Source: Chloroherpetonaceae bacterium
GTDB lineage: Bacteria > Bacteroidota > Chlorobiia > Chlorobiales > Thermochlorobacteraceae
Length of the DNA: 64,000 nucleotides
Reading direction: 5' to 3'
Assembly (NCBI GenBank): GCA_033763895.1
Contig: JANRJQ010000008.1
Location: 1-64,000 of the forward strand
This document shows, piece after piece, positions 1 to 64,000 of this stretch. The notes beneath the pieces are model-generated. The model ran no database searches and was not told the DNA's origin. It saw only the letters and a program-made list of their open reading frames with translations. Both the position numbers and the translations under genes were made by a program. Position 1 is the stretch's first letter, and each line of letters starts with the position of its first letter.

Positions 1-840
1 CATTGAGCTTGCCGAGCGACCGCCGTTGTTAGCCGTGCCGCTTGTGAGGTTGGGTTGTCCGAGCGCAACCGTTGCCGCCGCGCCCGTTAGCGCCGTTGCC
101 GCACTCGCAAATCGCAGAACGCGGTGGTTGTTTTCGTCAGCCACATACAAGTTGCCCGCCCCGTCGACCGCCACGCCTTATGGAAGAATCATCGTGCTTG
201 CCGAGAGACCGACGTTGTTTGATGTGCCGCTCACAAGGTCGGGTTGTCCGAGCGCAAACGTTGCCACCGCGCCCGTTAGCGCCGTTGCCGCACTCGCAAA
301 ACGCAGAACGCGGTGGTTGTTTGCGTCAGCCACATACAAGTTGCCCGACCCATCGACCGCCACGCCGATTGGAAAATTCATTGAGCTTGCCGAGCGACCG
401 CCGTTGTTAGCCGTGCCGCTTGTGAGGTTGGGTTGTCCGAGCGCAACCGTTGCCGCCGCGCCCGTTAGCGCCGTTGCCGCATTCGCAAAGCGCAAAACGC
501 GGTGGTTGTTTTGGTCAGCCACATACAAGTTACCCGACCCGTCGACCGCCACGCCGGATGGAGCATTCATTGTGCTTGCAGAGAGACCGCCGTTGTTTGC
601 TGTGTTGCTGAACAAATCGGGTTGTCCAAACGCCGCTTCCGCCGCGCTACCGGTCATCATTGCCGCCGCGCTCGTAAAGCGCAAAACGCGGTGGTTACTT
701 TGGTCAGCCACAAAGACTTTGCCCGAAACAGGGTCGACCGCTACGCCGCTTGGTAAGTTAAAGCCCGCGCCGTCAAGACCGTTTGTCACGCCTGCTGTAA
801 AGCCGCCTTGTCCCAAGACAACATTTGCCGCCTGTCCGGT
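1..840 (-). repeat. 189-bp tandem repeat units encoding NHL blades (array 1)
   Basis: Near-identical units about 189 bp apart. The plus-strand phrases gttgggttgtccgagcg and cacatacaagttgcccg recur at that spacing. The units are closer to those of the array at 2.4-4.3 kb than expected for independently diverging genes. Confidence 0.85.
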
Positions 841-906
841 TGTAAATTGCGCGGCTGCATTTTCTGCGATGAAAAGCAGTAATGAAATCAATAACATTTT
901 TTTCAT
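1..906 (-). pseudogene. NHL-repeat secreted protein, interrupted by in-frame stop, runs off window
   Basis: Begins at ATG 904-906 with a signal peptide (MKKMLLISLLLFIAENAAAQ); a TTG six bases upstream is less likely. NHL beta-propeller repeats of about 63 residues follow (PSGVAVDGSGNLYVAD type). A TAA at 178-180 stands where sister repeats carry a Tyr codon (CCA TAC GGC there, CCA TAA GGC here). The same frame continues without another stop to base 1 and encodes a normal repeat (GVAVDGAGNLYVAD). The stop is therefore a point nonsense mutation or a base-call error, not the natural end. Any sorting domain would lie beyond the window. Likely a secreted surface protein; its ligand is unknown. Confidence 0.75.
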
Positions 907-1145
907 ACTCAAGTAGTTTAAGTTTATTTAAAGATGAACGTACGGTTGTATTTGATTAGATATTCCTTCGAGATTAATGAATTACTCAAACAATAACCCA
1001 ATTAATCTAAAATCTCTATTTGTGTTTTTCCATTTTGAAAATTTAATCTTCAAAAAACACGATTTGTATCGAGTCATAATGACCCTCTCTAAGACTCGCT
1101 TTGTCTTTGCTTAAAACATACTTTAAAACACCCTTAACCAAAGAT

Positions 1146-4100
1146 TTACTTCACCAGCACCATCTTCTTTGTCTGCACAAATAAATTCACCTGCGAGCTT
1201 GCCGAGCTTACTTCAAGCCGGTAGAAATAAATCCCGCTTGATACATTGCTTGCATTAAAATTGGCTTGATAGCTTCCTGCGGCTTGGCTTGCGTTCACAA
1301 GCGTTGACACCTCTCTTCCCAACACATCATAGACCTTGAGGCTCACTGCGCCTGCCACCGGAAGTTGGTAGCCAATCGTTGTGCTTGGGTTGAACGGGTT
1401 GGGGTAGTTTTGACCCAAAGCGTAAACTTTTGGCCTCGGCATAACATCTATCTTTAATGTAACGGGTTCGTGCGCTGTCACCCTTCCCGAAAAGCTTACA
1501 TCCTTCAATTGATATCGATATGTTTTTTCATAGACTGCCGTAGAATCAATAAAAGTGTATTCACCGGCATTTGTAGTTGTTCCTTTTCCTTTGAGTGAAG
1601 AATGTGTTGAGAATGAAGCCAAAAGAATCTCATCGCGGTAGATCGAATATCCCGTGTTTTCAAATTCTGATGCCGTTTTCCACTCCAATTTTGCTCCGTC
1701 TCCGGTTGCTTTTGCTTTGAAGGATAAGAGTTCAACCGGTAGAGGATTATCAACCACATTTCCTGAAATTGCAAATTCTCCGAAGCCCGTCATTCCGATT
1801 TGCGTTAGGATGGGAGAAAGAACTGTTCCTGAATTAGCAACACCTGTTCCGATACCGACATCACTCCACGATCCCGAAACCAGTCTCTTCGCAATTCTTA
1901 AGGTACTGAGGTTTGTAACTCCCAACATATTGTTGCTATTTAGTGTGAGGGTGTAAGTACCGGGTGAACCGCTTGAGGTGATTTGCCAATAAAACGGAGC
2001 AACGGTGGACACTTCTTGTCCAACCAGCGTTAGAGGTAAACCGGTTATGCCGGCAGAAAAATTGAAATATGAAAAACTGAGTGTACCTGAACCTGTCCCC
2101 GAAGTAAAGGCCACGGATGCTGAGCGATTATCACTGCCATTCAAATAAGGAAAACTGTAAGTATTGTCCCCATTGAATGCTCGGATGAGCGATCCACTAC
2201 CCGAAACCGAACCGCTTCCTAAAATGGCGCTTGCCGCGGGATTAACGATTTGAATGGTATTCGAATTCAGATCAACCGAAATTCCCGGCTCTAATGTTAA
2301 TGTACCATTCACGGTAATTCCAGCGCTCAATAACCCATTCATCGTAAACGTAACATTATTAAATGAACCGGGAGTGATGCTTGAAGGAGAGCCGGTGTAA
2401 TCAGTGATATTATTAAACCGCAAAACGCGGTGGTTGCTAAAGTCAGCCACATACAAGTTGCCCGACACGTCGACCGCCACGCCGTATGGACCATTCATTG
2501 TGCTTGCCGAGCGACCTCCGTTGTTTGCTGTGCCGCTTGTGAGGTTGGGTTGTCCGAGTGCAACCGTTGCCGCCGCGCCCGTTAGCGCCGTCGATGCACT
2601 CGCAAAACGCAAAACGCGGTGGTTGTTTTGGTCAGCCACATACAAATTGCTCGACCCGTCGACCGCCACGCCGTGTGGAAAACGCATTGTACTTGCCGAG
2701 AGACCGCCGTTGTTTGCTGTGCCGCTCACAAGGTCGGGTTGTCCGAGCGCAACGGCTGCCGCCGCGCCCGTTAACGCCGTTGCCGCACTCGCAAAACGCA
2801 AAACGCGGTTGTTGCCTCTGTCAGCCACATACAAATTGCCCGACCCGTCGACCGCCACGCCGGATGGACTACTCATCGTGCTTGCCGAGAGACCGCCGTT
2901 GTTTGCTGTGCCGCTTGTGAGGTTGGGTTGTCCGAGTGCAACCGTTGCCGCCGCGCTCGTTAGCGCCGTTGCCGCACTCGCAAAACGCAAAACGCGGTTG
3001 TTGCTAAAGTCAGCCACATACAAATTGCCCGACCCGTCAACCGCTACGCCATATGGAAAATTCATTGTGCTTGCCGAGAGACCGCCGTTGTTTGCTGTGC
3101 CGCTCACAAGGTCGGGTTGTCCGAGCGCAACGGCTGCCGCCGCGCCCGTTAACGCCGTTGCCGCACTCGCAAAACGCAAAACGCGGTGGTTGTTATAGTC
3201 AGCCACATACAAATTGCCCGACCCGTCGACCGCCACGCCGGATGGAATACTCATTGTGCTTGCCGAGAGACCGCCGTTGTTTGCTGTGTTGCTGAACAAA
3301 TCGGGTTGTCCAAACGCCGCTTCAGCCGCACTACCGGTCACCATTGCCGCCGCGCTGGTAAAGCGCAAAACGCGGTGGTTGCCTGCGTCAGCCACAAAGA
3401 TTTTGCCCGAAACAGGGTCAACCGCTACGCCGCTTGGGGCGCTAAAGCCCGCGCCGTCAAGAAGGTTTGCCACGCCTGCTGTAAAGACGCCTTGCCCCAA
3501 GACGACATTTGCCGCCGCGCCCGTTAACGCCGTTGCCGCACTCGCAAATCGCAAAACGCGGTTGTTGCCTCTGTCAGCCACATACAAGTTGCCCGACCCG
3601 TCGACCGCCACGCCGCTTGGAATATTCATTGTGCTTGCCGAGCGTCCGCCGTTGTTTGCTGTGCCGCTTGTGAGGTTGGGTTGTCCGAGTGCAACCGTTG
3701 CCGCCGCGCCCGTTAGTGCCGTTGATGCACTCGCAAAACGCAAAACGCGGCTGTTGCTTAAGTCAGCCACATACAAGTTACCCGACCCATCGACCGCCAC
3801 GCCGAATGGATTAGACATTGTGCTTGCAGAGAGACCGCCGTTGTTTGCTATGGCGCTCACAAAGTCGGGTTGTCCGAGTGCGACCGTTGCCGCCGCGCCC
3901 GTTAACGCCGTTGCCGCACTCGCAAAACGCAAAACGCGGTGGTTATTTTGGTCGGCCACATACAAGTTGCCCGACCCGTCGACCGCCACGCCGGATGGAT
4001 TAGACATTGTGCTAGCCGAGAGCCCGCCGTTGTTTGGCGTATTACTAAACAAATTGGGTTGACCGAAAACCGCTTCCGCCGCGCTACCGGTCATCATTGC

Positions 4101-4343
4101 CGCCGCGCTGGTAAAGCGCAAAACGCGGTGGTTGCCTGCGTCAGCCACAAAGACTTTACCCGAAACAGAGTCGACTGCTACGCCGCTTGGTGAGATAAAG
4201 CCCGCGCCGTCAAGACCGTTTGTACTGCCTGCTGTAAAGCCGCCTTGCCCCAAGACGACATTTGCCGCCTGTCCGGTGGTAAATTGAGCGAGAGCAGACG
4301 AGACCCCTAAATGCAGAGATACAATGAATACGACTATTTTCAT
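1146..4343 (-). CDS. Secreted NHL beta-propeller protein with type IX sorting domain
   Basis: About 1065 residues from ATG 4341-4343 (a TTG six bases upstream also opens the frame). Signal peptide ending near SSALAQ. Ten NHL blades follow: four, then a second copy of the N-terminal type unit (ANVVLGQGVFTAG), then the remaining six. A beta-rich module ending GMTGFGEFAISG comes next, then a fibronectin-like stretch, and a C-terminal sorting domain with QNYPNPFNPSTTIGYQLP ending KKMVLVK. That end is typical of type IX secreted proteins in Chlorobiota, Ignavibacteria and Bacteroidota. Presumably exported and attached to the surface; NHL propellers usually bind proteins or sugars, but no ligand can be inferred. 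The internal restart suggests fusion of two paralogues. Confidence 0.88.
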   Translation of the reverse strand: MKIVVFIVSLHLGVSSALAQFTTGQAANVVLGQGGFTAGSTNGLDGAGFISPSGVAVDSVSGKVFVADAGNHRVLRFTSAAAMMTGSAAEAVFGQPNLFSNTPNNGGLSASTMSNPSGVAVDGSGNLYVADQNNHRVLRFASAATALTGAAATVALGQPDFVSAIANNGGLSASTMSNPFGVAVDGSGNLYVADLSNSRVLRFASASTALTGAAATVALGQPNLTSGTANNGGRSASTMNIPSGVAVDGSGNLYVADRGNNRVLRFASAATALTGAAANVVLGQGVFTAGVANLLDGAGFSAPSGVAVDPVSGKIFVADAGNHRVLRFTSAAAMVTGSAAEAAFGQPDLFSNTANNGGLSASTMSIPSGVAVDGSGNLYVADYNNHRVLRFASAATALTGAAAAVALGQPDLVSGTANNGGLSASTMNFPYGVAVDGSGNLYVADFSNNRVLRFASAATALTSAAATVALGQPNLTSGTANNGGLSASTMSSPSGVAVDGSGNLYVADRGNNRVLRFASAATALTGAAAAVALGQPDLVSGTANNGGLSASTMRFPHGVAVDGSSNLYVADQNNHRVLRFASASTALTGAAATVALGQPNLTSGTANNGGRSASTMNGPYGVAVDVSGNLYVADFSNHRVLRFNNITDYTGSPSSITPGSFNNVTFTMNGLLSAGITVNGTLTLEPGISVDLNSNTIQIVNPAASAILGSGSVSGSGSLIRAFNGDNTYSFPYLNGSDNRSASVAFTSGTGSGTLSFSYFNFSAGITGLPLTLVGQEVSTVAPFYWQITSSGSPGTYTLTLNSNNMLGVTNLSTLRIAKRLVSGSWSDVGIGTGVANSGTVLSPILTQIGMTGFGEFAISGNVVDNPLPVELLSFKAKATGDGAKLEWKTASEFENTGYSIYRDEILLASFSTHSSLKGKGTTTNAGEYTFIDSTAVYEKTYRYQLKDVSFSGRVTAHEPVTLKIDVMPRPKVYALGQNYPNPFNPSTTIGYQLPVAGAVSLKVYDVLGREVSTLVNASQAAGSYQANFNASNVSSGIYFYRLEVSSASSQVNLFVQTKKMVLVK
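2410..4290 (-). repeat. 189-bp tandem repeat units encoding NHL blades (array 2)
   Basis: The plus-strand phrase gaccgccgttgtttgctgtgccgct recurs near 2703, 2892 and 3081, a period of 189 bp or 63 codons. Units differ by only a few substitutions. Two kinds of unit alternate in the LGQPxL segment (PNLTSGTANN and PDLVSGTANN). Confidence 0.9.
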
Positions 4344-4904
4344 GAACAATAAATATTTGGAGGCTTTAATTAATAAGTAATAGGTCTATTGCACTGAATT
4401 ACCTCTAACAGCGCAAAATTATCCGAATAAGAATCTTGAAAAATCACTTCAGTTGATTGAATCAATCTCTCTTGAAAAACACAAGAAAGTCCAAAAAGGA
4501 TATTTCAAACGGCGCACGCTAATCACTAATCGCGCCAATGTTTTCAGCAATTATTTTTTTAGAAAAGAAATATCAGCCGTGGATTTTGAGTGATAAATAG
4601 CAGAACTCAAATATCAGAAATACAACGATAGAAGAGCGATTAATCTCTTAATGAAATGTTGAGTATGTGATGAGTAGAAAAAAGAAATGTAGGTTGAGTT
4701 AACACTCAGTGAAGCAGGCAGTATTGTTAACAACTGTTCTAATATAAACATCATTTGAGGAATAATGTCATCTCTGAAGAAAAATATAATCCGGTTTGGT
4801 TCTCAAGTTCGCTTAAAGAGCAGGGTTTACTTTATTTTTTGTGACTTGAAAAAAAGCCCCGACTATCGCCGAGGCTTCTGAAAAAATTGTAACTCCCTAT
4901 TAGT
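4344..4904. other. Intergenic region upstream of the 1065-residue NHL gene
   Basis: AT-rich, about 560 bases. Apart from the terminator at 4850-4876, belonging to the upstream NHL gene, I see no convincing gene; the longest plus-strand ATG frame I followed (from about 4539) has only 20 codons. Bases near 4358-4365 hold GGAGGCTTT, read on the minus strand as AAAGCCTCC 15 bases before the ATG. The next NHL gene has the same arrangement. Confidence 0.5.
4850..4876 (-). terminator. Rho-independent terminator of the 498-residue NHL gene
   Basis: On the minus strand an 8-bp stem (4868-4875 with 4856-4863, two G-U pairs), a four-base loop, then a run of Ts. It lies about 30 bases after the gene's stop codon. 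Confidence 0.8.
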
Positions 4905-6401
4905 TTACTTCACCAGCACCATCTTCTTTGTTTGCACAAATAAATTCCCCTGCGAGCTTGCCGAGCTTACTTCAAGCCGGTAGAAATACACCCCGCTTGA
5001 CACATTGCTTGCATTGAAATTGGCTTGATAGCTCCCCGCCGCTTGGCTTGCGTTCACCAGCGTTGCCACCTCTCTTCCCAACACATCATAGACCTTGAGA
5101 CTCACATCGCCTGTCACCGGAAGTTGGTAGCCAATTGTGGTGCTTGGGTTGAATGGATTGGGGTAGTTATGATGAAGGGCATAGGTTTGAGGTGAACCTT
5201 TTTGATTTTCTCTGATATTGCTGATGGAGTTATTAAACCGTAAGACACGATTGTTATTTTGGTCAGCCACATACAGATTGCCCGATGGGTCAAGAGCAAC
5301 TCCGTATGGAATATTCATTGTGCTTGCTGAAAGACCGCCGTTGTTTGCTGTGCCGCTTGTGAGGTTCGGTTGGCCAAGCGCAATACTTGCCGCCGCGCCT
5401 GTTACTGCCGTTGCTGCATTCACAAAAAGCAAAACGCGGTTATTTTCTGAATCACCAACATATAAATTCCCTGAACTGTTAACTGCTACACCGAAAGGAT
5501 AACTCATCGTGTTTGCCGTTGGAGAAGTGAGATTGTTGTTAAAAGAGCCGCTAAAAAAGTCGGGTTGTCCGAGAGCGATAGATGCCGCTGCACCTGTTGA
5601 TACTGAAGCAGCATTGGCAAAACGCAAGACGCGGCTATTACCCGAGTCAACAACATACAAATTACCTGACCCGTCCACTGCAACACTGTAAGGTTGACTT
5701 AAGGTGCTTGCTGAAAGACCGCCGTTGTTTGCTGTGCCGCTTGTGAGGTTCGGTTGGCCAAGCGCAACACTTGCCGCCGCGCCTGTTACTGCCGTTGCTG
5801 CATTCGCAAAGCGCAACACACGATTATTTTCTGAATCACAAACATATAAATTCCCTAAACTGTCAACCACAACACCTGTTGGAAACGACATTGAACTTGC
5901 CGAGAGACCTCCATTGTTTGAGATTCGACTGGTCAAGTTGGGTTGCCCAAAAGCGATTACCGCAGCTGAACCGCTCGGTGCAGTTGCTGCATTCATAAAA
6001 CGCAAGACGCGGTGGTTTTCTGAGTCAGCAACATACAAATTTCCAAATCGATCGACCGCGACACCGTACGGTACCGACATCTTGCTTGCAGTAAAGCCTG
6101 AGACATCAACCAAAAAATTGGGTTGTCCAAATACCGCTTCTGCTGAACTGCCGCTAATCATCGCTGCCTGACTTGAAAAACGCAAGATGCGATGTCCGGT
6201 TGCAACAAAGAGCTTACCCGACGCTGGGTCAATGGCAATTCCCCTTGGGCCCCCAAAATTAGTGCTATCGAAAGGTTTTATACCCCCGGTTGAAAAATTT
6301 GGTTGCCCCAAAACAACATTCGCCGCTTGTCCGCTAATGAATTGCGCTGTTGCCCTGATTGCTAATAAAAGCAGTGCGGAAATGAACAGTATTATTTTCA
6401 T
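4905..6401 (-). CDS. Secreted six-bladed NHL protein with type IX sorting domain
   Basis: 498 residues from ATG 6399-6401. Signal peptide MKIILFISALLLLAIRATAQ. Six NHL blades (GGPRGIAIDPASGK, then five of the GVAVD..GNLYVAD kind) make a complete six-bladed propeller. The C-terminal sorting domain (HNYPNPFNPSTTIGYQLP to KKMVLVK) follows directly, without the middle module of the neighbouring NHL protein. Its last 60 residues are almost identical to those of that neighbour. Blades are more diverged than in the other two NHL genes. Probably a surface-anchored binding protein. Confidence 0.88.
   Translation of the reverse strand: MKIILFISALLLLAIRATAQFISGQAANVVLGQPNFSTGGIKPFDSTNFGGPRGIAIDPASGKLFVATGHRILRFSSQAAMISGSSAEAVFGQPNFLVDVSGFTASKMSVPYGVAVDRFGNLYVADSENHRVLRFMNAATAPSGSAAVIAFGQPNLTSRISNNGGLSASSMSFPTGVVVDSLGNLYVCDSENNRVLRFANAATAVTGAAASVALGQPNLTSGTANNGGLSASTLSQPYSVAVDGSGNLYVVDSGNSRVLRFANAASVSTGAAASIALGQPDFFSGSFNNNLTSPTANTMSYPFGVAVNSSGNLYVGDSENNRVLLFVNAATAVTGAAASIALGQPNLTSGTANNGGLSASTMNIPYGVALDPSGNLYVADQNNNRVLRFNNSISNIRENQKGSPQTYALHHNYPNPFNPSTTIGYQLPVTGDVSLKVYDVLGREVATLVNASQAAGSYQANFNASNVSSGVYFYRLEVSSASSQGNLFVQTKKMVLVK
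5230..6340 (-). repeat. Diverged NHL repeat array (array 3)
   Basis: Six units of roughly 180-200 bp encode the blades of the 498-residue protein. They are recognisably related to arrays 1 and 2 (ttgtttgctgtgccgcttgtgaggtt recurs) but carry many more substitutions and small length differences. Confidence 0.75.
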
Positions 6402-6570
6402 TACTATGAATTTATCGGAGGCTTTCTAAAGGTTATCTGTTGGAATTACTTCGCTTTGCCTCGATTAGCGGAGGAATTCCTTAAAGTTAACATCTTAAGT
6501 TAACCAATTTGGATTTTACCAGAAAGCGCTCTTTGAAAGTCAAGTTTGAATAATTTCTGAGATTAGAAAG

Positions 6571-6602
6571 CAAAAAGGCGCTCTGATTAACTCAAAGCGC
6601 CC
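6571..6602 (-). terminator. Terminator of the FG-GAP protein gene
   Basis: Stem 6592-6601 with 6577-6586 (one mismatch), loop of five, followed on the minus strand by five Ts. It lies about 40 bases after the stop codon at 6643. Confidence 0.8.
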
Positions 6603-6642
6603 TTCCCCTAATCCTTTGTTAAATAAAATAATCTTAAATGAT

Positions 6643-9600
6643 TTACTTCACCAGCACCATCTTCTTTGTTTGCTTGAAGTTAACGGTTTGCAAGCCAGTT
6701 GAGCGTACTTCCATACGGTAGTAATAAACCCCACTTGCAATGCCGCTTGCATTAAAGGACACTTCATACACGCCTGCGTCTTGATTGGCATTCACCAACT
6801 CTTGAACCACTCGACCCAGCACATCATACACCGTTAAACTAACCAAACTTGCAGCAGGAATTTGGTAGCCGATGCGTGTACTTGGATTAAATGGATTCGG
6901 ATAGTTTTGAAGCAATGCATAGGCTCTCGGCGTTCGCTTCACCGTCATTTCAAGGGTTATCGGTGGATGCTCCGTCACTCTTCCCGAGAAACTCACATCC
7001 TTCAATTGATAACGATAGGTTTTCCCATACACTGCTGTGGAATCCACATAACTGTAGGATTGCGCAACGCTCGTGGTTCCCTTTCCTTTTAAGCTTGCGG
7101 TGGTTGAAAACGATGCGATTGGATTGCCATCTCTGTAAATCAAAAAGCCGGCGTTCTCAAACTCCGAGGCCGTTCGCCATTCAAGTTTTGCACCGTCGCC
7201 CGTTGACCGCGCCGTAAATGATTGCAGTTCCACAGGAAGTGGATTATCTACGCCATCGCCCGAAATCGCGAATTCTCCAAACCCCGTCATCCCGCTTTGC
7301 GAAAGAACCGGCGCGCTTGTAGTGCCAGTATTCGAAACCCCCGTCCCGATTCCCGCATCGCTCCACGAACCTGATACAGCCCGCTTCGCAATGCGAAGTG
7401 TGCTGAGATTCGTTACGCCAAGCATATTGGCACCGTTTAAGGTGAGAGTGTATGTTCCGGGCGAGCCTGTGGAAGTGATTCGCCAGTAAAACGGCGCAAC
7501 GGTGTTCACGGGCTGTGAAATGAGCGTAAGTGGAAGGCCTGTAATTCCCGGCGGGTCAGGAAAAAAGGAAAAGCTTAGCGTACCCGAGCCTGTGCCGCTT
7601 GTAAATGCCACTGTTGCCGAGCGGTTATCGCTTCCTTCTAAAAATGGAAAGCTGTACGACACATCACCATTGAAGGCACGCACCAAAGAGCCTGTGCCGA
7701 AAAGTCTTCCTGTGCCTGCAACTGCTCCAGTGGCTGTGTTATTGACGGTTATTGTATTTCCATTGAGTTCAACATTGCCGTTTAGCGTGAGTGTTGCATT
7801 AACGCCAAAAGATGTTGACAGTGGCAAAGTGCCGGCGGTGAAAGTGACATTGTTGTAAGTGATGGCTGAAATACCTGATGGTGCACCTGAGTAATTTGGG
7901 ATTTGGTCGTTTAAGATGACTGAAACCCTATTGCTATTAAAGTCAGCAGTTAAAATGTCTGGCTTTCCATCTAAGTTTACATCAGCAACAAAGACACTTA
8001 GAGGATTTGTACCAACTGAAATTGAACTTAGACTTGAAAAACCACCTAATCCATCACCTAAACGAAACGACACCGAGTTACTTCCATTGTTTCCAGTAAC
8101 AAAATCTTGCTTACCATCAAGATTAAGATCCGCAATAAAAACGCTGGAAGGTTGTGTGCCAACGGCATAATTTGTAGCTGTTGAAAAAGCCCCACCTCCT
8201 GTTGCTAATGCGACAGAAACATTGGCACTATTATTATTGGATGCAATAATGTCGGGATTTCCGTCATTATTAATATCCTTAGAAAACACGCTAATGGTAA
8301 AGATACCCGCAGAAATAGTTGACCCTGTTGGAAAACTACCTGTTCCATTTCCAATTCTAACAATAGCAGCATTTGCTCCACCGGATGCACTAATGACATC
8401 AGGTCTGGAATCATTATTAAGATCTGCAATAAAAACATTTCGCGGACTGCCGCCGGGCGAGAAATTAGAACCACCCGAAAAACCACCCGCCCCATCTCCA
8501 AGTCGAACAGACAGTGTTCCAGAAAAATTAGCAGTTACAAAATCAGGTTTCCCATCTTGGTTTACATCAGAAACAAAAACCGAAGCAGGGTTGCTACCAA
8601 CTGAAATCTCAGTTGTCCCAGAAAAATTACCGGACCCGTCTCCAAGACGAACCGAAACCGTAGCCGCATTTTGATTTGCTGTAAGAATATCCGGCTTACC
8701 ATCTAAATTCACATCTGCAACAAATAATCCAAAAGGTTGATCACCGACGCTTATTTCGGTTGTTCCTGTAAAACCACCTATTCCATCTCCAAGTCGTACA
8801 GAAACAGTATTGGCGAATCGGCCCGCAGTAAGTATATCAGGCTTACCATCCAAATTTACATCTGCGACAAATATTCGATTTGGTGTTGAACCTACACTTA
8901 CACCATAAGCTGCGCCAAACGGGTTTAAGGTAATTGTTGTCGTATTTAATAAAACTGATACTGTATTATCGGCTGAATTGGCAACGAGCAAATCAGGCTT
9001 GCCATCTTGGTTTACATCAGACGCAACAATGCTTTCGGGGCTATTCCCGACACTAATGTTCGTCGCCGTCCCGAAACTTCCACTTCCGACTCCTCTTAAA
9101 ATAGAAATTGAATTCCCTGTTCTGTTCGCTGAAACAATATCGATGTTCCCATCGAGATCAAGGTCAGAGGCATCAACCCGAGTCGCACCTCCACCAACGC
9201 TGTAACGAGAAACTGAAACCGTTGAAAATTTTCCGTCTCCCAAACCGAATCGAACCGTGACATCATTTGAAGTGCGGTTTGCGGTTATGAAATCTAAATT
9301 CCCATCCCGATTCACGTCTCTTAATATGACTGACCAAGGCAATGTGGCTCCGCCGATGTTCCAATTTTCAAAATCAACAAATGAAAATCCTCCTAATCCA
9401 TCGCCAACCCTTGCTGAAACCACATTTGTGCCCGCCGCTGCTGCAACAAAATCAGGTTTTCCGTCTTTATTAATATCACCAACCGCTACCTGACGGGGCT
9501 GTGATGCAATATCGATTCGAGTTGTATCAGTTACTCCCCCCGTTCCGTTTCCACGAGCGAAATAAACTGAGTTGCTATTGCCTACCAAGTAATCTTGCCG

Positions 9601-10071
9601 CCCGTCTAAATCAATATCTGCCACAAAGACACCAAATGCGCCTACCAAATTAAGAGGAAGTAACACAACCGAAGTTCCTGTAAAACTGCCTGTCCCATCG
9701 CCCAAGCGAATCGATAAACTATTATTTATAGTGCCACCATTGGAGGTTACTAAATCGGGTCTGCCGTCGTTATTGACATCAGCGATAAACAAGTTGTTAG
9801 GAGGCCCGTCAACCGCAACGCTGGTCGTTCCGCTAAAACCACCTGCCCCATTACCAAGTCTCACCGATACAGAGTTGGATCCATTATCGGCAGTTAGCAA
9901 ATCGGGGCGTCCGTCCAAATTTACATCTGCCACCACAAGGTCTCGAGGAGATGTTCCTACACTCACGGTCGTTGGCGCAGAAAAACTTTGCGCAATGCTA
10001 TTTCGGTTTATTAAAATCAGAAAAAGATAGAGAAGCAGATATTTGGCAGCAGACACTAAAAATTTATTCAT
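6643..10071 (-). CDS. Secreted FG-GAP/VCBS double-propeller protein with type IX sorting domain
   Basis: 1142 residues from ATG 10069-10071; N-terminal signal segment ending near NSIAQ. Fourteen FG-GAP/VCBS repeats, each with a calcium-type loop such as DVNLDGRPD or DINKDGKPD. A short linker (LLNTTTITLNPFG) splits them seven and seven, so two integrin-alpha-like seven-bladed propellers are likely. The following module (FNGDVSYSFPFLEGSDNR to GFGEFAISGDG) closely matches the 1065-residue NHL protein, as does the rest up to QNYPNPFNPSTRIGYQ and KKMVLVK. Likely exported by type IX secretion as a calcium-dependent surface adhesin; the role is inferred from the fold only. Confidence 0.88.
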   Translation of the reverse strand: MNKFLVSAAKYLLLYLFLILINRNSIAQSFSAPTTVSVGTSPRDLVVADVNLDGRPDLLTADNGSNSVSVRLGNGAGGFSGTTSVAVDGPPNNLFIADVNNDGRPDLVTSNGGTINNSLSIRLGDGTGSFTGTSVVLLPLNLVGAFGVFVADIDLDGRQDYLVGNSNSVYFARGNGTGGVTDTTRIDIASQPRQVAVGDINKDGKPDFVAAAAGTNVVSARVGDGLGGFSFVDFENWNIGGATLPWSVILRDVNRDGNLDFITANRTSNDVTVRFGLGDGKFSTVSVSRYSVGGGATRVDASDLDLDGNIDIVSANRTGNSISILRGVGSGSFGTATNISVGNSPESIVASDVNQDGKPDLLVANSADNTVSVLLNTTTITLNPFGAAYGVSVGSTPNRIFVADVNLDGKPDILTAGRFANTVSVRLGDGIGGFTGTTEISVGDQPFGLFVADVNLDGKPDILTANQNAATVSVRLGDGSGNFSGTTEISVGSNPASVFVSDVNQDGKPDFVTANFSGTLSVRLGDGAGGFSGGSNFSPGGSPRNVFIADLNNDSRPDVISASGGANAAIVRIGNGTGSFPTGSTISAGIFTISVFSKDINNDGNPDIIASNNNSANVSVALATGGGAFSTATNYAVGTQPSSVFIADLNLDGKQDFVTGNNGSNSVSFRLGDGLGGFSSLSSISVGTNPLSVFVADVNLDGKPDILTADFNSNRVSVILNDQIPNYSGAPSGISAITYNNVTFTAGTLPLSTSFGVNATLTLNGNVELNGNTITVNNTATGAVAGTGRLFGTGSLVRAFNGDVSYSFPFLEGSDNRSATVAFTSGTGSGTLSFSFFPDPPGITGLPLTLISQPVNTVAPFYWRITSTGSPGTYTLTLNGANMLGVTNLSTLRIAKRAVSGSWSDAGIGTGVSNTGTTSAPVLSQSGMTGFGEFAISGDGVDNPLPVELQSFTARSTGDGAKLEWRTASEFENAGFLIYRDGNPIASFSTTASLKGKGTTSVAQSYSYVDSTAVYGKTYRYQLKDVSFSGRVTEHPPITLEMTVKRTPRAYALLQNYPNPFNPSTRIGYQIPAASLVSLTVYDVLGRVVQELVNANQDAGVYEVSFNASGIASGVYYYRMEVRSTGLQTVNFKQTKKMVLVK

Positions 10072-10212
10072 TGGCTTTGGCTTTGGATTGTTTTCATTAT
10101 TCCAATTTACCCAAGCCTAAAAGCACGCTTTAACGCTTGTGTTGCATTCTTTAACACAGGTGTTGCATTTAGGACGATATTGGGAGGAAGTAAATAAAAC
10201 CGAATCGACGAT

Positions 10213-10998
10213 TTATTTTGTCGTGATGTCGGATGGAAGCATTCCAAAGGTTTCTTTGAAGACTTTTGAAAAATAACTGAGGTTTGAGTAGCCGACCTGA
10301 AAAGACACTTCAGAGACATTAAACCGACCCGATTTGAGCAAGTCTTTTGCTCGGTTCAGCCTTAATTCTTGTAGAAACTGAGAAGCGCTTTTTCCGGTAA
10401 TGGCTTTGAATTTGCGATGCAGTTGCGAGCGCGAATAGCCTGCCTTTTCAGCCAAATCCTCTACTTGAAACGTTTCATCATGCATGTGCTTGATAAAAAG
10501 TGCTAGGATTCTTTGAAGAAATTGTTCATCGGCAGATCGGGCATGTTGCTCGGAAGTCTGTTCCCACGAAAGCCGAACCACTTGACTGAATTTTTCCAAT
10601 AGCCGCTTTCGCTGCTCAATGAGATTCAAGGCACGAGCGCGAAGTTCAAGCGGGTCGCAGGGTTTAAGCAAATAGTCATCAGCACCCAGTTCAATGCCTT
10701 CAATCCGCTGACTTACCGTGGTTTTGCTACCGGTAAGCAAAATGACGGGAATATGATTGGTCAGTTCGTTGGATTTAAGGGTGCGACAAAGCTCAAAGCC
10801 ATCGAGACCCGGCATATCCACATCACTTATCACAATATCCGGGAGTTCTTCCGCAATTTTTTGAAGGGCTTCTTTACCAGATTTGCATTCAATAATACTT
10901 CCAACTTTTTTCAATGTGCTACGGTAAAGATTCCGTGTTTCCTGATGATCTTCCGCGATGAGAAAAATCGGAGCGTCATGATCGGAAAATTGCGTCAT
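10213..10998 (-). CDS. Response regulator with AraC-type DNA-binding domain
   Basis: 261 residues. The N-terminal receiver domain (about 1-125) has the acidic pair in AEDHQE, phospho-acceptor Asp59 in ISDVDMPG and the conserved Lys in LLKPCD. The C-terminal half is an AraC helix-turn-helix pair (VEDLAEKAGYSRSQLHRKFK and VSEVSFQVGYSNLSYFSKVF). It starts 29 bases after the sensor kinase stop, so the two are almost surely one transcript and a cognate pair. The arrangement matches the cytoplasmic end of Bacteroidota hybrid two-component sensors, but as a separate protein. Probable targets include the surface-protein genes downstream (inference). Confidence 0.92.
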   Translation of the reverse strand: MTQFSDHDAPIFLIAEDHQETRNLYRSTLKKVGSIIECKSGKEALQKIAEELPDIVISDVDMPGLDGFELCRTLKSNELTNHIPVILLTGSKTTVSQRIEGIELGADDYLLKPCDPLELRARALNLIEQRKRLLEKFSQVVRLSWEQTSEQHARSADEQFLQRILALFIKHMHDETFQVEDLAEKAGYSRSQLHRKFKAITGKSASQFLQELRLNRAKDLLKSGRFNVSEVSFQVGYSNLSYFSKVFKETFGMLPSDITTK

Positions 10999-11027
10999 CG
11001 AACTGCGTTGCTAATGGTTTCTTGAAT

Positions 11028-14000
11028 TTAATCAACTCCCGCTAAACCATCTTTAAGGGGAAAAGAAATAATAAATGCTGTACCTTTTCCTTTTCCTTCC
11101 GACTCTGCCCAAATTTTCCCGCCTTGTCTTAGCACCAATTCCTTCGCAATCGAAAGTCCAATGCCGTGCGATTCCTCCCCATTGGTTGGCCTTGAGCTTA
11201 ACGCCTGCCCTTTCTGAAACAACCGATGTCGGTCTTCCTCGCTGAGTCCCTGTCCATTATCCTCCACACGCACAAACCAAGCCGTTTTCGTTCGATTCAC
11301 TTTCACTTGAATTGTCCCTCCCGGTTCAGTGTACTTTATGGCGTTGGAAATGAGGTTATCTAACACTTGAAATGTTTTGCTTTCATCAAGCAGCGCTTCT
11401 CCTTCAACACCATCTTTCGAATAAAACTCAAGCCTTTGCCTTTTAACATTTGCCGAACCCTGCCATTTTTCAACTGCTTCTTTAACGATGTGATCTAAAC
11501 TGACGGGATTAAGCTTTACCGATAGTTCTCTCGCCTCATTCCTTTCAAGCAATTCTTCAACAAGCCCCACCATTTGCTTTGAACTCTTTTCAATGTTTTT
11601 GGCAAATGATTTTGTTTCACTCACTTCATCGGTTTCGCTGATGAGCCTCGCAAATCCAAAAATACTTTGAAGTGGATTTCGTAAATCGTGAGCTGCGATT
11701 TCCATCAACCGTGCCTTAAATGAATTCGCTTCAACCAAGTCTTTCGTTCGAACAGCAACCAACCGTTCAAGCCGCTCATTCTCTTGTTGAATTCTTCGTA
11801 TCCGAAACTGAATAAAGAGCAAAATGCCAAGCCCAAGTAAAATGGCATAAAGCGCATACGCCCACACCGTCTTGTAAATGGGGGGGTGAATCGCGAATTG
11901 CAATCTTGCTTCGTTGCAACTTTCAATTCCCTCAAGACTAATCCCCTTTACTTTTATGTCGTAATATCCGGGTTCAAGTGAGAGAAACGAAAGAGTATTT
12001 CCATTGGTCTCTCGCAACAGATTTCCATTTACGCTGTAATAGAATTTTATTGATGAAAGGGGTTGAAAGGAAAACTCAGAAAGTGAAAGCGAGAGATAAT
12101 TTTCATCAAAATCAAAATTCAAGTTACGGTCACCCGAAAAATCAAGCTCCTTTTCAAAAAGCTTCATTCCACCAATCGCAACTCGAAACCGGAGCGAATC
12201 TCGTTCAATTTGCTCTGGAAAAAAATAATTGAGCCCATTCGTTCCACCAAAGTACAATCGCCCCTCCGCATCTTTATGAAATGCTCTTCGGTTAAATTCG
12301 TGCCCTTGTAACCCATCTCTCAATTGATATTGGCGCACAGAGACATTTTTCTCTTTACTCCTCGGGTTAAAAGAAAATATCCCTCCATCGGAACTCACCC
12401 AGAGCCACCCGTTCTTATCTTCCAAAATGCCGTAACACTGCATTGAGGGCGTCTCAAATGTTTGATGACTTTCTTTAAAGAAATACGAACTGGGAAAGAG
12501 TTGATTGCCTTCAAGTTTCAGAATCCCATTTCCCTTTGAAGTAAACCACCTCTCACCATTTTGGGTCACTAATATTCCACAAATGTTATTTATTGCTTGT
12601 TTCTCGTTACCGTCAAACGCCTCATGCCATTGTTGAACTATATTTCCCTTTCGATCAAAGAGAAACAAGCCTTCTTCAGCGGCCACCCAAATTGAATCTT
12701 TCGTTTCAATAAACACATCATTGATAAGCCCCATTTTTATCAAATGACTCTCGCCAAATTTTTGAAGCACCGAGGGTTTTCCTTCTTCGCTTTTCAAAAG
12801 CCAAAGTCCTTCTCCACCAATGAGAAATTGAGTATCTCCAAGTGCTTGAATTACATAAGTTCTTTCAAGATTCGCGATTTTCTTAAACTGAGAATCGCTC
12901 GTATCTCTTTTTGGATCGATTAAATACAAACCGCTTAACGGTCCATTGAATCCGGCAATGAGCTTTCCATCTTCCCTTTCTTCAATCGCCCAAACATTGA
13001 TAAGCTTACCCGTTTGGTTGTAATGCCAAACCCGCTCATCACGAAGCGACACCCGATTTACCCCTCCAAATTGCGTGCATACCCAAAGCTCTCCCGAGCG
13101 AGCTCGATAAATTGAGCGGATGTAATTATTCGAAAGAGAATTTTTTTTGAGAGGATATTGTCTTAATAGTGAAAAGGGTTTATGCTGAATCGGAAGAAAA
13201 TTGATTCCAAAAGATTCCAGTCCAATCCAAAGCCCTCCGCGTTCATCCACTTTGACCGCAGTAACACGATTCCCACTCAATCCTTTCGGCTCATTGGGTT
13301 CATATACAAAATGCAAAAGTTCTTTTTCAGGCGCATTTCTTTTGATGCAGTAAGCACCATCTCGCCGCGTTCCTATCCAAATATCTCCGGCCTCAGTTTC
13401 AGAGAGATAGTTGATTCCTTCCATCATCAACCGTTTTTTCTCGGGGCTTTTATCAAGTTCTTCAAGAGGGTGAAAAAATGTAAAAGCCTTTTCTCCGACG
13501 GTTGGCATCACCAGAAGATTCGTACTGTTTTCTTGAATCCATCCGCCCAGCCACAACCAACCTTTTGAATCAACAAGCGCCGTAAAAACACTTGGCGATT
13601 CTTTCGGTAGTTTCTTTACCACTTGTAACCGATGATTCGCCCAGTCAACCCGTTCAACATTCCCCCGGTGAATGACCCAAAATTCACCACTCTGATTTGC
13701 TGTAAAAATGGGTTTGTCGTTTTCATCGAATTCCATCCTTAATGAATCTTCTATGATGTACTCAGTTCCTCCTATCTCAATCTTATAGAGGGTTTGCGCT
13801 TTTAGAAGCAAAAGAGTCTCTTTATTGCCTGTATTGGAATAAGTGAGGTAAGATACTTTTTCATTAAAGCCGGTGAAGATGTGTGGAGTCGGTAAACCAT
13901 AGTCGATAAAGCCCGCCTGCTGAGATGTTCTAAAATAGATTCTTCCGTTTTTTCCGGCATAAATCTGCGAGAATCCTTCAGCCGTTTTAACTTTTGCACT

Positions 14001-14330
14001 TAGCTGAGTTCGGTAGTGCGTAAAGGTTTTACCATCATAGCGGCAAAGCCCTTTGTCAGTTCCAATCCAAATGAACCCTTTGGTATCCTGTTCAATCGCA
14101 GTTATGGTGTTGCTTGAAAGCCCGCTTTCAGTGGTTAAGCGAATAAACTCATGCCAATACTGAGTTACTTTCTTTTCCGTTTTGATATTTAGAGTTGCTT
14201 GCGCTTTAAGGTTTCCACAGTGAATTAGAAAAGTAAAAAGAAATAAAAAAAAGGTCCAAAAAAGCATTCCTCTTTTGAACCTTTTTCTTGCTCTTTTATC
14301 GGCGCCCTTTTTGCTCAAAACAACCTTCAT
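11028..14330 (-). CDS. Beta-propeller (Reg_prop/Y_Y_Y) sensor histidine kinase
   Basis: 1100 residues. An N-terminal membrane/signal segment (GMLFWTFFLFLFTFLIHCG) precedes a large periplasmic region of two-component-regulator propeller repeats (for example TAIEQDTKGFIWIGTDKGLCRYDG). A Y_Y_Y domain (LSLEPGYYDIKVKG) and a transmembrane helix (AYALYAILLGLGILLFIQF) follow. The kinase core has the H box AAHDLRNPLQSI, N box NLISNAIKYTEPGG and the G boxes DNGQGL and GIGLSIAKEL. There is no fused receiver or AraC part; these are encoded next door. Senses an extracellular or periplasmic signal, perhaps a polysaccharide as in Bacteroidota relatives. The frame is intact. Confidence 0.93.
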   Translation of the reverse strand: MKVVLSKKGADKRARKRFKRGMLFWTFFLFLFTFLIHCGNLKAQATLNIKTEKKVTQYWHEFIRLTTESGLSSNTITAIEQDTKGFIWIGTDKGLCRYDGKTFTHYRTQLSAKVKTAEGFSQIYAGKNGRIYFRTSQQAGFIDYGLPTPHIFTGFNEKVSYLTYSNTGNKETLLLLKAQTLYKIEIGGTEYIIEDSLRMEFDENDKPIFTANQSGEFWVIHRGNVERVDWANHRLQVVKKLPKESPSVFTALVDSKGWLWLGGWIQENSTNLLVMPTVGEKAFTFFHPLEELDKSPEKKRLMMEGINYLSETEAGDIWIGTRRDGAYCIKRNAPEKELLHFVYEPNEPKGLSGNRVTAVKVDERGGLWIGLESFGINFLPIQHKPFSLLRQYPLKKNSLSNNYIRSIYRARSGELWVCTQFGGVNRVSLRDERVWHYNQTGKLINVWAIEEREDGKLIAGFNGPLSGLYLIDPKRDTSDSQFKKIANLERTYVIQALGDTQFLIGGEGLWLLKSEEGKPSVLQKFGESHLIKMGLINDVFIETKDSIWVAAEEGLFLFDRKGNIVQQWHEAFDGNEKQAINNICGILVTQNGERWFTSKGNGILKLEGNQLFPSSYFFKESHQTFETPSMQCYGILEDKNGWLWVSSDGGIFSFNPRSKEKNVSVRQYQLRDGLQGHEFNRRAFHKDAEGRLYFGGTNGLNYFFPEQIERDSLRFRVAIGGMKLFEKELDFSGDRNLNFDFDENYLSLSLSEFSFQPLSSIKFYYSVNGNLLRETNGNTLSFLSLEPGYYDIKVKGISLEGIESCNEARLQFAIHPPIYKTVWAYALYAILLGLGILLFIQFRIRRIQQENERLERLVAVRTKDLVEANSFKARLMEIAAHDLRNPLQSIFGFARLISETDEVSETKSFAKNIEKSSKQMVGLVEELLERNEARELSVKLNPVSLDHIVKEAVEKWQGSANVKRQRLEFYSKDGVEGEALLDESKTFQVLDNLISNAIKYTEPGGTIQVKVNRTKTAWFVRVEDNGQGLSEEDRHRLFQKGQALSSRPTNGEESHGIGLSIAKELVLRQGGKIWAESEGKGKGTAFIISFPLKDGLAGVD

Positions 14331-14365
14331 TTTACTCCATAAACAATGGGTGAACTTAAGATTTG

Positions 14366-15178
14366 TTACTTCAGAACAGTCAATTGGCGAACCTCTTGCG
14401 CCCCATTGACCGTCAATCGATAAAGATAGCTTCCGCTGGAAAGCCCATACTCACTTGCCGAAAATGGAACACCATATCTTCCGGCTGGTCTTCGCTCATT
14501 AACCAATGTCGCAATTTTCTTCCCTGTAATATCAAATATCTCCAATACAACTGTTCCTTGTTCACGAAGTGTAAACGGGATTATCGTTGTTGGATTAAAT
14601 GGGTTCGGATAATTTTGCTCAAGTATAAACCCACTGCTACGATTTTCTATTTCGCTTGCTCGCGAAGTCGAAGAAATCGTTACCACTTTATTAGGAGCAT
14701 GATTCCACGCATCGCCCTGATTGCCATCGGCCCCATTCACACTATTGCTGGTTGCAAAAATCGTCGCTGTTCCCGTCTGTGAAGGAGCAACATAATTAAA
14801 GTTATATGTCACACTTCCTTGCACGAAATCTTTCGGTGCAGAGTGCGTTAATTCTCCACTCAAAAGTTGAAGCCCTTGATTTTGAATCAGCAAGAGTGCG
14901 CCACTCGAAGCGGCAATATTGACCCCAGCTTTTACCGCGGGTCCACCGGAAATTGAAACGGTGTATGTCGCGCTGGCGCCGGGCGCAAGGGTTGAAGGGC
15001 CATCAATACTGACTTGAACGGAAGAGTTCGGCGTTGAACTGTGGCAGCTGCATCCCGCACCGCCATCTTTATTCGTTCTCCCGGTAATTCCAGTGGGGAA
15101 GGTGTAAGAGTCAATCGCAAAAAAAGTAGTCGATATAATTAATGCAGCAATTATTATGGTTGTAAATTTTGCTTTCAT
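14366..15178 (-). CDS. Secreted protein with CSCH motif and type IX sorting domain
   Basis: 270 residues. A signal peptide leads to TGRTNKDGGAGCSCHS, a Cys-Ser-Cys-His motif just after the export signal. A reelin/choice-of-anchor-V-like beta domain follows (about 45-170, PSTLAPGASATYTVSISGG). A C-terminal sorting domain (QNYPNPFNPTTIIPF, ending VRQLTVLK) completes it. CSCH is one residue shorter than the classical haem c motif CXXCH; binding of haem or a metal is possible but unproven. It lies 35 bases upstream of the sensor kinase and 17 bases after thiL on the same strand, so it may be cotranscribed with either. Confidence 0.8.
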   Translation of the reverse strand: MKAKFTTIIIAALIISTTFFAIDSYTFPTGITGRTNKDGGAGCSCHSSTPNSSVQVSIDGPSTLAPGASATYTVSISGGPAVKAGVNIAASSGALLLIQNQGLQLLSGELTHSAPKDFVQGSVTYNFNYVAPSQTGTATIFATSNSVNGADGNQGDAWNHAPNKVVTISSTSRASEIENRSSGFILEQNYPNPFNPTTIIPFTLREQGTVVLEIFDITGKKIATLVNERRPAGRYGVPFSASEYGLSSGSYLYRLTVNGAQEVRQLTVLK

Positions 15179-15195
15179 CGCGCTTTTGTTTTGGT

Positions 15196-16317
15196 TTATT
15201 CGTTTTCAGGTAAAGCATCATCTGCTTCACTGTCTTCAGGGTTCTTAAAATGTTGAAACCCGCTTGAGCGCATCAAATCCACGCTCTCACCAAAAATGTC
15301 AGTCATTTTTGTACCGAAATCTTTCGGATAAATTGATCCGATTTCTGCAAACTCTTTTATCCCTTCAAGTTTTTTTGCATCCGTTTCGTTTACGGTAAAA
15401 AGCAATTCATAGTCTTCACCTCCAAACAAGGCATAAACCGACGCATCATCTTCAAATTCATCCGAAATTTCTCTTGTTTCTGAAAGAATGGGAATCTTGG
15501 TTTCCTCGATTAGTGCGCCCACGCCCGATTCTCGGGTCAGATGTTTTAGTTCTGAACCTAACCCATCCGAGACATCAATCATCGCTGTCGGAATAATTCC
15601 TTGCTCTTCAAAGAGCTTCACCACATCAATCCGTGCTTTCGGCAGCAAATGCTTTTGAATTGCCGATTGATATTCTTTTAAGTCAGGCAATAATTCCCGA
15701 AGCGATTCCGCATCGCTCGCGTCACCCGCCTCATAAGCTTCCATCATCAGCTTTCGCTCCCGCATCAGTACTTTCAGCCCGGCATAAGAACGACCTAAAT
15801 CGCCACTCACAAAAATCCGATCGCCCACTTTCGCTCCGCTTCGATAGGATAATTTCTTTGGCGCTGCTTCTCCCACAACCGTTATCGAAATCACCATACC
15901 CGAAACCGATGCAGAGGTATCGCCACCGATAATCGAAACCCCATACTGCATTGCCGCATTTTTTAATCCGGTATAAAATGCTTCAATCATCTCAACCGAT
16001 TGCCGCTCCGAAAGTCCCAACGAGATTGTTGCATAAAGTGGCTTGGCATTCATCGCGCATATATCGGATATATTCACCCCAAGAGCCTTTGCACCCAAAT
16101 GCTCCATCGGAATCGTTAGCAAATCAAAATGAATTTGTTCAATCAATAAATCGGTTGAAATCACCATTGACCGTTCATCGGTAATTGCAACAACGGCACA
16201 GTCATCGCCGATTCCCTTTGTAAGACGAGGCGTTAAAGCCTCTGTTGCTTTCATTTGATCGTGAATCTTTCCGATTAATCCAAATTCTCCGATTTCTGAA
16301 ATGCGTGTAAATGACAT
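15196..16317 (-). CDS. thiL: Thiamine-monophosphate kinase
   Basis: 373 residues, slightly longer than the usual 320-350 because of an insertion and an acidic tail. Phosphorylates thiamine monophosphate with ATP to thiamine diphosphate, the cofactor needed by KorB encoded nearby. Family motifs are present: IGDDCAVV near the N terminus, ISTDLLIE, GGDTSAS, DVSDGLGSEL and GGEDYELLFTV. ATG 16315-16317. I see no TPP riboswitch in the sequence upstream. Cytoplasmic. Confidence 0.93.
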   Translation of the reverse strand: MSFTRISEIGEFGLIGKIHDQMKATEALTPRLTKGIGDDCAVVAITDERSMVISTDLLIEQIHFDLLTIPMEHLGAKALGVNISDICAMNAKPLYATISLGLSERQSVEMIEAFYTGLKNAAMQYGVSIIGGDTSASVSGMVISITVVGEAAPKKLSYRSGAKVGDRIFVSGDLGRSYAGLKVLMRERKLMMEAYEAGDASDAESLRELLPDLKEYQSAIQKHLLPKARIDVVKLFEEQGIIPTAMIDVSDGLGSELKHLTRESGVGALIEETKIPILSETREISDEFEDDASVYALFGGEDYELLFTVNETDAKKLEGIKEFAEIGSIYPKDFGTKMTDIFGESVDLMRSSGFQHFKNPEDSEADDALPENE

Positions 16318-16669
16318 TGATTCGTGTAAAAATTTTATGAAAAGGTTGTACCGTGGCGCGATTTAAGTTGTTAAAGAATCGCTTCATTCCCACGCTCTTT
16401 GCAAAGATAGGTTACAAACAAGGTTTAATAAGTTATGTTTTTCTTCAATTTTCCTTTTTGCTACATTTAATTCATTCTCCCTAATTTTTTCCCTAGACTT
16501 CTCCTTGTTAGAATATCGAATAAACTTTGCGTAGTTTTATAACAGCGTAAATATGAAACCTTGCTGAATTAGTTAAGCAATGGTTCTTTAGGCCTTGTAA
16601 CCCTAACATTTAAAGGCACTTTTAAGCGTTCTTTTTTAGTAAAATTTTTTGAAGTTAAGGAGTAAAAAT
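16318..16669. other. Divergent intergenic region between thiL and korA
   Basis: About 350 bases, AT-rich, presumably with divergent promoters for thiL and korA. I see no gene, no TPP-type conserved core and no strong inverted repeat. Only the ribosome-binding site of korA is clear. Confidence 0.5.
16657..16662 (+). promoter_or_regulatory. Ribosome-binding site of korA
   Basis: AAGGAG seven bases before ATG 16670. It decides the start: the frame is open to a TTG at 16649, but that codon overlaps the upstream side of this site and would add seven unlikely residues. Confidence 0.8.
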
Positions 16670-18541
16670 ATGAACGAGACAGTTCACACCGCCGAGCCAT
16701 TGCTAATCGAGCGGGATGAAGTAACCATTCTCTTTGCCGGAGACTCCGGCGACGGAATGCAACTCACCGGCACCCAATTCAGCGAAACCTCTGCCTTATT
16801 AGGCAACGACATCAATACTTTTCCAAACTATCCAGCAGAAATTCGAGCACCCGCCGGAACACTTCCGGGCGTTTCAGGCTTTCAAATTCATTTTGGGAGC
16901 AAGCCCATTTACACTCCCGGTGATCAATGCGATGTGCTCGTGGTGATGAATGTTGCTGCGCTACGTGTCAATCTAAAAAGCCTCAAAAAGGGCGGAATGA
17001 TAATTGCCAACACTTCAGGCTTTGATGAAAAAAGCCTTGATTTGGCAGGATTAAAAATTAATCCGCTTGATGATGAATCGCTTTCAGGATATGAAGTTCA
17101 TAAAGTCGATGTTTCAAAGCTCACTCGCTTAGCCCTTGAAGGTACTGCGATGGGAACCAAGGAAATCGACCGTAGCAAAAATATGTTTGTTCTCGGGATG
17201 ATTTATTGGCTTTATAATCGCCCGCTTGAAAATTCAATTAAGAATATCAAAGAAAAGTTTAAGAAGAAGCCGGAACTTGCCGACGCCAATCTTAAAGTTC
17301 TTAATGCAGGATTTAATTTTGCTTCAACGCTAGAAATTTTTTCAGCCCGATATGTTGTGAAGCCTGCGAAACTTCCGAGTGGAACTTATAGACATATCAC
17401 AGGCAATGAAGCTTCGGCAATCGCTTTAATCGCGGCGTCTCAAAAATCAGGGTTGCCCCTTTACCTTGGCTCTTACCCAATCACACCCGCGTCCGACATA
17501 TTGCACGAACTCTCAAAGCATAAAAATTTTGGAGTACGCACTTTTCAAGCTGAAGATGAAATTGCTGCCATTTGTGCGGCAATTGGTGCTAGTTATGGCG
17601 GCAGTTTGGCTGTAACTACCACTTCGGGTCCCGGAATGGATTTGAAAGCAGAAGCAATGGGGCTCGCAGTCTCCCTTGAGTTACCTCTTGTTATCATCAA
17701 TGTTCAGCGTGGTGGCCCTTCAACAGGCTTGCCAACGAAAACCGAGCAAAGCGATTTGCTTTCAGCACTTTATGGCAGGCACGGCGAGTCGCCAATTCCG
17801 GTAATCGCCGCGCAATCACCTTCCGATTGCTTTCATGCCGTTTATGAGGCGGCCTCACTTGCCGTTCATTTCATGACTCCGGTCATTTGCCTCACCGATG
17901 GTTATATCGCAAATAGCACAGAGCCGTGGCGTTTTCCAACAGCTGAAACCCTAACACCCATTTCTGTATCATTTGAGAAATCACGAGAACTAAACGATCC
18001 GAAGTTTCAACCGTATCGCCGAGACGATAACTTGGCACGGCCTTGGGCAATTCCGGGAACAAAAGGTCTTGAACATCGTGTGGGTGGCTTAGAGAAAGAA
18101 CATCTTTCTGGGAATATTTCATACGATGGTGAAAACCACGAACTGATGACGCGCCTTCGCGCTGAAAAAGTATCCAAAATTGCAGACGCCATTCCAAACG
18201 CTGTGCTCGATTCCGGCGCTGACTCGGGCAAAGTCCTTGTTGTCGGTTGGGGTTCAACCTATGGTGCCATCAAAACCGCAGTGACAGAATTGCAAGAAAA
18301 AGGAAATCTCGTCTCACATCTTCATTTGCGCCACTTAAATCCGTTGCCGAATGGATTGGGTGAGATTCTTTCACAATACCGCTATGTGCTTGTTCCTGAA
18401 TTGAATTCGGGGCAACTCATTAAAGTTTTAAGGGAGAAGTATCTCGTCCCGGCTATCGGATACAATAAAGTACAGGGTCTTCCCTTTACTGTGGCTGAAT
18501 TGAAAAATAAAATCAACGAACTCTTAACGAAGGAAAACTAA
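16670..18541 (+). CDS. korA: 2-oxoglutarate:ferredoxin oxidoreductase, alpha subunit (gamma-alpha fusion)
   Basis: 623 residues. The N-terminal third is the gamma domain (FAGDSGDGMQLTG, FPNYPAEIRAPAGT); the rest is the alpha pyrimidine-binding and C-terminal region (ITPASDILHELS, TSGPGMDLKAEAMGLA, VQRGGPSTGLPTKTEQSD). With KorB it carries out the reversible reaction of 2-oxoglutarate, CoA and oxidised ferredoxin giving succinyl-CoA and CO2. In green sulfur bacteria this enzyme fixes CO2 in the reductive TCA cycle. korB follows after one base, so the two are cotranscribed. Residues specific for 2-oxoglutarate over pyruvate were not checked; the size and two-gene layout fit KorAB. Confidence 0.93.
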   Translation: MNETVHTAEPLLIERDEVTILFAGDSGDGMQLTGTQFSETSALLGNDINTFPNYPAEIRAPAGTLPGVSGFQIHFGSKPIYTPGDQCDVLVVMNVAALRVNLKSLKKGGMIIANTSGFDEKSLDLAGLKINPLDDESLSGYEVHKVDVSKLTRLALEGTAMGTKEIDRSKNMFVLGMIYWLYNRPLENSIKNIKEKFKKKPELADANLKVLNAGFNFASTLEIFSARYVVKPAKLPSGTYRHITGNEASAIALIAASQKSGLPLYLGSYPITPASDILHELSKHKNFGVRTFQAEDEIAAICAAIGASYGGSLAVTTTSGPGMDLKAEAMGLAVSLELPLVIINVQRGGPSTGLPTKTEQSDLLSALYGRHGESPIPVIAAQSPSDCFHAVYEAASLAVHFMTPVICLTDGYIANSTEPWRFPTAETLTPISVSFEKSRELNDPKFQPYRRDDNLARPWAIPGTKGLEHRVGGLEKEHLSGNISYDGENHELMTRLRAEKVSKIADAIPNAVLDSGADSGKVLVVGWGSTYGAIKTAVTELQEKGNLVSHLHLRHLNPLPNGLGEILSQYRYVLVPELNSGQLIKVLREKYLVPAIGYNKVQGLPFTVAELKNKINELLTKEN

Positions 18542-18542
18542 A

Positions 18543-19604
18543 ATGGCAGAATTAATTGAAGGAACTGAGCCGATTGCATTATCGCCAATTCCACTATACA
18601 CATCCAAAGATCTTGTTTCTGATCAAGACATTCGCTGGTGCCCGGGCTGCGGCGACTATTCCATTCTTAAGCAAGTTCAAGCAGTCATTCCCGAATTTGG
18701 CATTCCTCGAGAGAATCTTGTTTTCATTTCAGGAATCGGATGCTCCTCTCGCTTCCCGTACTATATGGAGACCTTCGGTGTTCATAGCATTCACGGTCGT
18801 GCAGCTGCAATTGCTTCGGGTCTAAAAATGTCTCGCCCTGAACTTTCTGTTTGGATTGTTTCCGGCGACGGCGATTCGCTTTCGATTGGTGCCAACCACT
18901 TTGTGCAATTGCTTCGCAGAAATCTGAATGTAAATTTGCTCTTGTTTAACAATGAAATATATGGGTTAACAAAAGGGCAGTTTTCACCGACTTCGCATGC
19001 GGGAATTGTCACTAAATCAACACCCTACGGGGCAATCGATCATCCGCTCAATCCAGCGTCACTTGCGCTTGGCGCCGATGGTTCATTTGTCGCTCGAACG
19101 CTTGATCGCGATGTCAAACATCTTCGCGAAACTTTGAAACGAGCCCAAGAGCATATCGGCACTTCTATGGTTGAAATCTATCAAAATTGTGTCATCTTCA
19201 ACGATGGTGCTTTTGAACCATTTACCGATAAGGGGCAGAAAGCCACCAACGATATATTTTTGGAACAAGGGAAACCGTTGGTTTTTGGTGCAAAAGGAGA
19301 ATTTGGAATTCGTTTAGATGGAATTAAGCCAACGGTTGTGAATCTCAATGATTCCGGTTTTTCTAAAAATGACCTATGGATTCATGACGAAACCGATCAA
19401 TCAAAAGCTGCAATTCTATCGCGCTTCTTTGATATGCCCGGTGATGAAGGGTTTCTTCCTCGTCCTTTTGGGGTTCTATTTGCAAAACCAAGAGCATTGT
19501 ATGAAGAAGATATGCAGAACCAAATAAACAATGCCGTTTCTACTAAAGGAGCCGGTTCATTGGATAAACTTCTCTCAGGAAGAGAAACTTGGGTCATAGA
19601 GTAG
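18543..19604 (+). CDS. korB: 2-oxoglutarate:ferredoxin oxidoreductase, beta subunit
   Basis: 353 residues. Thiamine-diphosphate subunit with the TPP/Mg motif GDGDSLSIGANH and NNEIYGLTKGQFSPT. The cysteines expected to bind one 4Fe-4S cluster are in WCPGCGDY (33 and 36), SGIGCSSRF (about 67) and IYQNCVIF (about 215). Starts one base after the korA stop and is followed by a strong terminator. KorAB is the only obvious central-carbon enzyme here and the main pointer to an autotrophic or mixotrophic Chlorobiota host. Confidence 0.94.
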   Translation: MAELIEGTEPIALSPIPLYTSKDLVSDQDIRWCPGCGDYSILKQVQAVIPEFGIPRENLVFISGIGCSSRFPYYMETFGVHSIHGRAAAIASGLKMSRPELSVWIVSGDGDSLSIGANHFVQLLRRNLNVNLLLFNNEIYGLTKGQFSPTSHAGIVTKSTPYGAIDHPLNPASLALGADGSFVARTLDRDVKHLRETLKRAQEHIGTSMVEIYQNCVIFNDGAFEPFTDKGQKATNDIFLEQGKPLVFGAKGEFGIRLDGIKPTVVNLNDSGFSKNDLWIHDETDQSKAAILSRFFDMPGDEGFLPRPFGVLFAKPRALYEEDMQNQINNAVSTKGAGSLDKLLSGRETWVIE

Positions 19605-19630
19605 GCAATTGGATTTTTTTATAAACAGAA

Positions 19631-19658
19631 AAGGGGCGTATGATTACGCCCCTTTCTT
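19631..19658 (+). terminator. Terminator after korB
   Basis: Perfect 10-bp stem 19631-19640 with 19645-19654, loop TGAT, followed by TTTCTTA. The A-rich left side could also serve the convergent response regulator gene. Confidence 0.85.
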
Positions 19659-19693
19659 ATTTCACTTTTCACTTCCTCACTTATTCGAATGAA

Positions 19694-20056
19694 CTAAAGC
19701 TTGGCAAGCATCTCAATAAATTCACCTAAATTATACGGCTTCTTAAGAATCCCGTTAATACCTTTTGCCTTAAGCCTTTCGAATAAATCTGCTTTAATCA
19801 AACCAGTTGCAAAAAAAATTGGAATAGAAGCATCTAATTTTCTTAATTCATCCAAAGTTTGCTCCCCATTCATTTCAGGCATATTACTATCAAGTAAAAC
19901 AGCAAGAAGTTCTCCCTGATATTGCTTGAATAATTCAACCCCTCTTTTTCCGCTTTCTGCTAAAAAAACTTGATAATTTTCTGCTTCAAGAAAATCTGCC
20001 ATTAAAACACGAAGCATTTCTTCATCATCGATAATTAGAATACCATTTTTCTTCAT
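19694..20056 (-). CDS. Single-domain response regulator (CheY-like)
   Basis: 120 residues, receiver domain only. Acidic pocket IIDDEE, phospho-acceptor Asp56 in LLDSNMPEMNG, conserved Thr/Ser-side segment FFATG and Lys in LKKPYN. No output domain, so it probably passes phosphoryl groups or acts by protein contact. No kinase is adjacent; the TPR kinase at 57.8-59.9 kb and the propeller kinase at 11-14.3 kb are the only ones in the window, the latter having its own regulator. Convergent with korB and downstream of rpoC, but separated from rpoC by a terminator. Confidence 0.92.
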   Translation of the reverse strand: MKKNGILIIDDEEMLRVLMADFLEAENYQVFLAESGKRGVELFKQYQGELLAVLLDSNMPEMNGEQTLDELRKLDASIPIFFATGLIKADLFERLKAKGINGILKKPYNLGEFIEMLAKL

Positions 20057-20080
20057 CTCGATTCATTATCAATGATTAAA

Positions 20081-20110
20081 CAAAAAGGGCGTTCATATTG
20101 AACGCCCCTT
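20081..20110 (-). terminator. Terminator after rpoC
   Basis: On the minus strand stem 20100-20107 with 20087-20094, loop of five, followed by TTTTTG. It lies about 20 bases after the rpoC stop and ends the long ribosomal/RNA polymerase operon. Confidence 0.85.
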
Positions 20111-20129
20111 AAAAAATACAATTGGCTCA

Positions 20130-23100
20130 TTAATCGGGAAGTTCGTTCGGAACTTCTTCCCCTGAAGCCTGTTGTGAGCGTGAAACTTCTACATAATGCT
20201 CTTCGGTCGAAAGTCTCATCCTCAAATATTGACGAGAACCTGTACCGGCTGGTATCAATTTACCAACAATCACATTCTCTTTCAACCCTCTAAGGTAATC
20301 TTCTTTACCTTCAACGGAGGCATCTGTGAGAACTTTAGTTGTTTCTTGGAAAGATGCCGCTGAAATAAAGCTTTCGGTTTGTAGTGCCGCACTTGTAATA
20401 CCCAAAAGGACATGAGACCAAGTTGCAGGCTTCGCTTTTTCAAAAGTCATCTGCTTTTTGCCTTCTTTCTTTAGCTCTTTGTTCTTCATCGTCACTTCTT
20501 CACGTGAGTAAAGCTCATTATCCTTGAAGCTTCTCGGAGCGTCTCCACGGTCAGTGACACGTACCATTTTTTCGACTTCTTGGTTTTCATCTCTTACTTC
20601 AAATCGGTCAACCAAATCACCGGGAAGTAAAAGTGTATCTCCTGCATCTTCAATCCGAACTTTTTGTAACATTTGCCGGACAATCACTTCAAGATGTTTG
20701 TCGTTGATTTCAACCCCAGCATTAAGCTGATATACCTTTTGAATTTCATTCACCAAATATTGTTGAACCGCATTCGGACCTTGAATGGCTAATATCTTTT
20801 CCGGTGAAATCACACCGTCTGTTAGCGCGTCTCCCGCTTTAACCTCATCCCCTTCATTGACCCACATTCTCTTTCCAATCGGAACAAGATACTCTTTGCG
20901 TTCTACCCGGTTTTCATACTCGAATTCGACAAAAACCTGTTTGTTATTACGCTTAGTACCGCCCATACGAATGGTTCCGTCAACTTCAGAAACAACAGCA
21001 GGATCAGTTGGATTTCGCGCTTCAAATAACTCCGTCACGCGAGGCAAGCCAGCTGTGATATCGCCACCCACTCGACCTGCATCTCTTGGAACTTTTGCAA
21101 TAATTTGACCGACAGCAATCGAATCGCCATCTTCAATTGCAAGTGTTCCTTTGATCGGGATTGGATATGTCGCACGAATTTCACCATCTTCATCAACAAC
21201 CTGAATCTTTGGTTCTTTCACATCACTTGCTTTTAGCTTTGAACGCCAGTTCACAATCACGCGTTCAACCGCACCAGTTTGCGTATCGGTTTCTTCTTTG
21301 AAAGTAACCCCTCTTTCGATATCGACAAACTTGGCTTTACCTTCGTATTCAGCAATTACAGGGATATTATTTGGCTCAACACTGTAAAGCACATCGCCTT
21401 TCTTTACCACCTGATTGTCTTTGCAAAGAAGTTTTGCACCGTAAGGAATCGGATATTTTTTTACAACTTTATCCGCTTTCTCATCATATACACTAATGAC
21501 CCCGCTCTTTCGAACAGCCAACAAGCTGATATCTTCATCACCAGCATCATCATATTGAACCGAGGCAACCGTCTTGACATTTTCAAAAATCAAACGCCCA
21601 TCATAGTTGGTAATAATTTCTGTTTCAGAAACACCACCCTGAGCAGCACCACCACCGTGGAAGGTACGAAGGGTCAACTGTGTGCCGGGTTCACCGATTG
21701 ATTGAGCCGCAATAACGCCTACAGTATCACCGATTTCCGCCAGTTTATTCGTTCCAAGATTGACGCCGTAACACTTCGCACAAATTCCTCTTCGTGTTTC
21801 ACAAGTTAGGACTGAACGGATTTCAACTTCTGTCACTCCATTGACATTATTGACTCTTTCAGCCATTTCTTCATTAATGAGTTCCCCGGCCTTAATAACC
21901 ACTTCGCCCGAATTTACATCGATCACATCGCGCGCAGTGACTCTCCCTTTAAGCCGCTCGTGGAATTTAACTTTGCTTTGCGCTTCTTCTTCTGTCGGGC
22001 GGGTCATTGTGATACCGCGAGTTGTTCCGCAGTCTTTTTCATTAACAATCACATCCTGCGCAACATCGTGTAACCGGCGGGTGAGATAACCTGCATCTGC
22101 CGTTTTTAACGATGTATCAGAAAGACCTTTTCTTGCACCGTGAGTCGAAATAAAGTACTCCAAAACCGTCAACCCTTCTTTGAGATTTGAGATAATCGGG
22201 TTTTCGATAATTTCACCCGGCTGACCAGACATTGATTTTTGCGGCCGGGCAATAAGCCCTCTCATCCCTGTTAACTGACGAACCTGCTCGCGCGAACCGC
22301 GTGCGCCGGATTCCAACATCATAAAGAGCGGGTTGAATCCGTTGCGATCTTTCTTTAAAACCTCATAAGATTTTTCCCCTACCGTATTGTTGCAACGCTG
22401 CCAAACATCGACGATGTTGTTATACTTTTCGTTTTCTGTCATCGCCGCGGCATTGTACTGACGCAAGATTTGATTATTTCTTTCTTGAGCCTTCTTAACC
22501 TCTTCATATTTTTCGGTCGGGATAATCGCATCTGATAGACCAATTGAAAGCCCGCCACGCATAGCATAACTGAATCCAGTGGATTTTAAATCGTCAAGAA
22601 ATACAACCGATCTCACACTGCCGCATTTTGAAATCACTTGGCCGATCAGATCTCGAACAGATTTTTTATCCATTACTTTATTCATAAATGGAATCTCTGT
22701 TGGAAGAATTTTATTGAACAAAACTCTCCCAACAGTTGTCGCGATATATTTCTTTTCCTGAATTTGCTTAAGCATCCAGTCGCGTGTGCCTTTTTTATCC
22801 TTGCTGTTGCCAAAGACAAAGTTTACAGCATTTTCGCCCGTAACGCTTTTTTCTTCACGAGCGCCTTCGTACCTCATGAAAATAAGTGAATGCAAGTCGA
22901 TTGTGCCTTCATTGTAAGCAACCACCACTTCATCCGAAGAGTAGAAAATTTTACCTTGATGCGGAATCGTTTCGTTGTGCTTGGTCATGTAGTATATCCC
23001 TAAAACCATATCCTGCGATGGAACCACAACCGGCTTACCGGAAGCAGGTAGAATCAGGTTATGTGCAGAAAGCATCAGAATTGCTGCTTCCATTTGCGCT

Positions 23101-24635
23101 TCTTGCGAGAGCGGCACATGCACGGCCATTTGGTCGCCGTCAAAGTCGGCATTGAATGCCGTACAAACTAACGGGTGAATTTGAATGGCTTTTCCCTCAA
23201 TCAAAACCGGTTGAAAGGCTTGAATACCTAAACGGTGAAGGGTTGGAGCACGGTTTAAGAGCACCGGATGTCCATCGATAACCTTTTCTAAAACATCCCA
23301 AATTGCGGGATCTTTACGATCAATCATTTTCTTGGCAGACTTCACCGATTTAGCAACTCCACGCTCAACCAATCTGCGAATCACAAATGGTTGGAAAAGT
23401 TCAATTGCCATTTCTTTTGGTAAGCCGCATTGATATAACTTCAATTCCGGTCCAACCACAATAACTGAACGACCGGAGTAATCGACTCTCTTCCCCAAAA
23501 GATTTTGGCGGAATCGTCCGGCTTTTCCTTTGAGTGAATCCGACAATGATTTCAGGGCGCGATTATTTTCACCTGATTTCACCGCATTGGCTTTACGAGA
23601 ATTATCTAATAGCGCATCAACCGCTTCTTGAAGCATGCGTTTTTCATTACGCAAAATCACTTCGGGCGCTTTAATATCAATAAGTTTCTTCAAGCGGCTA
23701 TTGCGAATAATCACCCTGCGATACAAATCATTCAGATCGGAGGTTGCGAAACGACCTCCTTCAAGCGGAACGAGCGGTCGAAGTTCCGGAGGAATTACCG
23801 GCACAACATCCATAACCATATATTCCGGTCGATTTCCATCATATCGGTAAGGCTCGGGAGCTTCAAGAGAAAATTCTTCTTTCTTCTTGGTTTCCTTAAT
23901 GGTGATAAAACTGTTGCGGAAAGCTTCGATAACTTTCAACCTTTTTAACGCATCTGCTCTTTTTTGTTCAGAGCCTGATGTACGAAGGACTTCTCGCAGA
24001 ATCTTCGCTTCTGCCGGAAGATCCATTTTCTTAAGGAGAGCTTTTATCGCCTCACCGCCCATCTTGGCGACAAATTTCTTTGGATCATCATCATCGAGAT
24101 CTTGGTTTTCTTCGTACTCGCTGATAACCGTGTAAAACTGCTCTTCGGTCAAGCGATCCATAAACTTGAAGCCTTGCTTCTCCCCCGGCTCGCCGGGGTT
24201 GATGATCACATAAACTTCATAATAAATGATTCGCTCAAGTTCCTTCGTCGGAAGGTCTAATAAAGCACCAAGCTTACTCGGAACCGAACGGAAATACCAA
24301 GTATGAACCACCGGAACCGCAAGCGAAATATGCCCCATTCGTTCACGACGAACATTTTTGGTTGTCACTTCAACCCCGCAACGGTCGCAAATAATCCCTT
24401 TGTACCGCACACGCTTGTATTTTCCACAATAACATTCCCAATCTTTGGTTGGTCCAAAAATCTTTTCACACATTAAACCATCTCGTTCAGGCTTATAAGA
24501 ACGATAATTGATTGTTTCAGGCTTTAATACCTCTCCTCGAGAGCGTGCAAGAATACTCTCAGGTGAAGCAATACTAATTTTTATTTTAGAGAAATCGCGT
24601 TTTGCCGCGACAGCTGGACTTGTCAAAAGTGCCAT
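20130..24635 (-). CDS. rpoC: DNA-directed RNA polymerase subunit beta'
   Basis: 1501 residues, near the usual bacterial length. N-terminal zinc cysteines at about 68, 70, 83 and 86 (ECYCGKYK..., ICDRCGVEV). Catalytic magnesium motif NADFDGDQ near residue 496. Second zinc site with DCGTTRG and the later [13 protein letters not shown]. Trigger-loop and bridge-helix region near [18 protein letters not shown]. Starts at ATG 24633-24635, 112 bases after rpoB on the same transcript. Core subunit of transcription; no oddities seen. Confidence 0.98.
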
Positions 24636-24747
24636 ATTTGCTCCTCGTTTAGAATCTCTGTTTGATTCTCGGTTTCGATGTTATAAACTTGGTTCTTCTG
24701 TATGTATCAACTCTGCGTTGAAACTGAACGATATTCGCTCTTTGCCC

Positions 24748-27700
24748 TTATGGTACTCTATCATCTATACGAATTTCGAGACCAAGGCCCTGTAACTCTC
24801 TCACAAGCACATTGAAAGACTCCGGTACATTTGGTTCAGGTAAATTTTGACCCTTTACAATCGCTTCATATGTCTTAGTTCGGCCATTGACATCGTCAGA
24901 TTTAACCGTCAGTATTTCTTGTAGAATATGAGCAGCGCCGTAGGCTTCAAGTGCCCAAACTTCCATTTCCCCAAACCGTTGTCCACCAAATTGCGCTTTA
25001 CCTCCCAAAGGTTGCTGTGTAATCAGGGAGTATGGTCCGGTTGAGCGCGCGTGAATTTTGTCATCGACAAGGTGAGAAAGTTTCAGCATATAGATCTGAC
25101 CTACAGTTACTTTTTGGTCAAACGCTTCACCTGTTCTACCATCGTAAAGTTGTACCTTTCCGTCAACCGGAAGTCCCGCCTCTTTCAATTTTTCCTGTAC
25201 CTCTTGATAAGAAGCACCATCAAAAATCGGCGTCGCAAATTTCACACCTAATTTTTCAGCTGCCCATCCCAATGAAGTTTCAAAAAGCTGACCAATATTC
25301 ATTCTGGAAGGCACACCCAGCGGGTTAAGCACGATATCAACCGGTGTTCCATCTTCCATAAAAGGCATATCTTCCATTGGAACAATCTTTCCGACAACCC
25401 CTTTATTACCGTGGCGACCGGCCATTTTGTCTCCTACTTGCAACTTTCTCTTTTGCGCGATATAAACTTTTGCAAGTTCTTCAATGCCCGGCTGTAATTC
25501 ATCGCCTACATTGAGTTTGTACCGTTCATTTTCTAATTCATCATCAAGCTCTTTGTATCGGCGGCGATATTCATCGACCAAGCGACGGATAATGTTGTTC
25601 GTTTTCTTCGACTCCACAAAGCCGTTATCTAAATCAAGCCGATCTAAACGGGTAATTTGCCGATAGACTTCAAGATTTTGCTTCGTGAACGTTGTGCCTT
25701 TGCGAATCTTAATCTCATCCTTTTCGCGTACACCTACCGATTCTTTACCATCCAAATAGTGCATGAAGCGTGAAAAGAATTTTTCGAGCAATTCTTCTTT
25801 TTTCCGTGTGTATTCTTTTTCCAATTTTGCAATGCGCAATTTCGGATCTTCACCCAATTTCTTTTTTCGGCTAAAGAGTTTGGTTTTAATCACAACCCCA
25901 TTCATTCCCGGCGGCGCATGAAGTGAAGCATCTTTCACATCGCTTGACTTTTCACCGAAAATGGCTCTTAGAAGCTTTTCTTCAGGTGTTGGATCGGTTT
26001 CTCCCTTCGGCGTAATTTTTCCGATAAGGATGTCCTTTTCTTTGACTTCAGCACCGATACGAATGATGCCGTTTTCGTCAAGATTTTTTAAGGCATCTTC
26101 GCTGACATTGTAGATATCTCGGGTGAATTGTTCTTCACCGCGTTTCGTATCACGAACAGTTAATTCAAATTCATGAATGTGGATGGAGGTGTACACATCG
26201 TCCGAAACCAACCGCTCGGAAAGCACAATGGCGTCTTCGAAGTTATATCCTCTCCAAGGCATGAAGGCAACGAGCACATTTTTACCCAACGCCAATTCAC
26301 CATTTTCTGTTGAAGAGCCATCGGCAAGCACCTCACCTTTTTTCACTCTTTGACCTTCACTGACAATCGGTTTTTGATTAATAACCGTGTCTTGATTGGA
26401 TCTAAAAAACTTCGTGAGTTTATAGGACTTAAGGGTTTCATCCACATCAATAAGGGAGCCTTCGGCTTCATCATCGACACGTTTGTCATATCGAACGACA
26501 ATTTCATTTGATGTTACGGATTCAATAACCCCGTCTCCTTCGGCGGAAATCATTGTTCTAGAATCACGCGCAATTGTTGCTTCCAGACCGGTTCCGACAA
26601 GCGGAGCTTCAGCTCTGAGAAGTGGTACAGCTTGGCGTTGCATATTTGAACCCATCAAAGCGCGGTTAGCATCGTCATGTTCCAGAAATGGAATTAACGC
26701 AGCCGCTGCACTCACAATTTGATTTGGAGCCACATCCATAAATTGAACTTCCTTCGGTGACACAAGCGGGTAGTCACCTCTTCGTCTTGCTTGAACATTC
26801 TCACCGGAAATTTTTCCTCCATTATCAAGTTTTACTGTGGCCGGAACAGTAATCTTATTTTCTTCATCTTCTGCCGAAAGATATTCAACTTTTTGTTGAG
26901 GCACACCTTCTTTTACCGGGCGATAGGGTGTTTCGATAAACCCCTTTTCGTTGATTTTTGCGTAAATACAAAAGGACGAAATAAGACCGATATTGGGGCC
27001 TTCGGGTGTTTCAATCGGGCAAAGTCTTCCATAGTGTGTGTAATGGACGTCACGAACTTCAAACCCTGCGCGTTCGCGGGTCAATCCGCCCGGTCCTAAG
27101 GCTGATGTTCGGCGTTTATTTGTCAATTCAGCCAACGGATTGGTTTGATCCATAAACTGAGAGAGTTGGCTAGTGCCGAAAAATGAAGAAATTACGCTTG
27201 ATACGGTTCTTGCATTTACAAGATCTGAGGGCGTTACTTTTTCTGAATCTCTTGCATTGAGTTTTTCTTTCACATTTTTCGCCATTCTCGCAAGCCCAAC
27301 CAAAAACTGAGCTGAAAGCTGTTCACCGACCGACTTCACCCTACGGTTTGAAAGGTGATCGACATCATCAACATCAATTTTTCCATTCACCAACCGAAGC
27401 ATGTAATACATAATCGCAATCATATCATATTGCGTCAGTACTACTTGTTCAGGATTAACTGATACTTTTCCATCAGGCTGTTTCAGATTGCCAATCTTTT
27501 CCTCAATTGGTGCAAAAAGTCGTTTTAAGTGCGCATCTTTACCAAAGATTTCTTGTATTTCTTTGTATTGGTCTGAAAGCTTTTTGTTAAGTCTATATCG
27601 CCCGACATCACCCAAATCATATTTTTTTGAGTTGAAAAATGTTCGGTCAAGTAGCCCACGTGCGGCTTCTAAATCCGGCGCCTCATTGGATCGAAGCTCA

Positions 27701-28659
27701 CGGTAGATTGTTTCTAATGCTTGCTCTTCAGTTCTGGATTCGTCTTTGGTGAGTGTGGTTACAACCACCGACTTATCAAGATCGGTTTCTTTATCCAATC
27801 GGTTGACTTTTACCTTTGTAACACCAGCATCAATGAGTTGCTCGATTTCTGATTCCCCAATAATTACGCCTGAACTAATAACCTCGTCGGTTTTTTGATT
27901 AATGACATCATCTGCCAAATATCGCCCAATTAAATGTTCATTTTTTTCCGGATCTTTGAATACAGAGACCTCCTCAAGCATATCAAACGCGCGAAGAATA
28001 TCTTCGCTTCTTGGAAAGCCGACAGCACGAAGCAATGTGGTTGCTAAAAACTTTTTCTTTTGATCGATATAAACATAAAGCAGATTGTTAATATCGGTTT
28101 GGAATTCAATCCAAGATCCTCGCAGAGGAACAATCTTGGCTGAATACATTTTCTTCCCGTTCGGGTGAGTGGCATCTGAAAATACAACACCCGGGGAACG
28201 GTGCAACTGAGCAACAATAACACGCTCAGCTCCGTTAATAATAAATGTGCCGCGTTCGGTCATATATGGAATCTTCCCCAAGTAAACTTCTTGCTCTTGG
28301 GTTTCTTTCCATTCTGTTTCTTCTGGTTCATCCTTGTATGAAAGCCTCAATTTAGCTTTGAGAGAGACTTCGTATGTTAGCCCTCGTTCAATACATTCTT
28401 CAATCGTATACCGAGGTTTATCAATTGTATAGCTGACATACTCTAACAAGTACAATTCTTTGGTATCTGTAATCGGAAAGCTGTTCCTTAATACCTCTTC
28501 CAATCCCTTTCTTTTGCGACGCTCAGCTGGGACATCATCTTGCAAAAACTCACGATATGAGCGCAGTTGCACTTCAAGCAAATCGGGTGCAGTGAGCAAT
28601 TGCGGAATCTTAGAAAAGGATACTCTTTCGGCTTTCTTTTTTGGAGATTTGGTTCTCAC
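24748..28659 (-). CDS. rpoB: DNA-directed RNA polymerase subunit beta
   Basis: 1303 residues. Rifampicin-pocket segment [18 protein letters not shown], catalytic-centre segments [13 protein letters not shown] and [20 protein letters not shown], and [18 protein letters not shown]. Starts at a GTG (28657-28659) with AGAGAGG about eight bases upstream; no ATG in frame nearby fits better. Lies between rplL and rpoC, preceded by an attenuator-like hairpin. Core transcription enzyme, target of rifampicin. Confidence 0.98.
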
Positions 28660-28913
28660 GATAGCCTCTCTTTTGGATAAATTTGTGAAATAGCAGAATG
28701 AAAATCTTCAGCAACTAAAGAAACAACGGTTTTGATTAACGCTCTTTTTCAAAGAAAGCGTTCCCAAAGTCTCTTGCCACTTGAAAAATGCTCGTGTGAG
28801 ATCACTGTAGGATTATTTGTTTCTGAACGAAGTTAACAAATTAATTAAAATTTCCGATTCCTAAGTTTTTTCTCACTAACTGCAGAAATTCAAGGCTCTT
28901 ACAATAGAAACAA

Positions 28914-28945
28914 CAAAAGCCCCGCGCCATTTCGGCGCGGAGCCT
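28914..28945 (-). terminator. Attenuator-like hairpin between rplL and rpoB
   Basis: On the minus strand stem 28934-28943 with 28919-28928 (one G-U pair), five-base loop, then TTTT. It sits 25 bases after the rplL stop and about 250 bases before the rpoB start. Partial termination here would let ribosomal proteins be made in excess of RNA polymerase, as known for the Escherichia coli rplL-rpoB gap. Confidence 0.75.
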
Positions 28946-28968
28946 TAAAATAAAATGAATTCAAATAT

Positions 28969-29352
28969 TTATTTGAGTTCGACTTCGGCGCCTGCTTCGC
29001 GCAATTCCTTTGCGAGCTTTTCGGCATCGGCCTTTGGCATTGCCTCTTTAACGGTTTTCGGTGCGCCATCAACCAATTCTTTGGCTTCTTTGAGGCCAAG
29101 ATTTGTTGCCGCGCGAACAACCTTGATGACGTTAATTTTGTTTGCTCCACCGCTCTTCAAAATCACATCAAATTCAGTTTTTTCTTCAGCAGCAGGTGCA
29201 GCAGCAGCGGCGGCCGGAGCTGCGCCACCGGCAACCATTACAGGTGCAGCAGCACTGACGCCAAATTTGGCTTCCAATGCCTTTACGAGTTCAGACGCTT
29301 CGGTAAGCGTAAGTTTACCAATTTCTTCTACGAGTGTTTCAACAGATGCCAT
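28969..29352 (-). CDS. rplL: 50S ribosomal protein L7/L12
   Basis: 127 residues. N-terminal dimerisation helices ([19 protein letters not shown]), an alanine-rich hinge (about 38-55), and the factor-binding C-terminal domain ([32 protein letters not shown]). Forms the ribosomal stalk that recruits translation factors, bound to L10 encoded just upstream. Confidence 0.98.
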
Positions 29353-29454
29353 TTGAGCTTATCCTTGATAAATGATTAAAAAAATAATACAACAAAAATG
29401 TAAAGGTAGAAGCGATCCTTTACAAAAAAGTTGAGTGCGTAAGTTCTAATAAAA

Positions 29455-29982
29455 TTATGCCGCGGCGTTTTGCTTTTTTGCAACTTCGTTAACAGCTTGC
29501 ATCAAACTGCGAATGACTGCGTTCATTGATGAAGGCACACGAACAATAACTTGATTTACCACGCCAATTGCTTTAGCGATGTTTTCCACACGGCCAGCCA
29601 TCCCGGCAATTTCATTCAGTCGGCTTGATTCAAAAACAGTGCCTTCAATTGAAGCCATTTTGAATTTGAGCTTATCAACCTCACCGGAGAACTGCTTAAT
29701 AATCTTTGCAGGTGCAATCGGATCGTCGTAGCTTAAGGCTAATGCGGTCGTGTTTTTTAAGCCACTGACTAACTTATCAGAAAGCTTAGCCTCCTTAAGC
29801 GCTTTCTTAATAAGCGTATTTTTGACAACCTTATATTCAATACCGGCTTTTCGAAATTGATTACGAAGATTTGAAACTTGTTCAACAGTTAATCCACTGA
29901 ATTCGGTCAAATAAACCCCGTTTGCTTTTTTGAGCTTTTCGGTTACTTCTGCCAATATGACGGCTTTATCTTCTTTTTTCAT
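29455..29982 (-). CDS. rplJ: 50S ribosomal protein L10
   Basis: 175 residues. Typical start MKKEDKAVILAEVTEKLKKA, then the RNA-binding part (FRKAGIEYKVVKNTLIKKAL) and C-terminal helix for L7/L12 dimers (VIRSLMQAVNEVAKK). Only 37 bases separate it from rplA, so there is no room for a long L10 leader directly before it; autogenous control, if present, must act elsewhere. Confidence 0.97.
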   Translation of the reverse strand: MKKEDKAVILAEVTEKLKKANGVYLTEFSGLTVEQVSNLRNQFRKAGIEYKVVKNTLIKKALKEAKLSDKLVSGLKNTTALALSYDDPIAPAKIIKQFSGEVDKLKFKMASIEGTVFESSRLNEIAGMAGRVENIAKAIGVVNQVIVRVPSSMNAVIRSLMQAVNEVAKKQNAAA

Positions 29983-30019
29983 ACTTGTCTTTATCTAAAT
30001 GATTAGCGTTCCTTTTCAA

Positions 30020-30715
30020 TTATTGCGTTGCCAACAGCGTATCTTTCTTAATGCGCAAAGATGGCGACATTGAGGAAGAAACAAATATTGACTTCAAATA
30101 TTGACCCTTCGCTGCAGCTGGCTTCGCACGAAGAACAGCACTGACGAATGCATGAAGATTTTCTGAAATCTTCTGATCACCGAAAGAAAGTTTTCCTACG
30201 CCTGCATGAACAATCCCTGCTTTATCTACACGAAACTCTATCTTACCGGCTTTTAATTCGCGTACTGCCTTGCCAACATCCATCGTTACAGTTCCTGATT
30301 TTGGATTAGGCATTAACCCTTTTGGACCAAGAACCTTACCAAGTTTACCAACTTCAGCCATTACATCCGGCGTGGCAACAATGACATCGATATCTGACCA
30401 TCCACCTTGAATTTTCTCTACATAGGTTTGCAACCCAAAGTGATCGGCACCTGCTGCTTTGGCTTCTTCTTCTTTATTGGCTTTACACATAACGAGGACA
30501 CGAACCGATTTACCAACACCGTGCGGCAATACCACTGTACCACGCACCAATTGATCGGCATGCTTTGGGTCAACACCGAGCCGCATCGCGACTTCGACGG
30601 TAGGGTCAAATTTTGTGTAGCTGATTTCCTTTAGCTTTGAGGCAGCTTCCTCGATGCTATATTCAGCATCGGGATTGAGCATCCCAAATGCTTTGGTGTA
30701 TTTCTTTCCTGACAT
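30020..30715 (-). CDS. rplA: 50S ribosomal protein L1
   Basis: 231 residues. L1 motifs: [48 protein letters not shown] and [14 protein letters not shown]. Forms the mobile L1 stalk next to the E site and often represses its own operon by binding rplK leader mRNA. In the order rplK-rplA-rplJ-rplL. Confidence 0.98.
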
Positions 30716-30773
30716 TTTAAATAAAATTGTGGTTAACGAATAACGATGGAAAAACCATCTCCCACTAAAAAAC

Positions 30774-31199
30774 TTACTCTATAACCGTAATTCCCATACT
30801 TTTAGCGGTACCTGCAACCATACTTTCGGCTGAGGCGAGGCTTGTAGTGTTTAAATCCGGCATTTTCAATTGAGCGATTTTCCGCACTTGCTCACGCGTC
30901 ACTTTGCCCACCTTCGTCCGATTCGGTTCAGCTGATCCTTTTTCAATTTTTGCTTCTTTAATAAGCAAAATCGAAGCTGGTGGCGTTTTTGTAATAAAAG
31001 TAAACGACTTATCTGAAAACACCGTAATTACAACTGGGATAATAAGACCAGCTTGAGAAGCAGTTTTGGCGTTAAACTGCTTACAAAATTCCATAATGTT
31101 AACCCCTTTTTGTCCGAGAGCCGGACCGACCGGCGGCGCAGGATTTGCTTGACCCGCTGGGATTTGAAGCTTAATATATCCGGTTATTTTCTTAGCCAT
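30774..31199 (-). CDS. rplK: 50S ribosomal protein L11
   Basis: 141 residues, the usual length. Begins [20 protein letters not shown] with [18 protein letters not shown], and the rRNA-binding C-terminal domain has [18 protein letters not shown]. Part of the GTPase-associated centre. 52 bases downstream of nusG. Confidence 0.98.
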
Positions 31200-31251
31200 T
31201 GCTTTACGATAGTCGTTTCTATTTTGTAATAAACTTTAAGACCGTTGTTTG

Positions 31252-31923
31252 TTAGTTAACCACCGGTTTCACTTGTGAAAAATCAAATTCTGTTGGAGTA
31301 CTTCTTCCAAAGAAGCTTAGCAAAACTTTAACTTTCATTTTCTCAGTATTAACTTCCTGTACTGTTCCTGTCAGTGTTGCAAATGGACCATCGGTTACTT
31401 TAACCGATCCGCCGATTTCAAAAGGCGACTTTATTGAAGAACGCTTATCAGCATCTTGGTCAGGCTCCATAATTCGCTTTACTTCATCAGGGCGCAGTGC
31501 TTGGGGCTCATCCTTCACACCTAAAAACCCTACAACAGAAGGAGTTTCGAGAATAACACTCTTAGTTTGCTTATCTAAAAGAGCTTCTACTAAAATGTAT
31601 CCCGGAAAAGCATTTTTTGTACGACTGGTTTTTTTTCCGTCTTTTACCTCTACAAACTTTTCATATGGGATATAAACTTGCGCGATTTTTTCAGCGATTC
31701 CGTGCTTTTCGATTTCACGGTCGATATGTTCCTTTACCTTTCTTTCGTGCCCAGAATACGTGCGCACCGTGTACCAGCGGCGCTTAGATGCAAGCCCACC
31801 TCCTGCCAATGCAGCAGACTGAAGTGCCACACTTGAATCAAGGGGTTTTGCTTCTTCAACCGGATTTTCAGATGGAATTTGATCTTCTTCTCCGCCGGTG
31901 GTACTTAACTCTTCGTTTATCAT
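31252..31923 (-). CDS. nusG: Transcription termination/antitermination factor NusG
   Basis: 223 residues. An acidic N-terminal extension of about 46 residues, rich in Glu, Ser and Ala, precedes the NGN domain (KRRWYTVRTYSGHERKVKEH). The C-terminal KOW domain is clear (GGSVKVTDGPFATLTGTVQE). Binds RNA polymerase and couples it to Rho or the ribosome. The ATG at 31921-31923 gives the extension; no internal Met occurs before the domain, so the extension appears real. Position between secE and rplK is the conserved one. Confidence 0.96.
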   Translation of the reverse strand: MINEELSTTGGEEDQIPSENPVEEAKPLDSSVALQSAALAGGGLASKRRWYTVRTYSGHERKVKEHIDREIEKHGIAEKIAQVYIPYEKFVEVKDGKKTSRTKNAFPGYILVEALLDKQTKSVILETPSVVGFLGVKDEPQALRPDEVKRIMEPDQDADKRSSIKSPFEIGGSVKVTDGPFATLTGTVQEVNTEKMKVKVLLSFFGRSTPTEFDFSQVKPVVN

Positions 31924-31959
31924 TGAAATCGTTTCGCCTAATTCGTTACAAAGCGTGCT

Positions 31960-32151
31960 TTACCCTAACTTAACCAACTGCTTGATCACAAAATTAATGG
32001 TTTCATCAGTCACAAATGTAAATAAGGCCAATAAGCCTGAAACCGTTAGTACAACTATCGTTGATTCCTTCAGTTCTTCCTGAGAAGGCCAAGTTACCTT
32101 CTTCATTTCCGTCACTACTTCAGATGCGTACTGCTTTATTTTATCAACCAT
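31960..32151 (-). CDS. secE: Preprotein translocase subunit SecE
   Basis: 63 residues from ATG 32149-32151; the frame also opens at a TTG eleven codons upstream, which I consider unlikely. Short amphipathic part (SEVVTEMKKVTWPSQEELKE) with the conserved WPSQEE, then one transmembrane helix (TIVVLTVSGLLALFTFV). Clamps SecY in the SecYEG channel. Located 36 bases before nusG. Confidence 0.95.
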   Translation of the reverse strand: MVDKIKQYASEVVTEMKKVTWPSQEELKESTIVVLTVSGLLALFTFVTDETINFVIKQLVKLG

Positions 32152-32397
32152 AAATTCAACTTTCTTTTTCCTCGTGAAGCCCAATAAGGGTACTCTACGA
32201 GTGAAATAAATTCAAGAAATCCTAGATCAAAACCTCGCGCTTCAACAAAAAAGAAATCATCTGACGAAACATGTCTTTTGAAAATCTTTTGTAAATCGAA
32301 GCTAACTAAATGAAGAGTTTGGTTAATCCGACACAAGAGTTCTAATCAAAACAAATTCAACCCTTATCGATTCAACTTACCCCACGAGGTAACCTTG

Positions 32398-32470
32398 CAC
32401 GGGCGGTAGGAATCGAACCCACAACCAACGGTTTTGGAGACCGCTACTCTACCAATTGAGCTACGCCCGT
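32398..32470 (-). tRNA. tRNA-Trp (CCA)
   Basis: 73 bases on the minus strand, acceptor stem ACGGGCG/CGCCCGT, D arm TAGCTCAATTGGTAGAG, anticodon loop CTCCAAA with anticodon CCA, T arm GGGTTCGATTCC. The 3' CCA is not encoded. Occupies the place next to secE where many bacteria have tuf. Confidence 0.95.
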
Positions 32471-32542
32471 AAATAAATAACAAAAAGTGTGAATCATCTC
32501 GATTAGCAAGTATATCCTCATTTGATATGATTCAGCAGCTTG

Positions 32543-32615
<73 letters not shown>

Positions 32616-32636
32616 AAACAGAATGTCAAAGATCAG

Positions 32637-32718
32637 TGGGCAGAGAAGGATTCGAACCTCCGAAGACAGAGTCAGCTGATTTACAGTCAGCCGCGTTTGG
32701 CCACTTCGCTATCTGCCC
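32637..32718 (-). tRNA. tRNA-Tyr (GTA)
   Basis: 82 bases on the minus strand with a long variable arm (class II), acceptor GGGCAGA/TCTGCCC, anticodon loop CTGTAAA with anticodon GTA, T loop GGTTCGAATCC. Confidence 0.95.
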
Positions 32719-32732
32719 AAACTTTTTCACTG

Positions 32733-32805
32733 AGCTGGTGGAGGGATTTGAACCCCCGACCTACTGATTACAAATCAGTTGCTCTACCAACTGAGCTACA
32801 CCAGC
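32733..32805 (-). tRNA. tRNA-Thr (TGT)
   Basis: 73 bases on the minus strand, acceptor GCTGGTG/CACCAGC, anticodon loop TTTGTAA with anticodon TGT, T loop GGTTCAAATCC. First in transcription order of the four-tRNA cluster. Confidence 0.95.
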
Positions 32806-33084
32806 GAAATTTAGAACTAAACTTTTCAAAAAACCAACTCGTGATTTTACCCTTCCCCGATAAACCTAAAAACAGGTACTTTTGATTGCATACAGCCCGC
32901 ATCGCCTTTTCGGTAGGCCATTTACAGGCCTTTCGGCCTTTCAAGTGAAGTTATTCGGAAAGCGAAAAGGCCACAAAGATACGTGAGTGAAAGTAAAATT
33001 CAAAATAGATTTCTTATTTACTTATCAAATTTTTGGGCGACTTTGCGCTTTTACAATGAGTTTCATTCACATTTAATTATAAGC

Positions 33085-33858
33085 TTAGTCAAAAACGATT
33101 TCCATTGGTGCATGATCTGAGCTTTTTTCTTCGGTATGAATTCGCCCAATTTTTGCGTTTTGCGCCATTTTTTCAGAAGCATAAAGGCAATCGATTCGCC
33201 AGCCTAAATTTTTTTCGCGGGCACCCTTCCAATAAGGCCACCACGTATAGAGTCCTGTCTGACCGGGATTCATTTCTCGAAAAACGTCCTTGAGCCCAAG
33301 TTGCAGCCACGCGTCAATTTCTGCCCGTTCAGGTGGTCGAAACCCAACGGCATCGTCGCTTTTTTGAGAATCGTGAAGATCGATGGGTGTGTGAGCCACA
33401 TTGATATCGCCGCAGAGCATTACTTCTCTGCCATTTTTCATTTCAAGCGAAAGAAACTGCCCGATTTTTTTGAAAAAATCCAGCTTTACTTGATAATGAT
33501 CATCTTTTTCTCCTCGAGGCATATAAACACCGAGAAGCGTGAATTCATCAGTCTGCAACCCTACCAAGCGGTTTTCCAAATCGAATGGGGGAATAATAAA
33601 GATTGGATTTTTTAATGATTGAAGTGTGCTTTTCTTCACAAAAAGCGCAGTTCCACTGTATCCGCCGCGAACGGTCGAATCATTCCAAAAAATTTCGTAT
33701 CCATCAACATTTTGAAATGAGATCGGAATTTTTGTTTTGTCTGCCTTGATTTCTTGGAGGCATAACACATCGGGCAATGATTTTTGGAGCCATTGATGTA
33801 AAGCAGCTTCACGGGCGCGAATCCCATTTACATTCCAAGTAACGACAGAAAAAGGCAT
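33085..33858 (-). CDS. xth: Exodeoxyribonuclease III / AP endonuclease
   Basis: 257 residues. Endonuclease/exonuclease/phosphatase fold: TWNVNGIRAREAA (Asn for metal binding), LQEIKADKTKIP (catalytic Glu), YSGTALF, GDINVAHTPIDL, RIDCLYAS and the final SSDHAPM with Asp-His. Cleaves DNA at abasic sites in base excision repair. Single gene, opposite in direction to a possible small ORF and rpsT. Confidence 0.94.
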   Translation of the reverse strand: MPFSVVTWNVNGIRAREAALHQWLQKSLPDVLCLQEIKADKTKIPISFQNVDGYEIFWNDSTVRGGYSGTALFVKKSTLQSLKNPIFIIPPFDLENRLVGLQTDEFTLLGVYMPRGEKDDHYQVKLDFFKKIGQFLSLEMKNGREVMLCGDINVAHTPIDLHDSQKSDDAVGFRPPERAEIDAWLQLGLKDVFREMNPGQTGLYTWWPYWKGAREKNLGWRIDCLYASEKMAQNAKIGRIHTEEKSSDHAPMEIVFD

Positions 33859-34178
33859 AGGTTGACTTTTGAAAAATGAGTTTTGAAATCAAGTTCTATT
33901 CACTACGAACTTACGATAACTTTGAAAAGAAACCGAAAAAGACGCTTGTAGATTTCTATGTGTTCATTATATTTGCAGCCCTTTTCTTAAAGGGTTTCGC
34001 TCTGCAATTTCTTTTTGATTTGTTTTAGGCAAAATTCAGGCCTACTGCCGACTTTCAGAAAATGCGCATTTGATATTAGTTTTACACATCGCTTTGATAG
34101 ATAGCGAATGGCTCACCGAAAAATTTAAAAAAATTTATAAGATTTACTACTTAACACTTGATATAACTGACCTAACGC
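33859..34178. other. xth-rpsT intergenic region
   Basis: 320 bases between divergent genes. Contains the 50-codon ORF above; the last 150 bases are AT-rich (TTTAAAAAAATTTATAAG near 34121-34141) and probably hold the rpsT promoter, but I cannot fix its elements. Confidence 0.4.
33876..34028 (+). CDS. Possible small membrane protein, 50 residues
   Basis: ATG 33876 to TAG 34026-34028, 50 codons with no interruption. Begins MSFEIKFYSLRTYDNFEKKP, a polar basic head, then a hydrophobic stretch (VDFYVFIIFAALFLKGFALQ) that reads as one transmembrane helix. No Shine-Dalgarno sequence, which is common here. The head-plus-helix arrangement is unlike random intergenic translation, but the start is only 17 bases from the divergent xth start. 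No family recognised. Confidence 0.4.
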   Translation: MSFEIKFYSLRTYDNFEKKPKKTLVDFYVFIIFAALFLKGFALQFLFDLF

Positions 34179-34460
34179 ATGCCAAGACATAAATCTGCCG
34201 AAAAGCGTGTTCGCCAATCAAAGCGTCGCAATGTTCGCAACCGTAATAACAAATCAGAAGCAAAGAAACTCATTAAGGCTGTTGCAGCGGCTGTCAAAAC
34301 GGGAACCAGTGCTGACGAAACTGAAAAGGCCTTAAGAGCGGCTGTTCAAAAACTTGACCGAATGGAAGTCAAGGGATTGATGCATCGCAATGCGGTTGCT
34401 CGCCATAAGTCTCGCCTTGTAAAGTCTGTCAACGCGACAAAAAAAACTGCTTCAAAGTAA
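34179..34460 (+). CDS. rpsT: 30S ribosomal protein S20
   Basis: 93 residues, strongly basic. MPRHKSAEKRVRQSKRRNVRN at the N terminus and the helical GLMHRNAVARHKSRLVK at the C terminus are the S20 pattern. Binds 16S rRNA early in small-subunit assembly. Followed by a terminator, so it is a single-gene unit. Confidence 0.96.
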   Translation: MPRHKSAEKRVRQSKRRNVRNRNNKSEAKKLIKAVAAAVKTGTSADETEKALRAAVQKLDRMEVKGLMHRNAVARHKSRLVKSVNATKKTASK

Positions 34461-34491
34461 ACACGCGTTAATTTCAAGACTTTTTGTATTT

Positions 34492-34524
34492 AGCCATATC
34501 GATATGCGGTATGGCTTTTTTTTT
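34492..34524 (+). terminator. Terminator after rpsT
   Basis: AGCCATA (34492-34498) pairs with TATGGCT (34510-34516) across an 11-base loop, followed by nine Ts. Confidence 0.75.
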
Positions 34525-34574
34525 GACATTTTCATTCAATGCCGCGCCTTTTCTCTCATTCAAATGTAATTCAC

Positions 34575-35165
34575 ATGACATCCAATCGATTTTTATTCTT
34601 TACTCTCATAACGCTGAGTATCATTTTATTTTCAGGGTGCGACGGTTGCAGCAAAAAGCGAGAATTAACCTTAAACCGCCCAGACAGTTTAATTGAAATG
34701 AGAGCTGAAGAAACCCGAAGGAAATATCAGGAGGCGATGAAGGAAGCTAACGAAGCGGCGAAAGCGAAACCCCGCCCTGCTTCGCCTAAGGTCACTAAGC
34801 CACCCAAGCAAGCTGAACCCACAGAGCCGGAACCTGAAATGCAACAAGTTCAGACGATTTATGTTGAGCCCGGCATTGATTACTCAGCGATGGATAACAC
34901 GATTTCAGTCATCGAAGATAAGGTTCAAACAACGGTGGAATCGGCGAAGAGGCGGCTAAATAATAAAACCGGGTATATTCAGTATCAAATTTTTGTTGCG
35001 CCTACGGGACAAGTCAAGTCGGTTTCGATTTTACACAACGACCTTGACGCCGCCGCCGGGGCAGCCATTCAAGCAATTGTTCGCTCAACCAGTTTTAAGA
35101 AATGGAATCCAGCAGCAAATTCAGAGAATGAATACAAGTCGCCGTTGCTGAAATCAGTGTTCTGA
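34575..35165 (+). CDS. Lipoprotein with TonB/AgmX-like C-terminal domain
   Basis: 196 residues from ATG 34575; the frame opens twelve codons earlier but the lipoprotein signal (NRFLFFTLITLSIILFSGC) begins here, with the lipobox FSGC. A charged coiled segment and a Pro/Lys/Glu linker (about 60-95) follow. The C-terminal part (GYIQYQIFVAPTGQVKSVSI, then AAIQAIVRSTSFKKW) resembles TonB-C/AgmX-type periplasmic domains. Probably membrane-anchored and periplasmic, perhaps linking envelope machines. The assignment to TonB-C is by pattern only. Confidence 0.6.
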   Translation: MTSNRFLFFTLITLSIILFSGCDGCSKKRELTLNRPDSLIEMRAEETRRKYQEAMKEANEAAKAKPRPASPKVTKPPKQAEPTEPEPEMQQVQTIYVEPGIDYSAMDNTISVIEDKVQTTVESAKRRLNNKTGYIQYQIFVAPTGQVKSVSILHNDLDAAAGAAIQAIVRSTSFKKWNPAANSENEYKSPLLKSVF

Positions 35166-35259
35166 AGAGACGCAATTTTAATGGCTATCTTTTGTATCGT
35201 TAAGATTTAAAGTATCTTTTTGCCGTTAACGATGTCTTATTTGATTATGAAGATAAGTT

Positions 35260-36345
35260 ATGCAACTCGACCGTATAGACATAAAGGGGTTTAAATCGAT
35301 AAACTCACTTTCACTTCATTTGAAGCCCATCAACATTCTCATTGGAGCAAATGGAGCGGGAAAATCAAATTTCATTTCGGTATTTAAACTTCTCAATGAA
35401 TTAATTAAAGAAAATCTTCAAAAATATATTCAGGTTGAAGGTGGTGCCAATTCGCTCGCTCATTTTGGTGTTAAAGTCACACATAAAATTGAACTAACTC
35501 TCGGTTTTGGCATCAATACCTATCACTTATCTCTATTACCAACACAGAATGATATATTATTGATTGATATTGAACGGTGTACCATACACGACAAAACCAA
35601 GTACACAGAACCCTATCATCAATACACGACAGCAGATAGATACGAAACAAATCTCACTCGTGATTCTTCTGGTGTAGCACAATTTGTAAGAAAATGTTTT
35701 CAAGAATGGCGTGTGTATCATTTTCATGATACCAGTTCGAACTCGGCCGTTAAAAGAACTACAGATATCAATGACAACCTTCACCTTCGGCCGGATGGAG
35801 GAAACTTAGCGGCGTTCCTCTATCGATTGAAAGTTGCAGAGTATGATTCCTATCGCAATATTCGAGATACTATACGCCTCATTGTGCCTTATTTTGATGA
35901 CTTTCTCTTGCGAGCAAATCCCGTTAACCCAAATACCATAAAATTAGAATGGTATTCCAAAGGCTCAGATTATCCATTTCAAGTTTACCATCTCTCTGAT
36001 GGAACTTTGCGATTCATTTGTTTGGCAACCCTTTTTTTGCAACCTGCTCATTTAATGCCATCCACGATTTTAATTGATGAGCCCGAATTAGGACTTCATC
36101 CTTATGCCATTAATTTACTTGCTAGTTTCATCAAAAGCGTCAGTTCCATTAAACAAGTGATTATCTCAACGCAATCAGTTTCGCTTATTAATCATTTTTC
36201 AGCGGAAGATATTATTGTGGTTAATCAAAAAAATAGAGTCTCCTCTTTTGAAAGGCTTTCTGAGGAAAGACTTAGCAATTGGCTTGAAGAATATTCGCTA
36301 GGAGAACTTTGGGAAAAGAATGTATTTGGCGGAAGACCTGAATAA
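35260..36345 (+). CDS. OLD-like AAA family ATPase (AAA_21/AAA_15)
   Basis: 361 residues. Walker A GANGAGKSN (about 29-37) after MQLDRIDIKGFKSI. Signature-like LSDGTLRFICLATL, Walker B ILIDEPELGLHP (about 271-282) and the following IISTQSVSLINHF, typical of ABC-type ATPases of the OLD/RecF/SMC branch. Unlike OLD proteins it has no C-terminal TOPRIM domain; the next gene supplies a TOPRIM-like protein one base after this stop. Such ATPase/TOPRIM pairs are common in phage defence and abortive infection. Defence role is inferred. Confidence 0.85.
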   Translation: MQLDRIDIKGFKSINSLSLHLKPINILIGANGAGKSNFISVFKLLNELIKENLQKYIQVEGGANSLAHFGVKVTHKIELTLGFGINTYHLSLLPTQNDILLIDIERCTIHDKTKYTEPYHQYTTADRYETNLTRDSSGVAQFVRKCFQEWRVYHFHDTSSNSAVKRTTDINDNLHLRPDGGNLAAFLYRLKVAEYDSYRNIRDTIRLIVPYFDDFLLRANPVNPNTIKLEWYSKGSDYPFQVYHLSDGTLRFICLATLFLQPAHLMPSTILIDEPELGLHPYAINLLASFIKSVSSIKQVIISTQSVSLINHFSAEDIIVVNQKNRVSSFERLSEERLSNWLEEYSLGELWEKNVFGGRPE

Positions 36346-36346
36346 A

Positions 36347-37015
36347 ATGGTACGGTTGAATTTTTTAGTGGAAGGAGAAACGGAAGAAACTTTTGTAAGA
36401 GATTTGCTTACGCCTCACTTTTCACAACTCGAAATTTACTGCACCGCTAGGCGGGTTGAAACCAAAAGAGCGAATGGAAAAATTTATAGGGGAGGAATAA
36501 CTAATTATGAAAAAGTAAAAAAAGATTTACTGAGGTGGATGAAAGAAGATACAAATGCTCATTTTACTTCAATGTTTGACCTTTATGCACTCCCTTCAGA
36601 TTTCCCAAAGTATAATGAATCGTTAGGAATCCGTGACCCATATAAAAAGGTTCAATTTCTTGAACAATCGTTCTTTGAGGATATTGAATACCGCCGTTTT
36701 ACGCCATATATCCAATTGCATGAATTTGAAGCTTTGCTTTTTTCAGATGTCAATATCATTGAGCAGAGGCTAAAACCTTTTCAACCCCGCACAAAGTTAG
36801 AAGACTTAAACAAAATCTTATTTGAATGTCATTCGCCCGAATTAATTGATGATGGAATCCAAACGGCACCTTCAAAAAGACTCTTGGTACTTTACCCTGC
36901 TTATCAAAAACGACTTTATGGGAGTTTAATTTCCAAAGAAATTGGATTAGCCACGATTCAAAGTAAATGCCCACACTTCCATTGGTGGATAACGACATTG
37001 CAAGGTCTTAAATAA
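36347..37015 (+). CDS. DUF4276 family TOPRIM-like protein, partner of the ATPase
   Basis: 222 residues from ATG 36347, directly after the TAA at 36343-36345 (TAAAATG). LNFLVEGETEETFVRDLL at the N terminus has the acidic VEGxTE motif of TOPRIM-type folds, and YIQLHEFEALLFSD around residue 125 is the DUF4276 hallmark. Probably a nuclease activated or restrained by the adjacent ATPase, as in two-gene ATPase/TOPRIM defence systems (inference). Translational coupling is expected from the spacing. Confidence 0.8.
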   Translation: MVRLNFLVEGETEETFVRDLLTPHFSQLEIYCTARRVETKRANGKIYRGGITNYEKVKKDLLRWMKEDTNAHFTSMFDLYALPSDFPKYNESLGIRDPYKKVQFLEQSFFEDIEYRRFTPYIQLHEFEALLFSDVNIIEQRLKPFQPRTKLEDLNKILFECHSPELIDDGIQTAPSKRLLVLYPAYQKRLYGSLISKEIGLATIQSKCPHFHWWITTLQGLK

Positions 37016-37236
37016 AACTCATAAACCATTGTATTGTAAAAGATTTCTATTAGGGAAACTTCGATTTTGATTTGAGGGTTGAAATCATTAACTATTGGTG
37101 AGCGATTGCTTCACGCTTCGAGACTTCATGACCACAGCCCGTGCCCACGGCAACGACACCATTCATTCTTTTATTCATTTTTACAGATTCACTTTAACTG
37201 AAGTTTTTCACAAGAACTAACCGACTTTACACATAT

Positions 37237-37962
37237 ATGGCTAACATCAATTTTGGTTTTGAGCATCATGCATCAAAATTGTTTCATCCGCGCATCGAAA
37301 ATAGTATCAATCATCTTCAAGCCTCAGCGCTGCAAGGGCAAGCAACTAACCCGATGATGAATATGCTCGTTCCGATGGTTATTGAAACCTCTGGAAGAGG
37401 CGAGCGCGCATTCGATATATTCTCACGATTGCTTCGTGAACGCATCATTTTTTATGGCAATGTGGTTGACGACCACTCTGCAGGTTTGGTGATTGCACAG
37501 CTGATTTTTTTGGAATCGGAAGATCCGGAGCGCGATATCTATCTCTACATTAATTCGCCCGGAGGCAGCGTTTCGGCAGGGCTTGGCATTTATGATACAA
37601 TGAATTTTATCCGTGCCGATGTGGCCACTGTGTGTGTTGGAATGGCGGCTTCGATGGGTGCGTTTTTGCTTTCATCGGGTGCGAAAGGCAAGCGTGCATC
37701 ACTTCCACATTCACGCATTATGATTCATCAACCTTCGGGTGGGGCGCAAGGTCAGGAAACCGATATTTTGATTATGGCCGATGAAATTCGCAAGACGCGT
37801 GTATTGCTTGAAGAGATTTTAGCAAAGAATACGGGTCAAACGGCTGACCAAGTGCGAAAAGATTCAGAACGAGACCGTTGGATGTCGGCACCGGAAGCGA
37901 AGGCTTACGGGCTGATTGATGAAATTTTTGAAAAGCGGCCTGCTTCAACCGAAAAGAAGTGA
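37237..37962 (+). CDS. clpP: ATP-dependent Clp protease proteolytic subunit
   Basis: 241 residues, with about 40 residues more than usual at the N terminus, possibly a propeptide. Core motifs are [19 protein letters not shown], the catalytic Ser in [11 protein letters not shown] (about 139), the catalytic His in [15 protein letters not shown] (about 164) and the later Asp in KDSERDRWM. Forms the tetradecameric protease barrel with a Clp ATPase; no clpX is adjacent. Single gene with its own terminator. Confidence 0.95.
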
Positions 37963-37985
37963 GGCTTATCTTGGAAAGGCATGAG

Positions 37986-38011
37986 AGGGCGACATTTTGT
38001 CGCCCTTTTTG
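37986..38011 (+). terminator. Terminator after clpP
   Basis: AGGGCGACA (37986-37994) pairs with TGTCGCCCT (37998-38006) over a three-base loop, followed by TTTTG. Confidence 0.85.
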
Positions 38012-38066
38012 TTAAATTTCATTAAAAGCATTTCTAAACATCCAACTCCATTAATGTTCAATTCTT

Positions 38067-38294
38067 ATGCATGATTGGGAAACGCTCATCGATTCAAATC
38101 CTCAAATATTATTTGGGAAACCCATTATTAAAGGAACTCGGATTCCTGTTGAGCTTATTTTGGAAAAACTTTCTCTTGGAGAAACTGTTCAAAGCGTCCT
38201 AGACGCTTACCCTTCTATTCAAGAGCATCAGATTCGTGCTTGTTTAGCTTTTGCTGCTGCTTCCTTAAAAAATGAACGGGTAACTTATTTTTAG
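38067..38294 (+). CDS. DUF433 family antitoxin
   Basis: 75 residues. Pattern of DUF433: PQILFGKPIIKGTRIPVELI, then LGETVQSVLDAYPSIQEHQI and an ACLAFAA helix, a small winged or helix-turn-helix type domain. It lies 16 bases before a DUF5615 PIN-like gene, the usual antitoxin-toxin pairing. Probably binds the toxin and autorepresses the operon. The system is well known by context, less by experiment. Confidence 0.85.
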   Translation: MHDWETLIDSNPQILFGKPIIKGTRIPVELILEKLSLGETVQSVLDAYPSIQEHQIRACLAFAAASLKNERVTYF

Positions 38295-38310
38295 ACTCAA
38301 TACTTTTGTT

Positions 38311-38673
38311 ATGGTATCCTTTTTAGCTGATGAAAGTGTGGATTACCGAATTGTTCAATATCTAAGAAATGCTGGCTATTCCGTGAAATCAATACAGGAA
38401 ATCGCACCTTCCGCCACGGACGAACAAGTTCTAACAATTGCTGAAAATGAAAAATTAGTTCTTGTAACTGAGGATAAAGATTTTGGGGAATTAACTTTCA
38501 GATTAAAAAAAAATTCTACCGGTATTGTTCTTCTACGTTTTGAAACAATTGATCTTGAATCTATATGCACTTCACTCTCGAAAGCTTTTCGTGATGCGGA
38601 AAAACTTTTTAATAATTTTACCGTGATTTCGTTAAATAAAATCAGAATGAAACTCATACGGGTTCAACCGTAG
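38311..38673 (+). CDS. DUF5615 PIN-like toxin
   Basis: 120 residues. FLADESVDYRIVQYLRNAGY at the N terminus with early acidic residues, and LVTEDKDFGELTFRL around residue 50, give the acidic cluster of PIN-like (Mut7-C type) nucleases. LKKNSTGIVLLRF is also typical of the family. Downstream of the DUF433 antitoxin, with convergent mpl two bases away. Likely an RNA-cleaving toxin of a type II module (inference from family). Confidence 0.85.
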   Translation: MVSFLADESVDYRIVQYLRNAGYSVKSIQEIAPSATDEQVLTIAENEKLVLVTEDKDFGELTFRLKKNSTGIVLLRFETIDLESICTSLSKAFRDAEKLFNNFTVISLNKIRMKLIRVQP

Positions 38674-38674
38674 A

Positions 38675-40147
38675 TTATTGATTCAAGCCCAATTGATGAA
38701 TCACTTTCTGCCCTAATCCATCAAAACTGCCATTGCTTAAGAGTATGACCACATCGCCGTCGCGCACTTGTGCGGTGATAAAGGCGGCGAGCAAGTCGAT
38801 ATGATTTTCAGGAACGGGAATAGGCGTGGCATAAGCCGCTTTCCCATTTTCATTTAACGCCATCTCCAATTTTTTGGGATTGAGTCTTTCAGACTCTGAA
38901 TACCGCTCAGGGCGATTTACCGCACCAATTCCGACAACCGATGCCAATTCAAAACACAGGGCGAGTTCCGTTTGAAAAAAACTTCGCGTGGTTGTATTTG
39001 AACGCGGCTCAAATGCAGTCACAATGCGCCTTTGAGGGAAGCGCTGTGCAAGTGCTTTGAGCGTTTCGCGAATTGCGGTGGGGTGATGTGCAAAGTCATC
39101 GACCACCGTGATTTGCCGACGCGAGTTATCAGCAATGACTTCCAGCCGCCGTTTTGGGCTTTTGAAATGACTCAATCTTCCGGCTATCTCGCTCACTGAC
39201 TTCTTTTTTTCTCCGGCATGATAGACGGCTGCAATCGCTGCGAGCGCATTGGAAACATTGTGATAACCTGCAAGAGGTGAACTTACCTTTGCGACTGATT
39301 CACCACGAAAGAAAATATGAAAGCGTGTTTCGCCACTATCCAATTCTATTTCTCCGGCTTCCCACTCCGCCTCTCCTAATGGTTCTCTATCTGTACATAC
39401 TTGAAACTGCTCAACGGGCGCAAGCGATTTCTTGGCAAGTGCTACAGCGCGGGAATCGGCGGCATTGACGAGTAAGATGCCGTTTTTAGGAATGAGGTTG
39501 ATGAAGCGACGAAAGGAAAGTTCAATTTCTTCGATGGAGGCAAAAATATCGGCGTGGTCGAATTCGATATTATTGACAATGGCGATATCGGGGCGATAGT
39601 GCAAGAATTTGCTGCGCTTATCGAAAAAGGCGGTATCGTATTCATCGCCTTCAATAATGAAGACGCCCGATGCATTGGGGTTTGGAACCGGGCGTGCGCC
39701 GTAGCCGAAATTTTCGGGAATACCGCCAATGAGGAAGCCGGTGTTTAATCCAACGGCATCGGCAAGAAATGCGGCGATTGAAGTGGTCGTAGTTTTTCCG
39801 TGCGTTCCTGTTACCACAAGCGATGTGTGGCTTTCAATCAGTTTTGTTTTTATGATCTCTGACATTGAAAGGAGTGGCAAGCGAAGATTCAATGCTGCCT
39901 CGAGCTCAGGGTTACCGCGGCTAATCGCGTTGCCAACCACGATGTGAGAAGCGCCTGAGTTTAGAATCTGTTCTTCGCTGTAAGATGTGTGATAAGGAAT
40001 TCCTTGAGATTGAAGAAAGGTGGACATTGGCGGGTAAACGCCGGAATCAGAGCCTGAAACGGTTTCGCCGCTTTTGGCTAAGGCTGATGCGACCGAGGCC
40101 ATTGCCGTGCCGCCGATGCCGATGAAGTAGTAGTGATGTTTGGACAC
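38675..40147 (-). CDS. mpl: UDP-N-acetylmuramate:L-alanyl-gamma-D-glutamyl-meso-diaminopimelate ligase
   Basis: 490 residues. Mur-ligase family with ATP motif TGTHGKTTTTS, then EGDEYDTAFFDKRSKFLHY (the Mpl-type segment, distinguishing it from MurC), NIEFDHADIF, AGYHNVSNALAA and VDDFAHHPTAIRETL. Reattaches recycled murein tripeptide to UDP-MurNAc in peptidoglycan recycling, which also implies meso-diaminopimelate peptidoglycan. Start is GTG 40145-40147 since no in-frame ATG precedes the FIGIGGTAM nucleotide motif. Confidence 0.92.
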   Translation of the reverse strand: MSKHHYYFIGIGGTAMASVASALAKSGETVSGSDSGVYPPMSTFLQSQGIPYHTSYSEEQILNSGASHIVVGNAISRGNPELEAALNLRLPLLSMSEIIKTKLIESHTSLVVTGTHGKTTTTSIAAFLADAVGLNTGFLIGGIPENFGYGARPVPNPNASGVFIIEGDEYDTAFFDKRSKFLHYRPDIAIVNNIEFDHADIFASIEEIELSFRRFINLIPKNGILLVNAADSRAVALAKKSLAPVEQFQVCTDREPLGEAEWEAGEIELDSGETRFHIFFRGESVAKVSSPLAGYHNVSNALAAIAAVYHAGEKKKSVSEIAGRLSHFKSPKRRLEVIADNSRRQITVVDDFAHHPTAIRETLKALAQRFPQRRIVTAFEPRSNTTTRSFFQTELALCFELASVVGIGAVNRPERYSESERLNPKKLEMALNENGKAAYATPIPVPENHIDLLAAFITAQVRDGDVVILLSNGSFDGLGQKVIHQLGLNQ

Positions 40148-40343
40148 GAAGTGCAGAGATTGTAATTTCTTATTGTCGTACTTTCATATATAACGATTTT
40201 AGTCATATTGTTGTAGTTTTAGTGACATCCTTTTATTATCCTTTGCGAAAAAAAACTGAGTTTATTTTAACTATAAAAAGTAAAAACCTTTAATCGCAAC
40301 CTTTAAACTTCATTGCTGACTCAATTCAAATTTCCTCTATTCT

Positions 40344-43300
40344 ATGTTTACTCAAGGTCAAATAGTTAAGAATATTTTGATTAATGAACCTGTAAAGATA
40401 ACGCAGGTTCAAAAAATAGGCACTGATTATGCAATTACTTTTTCGGGAATCAATTCTAATCAAGTTGGAAAGAAAATGCTTTCTGAAAAGGAAATTGAAC
40501 AATGTGAAATTATCAGTTCTGATGGCTTATTTGATTTTACTGGGAATCCACTTCATTTTAAGTTGTTTGCTGAGGCAGAACGAATACACTCCGCTTATCA
40601 ATTTGATCCGCTATATGCTGTCAATTGCAGTATAGTTGACCCACTACCCCATCAAGTTGAAGCTGTTTACAAACATTTACTCCCACTGCCCAAAATACGT
40701 TTTTTGCTCGCTGATGATACAGGAGCCGGAAAAACCATCATGACAGGTTTAATACTAAAGGAACTACTTGCTAGAGGGATTATAGAACGCATTTTAATTA
40801 TAACACCGGGTGGCCTTACTAAGCAATGGCAAGAAGACGAATTAGGGTTCAAATTTAATATGAACTTTAAACTTGTTAACCGAAGTATTTTCACAGCTGA
40901 ACCAACGGTATTTCATTTTTCAAATCGTGTGGTTTCATCAATGGATTTTATTTCAAGGCCGGAAATTATGGAGGTTCTCATTCAAACCCATTGGGATATC
41001 ATAGTTTTTGATGAAGCTCATAAACTTTCTGCATATACATACGGGAATAAAAAATATTTTTCACAACGCTATCAAGCTGCTTACCAACTTTCTAAGCAGT
41101 GTGAACATTTGTTATTACTTACGGCCACACCGCACCGAGGGCGCGCTGACACATTTCAAATGCTTCTTCAACTACTTGATGAAGATATATTTGCCACCAA
41201 TGATTTAGCAGAAACAAGAGTAAAGGAAATCGAGCAAAATGGAATAAATCGTTTTTTTATAAGACGATTGAAAGAGGATATGAAGGATTGGAATGGAAAA
41301 CCACTCTATAAAGATAGGTTTACCCAAACTGTTTCTTATGAATTGACGGAGGAAGAAAAACAGTTATATGATGAAGTAACAAACTATTTAACCAAACGAA
41401 AGGCTGAAGCCGCTGAAGAAAAAAATATTCATGTCTCACTTGCATTAACTGTAATGCAGAGACGATTAGCGAGCAGCTTATTTGCTATAAAAAATACCCT
41501 TGAAAGGCGGTGGAAGTCATTGCTTAGTCTTGTGGAAGATCTTGAAAAAAATCCATCTCTTTGGAAAGAAAAGCATAAACTAGATAATTTTGATATCACT
41601 AATGAAGATGATTATGATGACTTGGAAGATGAAGAACGGGACCTATTAGAAAGACTGCTGAATGATCCAAAAAAATTCAAGCTCTTTACAACATCAAAAA
41701 ATATCGATGAAATCAGGACTGAGGCGAATGAATTAAAACGTCTTTTTGAGATGGCCAAAGCCTTGGTTGATCGAAATCAGGAAGAAAAAAAGTTTCATGA
41801 AGTACAAAAAATATTAAGAGATAAAGGTGTTTTAGAAAACAAAGAAAAACTCGTCATTTTTACCGAACATAAAGATACTCTTGATTATTTAAAGGATAGA
41901 CTATCAAAAAGTCACGGGTATCAGATTGCTACGATTCACGGAGGAATGTCGGTAGATGAACGAAGACAAGCGCAGTTAGAGTTTTATACACCTGATGTTT
42001 CTATACTTATTGCCACTGACGCAGCCGGTGAAGGTATAAATCTCCAATTTTGCAGGCTCTTAATTAATTGGGATATACCTTGGAATCCCAATCGTTTAGA
42101 GCAACGAATGGGTAGAATACATCGATATGGTCAGAAACAAGATGTTTTTGTTTTTAATTTAGTTGCTTCCAATACAAGAGAAGGCGCTGTACTCAAAAGA
42201 CTACTCTCAAAACTCGATAATATACGGCGGGCAATGGGAGATGACCGCGTTTACGATGTTATTCAAGATGTATTAGAAAATATTCCTTTGGAGAAAATCT
42301 TACAATCTGTACTTAATGGAGCTGAAAATGAATTCTCTCAATTTTTAAGCAAAAGCGATGATGATCATTATCAGATTTTTCGAGAAAAAATAAATAACCA
42401 AAAAAAGGAGCTTGCACGTTCATCTGTTGATTATAAAGAAGCAAGAGAATTGAAGGATTTAAGTGACGAAAAAAGATTACAACCGATTTACATAAGACTT
42501 TTTTTTGAGACAGCTTTCAATTCATTGGGTGGAAAGTTTACCGAAGTTAGAAAGGGAATTTATAGAATTGAATATTTGCCATCACTAATTTCTGAAATTC
42601 TGAAAAATGAATACAATCTAAATCCTGAGATAATTTCTTCTATCAAATTCTGCTTTGACAAACAGATTTTTTTAGAATTTCAAAACTTTGGGGACATCGG
42701 CCGCTTACAGTTTATCAATCCGGGCAATATCTTATTTGATTCACTTTTGAGAGTTGTTATACAACAATATCGGGAGAGTATGCTAAAGGGAACGGTTCTT
42801 GTTTCTGCAGAAGATACACATGAACACTTTGCGTATTTGGTTAAATCACAAATCACGGACAATAGATCAAATAACAACGGAGAAAGTGTCGCAGATGAAA
42901 AGCTCAGCTTAGTCTTTCGAAATCAGACAAACACTTGGGAACAGACTTCCCCTGCCAAAATTATTGACTTAAAACCCCCGCTTGTCTTCGCAAAGACTTA
43001 TCTACCTCCTTCTCCAGTTCAACTTAATGATATTGAAGAGTGGAGTTATTTAAATATCACAAAGCCGCAGTATGATGAAGCACAATCAAGGATAAGAGCA
43101 GATATTGATAGTAGAAAACGAAATATTGATGAAGCATTTACCCAATTACTTATATCGATACAGCAAGATATATCAGATTTACAGGGAAAATTGCTTTTCG
43201 GTGATCCACGTTCTTCTGAGAAGCTGATTGAAAAGGAAAAACGCTATAAGGAGCTTATTGATCGAAAAAAAGTTCGTTTATCCGATTTGGAGCGAATGAC

Positions 43301-43766
43301 TGAACTTAGTAAAAAGCCACCAGAAGTTTTGGGTTGCGCTTATATTATCCCACTTTCAAAACTTGAGTACGAGTCTTTCTTTGGAATGAGCCGTGATGAA
43401 GAGGTTGAGACAATTGCAATGAATTTTTCTATGGATTTTGAAATGAAAGATGGCTGGGTACCCACAGATGTCAGTAAGCTTAACGAAGGGTATGATATTC
43501 GTAGTCTTTCACCTGAACACTTAAAAAGATATATTGAAGTAAAGGGTCGAAGCGACCAAGATGGTAATGTGTTCTTAACTGAAAATGAAATGAATCGCTT
43601 AGCGCAACTTGGAGAAACAGCGTGGTTATATATAGTTTTGAATTGCAAGTCTATACCTGAACTTTATCGAATTCGAAACCCAGCAAAGGTTCTTCAATTT
43701 ACTCCTAAAGGAAAAGGGATTCAATATTTTTTAGCTATGGAGGAATGGAAAAAAGTAGTTCGATAA
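40344..43766 (+). CDS. SNF2-type helicase with C-terminal DUF3883 (DrmD-like)
   Basis: 1140 residues. Helicase motifs: Walker A DDTGAGKTI near residue 125, DEAH near 222, LTATPH near 258, then the second RecA lobe (IATIHGGMSVDERRQ, IATDAAGEGINLQF, QRMGRIHRYGQ; about 500-625). The C-terminal YIEVKGRS and following strands (about 1064-1120) fit DUF3883, a PD-(D/E)XK-related fold. The family includes DrmD of DISARM and helicases of other methylase-linked islands. First gene of a plus-strand cluster ending at 51245. Probably translocates along DNA; whether it cleaves or unwinds is unknown. Confidence 0.85.
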   Translation: MFTQGQIVKNILINEPVKITQVQKIGTDYAITFSGINSNQVGKKMLSEKEIEQCEIISSDGLFDFTGNPLHFKLFAEAERIHSAYQFDPLYAVNCSIVDPLPHQVEAVYKHLLPLPKIRFLLADDTGAGKTIMTGLILKELLARGIIERILIITPGGLTKQWQEDELGFKFNMNFKLVNRSIFTAEPTVFHFSNRVVSSMDFISRPEIMEVLIQTHWDIIVFDEAHKLSAYTYGNKKYFSQRYQAAYQLSKQCEHLLLLTATPHRGRADTFQMLLQLLDEDIFATNDLAETRVKEIEQNGINRFFIRRLKEDMKDWNGKPLYKDRFTQTVSYELTEEEKQLYDEVTNYLTKRKAEAAEEKNIHVSLALTVMQRRLASSLFAIKNTLERRWKSLLSLVEDLEKNPSLWKEKHKLDNFDITNEDDYDDLEDEERDLLERLLNDPKKFKLFTTSKNIDEIRTEANELKRLFEMAKALVDRNQEEKKFHEVQKILRDKGVLENKEKLVIFTEHKDTLDYLKDRLSKSHGYQIATIHGGMSVDERRQAQLEFYTPDVSILIATDAAGEGINLQFCRLLINWDIPWNPNRLEQRMGRIHRYGQKQDVFVFNLVASNTREGAVLKRLLSKLDNIRRAMGDDRVYDVIQDVLENIPLEKILQSVLNGAENEFSQFLSKSDDDHYQIFREKINNQKKELARSSVDYKEARELKDLSDEKRLQPIYIRLFFETAFNSLGGKFTEVRKGIYRIEYLPSLISEILKNEYNLNPEIISSIKFCFDKQIFLEFQNFGDIGRLQFINPGNILFDSLLRVVIQQYRESMLKGTVLVSAEDTHEHFAYLVKSQITDNRSNNNGESVADEKLSLVFRNQTNTWEQTSPAKIIDLKPPLVFAKTYLPPSPVQLNDIEEWSYLNITKPQYDEAQSRIRADIDSRKRNIDEAFTQLLISIQQDISDLQGKLLFGDPRSSEKLIEKEKRYKELIDRKKVRLSDLERMTELSKKPPEVLGCAYIIPLSKLEYESFFGMSRDEEVETIAMNFSMDFEMKDGWVPTDVSKLNEGYDIRSLSPEHLKRYIEVKGRSDQDGNVFLTENEMNRLAQLGETAWLYIVLNCKSIPELYRIRNPAKVLQFTPKGKGIQYFLAMEEWKKVVR

Positions 43767-43824
43767 GCACCTTAAATTTTCTTTTGGTTCGCTCTCTTTA
43801 TAATAACCACACAATTTTTTGAAA

Positions 43825-44190
43825 ATGAAGGCATTGAGAAAACGCCCAAGCAACGTTCGTGGCAAACGAAGAAGCGTAACATCTTTTGTAACATCTTTGG
43901 AAAAGTTAGCCAAAGATAACAAGCCCAATGTATTTGTTGCGCATTTTGACGGAAAATGGGTCGTTTGGAACTCCGCTAACTTAGATCGACAGTTTGAGTA
44001 TGCTTCACTATCTAGTGCTAAAAGAAAGGCAGTAACTATTTTCCCTAAGCAAAATATTCATTGGGTAAAAAAAGATGGGACAATTATAACACTTAAACCT
44101 AACCAATTATCTCGGTTAAGTGGTTCTCCTAAATCCGTTAGGCTTCGGAAAGATGTAAACACTGTTACAAGTGAGGGCATCACTGTTTAA
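43825..44190 (+). CDS. Small basic protein with DUF2188-like segment
   Basis: 121 residues from ATG 43825 (a TTG two codons earlier also opens the frame). Basic N terminus (MKALRKRPSNVRGKRRS). Residues 35-85 (VFVAHFDGKWVVWNSANLD to IHWVKKDGTI) follow the DUF2188 pattern of a strand pair with a tryptophan, a helix starting at SAKRKA, and a last strand with Gly. Function unknown. Lies between the helicase and the TIR-like gene, 58 bases after the former and 24 before the latter, so cotranscribed. Confidence 0.6.
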   Translation: MKALRKRPSNVRGKRRSVTSFVTSLEKLAKDNKPNVFVAHFDGKWVVWNSANLDRQFEYASLSSAKRKAVTIFPKQNIHWVKKDGTIITLKPNQLSRLSGSPKSVRLRKDVNTVTSEGITV

Positions 44191-44214
44191 ATCAACCTAT
44201 TCCCTTTTCCTACA

Positions 44215-44841
44215 ATGGGTAGACTACCTAATGTGAACTCTGTCTTTATTAATTGCCCCTTTGATGACGATTTTTTTTCACTTCTGAAGCCACTTCTTTT
44301 TACTGTTATATATTCGGGATTTGAACCCAAACTTTCTTCAACAAAAGATTCTTCGAAACCTCGCTTAGAAACTATTGTTGAACTTATGAAAGGCTCATTG
44401 TATTCCATTCATGACCTTTCTCGTGTAGAACCTAATTCAAAAGGACTACCTCGTTTTAATATGCCTTTTGAATTTGGCATTGATTATGGGTTAAAAATTT
44501 CGGGTAACAAACAGTGGAAGAAGAAGGAAATGCTCGTTTTTGAGAGAAGCCCTTACGAAGCGAAACCCATTCTTTCCGATACGGGTGGGTTTGACTTTTC
44601 AGCCCATAACAATAAGCAAGACCATATTGTAAAATCCGTCAGAAATTGGTTATCTAACAAAAACCCCTCTATTCCAAAAGACAAAGCTATCTTTCAACTT
44701 TACTTGAAATTTAGTCATGACTACGCCATTGTTTGTAAAGAAGAAGGTTATAACCCTGACCGTTTTGATGAGCAGCCGATTGATTCCCTCATCATAGAAA
44801 TAAAAAAATGGATCGAAGCCAATAAACAGTCTAATGCCTGA
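44215..44841 (+). CDS. Rossmann-like protein (TIR/deoxyribosyltransferase-like), candidate effector
   Basis: 208 residues. Begins with SVFINCPFDDDFFSLLKPL (about 9-27), then FTVIYSGFEPKL, a helix, YSIHDLSRVE (about 64) and RFNMPFEFGIDYG (about 81). This order (strand-CPFD, helix, H-D-[LI]-S, PFE-G) occurs in a group of defence-associated proteins with a Rossmannoid fold related to TIR domains and nucleoside deoxyribosyltransferases. Glu in MPFEFG is a candidate catalytic residue, as in NAD-cleaving TIR enzymes. Its stop overlaps the methylase start by eight bases, so translation is coupled. Function is inferred only. Confidence 0.6.
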   Translation: MGRLPNVNSVFINCPFDDDFFSLLKPLLFTVIYSGFEPKLSSTKDSSKPRLETIVELMKGSLYSIHDLSRVEPNSKGLPRFNMPFEFGIDYGLKISGNKQWKKKEMLVFERSPYEAKPILSDTGGFDFSAHNNKQDHIVKSVRNWLSNKNPSIPKDKAIFQLYLKFSHDYAIVCKEEGYNPDRFDEQPIDSLIIEIKKWIEANKQSNA

Positions 44842-47800
44842 ACCAAAAAAACTTATTGAAGTCGCACTTCCAATTCAAGAAATTTCTGCCGAAAGTGTGC
44901 GAGATAAATCCATTCGCCACGGACATATTTCGACCTTGCACTTATGGTGGGCGCGCCGACCGCTCCCCGTTTGCCGTGCCGTCGTTTTTGCAAGCCTCGT
45001 TCCTGACCCTGACGATGAATACTGCCCGACTCCTTTCCGAGAAGCCGTTTCTAATTTGCTTGATGAACGATATAAACCAAATCAAGCCACGCCTGACACC
45101 CGCCGCAATCGGCTTTTAGCCTTCATTGGCAAATTCTCTGATACGTATTTAAAAAATGAAGACATAGGCAAAACCACACCACCAAAAAAAACACTTTCAG
45201 AAAACTCTCTCATTAAGTGGGAGAACAAAAACAACGAACAAATATTAACGCTTGCACGTAAACTCATTTTTGTGGCGTATCAAGCTACGTTACCTGAAAA
45301 CCGTGATACGCCATTTTCCCAGCTTTCAACGCAATTTGATTCATTGTATTCCGCAATTAAAACAGTAGAAAAGGCTCTTTACGACATACCCAACCGCCAT
45401 ATAAACACGCCAGAAATTGCCAAGAAAGAGAATGACCTTCATCAAGCAATTGAAGTTTTCCTTAATGCAATGCCAAGCGTTTTTGACCCCTTTGCAGGAG
45501 GCGGCGCTATCCCTTTAGAAGCGGCAAGGCTTGGATGTAGAAGTTATGGGAACGACCTTAACCCTGTTGCTCATATCATACAAAAAGGGAGTTTGGAATA
45601 CCCTCAGAAGTATGGCAAACCAATAACCTTTACCAAAAGTGAATTCATTGCACGCTACGGTGAAAAGGAATGGCATGTGCAAAACCCTGATTTTCCTGAT
45701 AACCCTACCATCACCATCCCTAACCGCTTAGCATTTGATGTAGAATTTTTTGCGAAGAAACTTCTTGCCAAAACCGAAGCAGAAATTGGCCATTATTACC
45801 CAACCGTAAATGGGAAAAAACCGATTGCCTATTATTGGGCGCGTGTGGCAACCTGTGCTAACCCCACTTGTGGCGCAAAAGTCCCGCTTCTGAAACAATT
45901 TTATTTGGTTAATACCAAAACCAAACACATTTATCTAAAACCCAATATTGAAGGCAAATCCATTTCGTTTGACATTGTTCAAGGGAAATATGATGAGAAA
46001 AAACTTGAAGGATGGAATAATAGAGGAAATCTAAAATGCCCTATTTGTAACAGCGTAACAGACGTAGTAAAAATTAAAGACCAAAGTATTCAAGGAAAAT
46101 TAGAGGAAGTGATTCTTTCCGTAATTGAAGAAGGTGAAAACGGCAAATCATATCGTAAATCAACGATGTTGGAACAAGCCATTGTTAAAGAAATACCCAA
46201 TGTTTCACCGCCAAACGAGAAAATGCAACGGAATTCTGCCGGAGGAGATACATTTAGTTGGGGCATCTCAGAATGGGGACAACTGTTTTCTCCGCGGCAA
46301 TTGCTTGCCTTACAGACCTTGGTTAAACACCACCACAGTCTTTGCGATGAACTTAATGCCAAAACCGATGACTATGGTAAAGCCATAGCGGCATACTTGG
46401 CGATTTTGATTGATAGGGTTTCTATTATCAATACTACTTTTGGAAGATTAAATATCAGGCGTGAAACACTTGAACATCCCTTTTCAAAACAAGCTATCCC
46501 AATGATTTTTGATTACCCTGAATCAAATCCTTTTTGCAATGCCACCGGCAGTGCCTTAAATCAATTGGAATGGATTACCCGATATATTGAATCAGAAAGT
46601 CAAATTTCAATTTGGAGTAACTTAAAACAAGCCTCAAGCGGTGAAAAATCTCAATTTCCTGAAAAATCTCTTACCGCGGTCATCACCGACCCTCCCTATT
46701 ATGATGCGATTGCGTATGCCGACCTTTCCGACTTTTTTTATGTATGGCTCAAGCGAACTCTTGGGGAGGTATTTCCTGAAAACTTCGCCACACCCCAAAC
46801 GCCGAAGATGGAAGAATGTACGGCGCTCAAGCACCATCGCAATGGCAGTGAAGAAGATGCTAAAACTCATTTTGAAACAAAATTACGCCAGATTTTCGAT
46901 GCTCTTGAGCATCAAACCCGCGATATTGTCAGCATTATGTTTGCCCACCAAAGCACGGAAGCGTGGACAACGCTGTGCAATTCCATTCTTGGCGCACGGA
47001 TGAATATCACCGGAAGTTGGGCGATTGATTCAGAAATGCAAAACCGTAGTTTAGCCCTTGCAGGCAACGTGTTAGAATCTTCAATCACGGTTCCCTGTAA
47101 GCCATCATCGCGCGTTGGAGTTGGTAGTTACCAAGAGGTTCGGGGGTTCATTGAAAAGCGCATTCAAAAAGAAGTCAACGAGCTTTTTGCGTTAGGGTTT
47201 CGTGGCGCCGATTTGTTAACGGCGTGTTTTGGGCAAGCGGTGAGTGAATTTGGGAAATATGAACGTGTTGAAAAGGGCGATGGCAGTGTGGTGTCGGTGG
47301 CAGAGCTATTGGATTTGGCCAAAGAAAGCGCATTTAATGCCTTGGTTAAAGGCTTTGAAGGTGATGATTATACGAAGTTTTACATTTCGTGGCTGCAACT
47401 GTATGGCTTTAGCGCTTCTGATTTTGATGATATTACCAAGTTGGCTCGCGTAGGGCTTAATATTGATGCCAAAGATTTGGTAAGCGCCGGTATTCTACCT
47501 AAAACGACATTTAAGCCGGCAACCAAGCCAAAAGATGATGATAACGACAAGGAAGAACAAAATAATAGACCGCCACGTAAAAAAACGGGCGAAACCATCC
47601 ATAAATTGGGGACATGCCTTGAGCGTTTCCGCGCCTTTCCTACGCTTGGTACAAGGAATGAAGAGCCTTTGATCAATATGGCGCATCGGGTAATGGCACT
47701 TTATCAATCGCAAGACCGTGCTGCACTTTTATCCTACTTGGCGAGCGTGACAGAAAGTTCAAACGGAACGGTGTGGCGCGTTCTCAATTCGCTCGGCGAA

Positions 47801-47941
47801 GTGTTGCCAAAAGGAACGGAAGATGCAAAATGGGTAGTGGATTTGCTTCTTCAGCGAGATAGCCTTATGAGAGAGGTTAAGGCACTGCGTTCAAAAGCAA
47901 ACGATAGAGATCCGGATAATCAAGGCTTCCTATTCAATTGA
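44834..47941 (+). CDS. DUF1156 adenine-specific DNA methylase with zinc ribbon
   Basis: 1035 residues. N-terminal DUF1156 (KKLIEVALPIQEISAES, HISTLHLWWARRPLPVCRA). SAM motif FDPFAGGGAIPLEAARLG (about 217-234). A zinc ribbon in the insert (CANPTCGAKVPLL near 340 and CPIC near 401). Catalytic motif VITDPPYYDAIAYADLSDFF (about 615-634), where DPPY indicates N6-adenine or N4-cytosine methylation. The C-terminal part is long and unassigned. Likely methylates host DNA as the self mark of the surrounding system. Unrelated in length to ordinary type II methylases. Confidence 0.88.
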   Translation: MPEPKKLIEVALPIQEISAESVRDKSIRHGHISTLHLWWARRPLPVCRAVVFASLVPDPDDEYCPTPFREAVSNLLDERYKPNQATPDTRRNRLLAFIGKFSDTYLKNEDIGKTTPPKKTLSENSLIKWENKNNEQILTLARKLIFVAYQATLPENRDTPFSQLSTQFDSLYSAIKTVEKALYDIPNRHINTPEIAKKENDLHQAIEVFLNAMPSVFDPFAGGGAIPLEAARLGCRSYGNDLNPVAHIIQKGSLEYPQKYGKPITFTKSEFIARYGEKEWHVQNPDFPDNPTITIPNRLAFDVEFFAKKLLAKTEAEIGHYYPTVNGKKPIAYYWARVATCANPTCGAKVPLLKQFYLVNTKTKHIYLKPNIEGKSISFDIVQGKYDEKKLEGWNNRGNLKCPICNSVTDVVKIKDQSIQGKLEEVILSVIEEGENGKSYRKSTMLEQAIVKEIPNVSPPNEKMQRNSAGGDTFSWGISEWGQLFSPRQLLALQTLVKHHHSLCDELNAKTDDYGKAIAAYLAILIDRVSIINTTFGRLNIRRETLEHPFSKQAIPMIFDYPESNPFCNATGSALNQLEWITRYIESESQISIWSNLKQASSGEKSQFPEKSLTAVITDPPYYDAIAYADLSDFFYVWLKRTLGEVFPENFATPQTPKMEECTALKHHRNGSEEDAKTHFETKLRQIFDALEHQTRDIVSIMFAHQSTEAWTTLCNSILGARMNITGSWAIDSEMQNRSLALAGNVLESSITVPCKPSSRVGVGSYQEVRGFIEKRIQKEVNELFALGFRGADLLTACFGQAVSEFGKYERVEKGDGSVVSVAELLDLAKESAFNALVKGFEGDDYTKFYISWLQLYGFSASDFDDITKLARVGLNIDAKDLVSAGILPKTTFKPATKPKDDDNDKEEQNNRPPRKKTGETIHKLGTCLERFRAFPTLGTRNEEPLINMAHRVMALYQSQDRAALLSYLASVTESSNGTVWRVLNSLGEVLPKGTEDAKWVVDLLLQRDSLMREVKALRSKANDRDPDNQGFLFN

Positions 47942-47987
47942 TACGAATATTTTCAAATACGGTTAAACACCAACCACCTTTACATTC

Positions 47988-50900
47988 ATGACTTACATCA
48001 ATAACCATCAACGCGATATTCTTTTTAAGGCATTTGGCACATTTTTGGAGGCAATGCGAGATTACTTTTCGGGTAAATTCAGCAATGCTTTTGGCGTGTC
48101 TTGGCCTAAAGAGTATGAAAGGATTTTGAATAGTGGGCAGTTACAAAATTGGCAAGAGGGCATTGCAGGTGGAATAAATCCTAAAGGGTTGATTGATTAT
48201 CCTCATTTAAAGCAAATTGCAATTCAGTTCAAAGAACACCTGAGAAGTGACTTTAAGAACGATGTTACGCAGCTGCCAACGCATTTTGAGACGATGAAAG
48301 ATGTGCGCGATAAGTTGGCACACTTTCAAGATATTAACCAAGATGAATACAATGATGTGTTCATTCAAATGAAGAAAGTCCTCGGTAAACTCAAATTGGA
48401 TGAATTGAAGGCAGAGCTTTCCCTATTACAAGATGGAAAACCTGAGGCAAGTACAAAGAAAGCAAAACCAAGCCCAACCTTATTTCAAACACAACCTTGG
48501 TTTAATGTCGTAAAACCTCATAGTGATATTGCACAAGGGCGTTTAGATGAATCAGTATTTGCCGCAAATCTCAGTGAGGTTGCATTAGGGAGCGGCCCTG
48601 AAGTGTATAACAATCCCGTTCTCTTTTTTTCAAAAACACATATCACTGAGGGGTTAAAAAATTTAGCAAAACGTGTGGTTATGGGGCTTAATGGTGATGA
48701 AGAAGCCGATAACCGAACTATTCAGCTACAAACCAATTTTGGCGGTGGGAAAACTCACTCACTGATTTCCCTCTTGCATTTATGCAAAAACGGAAACCGG
48801 TTAATTGAGGGTTCGCAGGTTGTTAATGAGCTTTTTAATGGAATCGCCGCTCCCAAGTTTGAGAAAGCCAATATTGCAGTATTTACGAATGCAACGAATG
48901 ATGTTTCGAACGGGCGCCGCGTAGGCGACCTTCATATTCAAACCCTTTGGGGAGAATTAGCTTATCAATTATGTGGAAAAGATGGGTTTGAGATTGTTCA
49001 AAAAAATGACAAAGAGTTGATTTCGCCGTCTTCGGAAGTGTTTAAACAAGTTTTAATAAAAGCCCAGCCTGCACTGATATTGATTGATGAACTCACGGAT
49101 TATTGTGTAAAGGCATCGGCTCGTGTTGTTGGTAAAAGCACATTGGGTGAGCAAACGGTTTCATTTATGCAAGCCCTAACCGAGGCTGTAACACAAGTTA
49201 AGCAAGCCGTTTCGGTAGTAACACTGCCATCGAGTGCAGAAGAAGCGGGGACCTCAGATGCTTCTATCGCGATGTTAACAAGTTTAAGTAAGCGGGTTGG
49301 GAGACTTTCAAACGATACAATGCCTGTCTCTGATGATGAAATCTATCAAGTTATCCGCCGTCGGCTTTTTGACTTTGCCGGTAATGAAGAAGATATAGTT
49401 CAAGTTGCCTCTCAGTATGTCGATTTTTATCAGACAATTGCAAAGGAAGTGCCAAGCAATGCCAGTAAATCGAATTATAAAGATCGTATTCAAAAATCAT
49501 ACCCGTTTCACCCCGAACTCATAGATATTTTTAAGAATCGTTGGGCAAGCAGTTCACAATTTCAAAGAACTCGCGGCGTATTGAGGCTTCTTGCACTTTT
49601 GGTGAGTGATTTGTGGAAAAGGAAGGACTCTCTTTCAGGTGGTAACCTTCTTATTCAAACCAGTGATGTCAACTTGGATAATTTAGAAGGGTATCGTGCA
49701 CAAATTCAGAGATTATATGGAAACGGATTTAGTGCGGTTTTGTCTGCAGATGTATTGGGTTCAATATCAAATTCGGCTAAACTAGACTTAGAGAAAAATG
49801 GGTATGGAAGCGGTCGGTTCGCCCAAACAGTCACATCTTGCATTTTGCTTAACACGATTGGTGCGGATGGGGCAAATAAAGGGGTATCTGTTCAAGAGTT
49901 AAAACTACAATTGCTTTCACCAAATGGTATTAATCATAACACAGTCAATACGGCGTTAGATGATTTAGAAGCCTGTGCTTACTATTTGTACTATGCTCAA
50001 AATGGGAACCAAAAAAGGTATTGGTTTCATATTAAGCCAAATCTTAACATTTTAATTAATCAGGCAAAGTCAGACATTTCTACCGATGAAATTTATGCTG
50101 AAGTTATTCGCCGAATTAAGGACAAAACGAAATCGGTTCAACACTTCAATATTTTAGTTGACCCTTCAACTGATGTTTCAGAGCAAAAAAAACTCACCTT
50201 AATTATCTTAAATCCAAGACATACTTATAGCAATAGAAGTTTTGTTCATGACACCCAAACACAAATCACCTCTATAGCTACCAAAAAAGGGTCAACAGCG
50301 CGGACTTATGCTAATACAATTCTTTTTTTGTTGCCTTCAGAAGAAGCAATGTTGAAATTGAACGAATTGGTTCGAGTCTATTTAGCAGCAGTCAAGGTGA
50401 ATTCAGAATACATAGGGCAATTAGAAACCGAGCAAAAGCATGAATTAAAGAAGAAAATCGAGGATTCATCAAAAATTTTAGAGTCAGGAATTTCAACTGC
50501 TTATTCAGTCGTTGCAAAACATCACACGCGTGAAGGCATTAAAATATTGATTTTAACTGAACCTAAAGACAGTTTGGATTCACAAATTGATTTCACACTC
50601 AAAAAAAAGTTGATTGAAGAAGAATGGTTGCTCGAAGGAATTGGGATTAATTTGATGCAACGATTAAATGTTTTTCCAACACCTGAAAAATCCATTCGTC
50701 TAACAGACTGTTATGAAAGTTTTTTGCGTTATAACGACTTCCCAATGATTCTTAATGAAAGTGTGTTTTCAAACTCTATTCTTCTTTATTGTTTGAACAA
50801 GCAATTTTGTATTGGTTCAGGCGACGGAAAAACTTGGAACAAAATCTACTTTGGTGAAACTATCCCTTTTCTGAAAATAGATGATGAGAGTTATTGGATT

Positions 50901-51245
50901 TTGGATAAAAGTTCATTTGTTGAACCATCAGTTTCACCACAACCTATTCCAACACCAATTCCTCGATCTGAAAATCCATTACAACCTCCCGTGCCATTAC
51001 CGCCAGTTGAACCATTAAATAAAATCAATAGGCTTACAGTTTCAGGGGATGTTTCTTTAGAACATTACACAGAACTTTTCAGGTGTTTCATTGCTCCCTT
51101 TACTAAAAACGGGCATAAAGTTGATATTTCTATAAACTTTACCATTAAGTCTAGCGAATCAAATTCATTAGAGGAAAATAGTCCACTTGTGAATGCTGCA
51201 AAGGAAGCTGCTATGCAGTTGGGTTTAAGACTTATGAAAGAGTAG
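47988..51245 (+). CDS. HEPN (Swt1-type)-DUF499 AAA ATPase
   Basis: 1085 residues. The N-terminal 135 residues look like a Swt1-type HEPN domain with Arg107 and His112 in VRDKLAHFQ, an R-x4-H catalytic motif. From about 185 the DUF499 ATPase begins (LFFSKTHITEGLKNLAKRVV); Walker A NFGGGKTHS near 250 and Walker B ALILIDELTDY near 360 are clear. A Pro-rich linker (PSVSPQPIPTPIP) precedes a C-terminal domain of about 75 residues (LTVSGDVSLEHYTELFRCF). DUF499 ATPases are known mainly as neighbours of DUF1156 methylases. Probable large DNA-sensing ATPase with an RNase-type toxin domain (inference). Confidence 0.85.
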   Translation: MTYINNHQRDILFKAFGTFLEAMRDYFSGKFSNAFGVSWPKEYERILNSGQLQNWQEGIAGGINPKGLIDYPHLKQIAIQFKEHLRSDFKNDVTQLPTHFETMKDVRDKLAHFQDINQDEYNDVFIQMKKVLGKLKLDELKAELSLLQDGKPEASTKKAKPSPTLFQTQPWFNVVKPHSDIAQGRLDESVFAANLSEVALGSGPEVYNNPVLFFSKTHITEGLKNLAKRVVMGLNGDEEADNRTIQLQTNFGGGKTHSLISLLHLCKNGNRLIEGSQVVNELFNGIAAPKFEKANIAVFTNATNDVSNGRRVGDLHIQTLWGELAYQLCGKDGFEIVQKNDKELISPSSEVFKQVLIKAQPALILIDELTDYCVKASARVVGKSTLGEQTVSFMQALTEAVTQVKQAVSVVTLPSSAEEAGTSDASIAMLTSLSKRVGRLSNDTMPVSDDEIYQVIRRRLFDFAGNEEDIVQVASQYVDFYQTIAKEVPSNASKSNYKDRIQKSYPFHPELIDIFKNRWASSSQFQRTRGVLRLLALLVSDLWKRKDSLSGGNLLIQTSDVNLDNLEGYRAQIQRLYGNGFSAVLSADVLGSISNSAKLDLEKNGYGSGRFAQTVTSCILLNTIGADGANKGVSVQELKLQLLSPNGINHNTVNTALDDLEACAYYLYYAQNGNQKRYWFHIKPNLNILINQAKSDISTDEIYAEVIRRIKDKTKSVQHFNILVDPSTDVSEQKKLTLIILNPRHTYSNRSFVHDTQTQITSIATKKGSTARTYANTILFLLPSEEAMLKLNELVRVYLAAVKVNSEYIGQLETEQKHELKKKIEDSSKILESGISTAYSVVAKHHTREGIKILILTEPKDSLDSQIDFTLKKKLIEEEWLLEGIGINLMQRLNVFPTPEKSIRLTDCYESFLRYNDFPMILNESVFSNSILLYCLNKQFCIGSGDGKTWNKIYFGETIPFLKIDDESYWILDKSSFVEPSVSPQPIPTPIPRSENPLQPPVPLPPVEPLNKINRLTVSGDVSLEHYTELFRCFIAPFTKNGHKVDISINFTIKSSESNSLEENSPLVNAAKEAAMQLGLRLMKE

Positions 51246-51318
51246 TTCCTTAATCTTTATTTGATTAAAAATGAATGTTTCTGGGCGAGTTTACAGATTT
51301 TAACTGCGTTTATCTCTT

Positions 51319-51639
51319 TCAGCATTCATAGACCAATTTCCCTTTTTCGAGGATAAGACTTTCTAACAATGCATGAACCTTTCTTCCTTTTTCAATTTCT
51401 TCAATTGTTTTGACCAAAATGTCTTTTGGAATTGGAATATCTCGTAGGGCTTTTCTTGCTCGAATTCTTCTTTCCTTTGGCGTTTCTTCACTTGAGTCGA
51501 GAATTACACATAAATCAATATCACTATCTTCGGAGGGAATCCCCCACGCTTGAGATCCAAAAAGGAATATTCGCTTCGGTTTAAATTCATTCACTAAACG
51601 AGTAACCAAAAGTGATATTTGCTGCTCCTGTTTTTCCAT
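51319..51639 (-). CDS. MNT-type nucleotidyltransferase domain protein
   Basis: 106 residues. GSQAWGIPSEDSDIDLCVIL carries the GS-x10-DxD signature of minimal nucleotidyltransferases, which in HEPN/MNT modules are antitoxins that AMPylate the HEPN toxin. No separate HEPN gene lies next to it; the nearest HEPN domain is at the N terminus of the convergent DUF499 protein. It may be a solitary remnant or may act on that domain (speculative). Confidence 0.8.
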   Translation of the reverse strand: MEKQEQQISLLVTRLVNEFKPKRIFLFGSQAWGIPSEDSDIDLCVILDSSEETPKERRIRARKALRDIPIPKDILVKTIEEIEKGRKVHALLESLILEKGKLVYEC

Positions 51640-51685
51640 ATTCTTTTTGGGAAATTTATAAAACCTGTAACGAAAATCACCAAAT

Positions 51686-51709
51686 CAAAAAGGCACCCGA
51701 AGGTGCCTT
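51686..51709 (-). terminator. Terminator after the arsA-like gene (UUCG loop)
   Basis: On the minus strand GGCACC (51702-51707) and GGTGCC (51692-51697) pair over a TTCG loop closed by C-G, a very stable tetraloop, then TTTTT. It lies 20 bases after the gene's stop. Confidence 0.88.
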
Positions 51710-51730
51710 ATTTGTTTGCCGAAGATTGGC

Positions 51731-52933
51731 TTAGGAAACGAGAACTTTTTCAGCGTGGCGGAAGTCCACACAAAGCCAATGGCCTTCGAAGTAGGCTTCA
51801 TCGGATTTGAGGCCTGCAAGGAAGATGGGCAGTGTAACGGTTTTTTGGTTGTCTCCGATTCGCACCGTGAGGTCATCGCCTTGCTGTTGCAATTGAATGT
51901 TCATACCAACGGTATTGGCAAAGGGTAATTTCATCCGCAATTGGAAATACCCTTCAGGTTGTTTTTTGATTTCAATCGGGTTTTCGGAGAAGAAAACCTT
52001 CATTGGATCATTGGTACTATAGACTTCATTGGCCATTAAGCGTAGTGCATCAAGCCCAACAACTTCGTGAGAGAACAGCGGCACTTTTGAGATGGGGATT
52101 GGTGCAAACGCATGATGAATTTCATCCACATATTTATGCTGCACTTTTTTCCATTCATTGAGGTAACCGGAGTCTTTTTCTTGAGGAAGCACACGGTTGA
52201 TGATAACGCTATCGACGGTAATTCCATACAAGTTCAAGTAAGTCAGTGCTCGCATTGATTCTTTGATGACCATCTTTTCGGGGTTCATTACTAAGCGAAC
52301 CGTGCATTTCGAGTTATCGGCTAAAAGATCAATAATGCCTTCTGTTGCGGTAAAGAGATTATCGATTGCGCTGAAGACGGCTGCCGGAGCCACAACTTTT
52401 TCGGTTTTGCTGGAAATTTTTGAAAGCGGCCGAATGAGCGGTTTAACGGCAAAACGCTCGACATTGCGGAGCATCTTCATAACCCATCCAAAGGTTTCGG
52501 GAAGCGAGAGCAGACGCAAGGTTTCGCCGGTTGGCGCGCAGTCAACGACGAGCAAATCATATTTACCTGATTCATTGTGCTGTTTGATGTAAGAAAGCGA
52601 AAAGAGCTCTTCCATTCCGGGAAGGATTCCGATTTCTTCGGCATAAACACCGTCGACTCCTTTATTACGCATGAGTTCGGCAAAGTGAGCGCGAACGACT
52701 TCCCAATTATGATTGAGATCGCTAAACACGCTGACTTCTTGAGCATCCAAATTTTTTGTGATATTCATTGGGGATGGCCCGAGTTCGCGATCGAGTGAAT
52801 CTCCGAGGCTGTGTGCCGGGTCGGTGGACATAATGAGGGTTTTGTAACCCATTTCTGCAGCGCGTAGAGCGGTGCACGCGGCGGCCGATGTTTTTCCAAC
52901 GCCGCCTTTTCCTGTAAAGACAATAATTCTCAT
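51731..52933 (-). CDS. ArsA/Get3-family ATPase
   Basis: 400 residues from ATG 52931-52933; a TTG eleven codons upstream opens the frame but would precede the canonical start [18 protein letters not shown]. Deviant Walker A GKGGVGKT, switch [12 protein letters not shown], switch [18 protein letters not shown], and an adenine-site MNPEKM segment are intact. The family includes arsenite pump ATPases and Get3-type targeting factors. No arsB, arsC or arsR is nearby, so a targeting or assembly role is likelier than arsenic export; green sulfur bacteria carry several such ATPases, some linked to chlorosomes. The C-terminal 80 residues form a small Hsp20-like beta domain (inference). Confidence 0.85.
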
Positions 52934-53009
52934 AGTTTTTTCTTTTTCAACTGCAAAATACTTCAAAGAGCAGATGGGTTAATAGCTGTAATAATTTAAA
53001 AAAAAATAA

Positions 53010-53624
53010 TTATCGATTGTACCCCCTTGGTTTGGTCTGTTTTGGAAATCCGGAATCACCCCCGGGACTGTTTGTACTCGTTTTTCTTGGCGGCCGCCGT
53101 TGCTGACGAACTGTTTTGACGAAATGTGGCAATGCGGGTAAAATAATTTCAAGCGCAAGTTTTGCATTCTCAGGGCTTCCGGGAAGATTCACCACAAGTG
53201 ATTGATTCCGAATACCACTCACCCCACGCGAGAGCATGAGGGTGGGATGCGTTTCACGATAAGAAAGACGAATAGCATCTGAAAGTCCTACAACTTCGCG
53301 TTGTAAAATTTTGAATGTGGCTTCTGGTGTTACATCACGAGGTGAACACCCAGCGCCGCCGGTGGTTAGTATGACATCCACTCGTTCAATTTCTGCACAT
53401 CGAACAATTTCATTTGAAATGGCATTGGCTTCATCCGGAACAATTCGTTGAATGGCCACTTCGTAAACATCGGCTGGGAATGCAGCGGCGACTTTTGGAC
53501 CCGATTCATCCTTATAGATACCTTGATAAGCTCTATCGCTAACGGTAATTACTGCAACTCGAATCGCTCGGGGCTCGGCGGCGTATGAAATTGCGGCAGT
53601 AACGGTAGATGTTGTTGTCGTCAT
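53010..53624 (-). CDS. mogA: Molybdopterin adenylyltransferase (MogA/MoaB family)
   Basis: 204 residues. VAVITVSDRAYQGIYKDESG near residue 23, VDVILTTGGAGCSPRDVTPEA with the TGGxGxxxRDxTPE motif, and VVNLPGSPENAKLALE are MogA/MoaB signatures. Activates molybdopterin by adenylation in molybdenum cofactor synthesis. An N-terminal Thr/Ala stretch and a basic Pro-rich tail (about 175-204) extend the core. No other molybdenum gene lies nearby. Could be MoaB rather than MogA by homology alone. Confidence 0.85.
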   Translation of the reverse strand: MTTTTSTVTAAISYAAEPRAIRVAVITVSDRAYQGIYKDESGPKVAAAFPADVYEVAIQRIVPDEANAISNEIVRCAEIERVDVILTTGGAGCSPRDVTPEATFKILQREVVGLSDAIRLSYRETHPTLMLSRGVSGIRNQSLVVNLPGSPENAKLALEIILPALPHFVKTVRQQRRPPRKTSTNSPGGDSGFPKQTKPRGYNR

Positions 53625-54022
53625 TGGTGATTCATTTTTTCATTTTGTTCATTTTCATTTTCAACCAAATGGGTTCGCACAGATACTTCACGACTACAAC
53701 GAACTTTTCAGAATAAGCGGCGATTAATCCTTATTTTAAGGATTCAATATACTCAGAGTCGTTTTCCTTTTTTTGGTTACGAATTAATTTTTCTATGAAA
53801 AATGAATTTGACGAAAACGCCCAAAAAGGCCGTAGAGAAAGGGGAAATATTCTCTAAGTTGGTTGGAAAAAATGCTTCATTTACTTCTTGATGAAAGAGA
53901 AGATTTTTAGAAAAATGGGTTTTTGAATCAATGAACGGAAAAAACTTTTTGAAATAAAGTGCTCTTTTTACTTCACCTTATGACTTTTTTAACACATATC
54001 GGGTTATCGAAAAATTAGAAAT
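53625..54022. other. Divergent intergenic region between mogA and lysS
   Basis: About 400 bases, AT-rich. It contains one short ATG frame of 20 codons (from about 53796) that I do not consider a gene. No T-box or other riboswitch core was seen upstream of lysS, and no strong hairpin. Promoters for mogA and lysS must lie here. Confidence 0.4.
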
Positions 54023-55543
54023 ATGACGGAGTCGCAACAGCAGCCGGTTTCACACCTTGAAGAATTAAATGATCAAATGCTTCGCCGCCGTGAGGAGTTA
54101 CAAAAACTTCGCGAAATGGGCGTGAATCCATATCCGCCAAAGTATGAAGTAAATACGAATGCTCTTGAAATTTTAGGGTCATTTATTGACGGAGAAAGTC
54201 GGGATGTAAAAATAGCGGGGCGAATCATGACGATTCGAAATATGGGAAAGGCTGCTTTTTTTCATTTGCAAGATTCGCACGGCCGAATACAGGTATATGT
54301 AAAAAAGGATGATGTGGGTGAAGAAACCTATAAGATGTTTAAGATGCTTGACATTGGTGATGTCATAGGGGTTGATGGATTTACATTTAGAACCAAGATG
54401 GGAGAAATTTCGGTTCATGCGAAATCGTTAGCCTTGCTAGCGAAGTCGCTCCGTCCGATTCCCGTTGCTAAAGAGCAAGATGTGGATGGAAAGAAAGTGA
54501 TTTATGATGCTTTTGCCGATAAAGAAATGCGATACCGACAGCGTTATGTCGATTTAATTGTTAATCCACAAGTTCGTGAAGTGTTTCGCAAGCGTTCAAC
54601 CATTATACAAACAATGCGGCGTGTCATGACGGACGCCGGTTACCTTGAAGTTGAAACGCCAATTTTGCAATCGATGTACGGAGGAGCCTCTGCCCGCCCG
54701 TTTACAACCCATTATAACGCTCTTGATTCGACATTTTTTTTGCGTATTGCCAACGAGCTTTATCTCAAGCGGTTGATTGTCGGTGGTTTCGATGGTGTTT
54801 TTGAATTTGCGAAAGACTTTCGGAATGAAGGAATGAGCCGTTTTCATAACCCTGAGTTTACGATGCTTGAGCTCTATGTTGCTTATAAAGATTATGTGTG
54901 GATGATGGGATTTGTTGAAACGCTTTTTGAAGAAGTTGCAAAAGCGGTTAGCGGAGGAACAACGGTTCAAGTTGGTGAACATAAAATCCATTTGAAAGCA
55001 CCCTTTGCTCGATTAACAATGGCGGAGTCGATTGAAAAATACACGGGTAAAACGATTGAAGGAAAAACGGAGACTGAGCTTCGAGCAATTGCAACTGAAT
55101 TAGGCCTGAAGCTTGATCCGAAGATTGGAAGTGGAAAAATTATCGATGAAATTTTTGGTGAATTTGTGGAGTCAAAGTTGATTCAACCGACATTTATTAC
55201 GGACTATCCAATTGAGATGTCGCCTTTGACAAAAAAGCACCGTTCAAAGCCGGGCTTAGTTGAGCGCTTTGAATTGATTGTTGCCGGAAAGGAAGTTTGC
55301 AATGCCTATACAGAACTCAATGACCCGCTTGACCAAAGGCAACGCTTGGAAGAGCAAGCAGGGCTTCGCGAGCGGGGTGATGAAGAGGCAATGGGCGTTG
55401 ATGAAGATTTTCTTCGTGCTCTTGAATATGGAATGCCACCAACGGCAGGTATTGGAATTGGAATTGACCGATTAACAATGCTCATTACGGGTCAAGAGAG
55501 TATTCGAGACGTAATTTTTTTCCCACACTTAAAACCCGAATAA
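54023..55543 (+). CDS. lysS: Lysyl-tRNA synthetase, class II
   Basis: 506 residues. OB-fold anticodon domain (about 55-150, [20 protein letters not shown]), then class II motif 1 ([15 protein letters not shown]), motif 2 ([20 protein letters not shown]) and motif 3 ([20 protein letters not shown]). Activates lysine and charges tRNA-Lys. Bacterial type, with the end FFPHLKPE as usual. Followed by a terminator. Confidence 0.97.
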
Positions 55544-55573
55544 AGTGTCCTCAAAAGCAATTGAAACGCAATT

Positions 55574-55601
55574 AAAGCGCGGAAAAAATCCGCGCTTTTT
55601 C
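55574..55601 (+). terminator. Terminator after lysS
   Basis: AAAGCGCGGA (55574-55583) pairs with TCCGCGCTTT (55589-55598) over AAAAA, then further Ts. Confidence 0.88.
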
Positions 55602-55689
55602 TATTTTCCCAAGTAATCCGTTAAAATCTATTTTTGCGTGAGTTATTTAATCGGATATTGAATACACTTACACGGCTTTCTACTTCCTT

Positions 55690-57672
55690 ATGAGACAAAA
55701 AACAGACGCTGAACTTGCTCAACGAACGAAAGTTCTTCTTGGCCGATTGGCGAAAGAGCCTAAAGCCCCTGCAATTATTGGTATTGCTGAGGTGCTTTTT
55801 TTACAAGGAAAATTTAAGGAAGTGATTACGCGACTTCGTGCGGTGGCGGATGTTTATGAAGATCACTCGTACCGTTATCATATGATCTTAGGGAAAACTT
55901 ATGCCGCGACCGGAGATTTGATTCGAGCTCGGCGTCATTTTGAGCATGCCCTATCGATTGCACCGCAAAGCGAAGTTGCACCTTCGGAGCTAATTAAAGT
56001 TGAAACCAGTCGATCTTCAGAAAATCTGGGACTTAAGGAAGAGAGTAGCGATTTATTCATTGATGAAAAGCCGATTTTGCCCAGTGAGCCTGCGATTCAC
56101 CCTGAACCTCAACTTTTTGAAAAATCCATTGATTTCGGTTACGACCTTCAATCGAAGCAAAAGCCACAGCCACCAATGGGTCAAGAGAATTCGGGGGTTA
56201 GTATTAACACAACAAAGGTTAGCGAAGCACTATCGAATTTGACCGGGCGAATTCAATCGACGGGATCGCCAAAATCAACGGCGAGCGCGCAACCGATTTC
56301 ACCGTTTCTTCAAAAAGAACTTCCAAAATCGATACCGCCTTCGAGTGCTTTGAATTCTTCAGTTGCAAATACCACTCCGGTTGAAATCCCTCAGCATCTG
56401 CGCGAGGCACTGATTGGCTTCAGCGACGATGAAATACGGGAATTTCTGAAAATGGATCCGTCAATGGCAGAAATGGCGTCATCGCAACCTGCTGCTCGAC
56501 CGGCGCCAATAGAAGAAGATAAAGCGTTTGATGTCGTTTCTTTACCGAAAGGCAAAATACTTGACCTACAAAAAGTGGCACTGGCCTTGCCAAACATTTC
56601 AAAAAGTTGGAAAAAAACTTATGTGGGCTTACCAAAATCGAGTCATTTCAACGAAGTGAAATCATCTGTTTTGGAAACAACGGCGAAAAAACCACTTGTC
56701 GATGAGAAATCTCTGAAAACCCAAATGCCTCTCTATTCCTCTCCAAGCGACAAACAAGAAATTAAAACTCCCGAAGAATTGCAGGCTGAAGCAATGAAGC
56801 TTTTAGAAGCAGAACTTGGGATTGTGTTAGACCCAATGGCGGGTTTTGAAAAAAACCCAACTGAAACGAATATCCCTTCAGAATCGACAAGCAACCCTGT
56901 TTCTTCCAATACTTTTCAAGACCCAATGAATCTTAGTTCACTTGAGCTTATCGAAAAAGAGCTGGGCGCCTCACTGGATCCATTAGCAGATTTTGAGAAA
57001 CCCGTGTATGCACAAGATATTCCTCTTCCAACTTCACCGATAGGCGAGTTTGACACTTCGAAACTAATGGAGGCTTTGAAAAATCTTACCCCTCCGCCAA
57101 TACAAGCTCCAGAGGTTAAAAAGGATGATTTGAATTTTTTTGATCAAGAAAAGTTCAATCAGTCCTTATTAAATATTCCTTTACCAAATATTCCTGTTCC
57201 TGCAATTCCAGAGGTGCCAAATTCAAACTCCGATATATCGGCTACGGGCAATTTGGCTGATTCACCGAAAAATGATTCACAGCCAAATTTTTCTGGTATA
57301 AATTTTGAGGACCTTTCCAAATCGCTTTCTAACATTAGCCTTCCCCCGATTTCACCAAGTGTTTATTCGCCCGAATTAGATTTAGATAAATTGGCAAAAA
57401 CCCTTTCTTCGATAAAGCTTCCGCCGGTTTATGAAACGGGAAATCCAACACCAATTGAAGAGCAGCGAAAACCCTTTGATGATGATGATGAAATTAAAAC
57501 CCCGACTCGTAGCCTTGCTGAAATTTTTACAGAGCAAGGTGCATTAGCGAAAGCAGTGAAGGTTTATGAGGCTCTACAAGTACTCGAGCCCGAAAAGCGT
57601 GGTGAATACGGCATAATGATTACCGGCTTAAAGGCCCAAATGATGATGAAGAAAAATGGTGGTTTAGGTTAA
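55690..57672 (+). CDS. TPR-containing protein, proline-rich, function unknown
   Basis: 660 residues. N-terminal TPR-like helices (GIAEVLFLQGKFKEVITRLR, LGKTYAATGDLIRARRHFEH, about 30-105). A long low-complexity Pro/Ser region carries two related motifs (LLEAELGIVLDPMAGFEK and LIEKELGASLDPLADFEK) and several copies of SNISLPPISP-like phrases. A final single TPR-like unit (SLAEIFTEQGALAKAVKVYEA) ends it. No signal peptide, so cytoplasmic. Likely a scaffold protein; no family recognised. Single gene downstream of lysS and its terminator. Confidence 0.7.
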   Translation: MRQKTDAELAQRTKVLLGRLAKEPKAPAIIGIAEVLFLQGKFKEVITRLRAVADVYEDHSYRYHMILGKTYAATGDLIRARRHFEHALSIAPQSEVAPSELIKVETSRSSENLGLKEESSDLFIDEKPILPSEPAIHPEPQLFEKSIDFGYDLQSKQKPQPPMGQENSGVSINTTKVSEALSNLTGRIQSTGSPKSTASAQPISPFLQKELPKSIPPSSALNSSVANTTPVEIPQHLREALIGFSDDEIREFLKMDPSMAEMASSQPAARPAPIEEDKAFDVVSLPKGKILDLQKVALALPNISKSWKKTYVGLPKSSHFNEVKSSVLETTAKKPLVDEKSLKTQMPLYSSPSDKQEIKTPEELQAEAMKLLEAELGIVLDPMAGFEKNPTETNIPSESTSNPVSSNTFQDPMNLSSLELIEKELGASLDPLADFEKPVYAQDIPLPTSPIGEFDTSKLMEALKNLTPPPIQAPEVKKDDLNFFDQEKFNQSLLNIPLPNIPVPAIPEVPNSNSDISATGNLADSPKNDSQPNFSGINFEDLSKSLSNISLPPISPSVYSPELDLDKLAKTLSSIKLPPVYETGNPTPIEEQRKPFDDDDEIKTPTRSLAEIFTEQGALAKAVKVYEALQVLEPEKRGEYGIMITGLKAQMMMKKNGGLG

Positions 57673-57832
57673 TTTTCATTTCCGCCTTTTATTTTTTTTC
57701 TAAAAATTGTAAAGTGATTGGGAACTCTATCATACCTTGAAAGTGATAAGTATTGTTTTCATTTTAGAGATTGTAGAGGTTCATTTTTTAGATTTTGCTT
57801 TTTATTTTCTTTGAATTTTTTTTTGGGATCAT

Positions 57833-59929
57833 TTAAGAATTCACCGGGAAGTAAATGGTGAATTCCGCGCCTTTGTCCTTTCCTGCCGATGTCGATTCTA
57901 TTAATCCTCCCATTCTCTCGACCAATTGTTTGACAATCGAAAGTCCAAGCCCGCTTGATGACTCTCCAGCGGTTGGCCGAGCAGAAAGTTTTTGAAACTG
58001 CCCAAAAATCTTATCCTTTTCATGTTCATAAAACCCTTGCCCTTCATCGATGAATTTTATTTCAATAGCCTCAGAATTTGTGGAAGGCATTGCGCTCCTT
58101 TTGGCCTTTATCCAAATGCGCTTAGCGCTTGGAGAGTATTTGATGGCATTGGAAAGAAGATTTTCAAAGACTTGAGTCAACCTTTCTGAATCGCTTTGTA
58201 AGGTTAGTCCGGATTCGATTTCCTTTATCATTTCCTGATTTTTTGAGGTGCATTTCGCTTCAAAAGTTGAGGTAATTTCTTCAAGCAATTGGGAGATATT
58301 TACCCGTTCTTGTTTCAATTCGATGTACCCTTGTTCGAGGGCGGCGTTATCAAGTAAATCAAGAATCAGTTTATACATTCGGTCGGTCGAGCTCAAAATT
58401 TTTGAGGATAATTTTTTTATTGATTCATCGGCTGCTTTACTGTCATGAATCAACTCGGCTAATCCGAGAATAATCTGTAGGGGGTTTTTCAAGTCGTGTG
58501 AAGTAATGGCCAAGAGATTGCTTTTAACTTGATTGGCTTTCACGAGTTCCTCATTGAGTTTAATCAGCAGCGCATTTTGTTTTTCGAGTTCAAGTGCCGC
58601 CTTTTTCTTTTGGCGCACATTGATTCCAAGCAAGAGAATAATTGCCCCAAGCCCAAGCCCGCCGCCTAAAAAAATGATTCGTTCTTGTTCCTTTTCAAGC
58701 TTAGCGATGGTTGCTTGGTTGGTGAGAGCTGAAATTTCAAGTTCCTTTTTTTCGGCTTCGTAGAGTGCCTTTAATTCTTCAGTGCGTTTAAACATTCCTT
58801 CATTGAAGATGGAATCTCGGATGCCGACATATCGGCCAATCCAATAGTTGGAGGAATCTGGTTTGCCAATCTTTGAGGATAAATCGAAGAGGGCGAGATA
58901 GACTTTAGGTAATTCCTCTCGAAGCCCGATGGATTCGGTTATTTCGCGTGAGCGCTGAGCATAGAAATAGCTTTTTTGAATTTGACCTAGCATTGAGTAG
59001 GTCGTTGATATTGCGCGATAACTGATTGCAAGGCTGCGTTTATCGCCAATTTCTTCTTGAATTTTGATTGCCTTTTGATCGTAAGTAAGAGAGAGATCCA
59101 GCTGATTTAAGGCTCGAAAGGAATTGGCAAGGTTTGAAATCGTAACCGCAATCGAGCGTTTATTTCCGGTTTTTTCTTTTATGCTTAGTGCTTCTTCATA
59201 AACTTGAATCGCTTCATGATATTTTTGAAGCCTTTCACAAATGATACCAATATTGTTTAAGGTTGCGGCAAGGGGGGTTTGAGCGTCAAATTGACGCGCA
59301 ATCTTCTCCGCTTTTCGGTAATACGCTAAGGCCTCATCATATTTTTCAAGTTTTTCATAAATCAACCCAAGGTTATTGAAAATGCCGCCCATTCCGAAAG
59401 TATCTTGTAAGGCATCTCGAATTTTGAGTGCGTTAAAGTAGATTTCCATCGCTTTGACATATTCTCCACGATTGGTGAGCAGCAAGCCATAGTTCATATA
59501 AACTGAGGCAATGCCTCTCTCTCCTTTTTCACCACCATTAAATCGATATTCTTCAATCGCCTCTTTGTAAAGTTTTTCAGCCATTCGATATTCCCCTTTA
59601 TCGGAGCGGCTAATCGCTTCTTCTTGCAAACTTCTTCCAAGAAGCATAGAATTATTGACTTTTTTGGACACCTTTTGAGACTCTTGCGCGAAGTAAATCG
59701 ATGAATCAAAAAGGCTTTTGCGATTATATATCGCGGCGAGATCGTTCAAAATTTTTGCGCGGGTTGAATCGGCAATATCCGTCTTTAATTGGCTGAGGAG
59801 TGAATCGGCATTGAGCCCTCGAACCGAGGTGGTTTGGGCATAAAGTCTGCTTGACTTGTTAAAGTTCTGAAGTAAGTCTGTTCCGATTAAACACGCAATA
59901 CTTAGAAGCGAAATTGATATAAACTTCAT
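57833..59929 (-). CDS. TPR-domain sensor histidine kinase
   Basis: 698 residues from ATG 59927-59929; a GTG 18 codons upstream opens the frame but the signal peptide (KFISISLLSIACLIGTDLL) begins here. Periplasmic TPR repeats (for example GIFNNLGLIYEKLEKYDEAL, TLNNIGIICERLQKYHEAI) fill about 60-380. A transmembrane helix (IIFLGGGLGLGAIILLLGI) and a coiled coil follow. The kinase core has H box SHDLKNPLQII, N box NLLSNAIKYSPSAK and G boxes DEGQGF and GLGLSIVKQL. No response regulator is adjacent; the orphan receiver at 19.7 kb is a possible partner. Confidence 0.92.
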   Translation of the reverse strand: MKFISISLLSIACLIGTDLLQNFNKSSRLYAQTTSVRGLNADSLLSQLKTDIADSTRAKILNDLAAIYNRKSLFDSSIYFAQESQKVSKKVNNSMLLGRSLQEEAISRSDKGEYRMAEKLYKEAIEEYRFNGGEKGERGIASVYMNYGLLLTNRGEYVKAMEIYFNALKIRDALQDTFGMGGIFNNLGLIYEKLEKYDEALAYYRKAEKIARQFDAQTPLAATLNNIGIICERLQKYHEAIQVYEEALSIKEKTGNKRSIAVTISNLANSFRALNQLDLSLTYDQKAIKIQEEIGDKRSLAISYRAISTTYSMLGQIQKSYFYAQRSREITESIGLREELPKVYLALFDLSSKIGKPDSSNYWIGRYVGIRDSIFNEGMFKRTEELKALYEAEKKELEISALTNQATIAKLEKEQERIIFLGGGLGLGAIILLLGINVRQKKKAALELEKQNALLIKLNEELVKANQVKSNLLAITSHDLKNPLQIILGLAELIHDSKAADESIKKLSSKILSSTDRMYKLILDLLDNAALEQGYIELKQERVNISQLLEEITSTFEAKCTSKNQEMIKEIESGLTLQSDSERLTQVFENLLSNAIKYSPSAKRIWIKAKRSAMPSTNSEAIEIKFIDEGQGFYEHEKDKIFGQFQKLSARPTAGESSSGLGLSIVKQLVERMGGLIESTSAGKDKGAEFTIYFPVNS

Positions 59930-60013
59930 AGTAATCTTTGTGATGATTCTCAAAATGGGCTCTGATGATGAAAGAAAATACACAGACTTTCATTAAGGCA
60001 ATAACTTGATAAG

Positions 60014-62005
60014 CTAAATCAGAAGTGACTTCAAAGCCCCATTAAATTTCTGTTGCGCTTCATTTCGTTGCTTGATAAGGGAGGCCAATTCTTTCAATTG
60101 CCCTTCTTGCTCTAAGCTATTTTCCAAACCCTTTTGAACGCCTTCTTCCATTTCTCTTTTTTTTGCGTGAATGCGTTCATCATAAGGAATGATGAGGAGT
60201 TTAAGCCCTGCGTCCCAAAATTCATTTAGACATCGCTTGGCATAGACATGTGGCGGGTCGGTTTGCCAACGGTCGCTTATGGGCGGCTCAACCAAAAGAC
60301 CAGTGAGATAGTCTCGAAGTGCTTCTTCTTCGGCTTGATTCAATTCGGTGACGACATTAAACTCATCAATTCGATTTTCGGCTTCTGCTTGTGCAAATCG
60401 TGAAAGAATGAAATCGATTGCCCTTCCGACATCGGAGTGAGGCAACGGGAACAGATCTCGATGAAACCTAAGAAATTCAAGGATTGCCGTACCGTGATAA
60501 GTGCTTTCGAGAAGTGATTTTAATAGTGATTTTTCTGCCGCGGTAATTTCTGAAAAAGGCAATTTTTCTTTGACCGCGAGTTCTGCACCGGCATCACCGG
60601 CTCTCTCTTCGGGGGAAAATTTCTCGTAGCGGCGAATTGTACCAATCTCAGCACCGGGCTGAAGCGGGCCACGATTTGGGCGGAAGCGGCTTTCGCGATT
60701 GCTTTTGCCCTTCTTTAACTTTGAAAGCTCACGTTCTAAGGCACCGTAAAGCACGCCCGTTTTTTCAGCAGCTTCTTTGAGATAAAATCCTTGTGTGATT
60801 TCATCCGGAATTTTGAAAATCATTTGGACAATTTCTTTCACCGCCTCTGAAGAGCGCTCAGATGTCTCGAAGTAGCCTTCACGGTGATAAAACTCCAATT
60901 TGAAATCAAGAAAGCTTTTTTTGTTTTGGGCGGCAAATCGATTCAGTTCCTCTGCGCCAAAGGCTTTTACGAAGCTATCGGGGTCGTGCCCATCGGGCAG
61001 TAGTAAAACTCGCGGAGTAAGGCCTTCTTCGAGTAGGATATCAATCCCTCGGAGCATTGCTTTAATTCCTGCCGAATCTCCGTCATAAATAAAAAGTACG
61101 TTTTTAGAAAGCCTTCCAAGCATTCTTGATTGCTCGGCTGTGAGGGAAGTGCCGCTTGAAGCCACAGCAGTTTTGAACCCTGCCTGATGCATCGCCAAAA
61201 CATCCATATAACCTTCTACCAAAATTGATTCGTTTTTACGGCGAATGTCATCTTTAGCGAAGTTATAAGCATAGAGCACTTTTGACTTTTCATAGAGCTT
61301 GCTTTCCGGCGAATTGATGTATTTGGCAACTTCGTTATCCTTTGTTAAGATTCTTCCCCCAAAAGCGATAACCTTCCCCGCGGGGGAAAAAATCGGGAAC
61401 ATCGCTCTTGCCCGAAAAACATCGTAATACTTTTCTGCCTTATCGCTAAAGGCAACAAGGCCTAATGTTTTGAGTTTCTCGAAGGGAATTTTTTCACGTT
61501 CTGCTTGATGAATGAGCCAATCCCAAGAATCACGAGAGTAGCCGAGTCCAAAGGCAGAAATTGTATCTTTGCTTAGCCCACGCTCGAGAAAATAGTCTAA
61601 CGCAATTTTTCCTTCGGGTTCGCTTAGTGCACGGTGGAAACATTTTGCAGCCCAAGTGAGAACATCGTGATCGGTGTTTTCTTGATTGGCTGCTTGATCG
61701 GATTTTTCAAATTTTGATAAATCGATTCGAGCACGTTTTGCTAAATGCTTCACGGCTTCGATATAGGTCATTCGCTCTAACTTCATCACGAAGGTGAATA
61801 CATCACCTCCGATACCGGTTGAAAAACACTTAAAGATTTGTAGTTCCGGATTGACAAAAAATGACGGTGTTCGTTCGGTGGGCTTAAATGGAGACTTTGC
61901 TTTATACCGTTTCCCTGCCGGCTGAAGCGCCACATAATCTGAAATAACATCGACAATATCCGACGCTTGTTTAATTTCATCAATTTTGGATTGTGGTATT
62001 AACAT
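60014..62005 (-). CDS. dnaG: DNA primase
   Basis: 663 residues. The N-terminal zinc-finger region is recognisable (RTPSFFVNPELQIFKCFSTG, GGDVFTFVM) but three of four ligands of the CxxH...CxxC motif are replaced: Ser38, Lys41, Cys60 and Thr63. The catalytic TOPRIM core is intact (SILVEGYMDVLAMHQAGF, IYDGDSAGIKAM, DGHDPDSFVKAFG). The C-terminal helical part should bind DnaB. Makes RNA primers at the replication fork. I recall similar zinc loss in some Bacteroidota primases. ATG 62003-62005. Confidence 0.95.
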   Translation of the reverse strand: MLIPQSKIDEIKQASDIVDVISDYVALQPAGKRYKAKSPFKPTERTPSFFVNPELQIFKCFSTGIGGDVFTFVMKLERMTYIEAVKHLAKRARIDLSKFEKSDQAANQENTDHDVLTWAAKCFHRALSEPEGKIALDYFLERGLSKDTISAFGLGYSRDSWDWLIHQAEREKIPFEKLKTLGLVAFSDKAEKYYDVFRARAMFPIFSPAGKVIAFGGRILTKDNEVAKYINSPESKLYEKSKVLYAYNFAKDDIRRKNESILVEGYMDVLAMHQAGFKTAVASSGTSLTAEQSRMLGRLSKNVLFIYDGDSAGIKAMLRGIDILLEEGLTPRVLLLPDGHDPDSFVKAFGAEELNRFAAQNKKSFLDFKLEFYHREGYFETSERSSEAVKEIVQMIFKIPDEITQGFYLKEAAEKTGVLYGALERELSKLKKGKSNRESRFRPNRGPLQPGAEIGTIRRYEKFSPEERAGDAGAELAVKEKLPFSEITAAEKSLLKSLLESTYHGTAILEFLRFHRDLFPLPHSDVGRAIDFILSRFAQAEAENRIDEFNVVTELNQAEEEALRDYLTGLLVEPPISDRWQTDPPHVYAKRCLNEFWDAGLKLLIIPYDERIHAKKREMEEGVQKGLENSLEQEGQLKELASLIKQRNEAQQKFNGALKSLLI

Positions 62006-62154
62006 GAGTATTTCAAATTCAGTATTCGGTAAGTAAAAGAAAATTACGATTTTGTTACCCTTCTTTATAGAAAGTAAACGCTTGGTTTCGTCAAATGAAT
62101 GAAATATTCATCGTATCAGTTAAGTTCACATTGAAAAAATATTAAAACACAACC

Positions 62155-62679
62155 GTGAGAATTTCATTCCTTTTGACATTCATTGGTTTCACACTTTTGT
62201 CATTTTCCTGCGGGCGTTCGAACCGTGTGATTGATCGTGAAACATATACAATTTACCTTGCCTTACAAGACACGGTTCAGAAATTACAAGTCTATGGCTA
62301 TGCGCGACTTCGCTATTTTAGAATTGCAGAAAGCGCGCTTTCAAAAGGGATTGAATCCACAGGTTCAAATGCCTTTGGCAATACAAAGCAATCCCTTCTT
62401 GATTCGCTTTTGACATCCTTAAATGAACTTCGAGAGGGAACACAACTCTTTTCGGTTATAACATCTGAGATTCAAAATTTGAAACCAAATTCTGATCATC
62501 CGGATTCGGTGGTTCGTTTTATTTTACATGCGGATTCGCTTTCAACGATTTTTCATCAACAGCATGATGCCATAAACCAAGAAACAAAAAGGGCAGAAAA
62601 GCTTTACCTCGCATACACCGGAAAGCGTTGGTCGCTCGATTCGCTACCACGACAAATCCCATTAAAACAATCACAATAA
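62155..62679 (+). CDS. Small lipoprotein or exported protein, unknown
   Basis: 174 residues, GTG start at 62155. N-terminal hydrophobic signal MRISFLLTFIGFTLLSFSC with a Cys after SFS that could be a non-canonical lipobox. The rest is helical and charged (LQKLQ-type heptads and KQSLLDSLLTSLNELREG), without a family I know. No Shine-Dalgarno sequence. Upstream of DUF2007 and cdsA on the same strand, 51 bases away. Confidence 0.65.
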   Translation: MRISFLLTFIGFTLLSFSCGRSNRVIDRETYTIYLALQDTVQKLQVYGYARLRYFRIAESALSKGIESTGSNAFGNTKQSLLDSLLTSLNELREGTQLFSVITSEIQNLKPNSDHPDSVVRFILHADSLSTIFHQQHDAINQETKRAEKLYLAYTGKRWSLDSLPRQIPLKQSQ

Positions 62680-62730
62680 ATCAGAACTCACGTATTTTAG
62701 GCGTGCTATTTACAAACGAATGAAATCAAC

Positions 62731-62976
62731 ATGCAGCAAATCAACGGTTGGATTGATGTTTTCACTTCACCAACAGAGCAAATCGCGACATTGGTTCGTG
62801 GCTACTTAAATGATTTTGAAATTCCAGCGCAAGTCTTTTCAAAGCGCGACCAAATGCTTCACTTGGTGATGAGTGAGCATTTTACCGTTTATGTTCCTTT
62901 AGAACATCAAGAACGTGCGATGGCATTAATTCTTTCATTCGAGAGTGAATCGCAAGATCAAGGAGATAACGGGTGA
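62731..62976 (+). CDS. DUF2007 domain protein
   Basis: 81 residues. WIDVFTSPTEQIATLVRGYL, FEIPAQVFSKRDQ and a final VPLEHQERAMALI give the two-strand/two-helix ACT-like pattern of DUF2007. The family is described as putative signal-transducing but lacks an assigned function. Its stop overlaps the cdsA start by four bases (GTGA), with AAGGAG upstream of cdsA inside this gene, so the two are translationally coupled. Confidence 0.8.
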   Translation: MQQINGWIDVFTSPTEQIATLVRGYLNDFEIPAQVFSKRDQMLHLVMSEHFTVYVPLEHQERAMALILSFESESQDQGDNG

Positions 62977-63779
62977 GTAATTTACTTCAACGGGTTATTG
63001 TAGCCCTTATTTTTGTGCCTCTAATTGTTCTTTCAGTCAAAGCCGGGGGATGGTGGTTTTTTATTTCCGTGAGTGCATTTGCATTGCTCTCACTTTATGA
63101 GCTTTCTGAAATGTTTGAGGTCAAACAAAGTTTCCCATTGAAAGCGATTCTTTTCCCTTCAGCCACACTTCTCCTTTATAATTTTTTTCAACCCTTTGCC
63201 GATCAAAGCGCTCTTCTTGCAGTGATTCTTATGATTTTTTCTGCCATAGAACTCTTTCGCTCGAAAGGCTCTGCGCTTCATAACTTAGGGGCTACAGCCC
63301 TTTCATTGATTTACATTATACTTGCCTTTGGGCTTTTGATTCCTTTGCGGGCCTTTGATGAAAAGGGGGATTTCGTTCTATTGATTCTCTTTTCGGTGTG
63401 GGCTGCAGATACCTTCGGCTATTTTGGAGGACGGTTTTTTGGGGGGAAAATGATAAAGCAAAAACTCTTCGAGAAACACAGCCCGAAGAAAACGTGGGAA
63501 GGCTTTTATGCTGGTTTTGCAGCAAGTATTGGCGTGGCAATTTGGTTTTCAAAGTACTTACCGAATATTCCCCTTTACCATCTTATCATTGTCGGAATCA
63601 TCATCGGCTTTTTTGGACCTTTAGGAGATTTAATCGAATCGATGTTTAAGCGCGATAGCGGCATGAAGGATTCTTCAACTTTAATTCCGGGTCACGGCGG
63701 CTTTTTTGATCGCTTCGATGTTTTATGTTTCGTATCACCGCTTGTCTTTTTTTATGCGACTCACACCTTTTTTAAGTAA
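62973..63779 (+). CDS. cdsA: Phosphatidate cytidylyltransferase
   Basis: 268 residues, GTG start at 62973 with AAGGAG seven bases upstream. About eight transmembrane helices and the C-terminal CdsA signature SMFKRDSGMKDSSTLIPGHGGFFDRFDVL (in pieces: SMFKRDSGMKDSS, LIPGHGGFFDR). Makes CDP-diacylglycerol from phosphatidate and CTP for phospholipid synthesis at the inner membrane. Confidence 0.96.
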   Translation: MSNLLQRVIVALIFVPLIVLSVKAGGWWFFISVSAFALLSLYELSEMFEVKQSFPLKAILFPSATLLLYNFFQPFADQSALLAVILMIFSAIELFRSKGSALHNLGATALSLIYIILAFGLLIPLRAFDEKGDFVLLILFSVWAADTFGYFGGRFFGGKMIKQKLFEKHSPKKTWEGFYAGFAASIGVAIWFSKYLPNIPLYHLIIVGIIIGFFGPLGDLIESMFKRDSGMKDSSTLIPGHGGFFDRFDVLCFVSPLVFFYATHTFFK

Positions 63780-64000
63780 TGCAACAGCCTAATTCTGACG
63801 CCCCTACTCCCGATTCACTTGACTTTGCAAAACTTCACGAGCTTCGAAACGCTTTTCTCTTACAGCGTGCAGGGAAAAATGATTATTGGACAAGCGAAAA
63901 ACTTCTCTCAGATTATCACCGTACCTTTGGCCAGCGCATCAAATGGAAATGGAACGCTGTTTTAAGACGGCTTCGCGCCCTTCATTGGCAACCCAAAACC
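63779..64000 (+). CDS. Partial gene, N-terminal 74 residues, possibly Rsm22-like methyltransferase
   Basis: ATG 63779 overlaps the cdsA stop (TAATG); the frame stays open to the window end. The visible part is MQQPNSDAPTPDSLDFAKL, then LRNAFLLQRAGKNDYWTSEK and TFGQRIKWKWNAVLRRLR. The YWTSEKLL..Y..TFG..I.WKW pattern reminds me of the start of Rsm22-like rRNA methyltransferases, but the catalytic part is outside the window. Operon partner of cdsA. Confidence 0.6.
   Translation, partial: MQQPNSDAPTPDSLDFAKLHELRNAFLLQRAGKNDYWTSEKLLSDYHRTFGQRIKWKWNAVLRRLRALHWQPKT

Follow-up and report, generated by a model that had tools for sequence, protein, structure and literature searches.

The HEC-01 gene pair of a Chloroherpetonaceae bacterium: an OLD-branch ATPase and a predicted stand-alone OLD-type TOPRIM protein

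Can an OLD-like nuclease be divided over two genes, and would such a pair serve in defense against phages? This question is raised by two adjacent genes, A and B, in a 64,000-nucleotide stretch of DNA from a Chloroherpetonaceae bacterium (the window, by which we mean the whole stretch analyzed). An earlier, sequence-only reading had proposed that an OLD-branch ATPase without a TOPRIM domain of its own is followed one base later by a DUF4276 protein with the motifs VEGETE and HEFEALL, that both together are a split OLD-like nuclease, and that this little-studied variant parallels PARIS and AbiL-type systems. The features considered here are as follows.

35260..36345, plus strand: gene A (HEC-01A), an OLD/RecF-type ABC ATPase (AAA_21) of 361 aa (Pfam, PADLOC, model, motifs)
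36347..37015, plus strand: gene B (HEC-01B), a DUF4276 protein of 222 aa, predicted stand-alone OLD-type TOPRIM nuclease (Pfam, PADLOC, model)
Residues 347-360 of A: C-terminal tail, LGELWEKNVFGGRP
40344..43766, plus strand: HmaA helicase (context, outside the pair; PADLOC HmaA, 1.3e-211)
44834..47941, plus strand: HmaB methylase (context; PADLOC HmaB, 1.1e-142)
47988..51245, plus strand: HmaC ATPase (context; PADLOC HmaC, 1.1e-146)

Identity and distribution of the gene pair

Both open reading frames (ORFs) are intact and co-directional. Gene A ends with the TAA at 36343-36345, and the best start of gene B is the ATG at 36347, 1 base past this stop (an earlier ATG at 36320 is the start used in the ORF list). 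VEGETE and HEFEALL were located at residues 8-13 and 125-131 of B, which bears out the arrangement described by the sequence-only reading. In Pfam, A matched AAA_21 (8.5e-30) and B matched DUF4276 (E = 2.3e-54), and in PADLOC the matches were HEC-01A for A (3.6e-148, residues 2-360) and, for the adjacent gene B, HEC-01B (6e-78). Judged by sequence, these matches are far beyond chance, and the pair, with both models matched by adjoining genes, is an already catalogued defense candidate, namely, HEC-01 of PADLOC-DB 2.0. The HECs were reportedly named in a 2024 preprint by Payne et al. HEC stands for Hma-embedded candidate, and several HECs, including HEC-06, are described as active (PMC12988326). 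Literature searches with DUF4276, PF14103, and spelling variants returned no papers, and a search with HEC-01 and its sister names returned no relevant paper among the matches listed. In contrast to what the sequence-only reading suggests, the pair was already catalogued.

A complete HmaABC operon (40344-51245) starts 3.3 kb downstream of the pair. The window copy therefore lies upstream of HmaA and not within the Hma operon; embedding was inferred from the class name of HEC-01 and was not taken as a requirement for membership. The pair has rpsT-side genes on one side and clpP on the other, as named by eye; between it and HmaA are clpP and an mpl-like gene, likewise named by eye, as well as a DUF5615 gene. 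The flanking ORFs at 34539-35165 and 37237-37962 encode 208 and 241 aa, and by reading neither is a helicase or a reverse transcriptase.

Several other features of the window were recorded. The DUF5615 gene between clpP and mpl (38311-38673) has a GC content of 34%. Two small genes inside the Hma operon, between HmaA and HmaB (43819-44190 and 44215-44841), remained without matches in Pfam and PADLOC (E values up to 0.01), and the second of them may be an embedded defense candidate. A small gene with a nucleotidyltransferase domain follows right after HmaC (51319-51639, minus strand), and 1146-10071 on the minus strand encodes three large, secreted-looking repeat proteins that, by reading, have a C-terminal NPFNPST...KKMVLVK segment in common.

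A scan for relatives gave 499 confirmed loci, and the best 80 were analyzed. A long ORF ended at the start of B in 77 of these 80 loci, and in the other three (L072, L102, and L103) the match begins less than 600 bases from a contig edge. The Walker A pattern was present in 74 of the 77 upstream ORFs; the exceptions are an altered P-loop (L041), an ORF cut by a contig edge (L076), and one with an N terminus that was not recovered (L092). A more divergent set found by HMM searches gave similar figures, with an upstream ORF in 40 and Walker A in 39 of 41 rows. Genes A and B are an almost fixed two-gene unit that travels together. No fused A-B gene was seen in the best 80 of the 499 loci, and one long reported frame elsewhere (G382:C216) is a candidate A-B fusion, for which extraction gave two ORFs. 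In one divergent locus (L113), two DUF4276 genes lie in tandem and both have an upstream ORF, with one set shortened.

Residue conservation was counted in the following samples. The 81 B sequences (80 loci plus the window) were reduced to 77 (alignment A1) by removing two with internal stops (L052 and L096), a near-copy of L063 (L064), and one short sequence (L092). The ATPase alignment (A2) contains 73 sequences and is without L034 (no start codon found), L064, the three loci without Walker A by pattern (L041, L076, and L092), and the three without an upstream ORF (L072, L102, and L103). The divergent set lacks 19 closer HMM-found loci, which extraction missed, and the partial hits L148, L151, and the second one in L113.

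The distribution of the protein family is patchy, as 80 of the 394 genomes from the phylum contained PF14103. A close homologue of A was detected in none of the 8 further genomes from the same bacterial family; weak ATPase matches were present in 3 of them, and in one (G334) a divergent DUF4276 gene adjoins. The genome to which the window belongs contains a second, divergent ATPase/DUF4276 pair on contig 14 (L002, 1483-3289), in which a DxD-type motif (HDQD) is kept, and on contig 11 (L172, 1090-2705) a third ATPase with a small partner that is TOPRIM-like by motif reading and has no Pfam hit. Relatives were found in 12 of 72,556 plasmid records. One of these records is an 11-kb mobilizable plasmid of Acinetobacter with the pair adjoining vapBC, and in Aeromonas the neighbors are an SNF2 gene on one side and a methyltransferase gene on the other. 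None of 50,697 phage records matched, and viral contigs gave one full-length match and one fragment. The GC content of the pair is 36.6%, compared to 42.4% for the window. Among the genomes of the family, clpP was found in 9 of 9 and rpsT in 8 of 9; where both were found outside the window's genome, they were on separate contigs, so that no clean empty site could be demonstrated. The GC content, the plasmid copies, and the absence of close A homologues from family relatives point to an acquired accessory module.

The ATPase and the predicted metal site of its partner

Gene A contains Walker A (GANGAGKS, residues 29-36), an LSDG motif (245-248), and Walker B with DEPE (273-276), and these ATPase motifs are strongly conserved among its relatives. 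No TOPRIM or nuclease domain was matched in A by Pfam. In Foldseek, the model of A (pLDDT 94.9) had OLD (6p74) at rank 1 with an E value of 1.4e-13, and the sequence profile of A likewise had 6p74 as its first match (1.1e-11); by VIA, SMC and Rad50 heads scored above OLD. Gene A is an OLD-branch ABC ATPase and, as had been proposed, is without its own TOPRIM. The switch motif, T304-Q305-S306, is kept in 73, 72, and 72 of the 73 clade ATPases, and the corresponding motifs in the other two ATPase/TOPRIM-like pairs of the window genome are SHS and THS.

At the C-terminal end of A, W351, N354, and G357 are each present in 73/73 clade ATPases, and residues 351-360 have a mean pLDDT of 77 in the lone model, a lower confidence than the rest. 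A strict LW..G pattern at this end was found in 17 of 38 divergent DUF4276-paired ATPases but in none of 20 RloB-paired ATPases or 179 control frames, and a loose L/I-W/Y pattern was found in 28, 6, and 32 of them, respectively; the two DUF4435-paired ATPases, which looked cut short, were left out of this comparison. The LW...N..GG tail, specific to DUF4276 partners, is a plausible docking element for B.

The AlphaFold2 model of B, built with 77 aligned sequences, had a pLDDT of 94.8 and a pTM of 0.90. Ranks 1 to 3 in Foldseek were OLD catalytic regions (E values of 1.3e-4 to 3.8e-4), the sole ones below 0.001 among 1382 matches, with low TM-scores of 0.38-0.45. In VIA-align, the OLD catalytic region 6nk8 was first (Z of 10.1, rmsd of 3.9, 175 residues aligned), followed by 2p62 (Z of 8.9, rank 5), PARIS AriB (Z of 8.3), and Gabija GajA (Z of 7.4). 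Unrelated folds appeared from a Z of 6.7, and the full-length Thermus OLD (6p74) came below them, with a Z of 6.1. Sequence searches for solved relatives gave chance-level matches: one chaperonin (E = 0.32) for a solved DUF4276 structure with alignment A1, and 2p62 (E = 0.35) plus three weaker chains with the broader profile A6. Profile comparison with the OLD TOPRIM was weak, with the clade reaching 12% (19 columns) and the broad family 56% (58 columns), and some of the 30 OLD rows were wrongly cut, which makes this comparison weaker; the values were 2% and 22%, respectively, against RloB, and 0.1-0.2% for controls. With modest Z values, B models as an OLD-type TOPRIM protein, a claim that rests on the OLD/PARIS/Gabija group lying above background together with matching active-site residues. 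The proposal of a split OLD-like nuclease fits this model.

The ligands of metal A in Burkholderia pseudomallei OLD are E400, D455, and D457, those of metal B are E404, T506, and E508, and the catalytic lysine is K562 (PMC6755086). We assigned residues of B to these by position, motif, and order, and not by measured superposition. Residue 1 of B aligns with residue 392 of 6nk8 in VIA-align, and, given an ungapped first strand, E9 and E13 of B would correspond to E400 and E404. Judging from the motifs, D78 would correspond to D455 as the first Asp of DxD, the spacing of E126-x-E128 fits that of T506-x-E508, and K188 is the best candidate for K562. Among the 77 clade proteins, E9, D78, E126, E128, and K188 are invariant and E13 is present in 76. 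These figures are inflated, as clade loci were selected with exact peptide patterns, EGETEETF and YIQLHEFE among them, and the HMM-found set of 39 divergent members is fairer: E9 was kept in 38 of the 38 with a letter at this position, D78 in 38/38, E128 in 38/39, K188 in 33/39, E126 in 30/39, and E13 in only 11/39. The acidic residues E9, D78, and E128 are thus conserved in both sets, in line with what a TOPRIM protein was expected to show.

The DxD motif of B is incomplete at its second Asp, because position 80 is Tyr in 76 of the 77 clade proteins and Phe in the remaining one. By reading, this Asp is kept in many divergent DUF4276 members, including the second pair of the window genome. In B. 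pseudomallei OLD, D457A alone had no discernible effect (PMC6755086), so the DxY of B need not abolish catalysis.

Relation to known ATPase/TOPRIM systems and genomic neighborhood

Like the OLD family (classes 1 to 3, including GajA and retron-Eco8), the pair combines an OLD-branch ABC ATPase with a predicted OLD-type TOPRIM with matching metal ligands. The TOPRIM Glu and the first DxD Asp of OLD also have counterparts in HEC-01B (E9 and D78). In OLD classes 1 to 3, however, ATPase and TOPRIM are fused, whereas HEC-01 consists of two polypeptides, and the DxD of OLD is DxY in the HEC-01B clade. In Gabija, the ATPase-TOPRIM gene has the GajB helicase beside it, whereas by reading the window pair has no flanking helicase.

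PARIS is described as class 4 OLD with split genes (PMC10568477 and PMC12796447). Among the ATPase/TOPRIM splits found described, it is the one with a worked-out mechanism, tRNA cleavage (PMC12409363), and PARIS-like modules are also recruited to BREX (PMC12839542). PARIS (AriA/AriB) and HEC-01 are alike in having separate, adjacent ATPase and TOPRIM genes and in occurring in BREX loci. B, however, had no AriB or DUF4435 match in Pfam or PADLOC at E values up to 1, the AriB chain has 306 aa compared to 222 aa for HEC-01B, and A falls outside the DUF4435-paired ATPases in a rough tree that has only two such proteins. AbiL (AbiLi/AbiLii, RloA/RloB) also has an ATPase with a separate TOPRIM-like partner, and A matched AbiLi (1.1e-21), but B had no RloB match in Pfam at E values up to 1, and the RloB-paired ATPases form their own clade (support of 1.0) without the strict LW tail. 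With regard to MADS, A matched MAD3 (PADLOC, 1.8e-28; NCBIfam, 107.7 bits), yet far below the NCBIfam MAD3 cut-off of 420 bits; no PADLOC model named mad4 matched B, and no mad models were among the matches listed for the other window genes scanned with PADLOC. In the rough ATPase tree, the window clade and most DUF4276-paired ATPases are apart from the RloB-paired and DUF4435-paired ones, except for the DUF4276-paired L130, L136, and L149, which fall with OLD/DUF4435 ATPases; fused OLD and DUF4435-paired proteins are represented by only two each in this tree, and several nodes, including deeper ones, have low support. By the sequence tests run, the HEC-01 pair is not PARIS, AbiL, or MADS. The parallel to PARIS and AbiL that had been drawn from the sequence therefore applies to the ATPase/TOPRIM split, but not to family membership.

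Among 110 flanking proteins of relatives, we found 7 BREX-1 PglZ, 3 HsdR, 2 PglX, and 2 DrmD, where some loci are near relatives, so that the 7 PglZ are not 7 independent events. The other flanking families among the matches listed had at most 3 members each, and some are housekeeping, such as leuA and M16 peptidase. These figures refer to 77 of the 80 loci (without L057, L085, and L090), to 110 of 141 proteins (those of 130-1399 aa), and to the best 25 of 127 Pfam and the best 25 of 176 NCBIfam families. In one locus (L197), the gene order is pglX, HEC-01, pglZ, and brxL, which places the pair inside BREX-1. Another BREX-1 locus with a HEC-01 pair (L192) also contains a PtuA-like ATPase at 2995-4269 (5.5e-102, under the curated cut-off). 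The 120 genes around 20 pairs matched 236 PADLOC models, compared to 25 for 120 control genes from the same genomes; as redundant models and not genes were counted, these numbers give the direction of the difference and not its size. The samples were 120 of 155 case ORFs and 120 of 150 control ORFs, the latter from 15 stretches (15 of 20 existed).

Probable function of the pair

Considering this genomic context, which is the basis for a role in defense, we think that the A/B pair is probably an autonomous two-gene anti-phage module of the HEC-01 type, i.e., an ATPase-gated OLD-type nuclease. In such a module, A would dimerize or oligomerize on ATP, and its conserved C-terminal LW...N..GG tail is the probable means by which it would hold B. 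An infection signal sensed by A would lead A to license B, which would then cut nucleic acid with two Mg2+ ions, and either the phage would be stopped directly or the cell would be killed. As the modeled B resembles the OLD catalytic region more closely than it does AriB, DNA is slightly favored over tRNA as its putative substrate.

One alternative is a PARIS-like tRNase, in which B cleaves a tRNA after its release by A, the sensor of a phage anti-restriction protein. The ATPase/TOPRIM split is the same, AriB is among the structural neighbors of B (Z of 8.3), and the pair occurs in a BREX-1 operon, where PARIS-like modules are recruited too (PMC12839542). Given that B matches neither AriB nor DUF4435, resembles the OLD catalytic region more closely, and has 222 aa compared to 306 for the AriB chain, we regard this alternative as unlikely. 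A toxin-antitoxin pair, in which A neutralizes B without specific phage sensing and which is kept by addiction, for example on plasmids, would agree with the fixed two-gene operon, with the compact copy beside vapBC on the 11-kb plasmid, and with TOPRIM_OLD toxins that are neutralized by AAA proteins (PMC10440598). It accounts less well for the pairs inside BREX-1 operons and adjoining restriction-modification genes and for the strong conservation of the ATPase motifs, and it appears similarly improbable.

Lower still is the probability that B has lost nuclease chemistry with the change from DxD to DxY and is a structural or nucleotide-binding regulator. Y80 in 76 of 77 proteins would agree with such a role, but the clade shows little or no variation at the remaining metal-ligand positions, and D457A alone was without discernible effect in B. 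pseudomallei OLD (PMC6755086). OLD ATPases can have cell-cycle roles, as in Cran1 (PMC12796447), and we therefore also considered a housekeeping or DNA-repair ATPase-nuclease like Cran1 in an archaeon. Apart from this precedent, the best VIA matches of A are SMC and Rad50 heads, and the window copy lies (by eye) between rpsT-side genes and clpP. The patchy occurrence of PF14103 in the phylum, the lack of a close A homologue in all 8 family relatives (even though G334 has a divergent DUF4276 gene by a weak ATPase match), and the copies on plasmids make a housekeeping role very unlikely.

Returning to the anti-phage module, we put forward one further idea as speculation that is rather less likely to be right than wrong by a wide measure: HEC-01 may be a split OLD lineage of its own, distinct from both PARIS and AbiL, with joint changes in its two partners (DxD to DxY in B and the T-Q-S switch in A). 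The tail of A would then act as an intrinsic latch, keeping B inactive until an ATP-dependent rearrangement, and the altered metal site might target a substrate other than duplex DNA.

ATPase/TOPRIM splits are recurrent in bacterial immunity, and the DUF4276 family is widespread, with no papers found on DUF4276/PF14103. What is new here is the mapping of residues onto the OLD two-metal site, the changes to DxY and T-Q-S in the clade, the ATPase tail specific to DUF4276 partners, and the position in BREX-1. If the pair works, it would be a further, separate split form of OLD nuclease and, besides PARIS, another BREX-associated back-up module.
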